Assembly (NCBI RefSeq): GCF_032854445.1
Contig: NC_088300.1
Location: 2,728,001-2,792,000, forward strand
Direction: 5' to 3'
DNA: 64,000 bases
DNA from: Liolophura sinensis
Lineage: Eukaryota; Mollusca; Polyplacophora; Chitonida; Chitonidae
Of this stretch, positions 1-64,000 are shown piece by piece. The position numbers and the translations under genes were made by a program. Numbering within the stretch: the first letter of the stretch is position 1; every line of letters starts with the position of its first letter. The notes beneath the pieces were generated by a model. It saw nothing but the letters and a program-made list of their open reading frames with translations. It ran no database searches and was not told the origin of the DNA.

Positions 1-3000
1 TGTATTACAGTCTACCACACAGAGCCAGCTGTTGTCAAACAAGGACAGGCAGTCTGTGAGTCCAGGCACATGATGACCTAATGTATTACAGTCTACCACA
101 CAGAGCCAGTTGTTGTCAAACAAGGACAGGCAGTCTGTGAATCCAGACACATGATGACCTAATGTATTACAGTCTACCACACAGAGCCAGCTGTTGTCAA
201 ACAAGGACAGGCAGTCTGTGAATCCAGGCATATGATGACCTAATGTATTACAGTCTACCACACAGAGCCAGCTGTTGTCAAACAAGGACAGGCAGTCTGT
301 GAATCCAGGCACATGATGATCTAATGTATTACAGTCTACCACACAGAGCCAGCTGTTGTCAAACAAGGACAGGCAGTCTGTGAATCCAGGCACATGATAA
401 TCTAATGTATTACAATCCCCCAGTCTACCACACAGAGCCAGCTGTTGTCAAACAAGGACAGGCAGCCTGTGAATCCAGGCACATGATGACCTAATGTATT
501 ACAGTCTACCACACAGAGCCAGCTGTTGTCAAACAAGGACAGGCAGCCTGTGAATCCAGGCACATGATGACCTAATGTATTATAGTCTACCACACAGAGC
601 CAGCTGTTGTCAAACAAGGACGGGCAGTCTGTGAATCCAGGCACATGATGACCTAATGTATTACAGTCTACCACACAGGGCCAGCTGTTGTCAAACAAGG
701 ACAGGCAGCCTGTGAATCCAGGCACATGATGACCTAATGTATTATAGTCTACCACACAGAGCCAGCTGTTGTCAAACAAGGACAGGCAGCCTGTGAATCC
801 AGGCACATGATGACCTAATGTATTACAGTCTACCACACAGAGCCAGTTGTTGTCAAACAAGGACAGGCAGTCTGTGAATCCAGGCACATGATGACCTAAT
901 GTATTACAGTCTACCACACAGAGCCAGCTGTTGTCAAACAAGGACAGGCAGCCTTTGAATCCAGGCACATGATGACCTAATGTATTACAATCCCCCAGTC
1001 TACCACACAGAGCCAGCTGTTGTCAAACAAGGACAGGCACATGATGACCTGATGTATTACAATCCCCCAGTCTACCACACAGACCCATCTGTTGTCAAAC
1101 AAGGACAGGCACATGATGACCTAATGTATTACAGTCTACCACACAGAGCCAGCTGTTGTCAAACAAGGACAGGCAGTCTGTAAATCCAGGCACATGATGA
1201 CCTAATGTATTACAGTCTACCACACAGAGCCAGCTGTTGTCAAACAAGGACAGGCAGTCTGTGAATCCAGGCACATGATGACCTAATGTATTACAGTCTA
1301 CCACACAGAGCCAGCTGTTGTCAAACAAGGACAGGCAGCCTGTGAATACAGGCACATGATGACCTAATGTATTACAGTCTACCACACAGAGCCAGCTGTT
1401 GTCAAACAAGGACAGGCAGTCTGTGAATCCAGGCACATGATGACCTAATGTATTACAGTCTACCACACAGAGCCAGCTGTTGTCAAACAAGGACAGGCAG
1501 CCTGTGAATCCAGGCACATGATGACCTAATGTATTACAGTCTACCACACAGAGCCAGCTGTTGTCAAACAAGGACAGGCAGTCTGTGAATCCAGGCACAT
1601 AATGACCTAATGTATTACAGTCTACCACACAGAGCCAGCTGTTGTCAAACAAGGACAGGCAGCCTGTGAATCCAGGCACATGATGACCTAATGTATTACA
1701 GTCTACCACACAGAGCCAGCTGTTGTCAAACAAGGACAGGCAGTCTGTGAATCCAGGCACATAATGACCTAATGTATTACAGTCTACCACACAGAGCCAG
1801 CTGTTGTCAAACAAGGAGAGGCAGTCTGTGAATTCAGGCACATGATGACCTAATGTATTACAGTCTACCACACAGAGCCAGCTGTTGTCAAACAAGAACA
1901 GGCAGTCTGTGAATCCAGGCACATAATGACCTAATGTATTACAGTCTACCACACAGAGCCAGCTGTTGTCAAACAAGAACAGGCAGTCTGTGAATCCAGG
2001 CACCTGATGATCTAATGTATTACAGTCTACCACACAGAGCCAGCTGTTGTCAAACAAGGACAGGCAGTCTGTGAATCCAGGCACATGATGATCTAATGTA
2101 TTACAATACCCCAGTCTACCACACAGAGCCAGCTGTTGTCAAACAAGGACAGGTAGTCTGTGAATTCAGGCACATGATGACCTAATGTATTACAGTCTAC
2201 CACACAGAGCCAGCTGTTGTCAAACAAGGACAGGCAGTCTGTGAATTCAGGCACATGATGACCTAATGTATTACAGTCTACCACACAGAGCCAGCTGTTG
2301 TCAAACAAGGACAGGCACTCTGTGAATTCAGGCACATGATGACCTAATGTATTACAGTCTACCACACAGAGCCAGCTGTTGTCAAACAAGGACAGGCAGT
2401 CTGTAAATCCAGGCACATGATGACCTAATGTATTACAGTCTACCACACAGAGCCAGCTGTTGTCAAACAAGGACAGGCAGCCTGTGAATCCAGGCACATG
2501 ATGACCTAATGTATTACAGTCTACCACACAGAGCCAGCTGTTGTCAAACAAGGACAGGCAGCCTGTGAATCCAGGCACATGATGACCTAATGTATTACAG
2601 TCTACCACACAGAGCCAGCTGTTGTCAAACAAGGACAGGCAGTCTGTGAATCCAGGCACATGATGACCAAATGTATTACAATCCCCCAGTCTACCACACA
2701 GAGCCAGCTGTTGTCAAACAAGGACAGGCAGTCTGTGAATCTAGGCACATGATGACCTAATGTATTACAATCTACCACACAGAGCCAGCTGTTGTCAAAC
2801 AAGGACAGGCAGTCTGTGAATTCAGGCACATGATGACCTAATGTATTACAGTCTACCACACAGAGCCAGCTGTTGTCAAACAAGGACAGGCAGCCTGTGA
2901 ATCCAGGCACATGATGACCTAATGTATTACAGTCTACCACACAGAGCCAGCTGTTGTCAAACAAGGACAGGCAGTCTGTGAATCCAGGCACATAATGACC

Positions 3001-3742
3001 TAATGTATTACAGTCTACCACACAGAGCCAGCTGTTGTCAAACAAGGAGAGGCAGTCTGTGAATTCAGGCACATGATGACCTAATGTATTACAGTCTACC
3101 ACACAGAGCCAGCTGTTGTCAAACAAGGACAGGCAGCCTGTGAATCCAGGCACATGCTGACCTAATGTATTACAGTCTACCACACAGAGCCAGCTGTTGT
3201 CAAACAAGGACAGGCAGTCTGTGAATCCAGGCACATGATGATCTAATGTATTACAATACCCCAGTCTACCACACAGAGCCAGCTGTTGTCAAACAAGGAC
3301 AGGCAGTCTGTGAATCCAGGCACATGATGACCTAATGTATTACAATCCCCCAGTCTACCACACAGAGCCAGCTGTTGTCAAACAAGGGCAGGTAGCCTGT
3401 GAATCCAGGCACATGATGACCTAATGTATTACAGTCTACCACACAGAGCCAGCTGTTGTCAAACAAGGAGAGGCAGTCTGTGAATCCAGGCACCTGATGA
3501 TCTAATGTATTACAGTCTACCACACAGAGCCAGCTGTTGTCAAACAAGGACAGGCAGCCTGTGAATCCAGGCACCTGATGATCTAATGTATTACAGTCTA
3601 CCACACAGAGCCAGCTGTTGTCAAACAAGGAGAGGCAGTCTGTGAATCCAGGCACCTGATGATCTAATGTATTACAGTCTACCACACAGAGCCAGCTGTT
3701 GTCAAACAAGGACAGGCAGTCGGTGAATCCAGGCACATGACC
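1..3742. repeat. 81-bp satellite array with ~575-bp higher-order period
   Basis: About 46 head-to-tail copies of an 81-bp unit run from the window edge to 3742, so the true array is longer. Most units differ by a few recurrent substitutions. A variant junction with an extra C-rich stretch (CAATCCCCCAGT or CAATACCCCAGT) recurs at 412, 988, 1060, 2104, 2679, 3254 and 3343. Several of these spacings are 575-576 bp, and the same sub-variant recurs at 1150 bp, so blocks of seven units have been copied as higher-order repeats. Because 81 is a multiple of three, one minus-strand frame stays open across many units (a 27-residue repeat). The recurrent substitutions change residues in that frame (D/G, G/E, H/Y), which argues against coding. 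The array lies just 3' of the ZC3H14 polyadenylation region. Confidence 0.97.
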
Positions 3743-3788
3743 AGGCAGGCAGTTTCTAGGTTTGCAAATTATACAAAACCTTTTCATA

Positions 3789-3794
3789 TTTATT
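3789..3794 (-). other. Candidate polyadenylation signal (distal) of ZC3H14
   Basis: AATAAA on the minus strand, about 430 nt after the ZC3H14 stop codon and 47 bp before the satellite array begins. If used, the transcript would end close to the array edge. Seen only as a hexamer; use is inference. Confidence 0.4.
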
Positions 3795-4103
3795 TCTTTC
3801 ATGTGGATTTAATGACATAGCAGGTAATCTCAAGGTTTCCCACATGTGACACATATTTTCTCCAGCAAAATGAGCTCAATGATTGGCCATATTTGTGGAA
3901 AGCAAGTCATTTCCCAGGAGATTCTTTACGGCTACCTCAATGTGCATGAAAATACAATCATTTACAGCGAGCATGGCCCAGAGTTCGGTGCAGCAACAAC
4001 TATGCCACACAACGTTTTGCAGTAAGAAATCATTAAGAAGAACTGACTTAAAGGGATACAGAATGTTTGCTGGCTGGGCAATGTGAAAGGTGTAAATGAG
4101 GCA

Positions 4104-4215
4104 GGCACTGTACACTTATTCAAACATGACCACAGCTGGAGGCTTTAACACAGGAAATCCTATCTCCACTCTCAGCCAATCAGTGTTTATTCTGCATCCC
4201 TTTTAAGTCAGTTAT
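4104..4215. repeat. Dispersed repeat R1, copy 1
   Basis: About 110 bp aligns with a second copy at 17830-17945 in the same orientation. Shared blocks include TTATTCAA, GGCTTTA, CCTATCTCC, AGCCAATCAG and ATCCCTT. This copy overlaps the start of the ZC3H14 3' UTR, the other lies in an intron of the same gene. Family unknown. Confidence 0.7.
4186..4191 (-). other. Candidate polyadenylation signal (proximal) of ZC3H14
   Basis: AATAAA on the minus strand about 33 nt after the stop codon. It is contributed by the R1 dispersed repeat. A very short 3' UTR would result, so the distal hexamer near 3790 is an equally good candidate. Confidence 0.4.
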
Positions 4216-4223
4216 CTGCTTGC

Positions 4224-4352
4224 TCACCTAATGTGCTCTGCCTTTGGTGCAGTCCCCGAAGATGACCACCTGAACTGGTCTTTACCGGGTAGAGCAGGGT
4301 GGTGGAAAGGGCAGGTGGCTTTGACAGCACATGACAGGCCATAACGGCATGG
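4224..4352 (-). CDS. ZC3H14: ZC3H14 exon 15: zinc finger 5 and C-terminus
   Basis: Acceptor TTGTTTCAG, then PCRYGLSC...; finger of form CX5CX5CX3H ending in HH, followed by a 24-residue tail and TGA. The stop overlaps a donor-like AGGTGAGC, but the tail length agrees with the vertebrate C-terminus, so I treat this as the terminal exon. Confidence 0.9.
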   Translation of the reverse strand, partial: PCRYGLSCAVKATCPFHHPALPGKDQFRWSSSGTAPKAEHIR

Positions 4353-7300
4353 CTGAAACAAGGGAAAACATTGTCATAGCAAGTCCTTTGTTCAAAACCA
4401 AACTTAATATTCTTACATTCTTATTTCACCCATCGACGTGGTGGTTTCATTTTTATTCCTCATGAAGTGAGTGTTTTAAATGAAGTCTGTTGAAGAACTA
4501 GCAAATGTCATAGTTTTCTATGATGATTTTCTTTCAGAAGAAGCACATCAAGTTGAAGTTTTTCCACAGTAAATATTACATATTACAAAATATTACTTCA
4601 GAAGATATGCTTAAAATATATATACATCAGTGTTTAACAATTTCACTGTAGTTTGGGGAAATATAAGTCCACATGAGTGTACACTTACCTTAGGGTGTGA
4701 GAAGGGACAACTCATATTGGTACACTTGGGGAAGAATTTACACTTGGGTTTGGTGGGGTTGACAGCTGGTCTGATAGGGTTAGGCGCAGCCACTGGGTAC
4801 AACACAGCCGTCGCCTGAGGGGGCAGGGAAATGTCTGAAATACAAAACCATGACAGTGTGCATGTATGTGTTGACTTGTACTGGGTACGTCCACTAAAAA
4901 ACAAACGGCTATACTATAGGAAGGCCTGACTCAACTTTCCTTTCCTGTTTTCTCTCCCTTAGAATACATTTACTACAGGGTTTGCACAGGTCCTTGAAAA
5001 CCTGGAAAGTATGTGAATTTTTTTTAAGAAATTCCACACCTTGAAAGTCCTTGAAAGTGCTTGAATTTCAGGGGGCTTAATGATGTTAATGTCACAGACG
5101 TGAAAAAGTAAAGCAGTATAAAACCTTTCATGTTTTATCGTACTTGTGCCTGGTTTACTTTCCACGCCATCTTCAGTATCCGCTCCAGGCCGCAACTTGG
5201 CTGACTCATATCTTGCAGCATCTTAGTGTTACTGTCCAGGGCTGTGTACATACCCCTAAGTTTGTGGGGCCTCCGTGGCTCAATTGGCTAGAGCTCTAGC
5301 GCAGCGTAATGACCTAAGAGCCTCTCACCAATGCGGTTGCCGTGAGTACAGTCCAGCTCATGCTGGCTTCCTCTTTGGCTGTATGTGGAAGTTCTGCCTG
5401 CGGATGGTCGTGGGTTTCCCCCCGGGCTCTGCCCGGTTTCCTCCCACCATAATGCTGGCCGCCGTCGTATAGGTGAAATATTCTTGAGTACGGCGTAAAA
5501 CACCAATCAAAATTAAAAAAAATAAATAACCAAAGTTTGCAGACCTGGATCATGGATATTTATCGTACAGCCGAACATGTTGCCATCTTGACTGGCACAG
5601 ATAAACACACAGCATACCTAACAAACTAGAGATTAACCTGTTCAGCATAACTGTGATAGGGGCGGTAACTCTTGACAAACAACCCATGTCGCCTGGGACA
5701 AAATGGCGAGAGTGCACATAAATTTTTTATTGTAGGAAGTTAACAGATGAAGGTGAACAACAGCCCAATCGCCAAATATTGTACACAAACTGGGGAATTT
5801 CACACTTGAGGGTGGTGTCACGTGGTAAAGGAGCTTTTCACAGTGGAGTGGGAAGTTAAGAGATGAAGGTGAACAACAGCCCAACCGCCAATTATTGTAC
5901 ACAAACTGGGGAATTTCACACTTGAGGGTGGTGTCACGTGGTAAAGGAGCTTTTCACAGTGGAGTGGGAAGTTAACAGATGAAGGTGAACAACAGCCCAA
6001 CCGCCAATTATTGTACACAAACTGGGGAATTTCACACTTGAGGGTGGTGTCACGTGGTAAAGGAGCTTTTCACAGTGGAGTGGGAAGTTAACAGATGAAG
6101 GTGAACAACAGCCCAACCGCCAATTATTGTACACAAACTGGGGAATTTCACACTTGAGGGTGGTGTCACGTGGTAAAGGAGCTTTTCACAGTGGAGTGGG
6201 AAGTTAAGAGATGAAGGTGAACAACAGCCCAACCGCCAATTATTGTACACAAACTGGGGAATTTCACACTTGAGGGTGGTGTCACGTGGTAAAGGAGCTT
6301 TTCACAGTGGAGTGGGAAGTTAACAGATGAAGGTGAACAACAGCCCAACCGCCAATTATTGTACACAAACTGGGGAATTTCACACTTGAGGGTGGTGTCA
6401 CGTGGTAAAGGAGCTTTTCACAGTGGAGTGGGAAGTTAACAGATGAAGGTGAACAACAGCCCAATCGCCAAATATTGTACACAAACTGGGGAGTTTCACA
6501 CTTGAGGGTGGTGTCACGTGGTAAAGGAGCTTTTCACAGTGGAGTGGGAAGTTAACAGATGAAGGTGAACAACAGCCCAACCGCCAATTATTGTACACAA
6601 ACTGGGGAATTTCACACCTGAGGGTGGTGTCACGTGGTAAAGGAGCTTTTCACAGTGGAGTGGGAAGTTAACAGATGAAGGTGAACAACAGCCCAACCGC
6701 CAATTATTGTACACAAACTGGGGAATTTCACACTTGAGGGTGGTGTCACGTGGTAAAGGAGCTTTTCACAGTGGAGTGGGAAGTTAACAGATGAAGGTGA
6801 ACAACAGCCCAACCGCCAATTATTGTACACAAACTGGGGAATTTCACACTTGAGGGTGGTGTCACGTGGTAAAGGAGCTTTTCACAGTGGAGTGGGAAGT
6901 TAAGAGATGAAGGTGAACAACAGCCCAACCGCCAATTATTGTACACAAACTGGGGAATTTCACACTTGAGGGTGGTGTCACGTGGTAAAGGAGCTTTTCA
7001 CAGTGGAGTGGGAAGTTAACAGATGAAGGTGAACAACAGCCCAACCGCCAATTATTGTACACAAACTGGGGAATTTCACACTTGAGGGTGGTGTCACGTG
7101 GTAAAGGAGCTTTTCACAGTGGAGTGGGAAGTTAACAGATGAAGGTGAACAACAGCCCAACCGCCAATTATTGTACACAAACTGGGAATTTCACGCTTGA
7201 GGGTGGTGTCACGTGGTAAAGGAGCTTTTCACAGTGGAGTGGGAAGTTAACAGATGAAGGTGAACAACAGCCCAATCGCCAAATATTGTACACAAACTGG

Positions 7301-10300
7301 GGAGTTTCACACTTGAGGGTGGTGTCACGTGGTAAAGGAGCTTTTCACAGTGGAGTGGAAGTTAACAGATGAAGGTGAACAACAGCCCAACCGCCAATTA
7401 TTGTACACAAACTGGGGAATTTCACACCTGAGGGTGGTGTCACGTGGTAAAGGAGCTTTTCACAGTGGAGTGGGAAGTTAACAGATGAAGGTGAACAACA
7501 GCCCAACCGCCAATTATTGTACACAAACTGGGGAATTTCACACCTGAGGGTGGTGTCACGTGGTAAAGGAGCTTTTCACAGTGGAGTGGGAAGTTAACAG
7601 ATGAAGGTGAACAACAGCCCAACCGCCAATTATTGTACACAAACTGGGGAATTTCACACTTGAGGGTGGTGTCACGTGGTAAAGGAGCTTTTCACAGTGG
7701 AGTGGGAAGTTAACAGATGAAGGTGAACAACAGCCCAACCGCCAATTATTGTACACAAACTGGGGAATTTCACACTTGAGGGTGGTGTCACGTGGTAAAG
7801 GAGCTTTTCACAGTGGACATCTGAGAAGGAGCTCACTGACCAACATCAGGGTCACCTTGGTCTTTACAACTGCCCACAAAATGAGTTTAGAGTTGCTCTC
7901 AAGGGAGTTTGTCTTTCAAAAATGGCAAAAAACAACAATGTCATTCACACACATCGTCATGGATGGTGTTTACGCCATGTCCACATTTCGCTTCAGTTTT
8001 GAATTCTGGTAGGTTCTTGAATTTAGTCTTTTATGTCCTACAAAGTCCTGTAAGGTCCTGAAATTTATTTTCTTATCTGTGCGAACCCTGTTACTAAGCT
8101 GTGCTGTGTCAAATCATGATAACAGTGTAGAGCACCTCTCACTGATAAACATACACTCATCCTGTTACAGGCCTACTTCCTACTTCACAAACTTGTCCGG
8201 CTCACACAGGAAGTCAGTCGTGTCGATACAGCTTCGAATTGGACAATATGACATGAACCATCCAAGAATATTTTGTTGATGGATTTTTCTTGCATGTGAG
8301 GCATTTTGGCCATTTGAACAGAGAATGGGTCTGCGTTTATCATGTATGTTTAATCCGTGTCAATTGTCGTGTCAAAAATGGATTGTAGCGCAACATCTTC
8401 AGTGTTACAATGTCCTTTTTGTAAAGTAATCATGATGACATCAATAAAATGGTGTCAAAGGTCAGACTATTGGGCATTTGTCAGGCCTCCATTAGAATCC
8501 ACACTGAGGTATTATGTGCTGATATTAGGAGTATATATGGGGTCCAACATCAGCTTAAGTTCAGAGATTGTAACAAAAGATTACATCTTGCTACCCTTCC
8601 ATCTGTTTGCACTTGTGCGATATATTTGTGCAATTTACCAGTAAGCCATTTGAGTGACCACTGCTTTTATCTACACGATTCTACCGGAGAAAATAAATGA
8701 AAAAAAAAGCCAAATCTGATACAAAAATTTTAATGCATAGGCCTTTAGAAAAGGTTAACTTTTGGAGCACGTTCATCTCCTTGTCTGACTACTGGATTTT
8801 AATCACCTGAACACAGCACTAAATACCACCACTTTCACAGATATGCTCATAAAAGTGCTAATAATTCAATGCCACTTTCATGTCTATTTCATCCATTTTT
8901 CTACACTAAGCGGCACTAAGCCCTAATCATCAATTTATCTACGCGTAATATAGAATTATGTATTTCCCCAACACTGATAACTGCTATTTACGTGTACCGA
9001 GACTACTTACATTGTGGTACAGCCTGCCTTATACCCGCGGGCCTCTTGCTGGCGTGGGTGAAGGGACAGTCAGGTTTGGTACACTTGGCATCATACTTAC
9101 AGTTGGGGTGTATATAGAGACATTTGTCCCCAAACTTACAGTTAGGGAATGAGCTGTGAAGAAATGAAAGAACGAGATTAAAAATACACTCGGCACCTTG
9201 TGCCACGCTCTGTTCCATATACACTTGTTAAGAAGCCATGATTTTCAGACTGTGCTACATGTACTAGTGTTGGACCATCCCTTTAACTGGATTTACACTC
9301 AGGTGGAGACTTAAAAGACAGAGTGTACAGGAGTGATGATATGAACACAGACTCCTATTAGCACAGGCGAATCAGAATTTACACTCAGACGGGGGCTCAC
9401 CGACACGGTGTGCAGGGGTGATGATATGAGCACAGACTCCCATTAGCACAGGCAAGTCAGAATTTACACTCAGATGGGGACTCACCGACAAGGTGTGCAG
9501 GGATGATGATATGAGCACAGACTCCATTAGCCACAGGCAATTCAAGAATTTACACTCAGATGGGGGACTCACTGACAAGGTGTACAGGGATGATGATATG
9601 AGCACAGACTCCCATTAGCACAGGCAATTCAGAATTTACACTCAGATGGGGACTCACTGACAAGGTGTGCAGGGATGATGATATGAGCACAGACGAGTCA
9701 GAATTTACACTCAGATGGGGACTCACCGACAAGGTGTGTAGGGATGATGATATGAGCACTGATTCACATTAGGACACGTGAGTCAGAATTTACACTCAGA
9801 TGGGGACTCACTGACAAGGTGTAACAGGGGTGATGATATGAGCACAGACTCCCATTAGCACAGGTCAGTCAGAATTTACACTCAGACGGAGATTCACGAC
9901 AAGGTGTACAGGGGTGATGATATGAGCACAGACTCCCATTAAGCACAGGCAAGTCAGAATTTACACTCAGACGGGCACTCACTGACAAGGTGTGCAGGGA
10001 TGATGAGATGAGTACAGACTCCCATTAGCACAGGTGAATCAGAATTTACACTTAGACGGAGATTCACCGACAAGGCGTACACAGGGGTGATGATATGAGC
10101 ACAGACTCCCATTAGCACCGGTGAATCAGAATTTACACTCGGATGGGGACTCACTGACAAGGTGTGCAGGGATGATGATATGAGCACTGATTCCCATTAG
10201 CACAGGCGAGTCAGAATTTACACTCAGATGGGGACTCCACCGACAAGGTGTGCAGGGACCATGATATGACCACAGACTCCCATTAGCACAGGCGAGTCAG

Positions 10301-13300
10301 AATTTACACTCAGATGGGGACTCACCGACAAGGTGTGTAGGGATGATGATATGAGCACTGATTCACATTAGCACACGTGAGTCAGAATTTACACTCAGAC
10401 GGGGACTCACTGACAAGGTGTACAGGGGTGATGATATGAGCACAGACTCCCATTAGCACAGGTCAGTCAGAATTTACACTCAGACGGAGATTCACCGACA
10501 AGGTGTACAGGGGTGATGATATGAGCACAGACTCCCATTAGCACAGGCAAGTCAGAATTTACACTCAGACGGGCACTCACTGACAAGGTGTGCAGGGATG
10601 ATGATATGAGCACAGACTCCCATTAGCACAGGTGAATCAGAATTACACTCAGACGGAGATTCACCGACAAGGTGTACAGGGGTGATTGATATGAGCACAG
10701 ACTCCCATTAGCACAGGTGAATCAGAATTTACACTTGGATGGGGACTCACTGACAAGGTGTGCAGGGATGATGATATGAGCACAGACTCCCATTAGCACA
10801 GGCGAGGTCAGAATTTACACTCAGATGGGGACTCACCGACAAGGTGTGCAGGGACCATGATATGACCACAGACTCCCATTAGCACAGGCGAGTCAGAATT
10901 TACACTCAGATGGGGACTCACCGACAAGGTGTGCAGGGATGATGATACGAGCACTGATTCCCATTAGCACAGGCAAGTCAGAATTTACACTCAGATGGGG
11001 ACTCACCGACAAGGTGTGCAGGGATGATGATACGAGCACTGATTCCCATTAGCACAAGGCAAGTCAGAATTTACACTCAGATGGGGACTCACCGACAAGG
11101 TGTGCAGGGATGATGATACGAGCACTGATTCCCATTAGCACAGGCAGGCCAGAATTTACACTTCTCTGTTTTCTTGTTACTTGTAACAGCCATGGAAGAA
11201 TCCTCCTCGTCATCATTTTCAGCTAAGAGAAATAGATCACATAACAATAAACACCATATCTATTAATTTATTTGATTGGTGTTTTACGGCGTACTCAAGA
11301 ATATTTCACTTACACAACAGCCACCAGCAATTATATTGCTAACCCCCTCGGCCATAGAATGAACACCATAGGACAATGGGGTAATATAATACTGTGTGTG
11401 TCAATGAAAGTTTGGGATAAAATGTACTTAAACAACTCAAATTCAGATACCACAACTCATAAGCACAAAATCAATCTACATACATAAATATTTTAAGCAG
11501 CCATTGCAGGGAAACCAACGACCTACTAGAATCAAGGAAATCACTAAACGTGCAAACTTGATGCACAGGTTGGGCGGATTTTCAAAACTGATCTGGGGTT
11601 CCACGCAAATCAACCTGCACACAAAATGTTACCAAAATGAGAGGATATACATGTATGCAGCAGTTATTGCATGGAAAGCACAGCATGACGGACAAACAGA
11701 GAAACCCTAATTAATATCCCCAACTATGGAATAATTTAAAAGCCAGAAAATACAGGTACATGTTTAAGGGCCACAGCAGAAGAATTTGGTTGTATTTTTT
11801 GCATATAAACTACAGATGGTAGTGTACAGATGTGTAGCGTTACACAACTGTCCTTTACTATGTGTTCTTGTGAGGTTAACAACCTGTGCACTGGTACTAA
11901 CGATCTTTTCACACTGAATAACTGATCTCATATTAACAGATGATACACTTGCCATCTGATCCTGTGAGGTTGATGGACACGGTCTCCACTTTCTGCCTCT
12001 TTGGCAGCACATGAACGATGGGGACAACACTGCCCACATTACTGACACTGGACACAGAGCTACTGTCATCCACATCTGTGGGTGGATCTTTGGCTTCAAA
12101 CTTGAGGGGATCAACCCCGTCCAGCGTGACAATAAACCTTGTTTTATCTATCTCCTCTGCAGTTTTACTGAAACACAATCAACAAAATAATGAAAACTGT
12201 GATTTGCACCTGGCTAACACATATTCTGCTGCAACAAAACCATTGTCATATATTACATGGTCTTTTTGCATTTGACAGGAGCATTATTACAAATAATCAT
12301 CAACTGAAATTATTTTGCCCCATGTCTTATTGCCCATGTCTTATTAGTCCAAATTCTCATTCACAGTAAAAGAATTTACTCCAAATACACGTCTGAGAGA
12401 ATCACAATATCTTCCCTACAATTGCTGTAAGCTTTTAAATAGATAGTGGAGCAAATCAAACGGCCTCCAACAAAAACCAAAAGCTACCTGAGCTTGCTAG
12501 GCTATACACCATGTCCCACCTAAATATCATTCTCTTTCTCTAATCTCCTTCACTATTACTGTACCAGTTTCCCCGCCATTAACGGAATTGAATAATTCTA
12601 GCTGTCACCAAAAGCCTGATGCAGTATTAATAAAGTACACTACCACAGAAATACATGTCACCACACAACTACAAATGCATCTGAGCTGTAATTCTTCAAC
12701 TCTTTTGTGTGTTTACAAGATGTTTATACAAGCATACAAGGCATGATAAAATTACATGTTTTGTGAAGCCCTGAAATTGGCCAATTCAACCAATGTAGTT
12801 TTGTTTCTAAAATCAAATAAGGATGCACATAAATTGCCCTGAATGGCGCTATTTCATGTGCTAAAAGGTTGAGATTTACGGTACAATCATTCGATTTTGC
12901 TGCATAAGTTATGAGGATGTTGTCTCGGCAACATTTTATCTTGTCAAAAAGACAGATGGAGAAAAAATGAATATCTCAGCTAAGAAACTAAACTATCCAG
13001 ATATAGAACCATTTCCAAGATGCAGCCCATAAAAGATATTTGGTGTACATATACGTTGACAAACAAATCAAAATGACAGGAGAGAACACGACACTTATGG
13101 AAGCTGAAAGTTACAGAGTTCCAAGAACATTTGTAAGTTTACAGCTGAACTTATCTGGCAAAAACAAAACAAAAACACAAAAAAATAAAATTATCAGAAA
13201 GCCACCTCAACCTACATTCAACACACTCAAAAGCGCCAGTGGAGTTTCATGCCAGTATGAATAAACATACTCTAAAACTTACTCTTGCTGGACGAACCTT

Positions 13301-16300
13301 TTAACAGATTGGGCAGAAACTTTGGCTTGCTCCCTCTGAGAAGGTTCTACCTCAGCTCTGGGTGGAACCAACTGAGTGGGCGTGTAAGTAACGACAGGTT
13401 CCTTCTGTCTGGCCTTGACAATGACAGGCTCCGCCTTGACTAGAAACAGCTCCTCCTCCACTTCGTCTCCTTCTGTTTCCATATGGCCTGACAGCTCTTG
13501 ATCATTCTGTACCTGTAGGAGGTCTCCACCTTCAACCATCTCCACCACCTCTTCACCAGCTTCCTGTTTGTAAACATACGCGACATCTACCAGCCTGCTG
13601 TCGTTATAATCAGTGGGATAATCATTCTCCTCCATCACATCCTCCACTCTGACCTCTGGTGTTTTGCCAGATACTTGCTTCACCAAGACATGCTGCTCTG
13701 CAGTGTCCATTTCTGGCTCTGCAACAAAAATAGTGGACTTCTCAAATTGTATGATATACACACCACACATTTCAAGATGCAGCATGTGTCCTCTGGAAGA
13801 AAAGTTGCCTTCACTTGAAAATTTTGAGAATAATGTAAAAATAAATTAACTGGTTTAAGTGGCTGACTGGATAACAACAATTTTCAGAAATATTTCTTTC
13901 CTGCACCCACATCAGACATCAAACACACATATTAGCCTTCTTTTATTTGCCAACCTACACACACATTAGCCATCTCAATTCACTCATCCTACACACGTAT
14001 TAGCCATCTTTTATTAGCCATCTTACACACACATTAGCCATCCTACACATGTATTATCTATTTTATCTTAGCCATCCTACACACACATATCAGTCATCTT
14101 TTATTAGCCATCCTACACACACATTAGCCATCCTACACATGTATTATCTATTTTATCTTAGCCATCCTGCACACACATATCAGTCATCTTTTATTAGCCA
14201 TCCTACACACACATTAGCCATCCTACAAACATATTAGCCATCTTATTTTAACCATCTTACAAAGGTATTAGTCATCTTTTATTAGCCATCTTACACACAC
14301 GTTAGCCATCCTACACATGTATTAGCCATCTTATTTTAGCCATCCTACACACATATTAGTCATCCTGTATTAGCCATCCTACACACACATTAGCCATCCT
14401 ACACACATATTAGTCAGCTTTCATTAGCCATCCTAAACACACATAAGCCATGCTACACACATATTAGCCATCTTATTTTGGCCACCCTACACACGTATTA
14501 GCCATCTTTTATTAGCCATCTTACACACACATTAGCCATCCTTCACATATATTGGCCATCTTATTTTGGCCATCCTATACACATTTTAGTCATCTTTTAT
14601 TCCCCATCCTACACACATTAGCCATTTTATTTTGGCCATCCTACACACATATTAGCCATATTATTTTGGCCATCCTACACACATATTAGTCATCTTTTAT
14701 TAGCCATCCTACACACACATAAGCCATCTTTCACACATATTAGCCATCTTATTTTGGCCATCCTACACACATATTAGCCATCTTATTTTGGCCATCCTAC
14801 ACACATATTAGCCATCTTATTTTGGCCATCCTACACACATATTTGTCATCTTTTATTAGCCATCCAACACACATATTAGCCATCTTATACTGGCCATCCT
14901 ACACACATACTAGCCATCTTATTTTGGCCATCCTACACACATATTAGCCATCTTACTTTGGCCACCCTACACACACAGGTGCCATCCTACACACATATTA
15001 GCCATCTTATTTTGGCCATTCCTAACACACAGAAGTCACTCTACACACATATTAGCCATCTTCTATACATATTGTTTTACAATTTACACCATGACTAGAC
15101 AGAGCCTGGGGGAAACCCACAACTATCCCAATATTGCTGGCAGACCTTCGCTCCCATCTTATATTAGGCATCCTACACACATTCATGTACATGTATTAGC
15201 AATCCTTCACACATATTTGCCATCCTTTAACCAGTGCAAACACATATAAGCCATTAGAAAACAACAGTTTGAAACGTTAGTTTGACTCAGATTTGAGTTT
15301 ACAGAAAGAGTTCTCATGCTTACCCTCACTAACACTGCCCTCCTCACTAAGGTGTTCAGGGTCTACAGGAGCAGAGGGCTGTAGAAAACAACAGCTGGAA
15401 ACGTTGGTTTGACTCAGATTTGAGTTTACAGAAGTTCTCATGCTTACCCTCGCTAGCACTGCCCTCCTCACTAAGGTGTTCAGGGTCTACAAGAGCAGAG
15501 GGCTGTAGAAAACAACAGCTGGAAACGTTGCTTTGACTCAGATTTGAGTTTACAGTAGGAGTTCTCATGCTTACCCTCGCTAGCACTGCCCCCATCACTA
15601 AGGTGTTCAGGGTCTACAGGAGCAGAGGGCTGTAGAAAACAACAGCTGGAAACGTTGGTTTGACTCAGATTTGAGTTTACAGAAGTTCTCATGCTTACCC
15701 TCGCTAGCACTGCCCTCCTCACTAAGGTGTTCAGGGTCTACAGGAGCAGAGGGCTGTAGAAAACAACAGCTGGAAACGTTGGTTTGACTCAGATTTGAGT
15801 TTACAGAAGTTCTCATGCTTACCCTCGCTAGCACTGCCCTCCTCACTAAGGTGTTCACGGTCCACAGGAGCAGAGGGCTTTAGAAAACAACAGCTGGAAA
15901 CGTTGGTTTGACTCAGATTTGAGTTTACAGAAGTTCTCATGCTTACCCTCGCTAGTACTGCCCTCCTCACTAAGGTGTTCAGGGTCTACAAGAGCAGGGG
16001 GCTGTAGAAAACAACAGCTGGAAACGTTGATTTGACTCAGATTTGAGTTTACAGAAGTTCTCATGCTTACCCTCGCTAGCACTGTCCTCCTCACTAAGGT
16101 GTTCAGGGTCTACAAGAGCAGGGGGCCGTAGAAAACAACAGCTGGAAACGTTGGTTTGACTCAGATTTGAGTTTACAGAAGGAGTTCTCATGCTTACCCT
16201 TGCTAACACTGCCCTCCTCACTAAGGTGTTCAGGGTCTACAGGAGCAGAGGGCTGTAGAAAACAACAGCTGGAAACGTTGCTTTGACTCAAATTTAGTTT

Positions 16301-19300
16301 ACAGAAGGAGTTCTCATGCTTACCCTTGCTAACACTGCCCTCCTCACTAAGGTGTTCAGGGTCTACAGGAGCAGAGGGCTGTAGAAAACAACAGCTGGAA
16401 ACGTTGGTTTGACTCAGATTTGAGTTTACAGAAGTTCTCATGCTTACCCTCGCTAGCACTACCCTCCTCACTAAGGTGTTCAGGGTCTACAGGAGCAGGG
16501 GGCTGTAGAAAACAACAGCTGGAAACGTTGGTTTGACTCAGATTTGAGTTTACAGAAGTTCTCATGCTTACCCTCGCTAGCACTGCCCTCCTCGCTAAGG
16601 TGTTCAGGGTCTACAGGAGCAGGGGGCTGTAGAAAACAACAGCTGGAAACGTTGGTTTGACTCAGATTTGAGTTTACAGAAGTTCTCATGCTTACCCTCG
16701 CTAGCACTGCCCTCCTCGCTAAGGTGTTCAGGGTCTACAGGAGCAGGGGGCTGTAGAAAACAACAGCTGGAAACGTTGGTTTGACTCAGATTTGAGTTTA
16801 CAGAAGGAGTTCTCATGCTTACCCTCGCTAGCACTGCCCTCCTCGCTAAGGTGTTCAGGGTCTACAGGAGCAGGGGGCTGTAGAAAACAACAGCTGGAAA
16901 CATTGGTTTGACTCATATTTGAGTTTACAGAAGGCGTTCTCATGCTTACCCTCGCCAGCACTGCCCTCCTCGCTAAGGTGTTCAGGGTCTACAGGAGCAG
17001 GGGGCTGCTGCAATACTTCACGCTTCAGTGACCTCATGATCTCGTCATGCTTGGACCGCGTGAACAGCGACCTTGATTTAGCCGTCACTCGTTCTACCAT
17101 TCGGCCAACAGGTATGTATGCACTGCCTAAAATCAAACAATGTGATAAAAAACTGGAGATGCACACAACCACTAACTAATAAAAACTGTGCTGGCTACAA
17201 CAATAAAGATACAGCATGCTAAACAGCCTATTTCTACTGGGTAGGGTAGAATGTAAATAAATAACCATTTAGGAGTGACCAGGTTTATAATTCAGCTTTT
17301 GTCACATACACTCTATACACATATATACTTCCCTAACCTCAGAAAGTTTTCACGTATTTCGTTACTTTATGCTTGACATCGCTTTTGACATAGACACATT
17401 ATTTCAGTCATCTCTGCATAATGATATCATATATTCAAACTCTTACAGATACCATCTATACCTCTCAGCACTCAGTATATTCAATATGACAATGCTGGTA
17501 TGACTGCTCTTTAGCTCAAAGCCATTTTTATACCCCAAGAAGACAGCCGAGAACTTTCTTTGTATTTTTACAGGTTACAGGCAAGGCAAAAAACTACGAG
17601 AAGGTTGTCAGTGACAGCTAATACTGAGATGCCTTTTGGCAGAAATATAGGAAAGATAGGAAGTTTTGAACAAATATAAGAAAATATAGGAGGATCTGGA
17701 AAATAAATGAAAATATAGGAAATACAGGAAGACTCTGAGGCCTGTTTACTAAATGCCGGCAATAAAAAGATGCAGAATCATCACTGATTGTTTGCTGTAA
17801 GAGATACGCAAGTTCAGGCTAAGTATAAGTACTACATTTATTCAAGAGAGGCCAAGGTTGCAGGCTTTAGCCCAGGATAGCCTATCTCCCCTGCCAGCCA
17901 ATCAGCGTCAATTCTGTATCCCTTCAACTGGAGTCATGAACATGATATGTTTCCTGTAATGTTATGTTTTCATGTAACCTTGTACATGTATGACTTACCA
18001 GATACCACAGCCTTGTTTCTGCTCACAGACTTAGTTGCCTCATCCACTGCCCTCATCAGCAGAGACTTGTTTGCCTGCAGATTGCGAGGCACACTGGATC
18101 TACAGTACAAAAGTATAAAGGACATCAATCACCCAGTACTTCCACCCCTCTCATAAAACTGACAGCTCTAATACTCTTCATAAGAATACCTGTAAATGAA
18201 GTCTTTCTTAGGTTGAATACGAGACAGGAAATACTGTTTATTGCCTTTCGATTCAGTTGGCACCAAATCTGTCTTTGTAAACCCTAACCATTCAATCACT
18301 TGAATACAAAACTTCACATTCACATTATCCTTTGTTAAGATTTTTAATCAATGCTTTTGAACACTGACTATTCATTATTTTTTTCAGAATGCAAAATCAG
18401 AAATTAAAATTTGTGAAAAAATTTGTTGCTGACCTTCTGGCGCTGACCTTGACAACACTGGCAACACTGCCGACAGCGGGGTTCAATGGGTCATACTCCT
18501 CCTCCTCCTCAGTCTCCTCGACCATTCGGCGAGTCTTCACTGTTCCCAGTACAGAGCCCGGCATCCTTCTCTTGATCGCTGTGCTGGAGCCGGTTATAGC
18601 CTGTAACACCACAACAGATATCATATATGGAAGTCAACAGACTCATATGTCAGGAGGAGATATCACACATGGAAGTCAACATTCACATGTCAGGGGGAGA
18701 TATCACACATGGAAGTCAACACTCACATGTCAGGAGGAGATATCACACATGGAAGTCAACACTCACATGTCAGGGGGAGATATCACACATGGAAGTCAAC
18801 ACTCACATGTCAGGGGAGATATCACACATGGAAGTCAGCACTCACATGTCAGGGGGAGACATCACACATGGAAGTCAACACTCACATGTCAGGAGGAGAT
18901 ATCACACATGGAAGTCAACACTCACATGTCAGGGGAGATATCACACATGGAAGTCAACACTCACATGTCAGGGGGAGATATCACACATGGAAGTCAACAG
19001 ACTCACATGTCAGGGGGAGATATCACATATGGAAGTCAACAGACTTGCATGTCAAGGGGAGATATCACACATGGAAGTCAACAGACTCACATGTCAGGGA
19101 GAGATATCACACATGGAAGTCAACACTCACATGTCGGGGGAAGATATCACACATGGAAGTCAACACTCACATGTCAGGGGGAGATATCACACATGGAAGT
19201 CAACATTCACATGTCGGGGGGAGATATCCCACATGGAAGTCAACACTCACATGTCGGGGGGAGACATCACACATGGAAGTCAACACTCACATGTCAGGAG

Positions 19301-22300
19301 GAGATATCACACATGGAAGTCAACACTTACATGTCAGGGGGAGATAACACACATGGAAGTCAGCACTCACATGTCAGGGGGAGATATCACACATGGAAGT
19401 CAACACTCACATGTCAGGGGGAGATATCACACATGGAAGTCAACACTTACATGTCAGGGGGAGACATCACACATGGAAGTCAGCACTCACATGTCAGGGG
19501 GAGATATCACACATGGAAGTCAACACTCACATGTCAGGGGGAGATATCACACATGGAAGTCAGCACTCACATGTCAGGGGGAGATATCACACATGGAAGT
19601 CAACACTCACATGTCACATGGAAGTCAACTATTACAAAGCCAATGCAATGAATTCTTCCAATACCAAAAAAGCTGGGTACAATACTGTGATACAGGGCAC
19701 AGTGTGAAGACAGGGCACATATGAAGACTGGGCACAGTGTGACGACAGGGCACAGCATGAAGACAGGGCACGATATGAAGACAGGGCACTGTCTAAAAAC
19801 ATGGCAAGGTATTAAAGCAGCGCAGAGTGTGAAAACAGGGCCCAGTATGAAGACAGGACATAGTGTGAAGACAGTGCATTGTGTGAAGATAGGGCACGGT
19901 GTGAAGACAGCGCATGGTGTAAAGAAAGGGCCCAGTATGAAGACAGGGCACAGTGTATGAAGACTGGTTGCAGTGTGAAGACAAAGTACAATATGAAGTT
20001 ATGGTAGTGACAGGGAGCATGCTTGTTGGGTAATAGGCAGTTATGGGTAGTACTGTAGTTATAGGCAGTATGGTAGTGACAGGGAGCATGGTAGTTTTCA
20101 GGGATTATAGCAGTTATGGGTAGTATGGTACTTATGGGTATTATTGTAATTACAGGGAGTAAGGTAGCATGGTAGTTACAAAAGTGCACTCTGCTTACCC
20201 TTCTGGGAGGATCCCTGCTGGGTACTTGGTAAACTTGATCCTCGTCTTGTATGGACACCTTCCTGCTGGAGCTTGCAACACGACTAGACAAAGGAGCTTT
20301 GGACATATCCGTCATGGCACCTAGACGGGATGAGAGTGGAACAGACCTGACCACCACAGCCTCTGTAGGCTTTGTAGTGGGGACCAAGGGTGTTATCCGA
20401 GCAAACACTGTAGTTGATCGCCTGGTAACCTGAGCAGACTCCTCTAGTGAAGGGAGATTACTCTTTGGGCTGCTCATGGTAGCTGGCCTCCCCTTGGACG
20501 CCTGTTTCTTGGCCTCCTCTGCCTGTGCTGCCCTCTCTGCCTCTTGTGAAAACTCTTCACTGAATTCATCTGATGACACATACGTATAATAGTAGTATTA
20601 TGCAAATATGAAGATTATTTTTACACCACAAAAAAAATGATGACAGAACAGCTTTTATCACCCTTCTGACATATGGGCCACAGGGGCAGCTGGGTTTTAA
20701 TATTCCTGCATAATCTAAAGGCAATGTCCTGTGTAGACTGATAAAATTATACATTTTGCGCCACCCTGAAATTTGTCAATCTAACCAATGTAGTTTTGTC
20801 TCCAAAATTAAATTAAAAATTGGCATAAATTGCACTGAAAGTTGCTTTTCATATGTGAAAATGTTGAGGAATTAGGGTCATCTTCATGAACAGGCAGTGA
20901 CAAGGATTGAACAGTATCACAAAACACTGCTGTAACCATAACACTGCACCACATGCCATGTTCCTTGAACATATCATTGTGGTAGAAACTGGAAGTCACT
21001 AAGTCCACCACAATCAAACTTTACTTTAAAGTGATTTTCCGATCAGAAGTAAGAATTTGTGTTAATGTCATGAATATGAGGAAAGTTAACTTCATTCATA
21101 AAAGTTGACAAGCATAACGTCTCTTTTTTTCTGATAGATGGGGTATATTATTCAGAAAGTTTCCAGCTGTCATAGTTACCATATTCAGCTTTGACAGTGA
21201 ACTCTGGCTCCTCGTCTTCTTGTGAGACCTTTGTTGCCGTGGTAACCTCTGTCTCCTCCTTACCCTCTTCCTCACTGTGTGTCTCACCAGTTGCATGATC
21301 CTCAATTACATGTTCCTCAGCTTCATCTTGGGAAGTTTTAGTCACTTTTGTTAATGCCTGTGCCTCAAGAGGTTTGGACTTACTGGACTGAGAGCTCTTC
21401 TGCGTTTCACTGTCAGTCCCTTCAGCCACTTCAGACTTAGCCACTGTCTTGGGAGTGGCCTTGTGTGACTTGTGAGCAGTTGTACTTACAGAAACTGCAG
21501 GGCCTTTTTCTCGTGAAGTTTCCCTCATAACCTGTGATGGTTTGTGAGGTTTACTCACTGTTTCTTTGACTTTAGCAGGCGGTGAGGTTTTCTCTGCTTT
21601 TTCTGTTGATTTCCTATGAATTGACTTGGTACTCTTTTTGTCTGTGACCTTTTCTGTTGTTTCTTTTACAGCCTTTGCAGACTTCTCTACAGCTTCTTTC
21701 TTTTTTGATGCTGAAATATTAACCAAATAATAAACTCCATACTGGTGATTTGTAACCTAAACAATTAGATTAACATTCGTGACAATCAATCTCCCTGTGT
21801 TTAATAAAATAAACAGTGATAGTCAAACCCTTGTCAGATAGTTTGTTTGGAAATCCTGATATTTTTGGTGTGTCAAATTCACTTCATGCCAGCTATAACT
21901 CCAAGGCACCAAAAATTTCAGGGTCGGTAACTCTGGTACATTATAACATATCATACACACTGGGCTGCTAGCTGTACTTTCTCTTTATCAGTTTATAATC
22001 AGGTTAGTTTTAAGCACTTGAAGCCTGCTACACTCCTAAAATACAAACAATCTGTAAAGTATATATACTTACACACTGAAATAGACTGCAACCTGACCAG
22101 AAGGTTCTGTAACCTAGAAACAATGACAAAAAGTGCAAGACACTTCTTTTAGTTGTGGCTATTTGTATGAGATAAAGTCAAGGTGTGGTAAGAAGCCTGA
22201 GAATATCCCCAAACTATGTACTGATTTGATGTTGTACATCATCTTGGAGAATATTTCATTTATATAACAAATAGCTGTAGGGGGCCTTGGTGGCTGAGGG

Positions 22301-24957
22301 GGTCAGCCCCAGCAGGGCTCAAATACCCAGCAGCTTCTCACCAATGCAGTCACTGTAAGTTCAAGTCCAGTTTATGCTGGCTTCCTCTATGGGCGTACGT
22401 GGGAAGGTCTTCCAGCAACCTGCAGATGGGCGTGGTTTTCCCTCGAGCATTGCCTGGATTCCTCCCACCATAATGCTGTTGTGTTAGTGAAATATTCTAC
22501 AGTACGGCATAAAACACTAATCAAATAAATGTATAACTAAATCAAATAGCTGTGAGGTTCTCTTTGGTGGAGATAGCCTTTAGCCAACAGAAATGGTAAA
22601 GTTATTGATCAGTTAAACGGGTGTAAGGTATTTGTCCTCACAATACAGCTTCCATGCCTTCAGGACACTTAAACATACATATGTGGAAGTTAGAGCCGAA
22701 TAATGAGGATGTCCATCAAAGTTTACTTTCTTAGGACATAAGAGTGTACCCATTTTCAAGAGTATTTATTCTGTCTTCAGCCCAGAGTAAGCTGTGACAC
22801 TTTTCCAGGTACCTGACAAAACGTCTGACTAAAACTGCAAACAAACAAGCAGTACATTTCAATCCACGGCCTTATGGGTCGAGGAATGATCTCCTGTGCT
22901 GACAGAGACATTTAAGGAATTCTCATTATTAAGATCAAGTAAAACATGAAGGCAGAAAACGACAACAAAGCTGGGAATTTTTTCCCATTATTAAACACAC
23001 AACTGTACAGAAAGCACTGCACAGTACCATAAAGTAAACTTTTCTGTGTTTGCTCCCAGAAAAAGGTTCAAGTCTTCTGTCATGGCAGCCTGGCTTTTCT
23101 TGTTAGCAACCATGACCATGATGTAATCTGGCAGTTCCTCATCTACCAAAAACAATAAAAATAAATGAAAAAAATACTAATTTCTGAAACAAACAAACCA
23201 ATATTCAAACTACTAGATTTCTCCTCAAACGTATGCAGTATTTGGGTGTCATGGGTTTTAAACCACATACAATTTTCATAATCGTGCTCAAGTGCCTTAA
23301 TTTATCTTTCTAATTAACTTGGCATAAGGTTTGAGTTTACGGAAGATAAAGTATCAATTAGAAGTTTTTCCAGTACAGCAGAACTGAAGATATTAATGTT
23401 AATATTACTCACCCACATATGCTCCAAGTTCCATTAGTTTTGACTTTATTGCAGACTGCATATGAGGAGAGAATCAAAATCATTATATATGTATTAGCAA
23501 ACCAAGAATCTGCTGTATTTCATTTCATGGGTTTAAGAGCATAAGTGTCCTGTGTAACTATTACTATAAATGACCTCAAATTTCATCCATGATTCAGCTG
23601 CTTATTTTTCCTGATTCTGAGAGTTCTATTTACCTTAGGTGTTCTAAAGTTTGTTTGGACAGTACAAATATCCTACAATAAAATATATAAAGCCAATTAT
23701 CTGCCTCTGAAAATGCACTTTGGGACAAAATTTTAGGTCATTTACAGTGGATACCATAATCTTTCTAACAGTGGCTGATCTGTAGTGGTGTTTTAGTACC
23801 ATTTTAAGATGCGACAACCACAAGCTAATGTGTACAAAACTGTAACTACCACAGAACTTTGCAAATGTCTGGTGAAAGCATTTCAACACAGGGTTAATTG
23901 ATTTAAAATAGCCATTAAAGACAGATTTCAACCACACAGGGCCACATAAAATTATGGGGTGGAAAGATTAAAGGGTGGTGTATAGATTGAGAAAAAAAAA
24001 ACCCAAAAGGACAAACGAAAAATCTGCATCTTAGAGAATAGCCTGCTAAATGCTCTGCTTATGCTCTCGGAGGTTTTTTCCAGTAAAAGTGTGATCCCCT
24101 GAGCTATTAATTGCCAATTATGAAAATGTCAGGTAGGAAATGGTATAGAGCTTTTAAGTGTGGACAGGAAAATCCTCAACATTTCCTTTTGGGAATAGAC
24201 ATCTATTACATGATGTATCATTAATACTAGGCCTATTAGAAATACAAGTTCTCGGGAGTTCCGTGAGCTGGCACATGTTCTGGAAGTTGAGGTTAGAAAA
24301 CGTTCCATTCGCCCAACGCTCATGCACGAAGACCGTGTACCGCAAAGGTTCTAACCCAAACTTCCGGTATATGCACGAGTGCTCCCACGCGGAACTCCCG
24401 AGAACCCATATCTCTCACAGGCCCTATACATGTACTAGAGGTGATTCACTGGGACTGAAGTCAGTCGTCTGACACCAGGCCAATGCTTAAGCCAAAGGTT
24501 GATTATTAATGAAGATTAAACCAGAAATGTACAGTCCGGACTGTCAGTGACAAAATAAAAATACCGATGGGCAGTCAGATAGTGAGACAGTGTCCAACGA
24601 CAGAATTTCTAGCGTGGCCCACGTCAACAAAAGAAACCACTTTTTGGGTCATAATGTAGGCTTGAATGTTAAAACGTAATAGAAAAGCGTAAATGGGTAC
24701 TCATCCCATCGTAGAATAACACACATTTCTCAATTCAGGAAAAAACATTAATGTAAAAAAACTCTTGCAAATAACGAGAATTGGTCGCTTGGTGGTGCGT
24801 GGTCCATAGCGAAAACAACAACAACCTCTGTAATTTACGCCCTAAAGACAGGACACGTTGAGTTAGTCGGCAAACCTGGCTTAAACAGACATTAAATAAA
24901 AGTTTAAAGCTTTTCGTTTACCCTTATTTTGTGGCTTATTTCCGTGCCGATCTCCAT
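4224..24957 (-). CDS. ZC3H14: ZC3H14 (Nab2-like), nuclear poly(A) RNA-binding zinc-finger protein, 15 exons
   Basis: Fifteen exons (24922-24957, 23413-23455, 23028-23142, 22073-22113, 21180-21710, 20199-20569, 18434-18600, 17999-18099, 16950-17126, 13283-13718, 11953-12167, 11093-11222, 9011-9153, 4689-4834, 4224-4352) join in compatible phase to 926 codons plus TGA. Residues 1-78 match the N-terminal PWI-like fold of the ZC3H14/Nab2 family (start MEIGTEISHKIR, then ELPDYIMVMVANKKSQ). A long charged linker follows. A basic patch near the start of exon 7 resembles the family's nuclear localisation region. A conserved RFIVTLDGV block lies in exon 11. Five C-terminal CCCH fingers sit at about 766-782, 787-803, 806-821, 867-882 and 886-902. 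In this family the fingers bind polyadenosine and the protein restrains poly(A) tail length in the nucleus. It is longer than human ZC3H14 (736 residues as I recall), mainly in the linker. Extra alternative exons cannot be excluded; introns are packed with tandem arrays. Confidence 0.95.
4689..4834 (-). CDS. ZC3H14: ZC3H14 exon 14: zinc finger 4
   Basis: Starts in phase 1 after TGTATTTCAG and ends at AAG|GTAAGT. Encodes a proline-rich spacer and finger CKFFPKCTNMSCPFSH (CX5CX4CX3H). A second AG twenty bases inside (CCCCTCAG) would also splice, but only the outer acceptor keeps frame with exon 13. Confidence 0.93.
5266..5527 (+). mobile_element. SINE family 1, full-length copy
   Basis: tRNA-like head (GGGGCCTCCGTGGCTCAATT carries an A-box-like block), a B-box-like block near GTGAGTACAGTCC, a body with the hairpin CCCGGGCTCTGCCCGG, and the 3' tail TTGAGTACGGCGTAAAAC followed by AATAAATAA. 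Short flanking matches (AAGTTTG) suggest a target duplication. It is nested in the TIR element at 4976-8090. Confidence 0.85.
5736..7817. repeat. 116-bp tandem array, about 18 copies, each with an E-box
   Basis: Highly homogeneous 116-bp units (a few single-base indels near 7185 and 7360). Every unit holds the palindromic hexamer CACGTG within GGTGTCACGTGGTAAAG. The array is internal to the TIR element. The repeated 66-residue minus-strand frames found here are by-products of repetition. Confidence 0.95.
8097..9010. other. Unique intron sequence, ZC3H14 intron 13
   Basis: AT-rich intron between the transposon and exon 13. I see no repeat, RNA or coding signal in it. Confidence 0.5.
9011..9153 (-). 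CDS. ZC3H14: ZC3H14 exon 13: zinc fingers 2 (end) and 3
   Basis: Acceptor TCTTCACAG, donor GTAAGTAG. Encodes NCKFGDKCLYIHPNCKYDAK and then CTKPDCPFTH, the most conserved pair in the family (CX5CX5CX3H then CX5CX4CX3H). The first cysteine of finger 2 is supplied by exon 12. Confidence 0.96.
9288..11092 (-). repeat. ~85-bp tandem array derived from the zinc-finger-1 exon and its 5' splice site
   Basis: About 22 units. On the gene's strand each unit reads TGTAAATTCTGACTTGCC, through CATCATCCCTGCACACC, to TTGTCG|GTGAGTCCCC. It therefore copies the last ~66 nt of exon 12 (which has TGTAAATTCTGGCCTGCC) plus about 19 nt of the following intron. The tryptophan codon TGG is TGA in the units I compared. 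Units nearest the exon (10920-11092) share its AATCAGTGCTCGTAT; several distal units have AGTCTGTGCTCATAT, so divergence tends to grow with distance. Nearly all units keep the GTGAGT donor. Lengths vary slightly through small indels, and one unit near 9680 is shortened. Confidence 0.92.
11093..11222 (-). CDS. ZC3H14: ZC3H14 exon 12: zinc finger 1
   Basis: Acceptor TTTCTCTTAG, donor CG|GTGAGT. An acidic start (ENDDEEDSS) precedes finger 1, CKFWPACANGNQCSYHH (CX5CX5CX3H). The exon ends in phase 2 and joins exon 13 to give CRSFPNC. It is the parent of the adjacent 85-bp array: if its donor is missed the next codon is TGA. Confidence 0.93.
11266..11334 (-). mobile_element. SINE family 1, 3'-tail fragment
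   Basis: Only the tail (TTGAGTACGCCGTAAAAC-like, with AAATAAATTAATA) is present in antisense orientation; the tRNA-like head is absent. Confidence 0.75.
11335..11952. other. Unique intron sequence, ZC3H14 intron 11
   Basis: No repeat or gene signal recognised between the SINE tail and exon 11. Confidence 0.5.
11953..12167 (-). CDS. ZC3H14: ZC3H14 exon 11 with probable GC-AG donor
   Basis: Acceptor GTGTTTCAG. Encodes the conserved RFIVTLDGV block and a serine/aspartate-rich stretch (VDDSSSVSSVSNVGSVV). No GT donor keeps frame with exon 12, but GATG|GCAAGT is a strong match to the GC-type 5' splice consensus and leaves exactly the one base needed for exon 12. Confidence 0.85.
12168..13282. 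other. ZC3H14 intron 10
   Basis: Mostly unique AT-rich sequence, with one R2 dispersed-repeat copy at about 12730-12890. Nothing else recognised. Confidence 0.5.
12730..12890. repeat. Dispersed repeat R2, copy 1
   Basis: Aligns in the same orientation with about 20715-20885. Shared blocks include GATAAAATTA, CCCTGAAATT, AACCAATGTAGTTTTGT and CATAAATTGC. Both copies are in ZC3H14 introns. Family unknown. Confidence 0.7.
13283..13718 (-). CDS. ZC3H14: ZC3H14 exon 10: acidic linker
   Basis: Acceptor TTTTTGTTGCAG, donor GA|GTAAGT. Encodes about 145 residues rich in E, D and V (for example VEDVMEENDYPTDY, EGDEVEEELFLVKAEP), with no domain I can name. In phase with exons 9 and 11. Confidence 0.88.
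13905..15075. repeat. Degenerate short minisatellite (TAGCCATCCTACACACA-type)
   Basis: Dozens of 17-25 bp units built from TAGCCATC and CTACACACA/CATATTAG modules fill most of ZC3H14 intron 9 next to the exon-9-derived array. A longer compound period is visible around 14049-14240. Confidence 0.92.
15095..15160 (-). mobile_element. SINE family 1 body fragment
   Basis: Antisense match to the SINE body (AGCCTGGGGGAAACCCACAA, then TGCTGGCAGACCTTC). It has no head or tail. Confidence 0.5.
15250..16949 (-). repeat. ~124-bp tandem array of exon-9 copies with splice sites on both sides
   Basis: Thirteen complete units of 124 (sometimes 127) bp. On the gene's strand each reads TGTTGTTTTCTACAG|CC, then 55 nt nearly identical to the 3' end of exon 9 (coding PVDPEHLSEEGSASE in the parent frame), then G|GTAAGC, then ~69 nt of intron. 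The parent exon at 16950-17126 has TATTGCAGCAGCC instead of TTTTCTACAGCC, so the duplication junction created a polypyrimidine tract and AG exactly where the exon copy begins. Inclusion after exon 9 (phase 1) would read to TGA within eight codons, and 55 nt is not a multiple of three. Confidence 0.93.
16950..17126 (-). CDS. ZC3H14: ZC3H14 exon 9, parent of the 124-bp array
   Basis: Acceptor ATTTTAG, donor G|GTAAGC. Encodes a basic stretch (RMVERVTAKSRSLFTRSKHD) and ends PVDPEHLSEEGSAGE. It joins exon 10 in phase to give GEEPEMDTAE. Confidence 0.9.
17127..17998. other. ZC3H14 intron 8
   Basis: Contains an A-rich stretch with repeated AAATATAGGAA at about 17640-17720 and R1 copy 2 at 17830-17945. 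Otherwise unremarkable. Confidence 0.5.
17830..17945. repeat. Dispersed repeat R1, copy 2
   Basis: Same-orientation partner of the copy at 4104-4215, by eye about three quarters identical over ~95 bp. Confidence 0.7.
17999..18099 (-). CDS. ZC3H14: ZC3H14 exon 8
   Basis: Acceptor TGTACTGTAG, donor G|GTAAGT. Encodes SSVPRNLQANKSLLMRAVDE and a lysine/serine-rich end, collinear with the vertebrate segment around KQANKNLILKAISEA. This is one of the best-conserved linker blocks. Confidence 0.92.
18434..18600 (-). CDS. ZC3H14: ZC3H14 exon 7: basic patch and glutamate run
   Basis: Acceptor TGGTGTTACAG, donor AG|GTCAGC. Encodes AIKRRMPGSVLGTVKTRRM (basic, in the position of the family's nuclear localisation region), then EETEEEEEYDP. 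An earlier donor AAG|GTCAGC is in the wrong phase for exon 8. Confidence 0.9.
18613..19625. repeat. ~41-bp minisatellite abutting the exon 7 acceptor
   Basis: About 25 units of 40-42 bp (CACACATGGAAGTCAACACT...CATGTCAGGGGGAGATAT). The last unit ends roughly 20 bp from the 3' splice site of exon 7. On the gene's strand each unit holds GTGTTGACTTCC, a branch-point-like YTNAY. Long plus-strand frames across this array are repeat artefacts overlapping antisense exon 7. Confidence 0.95.
19690..20165. repeat. Short-unit minisatellite downstream of the exon 6 donor
   Basis: First ~18-20 bp units of GTGTGAAGACAGGGCACA type (19690-19995), then units of GGTAGTTATGGGTAGTATGGTAG type (20000-20165). It ends about 35 bp from the exon 6 donor. 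Confidence 0.9.
20199..20569 (-). CDS. ZC3H14: ZC3H14 exon 6
   Basis: Acceptor GTGTCATCAG, donor AGG|GTAAGC. Encodes a helical acidic/alanine-rich start (DEFSEEFSQEAERAAQAEEA), then a serine/threonine/proline-rich region, ending SRDPPRR. In phase with its neighbours. No named domain. Confidence 0.9.
20715..20885. repeat. Dispersed repeat R2, copy 2
   Basis: Same-orientation partner of the copy at 12730-12890. It lies in ZC3H14 intron 5. Confidence 0.7.
21180..21710 (-). CDS. ZC3H14: ZC3H14 exon 5: long lysine/serine-rich exon
   Basis: Acceptor TAATATTTCAG, donor G|GTAACT. 531 nt encode a lysine/serine/threonine-rich then glutamate-rich disordered region ending EPEFTVKAEYG. The reading frame would stop just after the donor, which supports splicing there. 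Largest exon and the main reason the protein exceeds vertebrate length. Confidence 0.88.
22073..22113 (-). CDS. ZC3H14: ZC3H14 exon 4: end of PWI-like domain
   Basis: A 41-nt exon with acceptor TGTTTCTAG and donor GT|GTAAGT. It encodes LQNLLVRLQSISV, completing FTLWLQNLL, which aligns with the vertebrate FTVWLHGVL. Confidence 0.9.
22281..22530 (+). mobile_element. SINE family 1, diverged full-length copy
   Basis: Head GGGGCCTTGGTGGCTGAGG, B-box-like GTAAGTTCAAGTCC, tail GTACGGCATAAAACACTAAT with AAATAAATG. Inserted in ZC3H14 intron 3 antisense to the gene. Confidence 0.8.
23028..23142 (-). CDS. ZC3H14: ZC3H14 exon 3: core of PWI-like domain
   Basis: Acceptor TTTTTGGTAG, donor ATG|GTACTG. 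Encodes EELPDYIMVMVANKKSQ and MTEDLNLFLGANTEKFTL, which match ZC3H14 of vertebrates almost residue for residue in the first block. Confidence 0.96.
23413..23455 (-). CDS. ZC3H14: ZC3H14 exon 2
   Basis: A 43-nt exon, acceptor CATATGCAG, donor G|GTGAGT. Encodes SAIKSKLMELGAYV, the second helix of the N-terminal domain. Confidence 0.94.
24228..24430. repeat. Imperfect ~200-bp hairpin (foldback) in ZC3H14 intron 1
   Basis: GTTCTCGGGAGTTCCGTG (24248-24265) pairs with CGCGGAACTCCCGAGAAC (24388-24405). Similarity continues inward (GGAAGTTGAGGTTAGAA against GGAAGTTTGGGTTAGAA) and outward (GGCCTATTAGA against GGCCTGTGAGA). Confidence 0.7.
24922..24957 (-). CDS. ZC3H14: ZC3H14 exon 1 with start codon
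   Basis: AAAATGGAG gives MEIGTEISHKIR, which is the family N-terminus; donor AGG|GTAAAC. The start is fixed by alignment to known ZC3H14 N-termini. Confidence 0.95.
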
Positions 24958-25117
24958 TTTTCTCACACTAATTAGTTTCAGTAGAAGCAGCCGAAACGTC
25001 TCCCAGTCGATGAAAACCTTTCCTCTTCTACATGTCAAATGGACATACCCAATGTGACCTAGTTTTTTATGTGAGCGTCAAATATCGGGTTTGCCACTTG
25101 CGCCAACCTTATAAAAG

Positions 25118-26076
25118 TACTGAGCCGTAAAAGTGACGAGTGAAAATAAAATTTTTGGAAGAAAAAACAAGTTTGAAGGTAACAAAACGACATGGTGAAA
25201 AAACAATTTGGGGGGAAGAGAAAAAAAATTAACCCCTTTTAAAGTCAGGGCCCCGATTTAATTTGCCAGTCACAGGTCGTTTGCTATCTGACGGCCTATG
25301 TGGCAGTCACATACGAGCATCTCTCACCGATCTCTACATGTTTTGACTAGGGTCTTACAATGAGATAAATAACTTGTATTTTAATTCAAGAACAAGAATT
25401 ACAATTGGCAAGATCACCTTCACATGTCAATTCCAATCTATTTAAAAACGCATATTCTCAGCTGCCAAGCTGCCTTGCTTGTGGACTTCATGGACATGAA
25501 CGGCTTTGCTTGACAAGCACCACTAGGTCTACGCAGAAAACTGATGTGCTGAAATAATAAAAGAGTAGGCCTACATCGCGGTAGACCGACTTGTTTAAGG
25601 CGGACAATGCATTTCCCTGTATCAACAAGGCAGCTTATTAATAAACAGACTCAAAATTTAAAATAAAATACAAAATACAGCGTGCAACCCAGCTCTTATA
25701 TAGCCTAGTTGAGTTCTTTCCATCTCAACTGCAACAGCTATATGGGAGGCATTATTCGAATACATGTACTTAATCTGGGCAGGGTGGAACTAAGGCATGC
25801 TATATATACGCTTCCCTTGTTGTCTAAAAGAACATTTGGGACTGAGAAAGTATAATTGGCAGGCCACTAAAGTTAATTTGCGGAGACCCCTATAAACAGA
25901 TGAGATTATAGCGTAACCCTTAATTATTATTGATCAGTTATGTTGGGGCCCCAACTTGTAAACTCGGTCCCCGACTTTCAAAGTGAGTTTTCAAAAAAAA
26001 AAAACACTTTTTTCACCATGTCATTTGTTTTCTCTTCCAAATTTTTTTTTCACCATGTCACTTTTACGGCTCCGTA
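25118..26076. mobile_element. Non-autonomous TIR element upstream of ZC3H14
   Basis: The left end TACTGAGCCGTAAAAGTGAC and the right end, read on the other strand as TACGGAGCCGTAAAAGTGAC, are terminal inverted repeats. Direct duplications TAAAAG lie at 25112-25117 and 26077-26082. Further inward matches are GACATGGTGAAAAAA, TTTGGAAGA-type blocks and GGGGCCCC near both arms. No coding capacity is visible. It begins about 160 bp from the ZC3H14 start codon, inside its likely 5' UTR or promoter. Confidence 0.75.
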
Positions 26077-26082
26077 TAAAAG

Positions 26083-27615
26083 GATACTTGTTGCGAAGGA
26101 TGACATTTAGATTTTATGATATCTACGGCCTTGGCGAATAAATCTAATACGGAGCAGGCAAGACTAAAATTGAACATAGTGTAGCTTCTGTTGTAACATT
26201 TGATTTAATATACATGGAGGTGTTACTTCATCTGGAAAATATAGACCTATGTAAAAAGTATAAACTGACTTGCACCTATAGCTGTCTATAGGCGTTGATT
26301 TACTGCACGAGGCTCAGTTCTGGTGATATAATATATGTTATATTTATTGATCATTTCATATTCCATTTCAAACAAATGACGTCGAGTGGATTTCATATCG
26401 AATAATATAAAAATACTTCTTTTAATAATGTATTGCAAAGACAGCAGGTCTTACACATGAAGAAATAATAGGCCTACTGTTGACAAGCAAATAAGTGCAG
26501 AAATTATAATTTTCCCGAAACACACAACCCAAAATTGTCCACTGGCACCAATCAGATTTGATTTATTCGTATCAATATTGAGTCAACGTTGCCATTTTCA
26601 CGGGCCAATTGTGTTTCAAATAATTTGAATTATTAAATAAGTATGGACAAAAATGTGGCACTATCACAAAAGAATAATAATAATAATAATAATAATAATT
26701 TTAATGAAATTTTAATTAAACTTTTTAAAATGAATTTTTGTTTTCGGATTGGTATGGGCATAGTCTTTGTTTTACAGTTTGATGAGGCCGCCTGGCAGTT
26801 GTATAACACTGACTGTACCTTTTCCATGCAGTTGTCAGTACCAGTGGCTTGTAAACTGTAATTGGAGCAAGCTTTGTCATGTTGCACAAAGTCATAACTC
26901 GAATAATTACCCTCGTCGTCTACTATAAGTTGCTGAGTTTTACTACTTGTGACTATTTTTGTTTGGACATGGAGGTATACCTCCACGGTTAATTTTATGG
27001 ACAAGGTAGACGGCCTTAATGCGTGTATGTAAATTACATACGCCCTGGCCTTGGCCGAGTGTAATGTTCCAAATTTGCGTTGTTACATTGTTCTAGCATT
27101 CGCTTATGTAAAATGTACCAATCTGCAACTGCATTATCACCATGTCCGCATGTAAACAGTTTATGTCAGCATATTTAGGTCGATAGATAGTTTAATATTC
27201 GAAGGTCAGATCAGGTGAGGTCAAAGGTCTATCAGTGTGACGGGCTGCCGATCTCCATACAGTCATACCGCACCTAAAGTGCACGTGACGACCAACTCCA
27301 CGGCATGTACGTAAGTTATGTCAGCACCCTCGATGGCTGCTAACTGAGAGTAGAGGGGTTTCGTTCCCAGAATTTATCCACCAGTCGTCCTGGGCAGAGC
27401 AGGGTCAGGCGCTAAGTGTTGATAACATGTATTCGTCCTCGACTGAGCGCTAGGCCAGCCAAGGCCGTTTATCGAACATGCCTATCAGCTGACTACTCTG
27501 CGGCGGCTCCATTCACACTCGCCTGCTCTGAGCTACTGACGCTCGCTGCTTGTTCCCTGGCTGTCGGCGAGTGGCTCCCAGCTTTATTACACAAAACAGA
27601 CGGGCAGAAGACAAG
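26083..27615. other. Spacer between the head-to-head ZC3H14 and TMEM179-like genes
   Basis: Contains an (AAT)n tract at 26673-26700 and a 16-bp perfect palindrome at 26970-26985. Toward 27230-27615 the sequence is richer in CpG and probably holds the TMEM179-like promoter and 5' UTR. No clear TATA box at a useful distance. Confidence 0.5.
26970..26985. repeat. Perfect 16-bp palindrome
   Basis: TGGAGGTATACCTCCA is its own reverse complement. Confidence 0.9.
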
Positions 27616-48703
<21,088 letters not shown>

Positions 48704-50098
48704 TTTACCCTGGACACTTCACTCTTCGGTTTGCAGAAAGAAGAACCGATTTAAATTCCAAGGAGAAGCTTCCGGTACACAACTGTAAAGACTGTGGGAC
48801 GTGAAATCAGATCCAGGTGATATTAAAAATGGCCAATCTTCGTGCCCAGGTGATGACTTCGAGCCAGGAAACATCTGAGAAGATTGATAGCCGACGTGTT
48901 GGCCTCATTAGCGTTCTAGATACGCTACCTGCGGGATGAGATGGCGCTGGACTTGAAACATTCTCACCTTTGCACTGAACCAAAACCTGTCAGATAAGAG
49001 CATCTGCAAACAACAGAAAAAAAGTCAGTGGTTGAGGGCAGGGGTTAGAATGTTTCCCACAAGCCTCTGGCTACCCTAGCTTAGTATCGACCCTGTTGCC
49101 TTCATCCAGAGGGTGACTCCCACAAACAACATGGCCATCTTGGCATCCGGGTAAAGAGTCACATCTTGTACTGCCTACCTTCAACATCAAATCACACGGT
49201 CTTGCATTTGATTGGTGGGGCCCAGACAGCTTATCCAGTCAAATGGGTGCTCTGCCTATTCCTAAAATAGTTGATTTGTGTCGTTTTACGATTAAAAATA
49301 AAACACCACACGTCTCGTTCTGGCACCGGAAGCTAGCCACAGCGCTTGGCCACCAATGCCCCCCGTCCCGTCGACCAGTCTGAAATGTCATTGTGGATTG
49401 TTCTCGCTGGGCCCTTTTGTGACGATGTTGATTCTTAGAATTAGCACGCAGTGGATGAAATTAATTAGGAAAGACACTTATACTGATGAGTTCGTGTATT
49501 GTGCCAAGGCAGTAATTTTCTGCAAAACGTCATCATGATTACATGTACCCATTTCATGTCAGCTTCCTGTTGTGATGACTGCACCTCGGCTCCCAGGCAC
49601 TGTGGTAGTGCAGTTAATCTTCTGTAAAACGTCTTCATCCATCCCTGTTATGTCATTTCTACGCTGCAACATACAACCATTCCGCCAGTGCAGGTAATTG
49701 TCTGTAAAACTCTCATCTTGCGTACATTGATCCCTCTCAAGCCATGAGTCCGCTGCCAAGATTCGGCTTCAGCATGCAGAAGTGACTCCTTCAGAACGGG
49801 ATTTCTTGTGGGATTGAAAGTAGCTGAGTACCCTTGTACACGACGGCTGACAACATACATTTCTCCCATGAACTCATCAGAGTATTGTGATATTATAACA
49901 AACTTGTACCAGGAAAATTGTTTACCATATGTTTAACCACATTGCATGCTTTGACATTTCCGGAGTACCAGACAGAGAATACTTAATTGGCATTTAATCT
50001 AAAGAGTGGACCAGAAACACACTATAGCTGCAGTTGGCAAACGTAGTGAGATATTATGTGATTGGGTAATTTGTGATTATCTGAAATCTAGTAAGAGA
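48704..50098. other. 3' flank of the TMEM179-like gene
   Basis: Probable 3' UTR, with a candidate polyadenylation hexamer AATAAA at 49297-49302. After it, unique sequence with the weakly repeated phrase CTGTAAAACGTC/CTGTAAAACTCTC near 49510-49710. No gene seen. Confidence 0.5.
49297..49302 (+). other. Candidate polyadenylation signal of the TMEM179-like gene
   Basis: AATAAA within GATTAAAAATAAAACACC, about 590 nt after the stop codon. Confidence 0.45.
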
Positions 50099-50108
50099 TA
50101 TTAGAAAT

Positions 50109-50379
50109 TATTTATTTATTTATTTATTTGATTGGTGTTTTACGCCGTACTCAAGAATATTTCACTTATACGACGGCGGCCAGCATTATGGTGGGTGGAA
50201 ACCGGGCAGAGCCCGGGGGAAACTACGACCATCCGCAGGTTGCTGGCAGACCTTCCCACTTACGGCCGGAGAGGAAGCCAGCATGAGCTGGACTTGAACT
50301 CACAGCGACCGCATTGGTGAGAGGCTTCTGGGTCAATACGCTGCGCTAGCGCGCTAACCGACTGAGCCACGGAGGCCCC
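50109..50379 (-). mobile_element. SINE family 1, full-length young copy with 12-bp target duplication
   Basis: Best copy in the window. Antisense with head GGGGCCTCCGTGGCTCAGTC, A-box TGGCTCAGTCGGTTAG, B-box-like GTGAGTTCAAGTCC, tail TTGAGTACGGCGTAAAAC and an (AAAT)n end. TATTAGAAATTA flanks it perfectly (50099-50110 and 50380-50391), the signature of target-primed retrotransposition. Confidence 0.93.
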
Positions 50380-50391
50380 TATTAGAAATTA

Positions 50392-52114
50392 AAATAACAG
50401 AATAGGGAAAAGGTTCTGACTACAACCACAACTTTGACGTGAACCATGACGTGCTCAAGAGTTCCAAGAAGCTGTTCTCGCAAGTTCACGTGCGGAAGCC
50501 TGTTAACCAATTAACCAATCAGAAGTCATCGTTTTGAACAGCCGAATGTCGTTGGTATACTTGACATATGTGACGATTCCGCTGCCATGCTGACTATCTA
50601 TTGGACGCCTGATGTGACGCTATAGACAAACGAGATTCTGCGAGACTACTAACAACTGGGGTCTTTGTAACAATTGTAAATGTTCCAGCGGCGTACATAC
50701 GTTGTATACGTTAATTAAGTATGTGTCACAGTTGACTCCAAACAGTATTATGAAGTCATACCAAATTCGATCTATGTTGAATGTCACCATACAGATCAGG
50801 AGATTATGTGTTTAATTTATTTACTGATCAGATTATCATTATTATTATTATCGTTGACTGAATCCATTCTTAATTAATATACATACATATGTTTGTCAGC
50901 CGGTTACAGTGTGTTTGAAACAGGTTAAATTGTTATCGTTTAATTTATAAGTAAAAATACATATTTTACTTTGATATTAATTAACGCGCGCCTATGTATT
51001 TCCCGTTGTCTTGACTTTGGGGTTTTGATTATAGCGTGTTCATGAGCTTGCGCAGAAAGTATTTAACTCCTGTGCGCAGAAAATACCGAGAGATTCATGA
51101 AACACATTTGCATTTTCTACTTTTATATGAAAAAAGATTAGACTATTTTTGTATTAAAAAAACTCCTGTTCACTGAAATGCATTCATGAATTTAAATTAG
51201 GCAGGTGAAATGGCTGGTTGCAAGGAAAGTTAAAACACATTATCACATATAGTAATATCCACGATGTTGGTTTTGTACTTTAAGTCCTTGCAGACATTAT
51301 GCTTCAAAAGCTTTCCAATATCGACGACGATGTTTTGTAGTTCGAAGTGTTCGCAGGAATTATGCATCAAAAGCTTTTCCAATAGCGACGACGAATGACA
51401 TTCCATTAGTAAAAGGAAATGTTCTGTTCATTACAGCGCAAAAATTGGGCTGTAAATAATAACTCTATTACCTTATTAAATTTATCTGTCGACTGTTTAG
51501 GAATGGAGTAATGTTTTCTTTTTTATTTATGGCTGTGTTTGATCGTGTAAGTCAGTGACCTATAGGTGTACAAGTTACCAGGTATTTCAACAAGATCCAA
51601 TCAACTAGCCAACATGCCTTCGGAAGACGCTGTTATATATATCCGATGTGGCGTTCAACACAAATCAAACGCATGGATATATACTTAATCAGTGGAAATC
51701 GAATGTTGCCAGCACTTGCAGATGGGACATCGGGTGTAGAGTGTATTGCGAACTTTTTTGCTCTATATATACATAGGAGTTAATGCTTCTGAAACAAAGC
51801 CTGTACTAGTTGTTGTTTTACTTGGATGTACATGTAGTTCTGGCTGGATTCAGGGTTAACCAGTGCACTTCGTTCTGCTTTTCTGTTCAATCGATTACTC
51901 GTGTTGGATCCTGGTTGTGAAGTTTGCTGAGGAAACTTAAATGTTAAATAAAAGAGCTGTTCTAATGATCACGGCATATACAGTGTATGCCTTTGTCCTT
52001 TTTCTTTTTGTTCGTGTGTACATCTGTTTGTATTCCTTGTCAAGAATGGACGTCAAATAAATGGGTGTTAGGCATGTTGTGCTGTTGTGCAATAGCAAAA
52101 GAAAAAAGTCATTC
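50392..52114. other. Intergenic, unique AT-rich sequence
   Basis: No gene or clear repeat apart from a local duplication of GCTTT(C/T)CCAATA(T/G)CGACGACGA at about 51310 and 51372. Confidence 0.5.
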
Positions 52115-52350
52115 TAAAAAAATTGTTGAATCTAACAACGTCTGTTGTCTGAATGATGCTAAAATGTATTCTACTGATACAGCTGCTTATTCTGTTATAA
52201 CTATAGCACATCATCTTTTATTTCAACATAAAGATTTTATTAGACAAACAAAATATTATGTTGAATATGACACATTGTTATGTTATAAAAACAGATTTCA
52301 ATCCATAGCATCACTCAGACAACACACTGTGTTAAAATTAACAGATTACT
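52115..52350. mobile_element. Palindromic MITE, copy 1
   Basis: Inverted arms share GTTGTCTGA(A/G)TGATGCTA: left near 52140-52160, right on the other strand near 52290-52325. A second, longer copy is at 54702-55322. The ~120-codon frame across it is incidental. Confidence 0.65.
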
Positions 52351-52679
52351 GGGAGTAGGCGGGGGTGGGTGGGTGGGGCGTGGCGTTTGGAGTGCAGCTT
52401 CAACCGTCTATATGCATGAAAACGTCTCTCTGAAGTACTGGACTCTCAAATACACATGTCATATCTGACATCTGCACTTCGGATTTCTCTGTTCTCTCTA
52501 CTATTATTCCTCATCGAGATCTAAATTATAGAATTACACCATTATAATTGTTTCGGTATTTATCAAATCCCGCCCCCTCAACATTAACTTCAAGGGAAAT
52601 AATTCGCCACGCTAAAATATTTGCCGATGTGGCGGAAAGCCATAATCATTCATTCAACAATACCTTCAGCACCTCTATA

Positions 52680-53135
52680 CACTGTTAAGAGAAAACGGTC
52701 AAAACTACCACAAACACTAGGGTCAGATGTGACCCTGATATTCAGGGTATAGACATGACCAACTCCAAATACTAGGGTCACTTGTCAAACCCTGTAATTT
52801 AGGGTCACGTGAAAATAAGGGTTGACCTATCCCATGAATAAGAATGACATAATCCTAAAATCTAGGGTTACTGGGCACCATTAAATAGAGTGAGTGAGCG
52901 AGTGGGTGTTTGGGGTTTAATGTCGCACTTAACAATTGTGTTTGCAACCCTAAAAATGAGGGTCCCAAATATACAGGGTCATTGTTCCAGTCCTAAAAAT
53001 CTGTCTTGTTTAGAACAATCACCCTTGTTGTTAGCGTCAAACAAATCGACCCTTATTTTCCGATCATATATTTCAGGGTCAGTTTGCTTGCGACATGAAA
53101 ATTTGGGTCGAGCTGACCCTAAAATTTTGACAGTG
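52680..53135. mobile_element. CACTG-ended TIR element with subterminal AGGGTC repeats
   Basis: Left end CACTGTTAAGAG, right end on the other strand CACTGTCAAAATTTTAGGG; TA dinucleotides flank both ends (52678-52679, 53136-53137). About a dozen AGGGTC/GACCCT motifs in both orientations fill the 456 bp. Ends and motif clustering resemble CACTA/EnSpm elements, while the TA flank would also suit Tc1/mariner. No coding sequence. Confidence 0.55.
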
Positions 53136-53689
53136 TACACACACAGGGGATACAATCTATGGGATATTTCGTCCCTTGAGTTCCTTGAACTTTTAATTAC
53201 ATGTAGTAACATCTTTAATATGGGGTTTGGGGAAACTATCGACCAAGTATTCATAATCTGACGAGTACAAATTGTGCCCTCCTTTTCGCTGACCTATGTC
53301 TGTTCTCGCATAGATGCGACATGTAGAAATAAACAGTAAGCTCGATCTTTTTGTTCACTTGACGACATATTGATGATCTGCTAACTTTAAATATTTAGTA
53401 TACATGGCAAAGTCTGTAAAAGGCTTTTACCACCTTCGCTGGATTTAAAGGACACTAGATAATACACAGATGGGACATCGTACCTTGAGTTGTATTTGTA
53501 TAAAAACCCCAACAACCTCATATCAAGCTGGCATTATGACAACAGGGATGGTTTCAAGTTTGAAATTGCAAATTATTCTTGCTTGTATAGTAATATAGCG
53601 AAGCGTCTCCATATGTCAGTAACTTGCTACTGTTTAAGCACTGACATGAACAGCTTTAGAATAAAACTGTGACTTCAGTGAACTGACAA

Positions 53690-54455
53690 GAGGCCGTATT
53701 TCACCGGTTACGTGTGGCCATTTGCCAGCTATCACACTGCCGTCGCTGCTCTGGTTTTACAGTGTGCGCTGTACGTCTATCACACTGCCGTCGCTGTTCT
53801 GGTTTTACTCTGTACGCTGTACGTCTATCACAGCCGTCGCTGCTCTGGTTTTACAGTCTACGCTGTACGTCTACCGCATAGTCGTCGCTGTTCTGGTTTT
53901 ACTCTTTACGATGTACGTCTATCACTCAGTCGTTGCTGCTCTGGTTTTACTCTCTGTACTGTACGTCTATCAAATTGCCGTCGCTGCTCTGGTTTTACTC
54001 TCTGTACTGTACGTCTATCAAACTGCCGTTGCTGCTCTGGTTTTACAGTGTACGCTGTACGTCTATCACACTGCCGTCGCTGCTCTGGCTTTACTCTCTA
54101 CGTTGTACGTTTATCACACTGTCGTCGCTGCTCTGGTTTTACTCTCTATGCTGTACGTCTTTAATTAGAGGTCATATTTCACCGGTTACGTGTGGCCATT
54201 TGCCAGCTATCACACAGCCGTCGCTGCTCTGGGTTTACTGTCTACGCTGTACGTCTGTCGCACTGCCGTCGCTGCTCTGGTGTTACTCTCTATACTGTAC
54301 GTCTATCAAACTGCCGTCGCTGCTCTGGTTTTACTCTCTACGCTGTACGTCTATCACACAGCCGTCGCTGCTCTGGCTTTACTCTTTACGTTGTACGTCT
54401 ATCGCACTGTCGTCGCTGCTCTGGTTTTACTCTCTACGCTGTACGTCTTTAATTA
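53690..54455. repeat. 48-bp minisatellite within a larger direct duplication
   Basis: Units of TATCACACTGCCGTCGCTGC, TCTGGTTTTACTCTCTACG, CTGTACGTC. Block 1 (53690-54167, about nine units) and block 2 (54168-54455, about five units) each begin with the same leader TTTCACCGGTTACGTGTGGC and end in TTTAATTA. Since 48 is a multiple of three and the unit lacks stops in all three plus frames, overlapping long open frames result. Confidence 0.93.
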
Positions 54456-54701
54456 TAATGTACATATCTCGCCTTGTAGCATTTGTCAGATTTTGTGCGA
54501 TTTCAATCAACGTCAGGAAAAAAACTATAATGTCAAGGATATTTCATCAAACGCCTTCACTTTAAGTTTCTTAATCTTACGACCACCCGTATGTTGCGGA
54601 CAGACCTTTCCATGTACCGGTGCGACCAGAGAGGAAGGCACTCTGTAGCCACTACACGAAGGCCAGAGGCAACTGCATGCATATTTTAAGTACTCAGAAA
54701 A

Positions 54702-55322
54702 TTAATGTGTTAATTTTACCAGAACGTCTGTTCTATGAGTGACGCTAGAATGTATTCTGTTATTTATAATAATATTCTGTCATACTCAACATAACATCCT
54801 GTTGTCTTGATACAATCTTTATGTTACAGTAATAGAGTGAGTGGGTGAGTTAGTGCTTAAGATTTAACGTCGTAGTTAACAATTTTTCAGTCATATGTCG
54901 ACGAGAAGTCCTTAAAGGGCATTTACGTGTAATACGCGTCCTTGTTGCAGGACGGATTTCCACTGCTCTTTTATCTAGTGCTGCTTCACTAAGACAACTT
55001 ACCGAAGGCAAGTCAGCCAACCTACCCGAGCCATTATACTGACACGAGTCAACCAGTCGCACTATCCTCTTAATACTGAACGTCAAGCGAGGAAGCTACA
55101 ACTTCCTCTTTTAAGGTGCTAGGTGTGACCCGACCCAAGACTGACCCTGGATCTGCCGCTCTCGAAGCGGACGCTCAACCAGCTGAGCATTCGGGGCTGT
55201 TTTGAATTAATACATTATGTGTGTTATACTTAACAGAATAATCTGCTGCAATAACAGAATACATTCTATAGCATCACTCAGACAACAGGCTTTCTGTTAA
55301 AACTGAAAGATTAATTTTTTGA
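54702..55322. mobile_element. Palindromic MITE, copy 2, split by a nested SINE
   Basis: Left arm (54702-54830) and right arm (55200-55322) are inverted over about 100 bp. Matched blocks are CTGTT(C/G)T(A/C)TGAGTGA(C/T)GCTA, GAATGTATTCTGTTATT and TATTCTGT(C/T)A. The family-2 SINE lies between the arms. Confidence 0.7.
54836..55197 (-). mobile_element. SINE family 2, full-length copy
   Basis: Antisense. tRNA-like head GCCCCGAATGCTCAGCTGGT with A-box TGCTCAGCTGGTTGAGCG and B-box-like GGGTCAGTCTTGGGTC. The long body (ACTTGCCTTCGGTAAGTTGT, GGAAATCCGTCCTGCAACAA) is followed by the tail AACTACGACGTTAAATCTTA with CACTCACT-type end. Related pieces are at 41350, 45150, 47821 and 52890, and a tail-like GGCGTTAAACCCCAGACACT at about 61349. 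Confidence 0.85.
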
Positions 55323-55505
55323 GGGACATAGCTTACATAATGTTCTCTAATCCAGATGTTCAGTGGTTTGCGATTTTCACCAATGTATGCATGTTGACAT
55401 GTATGCATGTTCCGAATAAAACTCAAAAGGGAGGTATACTTAATCTACAAAACTTTTCCATACAAATAAACCAAATAGCTTCAGAACACAGGCGGAATTA
55501 TATCT

Positions 55506-55539
55506 TATAGGCCTACTCTACACACTGTGTAGGCCTATA
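55506..55539. repeat. 11-bp-stem inverted repeat
   Basis: TATAGGCCTAC and GTAGGCCTATA with a 12-base loop. Confidence 0.8.
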
Positions 55540-55564
55540 ATTAAGTTACTTCACCATAGGATCG

Positions 55565-55748
55565 AGGGGCCTCCGTGACCAAGTGGTTAGCGTGCTAGCA
55601 CAAAAGAGTATCCCAGCAGCCTCTCACCAATGTGGTCGCTCATGCTCTTGCTGGTTTCCTCTCTGCCCTGGTTCCTCCCACCATGCATTCTGCTGGCCGC
55701 CATCGTATAAGTGAAATAGGCCTGATCTTAAGTAAAGCGTAAAACCGT
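55565..55748 (+). mobile_element. SINE family 1, diverged copy
   Basis: Head GGGGCCTCCGTGACCAAGTG, then CCTCTCACCAATGTGGTCGC and GCTGGCCGCCATCGTATAAG; a middle segment is deleted and the tail is degraded. Confidence 0.8.
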
Positions 55749-56722
55749 ACATATCAGACAAATACATAAATACAGCAAGAAAGCAAAGGTAGACCAAGAG
55801 AAAGGCAAGTCACATCCGTTATGCTAACCTACTTGATTCATGCATTACCGGTAGCCTTATAGAGGGCCAAGATCTCCAGTACCCCTTACCTAGCTCATTG
55901 TGGACTTTTCTTTTTTGGCCTCTGACCAACTGGTTTCTCTGCTCAGTCCAGTTTTCACCTATCAAACTGTTAAAAGTCGGCTTCACTTCACTGCAGTTCC
56001 ATATGATATATGCTCAGCTTCAACCCAAATAGAATTGTCGGATTCACTTCGTTACAACTACATGTTAGGCCTGCCATAATGCTGTCAACTTTCGGAAAAA
56101 CTTCATACGCCTCGTTTTTGCGTACTGATGTAGACCTACATCCTCAACGCTACGGAAAGTACATGCAAGCCTAAAGTTACATTATATATTTATTTGATTG
56201 GTGTTTTACGTCGTAAAAGTTAATCAACTTCACATGTTCTGTCTTCTCTCTCGAATTTGAAATACAGGCCCCTAGGCCTACATAGTTTACCCCTTTCTTA
56301 CTCCGAACTTTGATGAAGCTATTCCTAAATGAAGGGAGGTAACTCTAAGTTACAAGGAATGGAGTATCGTCAGTTCCGTAAAACGGATGTAATATAGCTT
56401 CAGTCCCCCCAAAACGTTAACAAGACAAGTCAAGGTGAGTTATTAAATGTTCCTTTGTTGTTGTCAACGCATCTTTATGATACCATTAACTGCGCAAGAA
56501 TGTTTGTGGTCATCGTCTTCTTCCAATCGGGATATTCTAACCGGAAGTCGACGGAATTACCCGAAGGTCATCGGTAACCCATCATGGCGGGTTTCAAGAC
56601 ATTCGTAGATATCAGGAGCATATAATTGTTATTATGACTTAAATGAAATCATTCTTTGTCGATTATTGTACCTGGGGGACACTGTAGAGGATTCTACCTT
56701 GAAGAAATGAGCTGACAGGATC
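55749..56722. other. Upstream region of USP34
   Basis: Unique sequence with a SINE-1 tail fragment at about 56190-56220. ATCATGGCGG at 56581-56590 resembles the YY1 core (ATGGCGG) often seen near starts of housekeeping genes. The promoter is presumably within the last 300 bp. Confidence 0.4.
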
Positions 56723-56765
56723 ATGTGTGACGTTTGTTCGGATGTGGTATTGCTGTTGGAAACTC
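56723..56765 (+). CDS. USP34: USP34 exon 1 with start codon
   Basis: ATG gives MCDVCSDVVLLLET, aligning with the vertebrate MCENCADLVEVLNE. Donor ACTC|GTGGGT is modest but gives the right phase for exon 2; a nearby GG|GTACCC does not. Confidence 0.8.
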
Positions 56766-59700
56766 GTGGGTACCCCCATTCTGTTTTGTGTTTTTGTGTT
56801 CCCCGCCATATACCCATTGCTTTGTCATACTGATGCAAGGTTGTGTCCTAAATGTCAGTACGACCCAGTCTGAAACGATCGCGTGGTCGGAACGTATAGT
56901 CTAATGCCGAACAATGCAATAAACCATTGTGTCTGATCACAATCCGTCCTGGCCGATCTTAAATACTTAGTTCTACCATTTAAAGACCATACGGATATAG
57001 GAAATTGGTCCACCATAATTTGTATTTATATTTATATATATATAGGCCTGCACACGTAACTATTTATAGCAGAAATCCGGCTGGTACTGCCAGAGTTTGA
57101 ACCAAGCAGGCGTGTGGAATTTCTGTGTGACAACCGCGTGTGAGCCACTGGGCACTACTTATTCTTACATATGTCTGACTTACATGGAGGAAAACAAAGT
57201 CACTGTTTGAAATTGGTTGACTTATAGGTCAAATACATTTTCAGCCCAAGAGGTGGAAGAAGCAATATAGCAAATTGGAATGTAGAAACCAATGCCGTCT
57301 GAGGAATGGAAATGGGTAGGCCCAGGTGGTTGTTTCACTCCTCCGTTTATCATGGGATGGTTATGTATCATGGCAACAGGAGAGGCCAATGGTAAACCGT
57401 ATACTGTTTTACACCAAGTTAGATAAGTCCTTTCTAAACAGTGTCTCCTGTCAAAAATGTGTGTGGCTTTTACCTTTCACCTCGGCTGCACAGGCAACAT
57501 CTATGCATTTTCCATTCAGTATTCACATTCCAGCTCCAAATTCACAACACAGCAAACTATTTCTTAATATTTCACATGCGTGCTGTCAGAAACAAAAACC
57601 TTGAAAAGTCCCATAAGTGTATTTAGCGCAGCATGGCAGTGGATATATCATGGCTGTGTTGTGAACTTTGGGGCTGGTGTGCCATTACAGAGTGGAATAT
57701 ATATGAGATACTGCCCGTATGGCCAAGCTGAAAGGTAAGAGCCATTGTTGACAGCAGACATCATTTAGAAAAGTCTCACAGGACTTGGTTTGAAACCGTG
57801 TGTGGTTTACCGTTTGCTTCTCTTGTGGATATTGTACTTCATTATAAGAGAGGAGTGAAGTGACCACCTCGAGCTAAGAAACAGGTTATATATACTTATC
57901 ATCCTTCATTGACACTCATTAAAGGGTGACCCAGCATTACAGGTGGGATTGCAGTTGAAGTGAAAACCAGCATCTTGTCGCTCTGTGTGTACACCAAACA
58001 TTCTAATTCATTTGGTTTTCAGCTGCCTATGTTAATGTTAACACCTTCATTTTATATGTTTGAACCCTTCTCCTGCTGCCTTATCAAACCTGAGAATAAG
58101 CAGCAGGATTAGGATAACACCCTTCAACAAATAGTATTTTAATAGCTGTTGGGTATAGGAGGAAACTGCCTATAAATAACATTTTATCTGTTGTGGTGGG
58201 GTGGGGTTTGGGTGGGGTTTGCTAGCTCAATACAATAACCCAGAAGCCACTCATCAATGCAGTCAGTTCACTTGACCTGGATTTCTTGTTTGACATAAGT
58301 GTACTTCACAGTCATGAACTGTCAGATATTGGAATATAAACCGTCTTTCTCTTCCATATATGAAAACTAAAAGTCATCATAAAATTTAGTATTTTTCAAG
58401 CGACACATTTTGCTGTTCTCCGATGATTTGTGCAGAACTCAAAGACTGCTTATTCCTGCCTTATGTCAAGAACTTCAGGTAGTAAGTGGAAATGCCATGG
58501 TATGCTTACCAAAACTTACCAGTGGACTGGGATTGATGTTTACTGTATCCTCTCATCAATGCAAGTTCAAGCCTAACTTATGCTGGCTTCATTTCTGGTC
58601 ATACATGCATAGAAAGATCTGCACCCTGCAGATGGTCGGGGGTTTCCCACAGGCTCTACCTGGTTTCCTACACCATAAACCTCCCCATATTAGTGAAATA
58701 TTCTTTCAATTACATGTATGAGCATAAAACATACAGCTTTATGCACATATATTTAGCAGTAAGGTGATCGTGAAAAAAAAAAAAAAGACGTGAAAACTGC
58801 CAATACAAGGATATTTCCCAGTTCCAATGATGAAATGGGTATAGCTGTTTTGTATCACTCATCATTTTTTATAAAGTGTTAACTGTTTGTCTTACGACTT
58901 TTGTTTTAGATGATGACCGACAGCATGTTAGTGGAGGGCTTCAGCTCAACAAACGAGAGGTCATGGCTGTACTGCTGTATGTCGCCTCATGGCCTCAAAG
59001 GTATGAAAACTCATTCCCACTAATTATCTTGACCATACACTGTAGACGCTGCTTTATGGATGTCTGATAAATTGTGCAAAAGTTACAGGATTTTCACTGG
59101 AGTGAAGCAAGTGGATTTCTGCGGTGTGCAGATAAACTAGAACTGTTTTTGATATTTGATCACCTTTTTTTGTGCACATTAATTGGGATATAGAGAACCT
59201 TTTTTTTTTTCCTTTCAGGCAGTGTATGTGTTGCTACAAAGACTTTAAAAATTTTGAACGGTTCAACAATATAGTTCAGGTCATCCTGAGTATAGCTATA
59301 CGAGCAATACAGACTCTGCCAGAGGACTATGAATTGGAACTGGTAAAAGAAAGCCAAAAGAAAGAACTTGCTGAGAAAGAAAAATTGTCTAATGGGGAGA
59401 AAGACAAAGAAAAGTCACATGATGATGATGGGGAGGATGTTATTGGGGAGGACGAAGATGAAGAATTCTGGCTGCTGGAGGAAAAAGATAGACTTCTTCA
59501 GTTTGTCACAAAAGTGTTCCTGATGAACTTTCCGCCATATGTGGCATACAAGCACATTGTTCATTCATCGTTGGAGGTATAAAGTATATTTATTGAGTGA
59601 TCAGTGATCCTGGTTTTGCATGACATAAATAATATTTTCAGTCCGTATTACAATTTGTTGAAGGGCTTGTCATGGGAACTGATTGTTTTAATTCTTTTAT

Positions 59701-62700
59701 TTTTTCAAATTATGTCCGCATGACTCCCATGGTTTCTGTTGGTCTATTCCTCAAATTTACTTCTACCCTCCTGCCCAATGTATTGGAGGTGGAACGTTTT
59801 CAGTATGGAATGGCAAAGTGCGATGAACAACAAAAACAAAGTTACATACAGTTAACCGAAATTGTGATAAAGAATAACTGATTGAATTCTTTCATTCTTT
59901 GGCAAAAAAATATGGGATATTAGTTTTCATCACCAGTAGATTATGTCCTATCAGTACTGGGGATACATTGGTACATCTGTCAGAATGCAGAATGTATTGG
60001 CAGCATTTATTATTATTAGTGGATGAAAAATATTCCTCTTTAGGATGTTTAAACAGTCATTTGTATATATCAAATACAAAATTCTGCTAATTCATAACTT
60101 GACTATTATGATGCCAACAGTTCACTCAGCAGATGAAAAAATTGTCATGCCGCGATGGAGGTAGTGTTTCAGTTACTATCAGTATCCATTATCAGAACTT
60201 TGTCCATGGAAAACCCCTCTGCCATCTGCATGTAGGCCTGTGTGATGACGACCCACCAGGTAAATGATCTGTCACCTTTCTTACGTATGTGTAGGATCCT
60301 GATGTTCCCCCCTACCTGGTGAGGAATGTGTGCGTCTTCTGGGACAGTAATGGAATGCAGGCCATGAACCAGTGCTTTGAGAGAGCCACTCCAGAAACTC
60401 TGCCCTTCACTGTGGCACACACCCTCATTACAATTATTGCTAATGTAAGTACAGCCTACAAGCTTAAATGCTTCCTCATCATTGTCAGTCTTGCTGATGT
60501 CAGTTCATTTCACCTTTGTAGCTTCTCACTAATGAGATATTCCACTCACCATTATGTTTGCGGATGTGAGCTCCTCCTCATCATAATTTAATTATAGCGT
60601 TGATAATCTTATCTTTGCGTTAATGTGACATGTTTTGCATTTTAATGGAACTGCAGTAATTAATTGATTTCCCGTGACATTTACAGCTGCGGTTGTGGAT
60701 GAACATACCTACGGTGATGCAATATATCATCCCTCTGAAGACGGCTGTTATCAGGTAGGTGTAACTTGGTGAAATGGTGAAATTAATAGATTAGTCTATC
60801 CATTGATAATTTAGAGAACTTGTTATGGTGTTTTGTATTGATTAATTTTGGCTATCAATCTCCAACATAAGCAGTTTGGTAGTGTGTCCACCATAGTGGT
60901 GTTACCCTTGATGTTAATATTTATGAAGAATTTTTGACGCCATATTGTCCAGTATAAACAGACTGTTCAGGGTCCATCTTTTGCCCCTGTTTGCAGGTAC
61001 ATGTGTAAATTGTCAGATAAGGACCTGCGCATGGCAGGAACACGCAACATGACAGACCTGATGTGGGCTGCCGTCAAGGAGCCTCTAGATACACATTTCA
61101 CATTTGACAAGGAAGGCCTTGACCTGGCCTTCAAGTACTTCACCTGCTCCACACTGACAATACGATTGGCCGGAATTACACAAATTAATGTAAGTCCGCT
61201 GTTTGACGTTTTTCAGATATTAACATTGTTTCGTGTAAATCCTCACACTTTTGTATCAAGGGAAAGGTAATTTTGACTAGTGTGGAGATATTGAGATCAC
61301 CTGTTCGAAGAGCACATTGCAAAGACATGGCTGAAATACTGAGAATGAGGCGTTAAACCCCAGACACTTATTCATTCAAGGAGGATAATAATTCCTGTCT
61401 CCAGCTCATGCTGGCTTCGTCTCTGGCTGTAAGTGGGAAGGCCTGCCAGCAACCTGTGGATGGACATTCTTTAGAGCCCGGTTTCCTGCCACCATAATGC
61501 TGGCCACTGTCTTAAAAATGAAATATTCTTGAGTACGGCTTAAAACACCAATCAAAAAACTAAATAAATAAATTCCTGTCACAGATATTTTCACTTGTTA
61601 TGTGACAATCAGTTGGGTTTTGTTGTCATTAGATGGAATTTGTTAAAGTTAATAAACTTCTGTGTATTTTCAAGTCCAGATAGTTCCACGTTAACTGACA
61701 GACCATCAGCAATGCAGGGATTAGGGATAGATGCAGTACAACGTTTTAAGTCTTACACATAGCGGACTGTTCAGTCACCATTTGTTGATGCATGATTACA
61801 TTGGTACTTCAGAAATGTAGGTTGTACCATTATTTTCTTGGTCAGCATTGTATCCAATTTGGTGTAGTTAGTGTTATCTGTTCAAGGTTTCCTTTTTACA
61901 TTCCAGAATCAGATTAATATCTACAATGAAAGTTGTAACAATGAGACATTAGCTGATGCAGAAAGGTAAGAAAGGTGTAAATTTTGTTCTCTTTCTTTAG
62001 AAATTTGATTTTGCTGGAGCCCATGGGATTTAAATGAAGATCTAGACTAGGTGTATTTTTGGAACAAATATATTTTGTTGTCAGTTTTGTAAACCTGTTA
62101 AAAAAGAAAGAATTAAAAAGTGTCTTTCTATAGTTGAAAGAAAACACATGTACTTCCTGTATATTACAGGCACATGCAGTTGGATCCTTTGTTCATTGCT
62201 TAGCATGAATCATTACATGTAAATACATGAACTACATCATAGATTCCTGTAACAATTGTGACTTTATTATAGATTCTTATTTCTTTGCTTCTTTTCAGTG
62301 CTGGTAATCAGCTAGCATCTTGGTTGATTGACAGTAAAATCATAGAGCATATATTTGGACCAAATCTCCATGTGGAGGTAACAGAGAAGTATTTCTTGTG
62401 TGTTACAGAGAATGAATAATCTGTTTTAGCTTTGAAAATTGCACTACTCATAGATATCTCTTTCTTTTAGAATGACTAAGAATATTAATGTAGGCCTACC
62501 CTTAGCATCTTAAGATTTTACGGAGGGAAAAGATTTTATTGGGAAAAAATTTCCTGTAGTATTAAAACTTTGACACTCAAGGGTGACAGAGAAAGTTCTT
62601 TTTGTATATAAAGTTTTGAATTTGTTATGTAGTTGGTGTATCTAGCCCATTTCGACACTGTTGTTTGGAGTACCAGTGGTTGCTTTGATGTACAGTGATG

Positions 62701-63312
62701 TGTCTGTGCTATGACTTAGCTGTGGCATGTTTCCTGTGTGTACCATGTTATCTTTGTTGTCAGTTAATCAAGCAGAGCCAGGTGATCCTGAACTTCCTGG
62801 CCATGGAGTGGAGGATAACCAACGAGCACATAGACTGTATATGGGCAGCCAGTCAGGTAGGTGCCTTGACCAGCTTCTCAGATTTTGGTTCCATGATTTC
62901 CTTTGCTGATAGCCTGTTCACACAAGAGTGAAGAATTCTTGAGTGTGGTTTAAGACTCCTTACAGAACGTTTAACTTGAATTTCATTGAGATATATGTAT
63001 AATTTTATATTAAAAGAAAAAAAAAAATTCAGTTAACCTGTCCAAGTATATCTGCCAGTATACAATCAATATATGGGTACATTAATTACAAAACTGCCTT
63101 TATGCAAAATAATATTTTGAAAAGGTAGGGCAGTAATCTTATTTAGTCTGCCTGTGTGTGACACCTGGTTGTGATTGTCGTTACAGCTGAAGCACTGCGG
63201 TAAGCAGGTGTATGATATCCTCATACCCCTGATCAAGAACCTGGAGCTACGTCCTGTACAACACCTCCTCAAACTGCTGTCCAAGTTAGAACCTGCAGCT
63301 CACACAGAATCT
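56723..63312 (+). CDS. USP34: USP34 ubiquitin carboxyl-terminal hydrolase, N-terminal exons 1-10 (continues beyond window)
   Basis: Ten exons (56723-56765, 58910-59000, 59219-59576, 60295-60444, 60687-60754, 60997-61189, 61907-61965, 62299-62377, 62764-62856, 63187-63312) join in phase to 420 codons with no stop; the gene runs out of the window. The translation follows vertebrate USP34 through the N-terminus: MCDVCSDVV start, RQCMCCYKDFKNFERFNNIV, TPETLPFTVAHTLITIIANL, KEPLDTHFTFDKEGLDLAFK, IIEHIFGPNLHVE, IDCIWAASQLKHC, HLLKLLSKLEPAAHTE. USP34 is a ~3,500-residue deubiquitinase known to act on Wnt/axin signalling and DNA-damage factors. The catalytic domain is far downstream, so nothing catalytic is visible here. 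This part is helical-repeat scaffold plus an acidic insert (about residues 100-125). Confidence 0.94.
57312..57880. repeat. Diverged foldback element in USP34 intron 1
   Basis: About 200-bp arms in inverted orientation. GGTGGTTGTTTCACTCCTCC near 57325 matches GGTGGTCACTTCACTCCTCT on the other strand near 57866. Further shared blocks are GGTAAACC, ACCAAGT, TTCTAAA and CTTTTACCTTTCA/CTCTTACCTTTCA. By eye roughly 60 percent identical. Confidence 0.6.
57881..58554. other. USP34 intron 1, middle
   Basis: Mostly unique sequence; 58200-58300 contains a short SINE-1-like phrase (AGAAGCCACTCATCAATGCA). Nothing else recognised. Confidence 0.4.
58555..58735 (+). mobile_element. SINE family 1, degenerate copy
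   Basis: TGCTGGCTTCATTTCTGGTC, CTGCAGATGGTCGGGGGTTT, and a worn tail (TAGTGAAATATTCTTTCAAT). Confidence 0.7.
58910..59000 (+). CDS. USP34: USP34 exon 2
   Basis: Acceptor TTTTGTTTTAG, donor AAAG|GTATGA. Encodes GGLQLNKREVMAVLLYVASW, matching the vertebrate GDGLQLRKEHTLKIFTYINSW segment. Confidence 0.92.
59219..59576 (+). CDS. USP34: USP34 exon 3
   Basis: Acceptor TTTCCTTTCAG, donor GAG|GTATAA. Encodes QCMCCYKDFKNFERFNNIVQ, a lysine/glutamate-rich insert with GEDVIGEDEDEEFW, then FVTKVFLMNFPPYVAYKHIV. The insert replaces a longer low-complexity region in vertebrates. Confidence 0.95.
60295..60444 (+). CDS. USP34: USP34 exon 4
   Basis: Acceptor ATGTGTAG, donor AAT|GTAAGT. Encodes DPDVPPYLVRNVCVFW and ATPETLPFTVAHTLITIIAN. 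Direct joining to exon 3 is in frame but lacks about 18 residues present in vertebrates between the two. Confidence 0.93.
60687..60754 (+). CDS. USP34: USP34 exon 5
   Basis: Acceptor ATTTACAG, donor AG|GTAGGT. Encodes LRLWMNIPTVMQYIIPLKTA, parallel to the vertebrate IRIWLHIPAVMQHIIPF. Confidence 0.95.
60997..61189 (+). CDS. USP34: USP34 exon 6
   Basis: Acceptor GTTTGCAG, donor AAT|GTAAGT. Encodes YMCKLSDKDLRMAGTRNMTD, KEPLDTHFTFDKEGLDLAFK and LTIRLAGITQIN; the best-conserved exon here. Confidence 0.97.
61400..61570 (+). mobile_element. SINE family 1, 5'-truncated copy with 10-bp target duplication
   Basis: Starts inside the body (CAGCTCATGCTGGCTTCGTC) and ends TTGAGTACGGCTTAAAACAC plus AAATAAATAA. 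AATTCCTGTC flanks it at 61390-61399 and 61571-61580. Confidence 0.9.
61907..61965 (+). CDS. USP34: USP34 exon 7
   Basis: Acceptor ACATTCCAG, donor AG|GTAAGA. Encodes NQINIYNESCNNETLADAE, like the vertebrate NQLHTFNDVCNNESLV. Confidence 0.93.
62299..62377 (+). CDS. USP34: USP34 exon 8
   Basis: Acceptor GCTTCTTTTCAG, donor GAG|GTAACA. Encodes NQLASWLIDSKIIEHIFGPN and LHVE. Confidence 0.95.
62764..62856 (+). CDS. USP34: USP34 exon 9
   Basis: Acceptor TTTGTTGTCAG, donor CAG|GTAGGT. Encodes LIKQSQVILNFLAMEW and RITNEHIDCIWAASQ. Confidence 0.95.
63187..63312 (+). CDS. USP34: USP34 exon 10
   Basis: Acceptor GTCGTTACAG, donor TCT|GTAAGT. Encodes LKHCGKQVYDILIPLIKNLE and HLLKLLSKLEPAAHTES. Phase 0 at the end; following exons lie outside the window. 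Confidence 0.94.
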
Positions 63313-63380
63313 GTAAGTTTATTCAGCTGTCAAATCTCCACAACTCTACTGATTTAAAATCTAAATGTCAAATGTCACAC

Positions 63381-63914
63381 GAATGCAGGTTGTGGTACAG
63401 GAACCTTCAGCTTCTGACTACTACTGTTAAATACATGAACATAAGCTACCTTACATGGCGTAAATCTTTTCACTACATACGCTATCACAGGCAATCAAGG
63501 TACCCACTGGTGTGTGACATTTAGCGTCACAATCTTCAAAATAGCGCAAGCGGATTTGATAATCTTTTGTGTCACGAAACTTAGCGAATAATAAATGAAA
63601 GCACGACTCCAAACATAATTAAAATTTTTATTCAATGCATAATCATAACATATAAATCACAATGAAACAATGAAGAAAACATCATCAAGGGAAGCTAATA
63701 TGTGACCATAATGCACGGTCTATTTCATTAACCACACTGACACATCACAATCCTCAAAATAGCGCTGACGCTAAATGTCACACACCAGTGGGTACCTTGA
63801 TTGCCTGTGATAGCGTATGTAGCGAAAAGATTTACACCATGTAAGGTAGCTTATGTTCATGTATTTAACAGTAGTAGTCAGAAGCTGAAGGTTCCTGTTC
63901 CACAACCTGCATTC
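63381..63914. repeat. Large hairpin with near-identical 149-bp arms in USP34 intron 10
   Basis: Left arm 63381-63529 (GAATGCAGGTTGTGG... TTAGCGTCA) and right arm 63766-63914 are reverse complements with only about three mismatches by eye (for example GGTACAGG against GGAACAGG, ATGGCG against ATGGTG). The ~236-bp loop is AT-rich. CACAATC(T/C)TCAAAATAGCGC follows the left arm and precedes the right arm in the same orientation. Confidence 0.92.
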
Positions 63915-64000
63915 ATGGAGAATGACTACTGTGATATTTGTAGAACGGCTAGTGTTTAGAGACACTGTAGATTTATAATATATATTACCAATAAATAAAG

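Follow-up and report, generated by a model that had tools for sequence, protein, structure and literature searches.

A tandem run of pseudo-exons in intron 9 of the chiton ZC3H14 gene, probably a neutral minisatellite seeded across an exon end

Intron 9 of the ZC3H14 gene of the chiton Liolophura sinensis carries a tandem array (array A) of 13 copies of the end of exon 9, nearly all of which look like complete, ready-made cassette exons. Our preferred and quite probable reading is that array A is neutral: a minisatellite that started across the exon 9/intron 9 boundary, forms an accidental run of strong pseudo-exons, and is removed together with intron 9. A sequence-only reading of this region had proposed a regulatory array of poison exons, and we weigh that proposal and others against the evidence below.

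The gene lies on the minus strand of the window, by which we mean the whole stretch of 64,000 nucleotides that was analyzed. Our model of this ZC3H14/Nab2-like gene has 15 exons with an open frame of 926 amino acids, its shortest intron is 270 nt, and the gene product has Nab2-type zinc fingers. A deposited protein (P0001, "zinc finger CCCH domain-containing protein 14-like isoform X2 [Liolophura sinensis]") is 99% identical to the gene model over its full length. The differences noted between the two are an earlier donor at the 3′ end of exon 10 and, at the C-terminus, the continuation of P0001 into an exon 16 positioned just outside the window start. The features discussed here are collected in Table 1.

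Table 1. Coordinates in the window of array A, array B, and the exons from which they derive.
Feature	Position	Strand	Basis
ZC3H14 exon 9, parent of array A (177 nt, phase 1 at both ends)	16950..17126	-	gene model; exon 10 junction as in P0001
Duplicated exonic stretch: final 58 nt of exon 9, CAG + 55 nt	16950..17007	-	read from sequence
Array A, 13 copies in units of 124-127 bp, each with 55 nt copied from the exon and 69-72 nt of intron (including CAG)	15255..16880	-	TRF and unit alignment
Pseudo-exon copy 1, 55 nt	16823..16877	-	unit alignment
Array A copies 2-7, unit starts	16753, 16629, 16505, 16381, 16255, 16128	-	unit alignment
Array A copies 8-13, unit starts	16004, 15880, 15756, 15632, 15505, 15381	-	unit alignment
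Copy 7 acceptor, destroyed (CGG in place of CAG)	16126..16128	-	unit alignment
Acceptor of copy 9, altered (CAG to AAG)	15878..15880	-	unit alignment
Intron part of last unit, leaving the array as TTTTCTA/ATGGC (right breakpoint of the founding duplication)	15255..15323	-	sequence
Exon 10, which in P0001 directly follows exon 9 (earlier donor used at its 3′ end)	13283..13718	-	gene model and P0001
Exon 12, parent of array B	11093..11222	-	gene model
Array B, 21 copies, each with 69 nt from the end of exon 12 and 16 nt of intron (9291-11162 including parent)	9291..11092	-	TRF and alignment

The tandem duplication of the exon 9 end in 13 copies is confirmed. Including the parent exon end, the array spans 15255-17007 (TRF score 3064, period 124) and has the makings of a minisatellite, with 14 head-to-tail copies counting the parent and 95% matches as reported by TRF. 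The unit length of 124 bp given by the sequence-only reading describes 8 of the 13 units; four others are 127 bp long and one is 126 bp. Similarly, its figure of about 69 nt for the intron between adjacent copies stands as the minimum of a range of 69-72 nt. The exon 9-derived portion is exactly 55 nt in each of the 13 copies, all of which retain the parent donor AGG/GTAAGC. The acceptor AG is kept in 12/13 copies and the full CAG in 11/13. The sequence-only reading had every copy that it read keeping its splice sites; this is right for the donors and wrong for the acceptors, with the AG lost in copy 7 (CGG) and the site weakened in copy 9 (AAG). A sequence search, in which simple repeats and very common words were skipped, finds array A only once in the 609-Mb assembly. 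Repeats of this kind pose problems in assembly and we have a single assembly, so that the array, or its copy number, could be an assembly artefact; but the copies differ from each other (mean identity 94.8%) and the edges are distinct, and we consider an artefact very improbable.

The acceptor that opens each pseudo-exon (TTGTTTTCTACAG) is confined to the joins between units, because at the corresponding points the parent reads GCAG/CAGCC and the array exit reads TTTTCTA/ATGGC. The break of the founding duplication shares no base. The history that we propose starts from one tandem duplication, with its left break 58 nt before the end of exon 9 and its right break approximately 69 nt into intron 9. 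The join set a pyrimidine-rich intron stretch (TTGTTTTCTA) against the exonic CAG, creating by accident an acceptor, and every unit inherited the exon 9 donor; the array would then have expanded by unequal exchange or by slippage. It is because the join made an acceptor and each unit inherited that donor that 12 of the 13 copies are complete 55-nt pseudo-exons.

How strong are these sites, and how surprising is it that they exist? Splice sites were scored with a small matrix built from the sites of ZC3H14 itself (12 donors and 14 acceptors), and by the pairing of donors to the 5′ end of U1. In this own-gene matrix, the join acceptor TTTTCTA/CAG scores 4.7 bits (11/13 copies), which is above 4 of the 14 native acceptors and equal to two more. 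The parent sequence at the same point is a poor acceptor at -0.6 bits, which bears out the claim that the acceptor is absent from the parent and was made at the junction. The copy donors score 12.0 bits in all 13 copies. Altogether, 14 identical donors (as 9-mers) and 11 identical acceptors (as 23-mers) are found within 1.75 kb. As a comparison, no pair of an acceptor of at least 4.7 bits and a donor of at least 11 bits, placed 40-250 nt apart, occurs across the 9,807 nt of other non-array intron of ZC3H14; the same intron sequence does include three pairs with weaker donors (8.3-9.2 bits). On the other hand, a duplication could span the exon 9 donor in 56,980 ways, and 5.7% of these produce a join acceptor at least this strong. 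A chance origin of the join acceptor is lucky, not astonishing. Moreover, in the 3 of 13 units that we folded, no RNA structure that could hide the sites is stabler than in shuffled sequences (z from -0.18 to 0.41).

Since exon 9 ends in phase 1, the splicing in of any of the 13 copies brings a stop as codon 8, just as the sequence-only reading had said in placing the stop within eight codons. That stop precedes the final junction in our 15-exon model by 1,102 nt. A message that reads straight on from exon 9 also runs into a stop, inside copy 1. Coding use of the copies in the annotated frame is ruled out by the stop at codon 8 in 13/13. For the same reason, together with the stop on read-through and their absence from P0001, we give practically no chance to the idea that the copies form an in-frame repeat region of the ZC3H14 protein, even if their exon sequence is closely kept.

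A poison exon is a cassette exon whose inclusion induces nonsense-mediated decay (NMD). Array A resembles such exons in offering a short cassette with both splice sites (AG in 12/13 copies, donor in 13/13) and an early stop on inclusion. It differs from them in being repeated 13 times and in having one dead acceptor; P0001 includes none of its copies, and between copies the splice sites show no significant excess conservation. The regulatory proposal is that controlled inclusion of copies, followed by NMD, tunes the dosage of ZC3H14, with copy number setting the strength of the effect. The near-complete set of splice sites, the universal stop and the invariant donors all fit it, and so does the biology of the protein. 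ZC3H14/Nab2 is linked to splicing and yeast Nab2 autoregulates via an A tract (PMC12581835), and human ZC3H14 is tied to spliceosome components (PMC11788927). Autoregulation of ZC3H14 as such is thus not far-fetched; the yeast element, an A tract, is however a different one, and nothing here ties autoregulation to array A. Against this proposal, there is also the deposited protein, the variation between copies, and a second array in the same gene that has no acceptors, to which we turn below. We hold a regulatory poison-exon array to be quite unlikely.

The protein P0001 joins exon 9 directly to exon 10 (...EEGSAGE/EPEMDTAEQ...), with no copy in between. It is one predicted isoform, and predicted protein sets generally omit NMD products; therefore partial inclusion of copies is still compatible with it. 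A search for a truncated product in the protein collection returned none among 92 candidates at an E-value of 0.001 or better, a weak result given that the limits used (approximately 294-934 aa) also barred P0001. Splicing from copy to copy would need introns of 69-72 nt versus a shortest model intron of 270 nt, although the coordinates tell that inclusion of a single copy, from copy 3 onward, requires no intron below 270 nt. Under the neutral minisatellite reading, we expect that in the main message the true first donor pairs with the exon 10 acceptor, and that the whole array would be spliced away as a rule. Occasional use of a copy, with its early stop and probably NMD, would then amount to a small non-adaptive leak and not to a switch. 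A low-level leak into the copies, destructive when it occurs, is likely.

If the copies were under selection as splicing elements, their splice sites should vary less than the rest of the unit. Comparing copies 1-13, we observe 3/27 variable splice-site columns versus 23/100 others (p 0.28); the copies are about 95% alike, and therefore this column test has little power. Taken separately, donor columns give 0/9 variable versus 26/118 (p 0.20), and acceptor columns 3/18 versus 23/100 (p 0.76). Outside of the splice sites, exonic and intronic columns vary alike (13/51 and 10/49), contrary to the earlier claim that the copied coding frame varies little, and the variable exon columns fall 3, 5, and 5 on codon positions 1, 2, and 3. 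No significant signal of selection appears among the copies of array A, either in the column tests or by codon position, or in the donor columns of array B. Splice sites changing at about the rate of the surrounding bases had been named beforehand, for orthologous arrays, as an observation that speaks against regulation, and between copies this is what we find, as far as a sample this small tells. The comparison between copies lends function no support, and weak selection is undetectable with 13 young copies. Splice columns are not significantly better conserved than the others, one acceptor is lost and another weakened, the deposited protein skips all copies, and the sibling array has no acceptors; on these grounds the regulatory poison-exon claim is unsupported.

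That sibling (array B, period 85 bp) is found on exon 12. Like array A, it repeats in tandem an exon end plus its donor. The differences are that its units consist of 69 nt of exon and 16 nt of intron, that they have no acceptor, and that they are more diverged. No acceptor of 4.7 bits or more is found in array B, which offers donors only, and P0001 uses the first of them (CTPCR/SFPNC). The same kind of event is thus found to have hit ZC3H14 twice, once (in array B) without any possible cassette exon. The donor 9-mer is identical to that of the parent in just 6/21 copies, and the nine donor columns have 2.1 variant cells per column, compared to 1.5 in the remaining exon columns and 2.25 in the remaining intron columns. 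Array B also shows a higher-order repeat of 7 units, with an identity at lag 7 of 0.908 versus 0.848-0.871 at the other lags from 1 to 11, which is a usual trace of unequal exchange.

As an observation apart, the GT of array B is lost in 1/21 copies (0.5 variant cells per column versus 1.5 in the other exon columns), and this GT, like the donors of array A, leans toward conservation, without significance where tested. We count both the GT retention and the invariant donors of array A against the neutral reading.

Array B bears on two further alternatives. One is that the copies act as splicing decoys, binding U1 and neighbouring factors without being included, and in this way changing the efficiency of exon 9 splicing or the retention of the intron. 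The dense set of identical donors in array A would suit such a role, as would the 21 additional donor-derived sites of array B; yet most of the latter have drifted from the parent, intron 9 is removed in P0001, and there is no sign of an effect. We find decoys quite unlikely. The other alternative makes ZC3H14 its own rheostat: the repeated exon/intron boundaries in introns 9 and 12 would compete for splicing, perhaps for ZC3H14 itself (which a 2024 title in the reference list of PMC12581835 has binding exon-intron boundaries), so that changes in its level would change pseudo-exon inclusion or stalled splicing, NMD would adjust the message, and copy number would be an evolving dial. It is a long shot.

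Eight arrays were examined in the stretch of the gene that the window contains, and of these A and B alone match ZC3H14 coding sequence. When seven arrays are placed at random between exons 1 and 15, the mean number spanning a donor is 0.45, and two or more do so with P 0.064; the corresponding P for any exon boundary is 0.21. Having two arrays across donors in a single gene exceeds the usual outcome of random placement, and we count this too against the neutral reading. As to donors being favoured seeds of arrays, it is a mild hint.

Several known systems have parts of what we see in array A. Turri, Cuin and Porter reportedly described in 1995 a minisatellite in IFI6 that supplies splice donors. 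In human IFI6 (6-16, G1P3), downstream repeat units of the minisatellite are reported to be used as donors (PMC4526556; also referenced in PMC2572611). The likeness to array A is in tandem units that carry donor sites; the difference is that IFI6, as described there, has donors only, whereas the units of array A add an acceptor and thus make whole pseudo-exons, none of which is used in P0001. The second system is intron gain by tandem duplication (PMC3443670), of which a potato RdRp case runs across an intron/exon boundary (PMC4974935). In both that system and array A, a duplication supplies splice signals. As described in those sources, the new intron is used and its acceptor is inherited, whereas the acceptor of array A was created at the join and its 13 potential introns of 69-72 nt give no sign of use. 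Intron gain by this route would leave copies in the message; the one deposited isoform, P0001, retains no copy of array A. Among the titles and abstract openings of the matches listed in our literature search, mostly non-subscription literature, we found no description of whole pseudo-exons that derive from an exon end and are repeated in tandem.

What does array A mean for splicing, and for how genes change? For the choice of splice sites it amounts to a natural experiment: of the 14 identical donors P0001 uses one, and it uses no acceptor from the array. A single duplication over the end of an exon, followed by repeat expansion, can build a bank of pseudo-exons without selection, and such ready-made pseudo-exons are raw material for poison exons or for new introns.

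Finally, array A should be seen against the minisatellite background of this genome. Fifteen arrays cover 21.7% of the bases in the window. In 18 sampled 10-kb stretches (17 spread over six contigs and one adjoining the window), arrays of 100 bp or longer number 38 and take up 12.8% of the sequence, or 12.3% in the 17 spread ones. Chiton genomes, including that of Liolophura japonica, are treated in PMC12005716, in the available passages of which minisatellites are not mentioned. Scoring for pseudo-exons was limited to units of 40 bp or more, that is, 13 of the 15 arrays in the window and 18 of the 38 sampled ones. In one of these 31 scored arrays, array A itself, the consensus unit includes a pair of an acceptor (4 bits or more) and a donor (8 bits or more), a uniqueness that we count against the neutral reading. 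Array B, as a second case in the same gene, hints that this genome, rich in repeats, may have further minisatellites founded on exon ends.

A second exon-end minisatellite lies in ZC3H14, comprising 21 copies of the end of exon 12 with its donor in addition to the parent end, and it is organized as a higher-order repeat of 7 units. Two further arrays lie in the gene, and we scored their splice-like sites in bits with a small matrix built from the gene's own 12 donors and 14 acceptors. The 81-bp array carries about two acceptor-like sites per unit, 96 in total at a threshold of at least 4.7 bits. In the 40-bp array, GTGAGT occurs 19 times in about 25 units, and only 2 donor-like sites reach at least 6 bits. 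Minisatellites make up 12.8% of the 180 kb sampled (18 stretches of 10 kb, 17 spread over six contigs and one beside the window), a share that is high among animal genomes.

Features in the window
Feature	Positions	Location or strand
81-bp array	1-3740	intron 15
SINE-like element	~5390-5510, 11270-11340, 22340-22530	
Exon 12-end array	9291-11162	
Apparent GC-AG intron	11953	intron 11
Two candidate donors	13283-13310	exon 10 end
40-bp array	18616-19616	ends 15 bp ahead of exon 7
Open frames	59160-61270	plus strand

The plus-strand open frames presumably resemble a USP24-type deubiquitinase; a Pfam search with two of them gave no match above the cut-off. The SINE-like element (GTTTTACGCCGTACTCAAGAATATTTCAC...) is one that we take to be known from molluscs.

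Two junctions can be compared with P0001, the deposited, predicted ZC3H14-like protein (isoform X2). The ATG/GCAAGT junction of intron 11 is consistent with it. Of the two candidate donors that close exon 10, P0001 has the earlier (SVK/SKTAEE) and our gene model the later one (RFVQQ/DKT).
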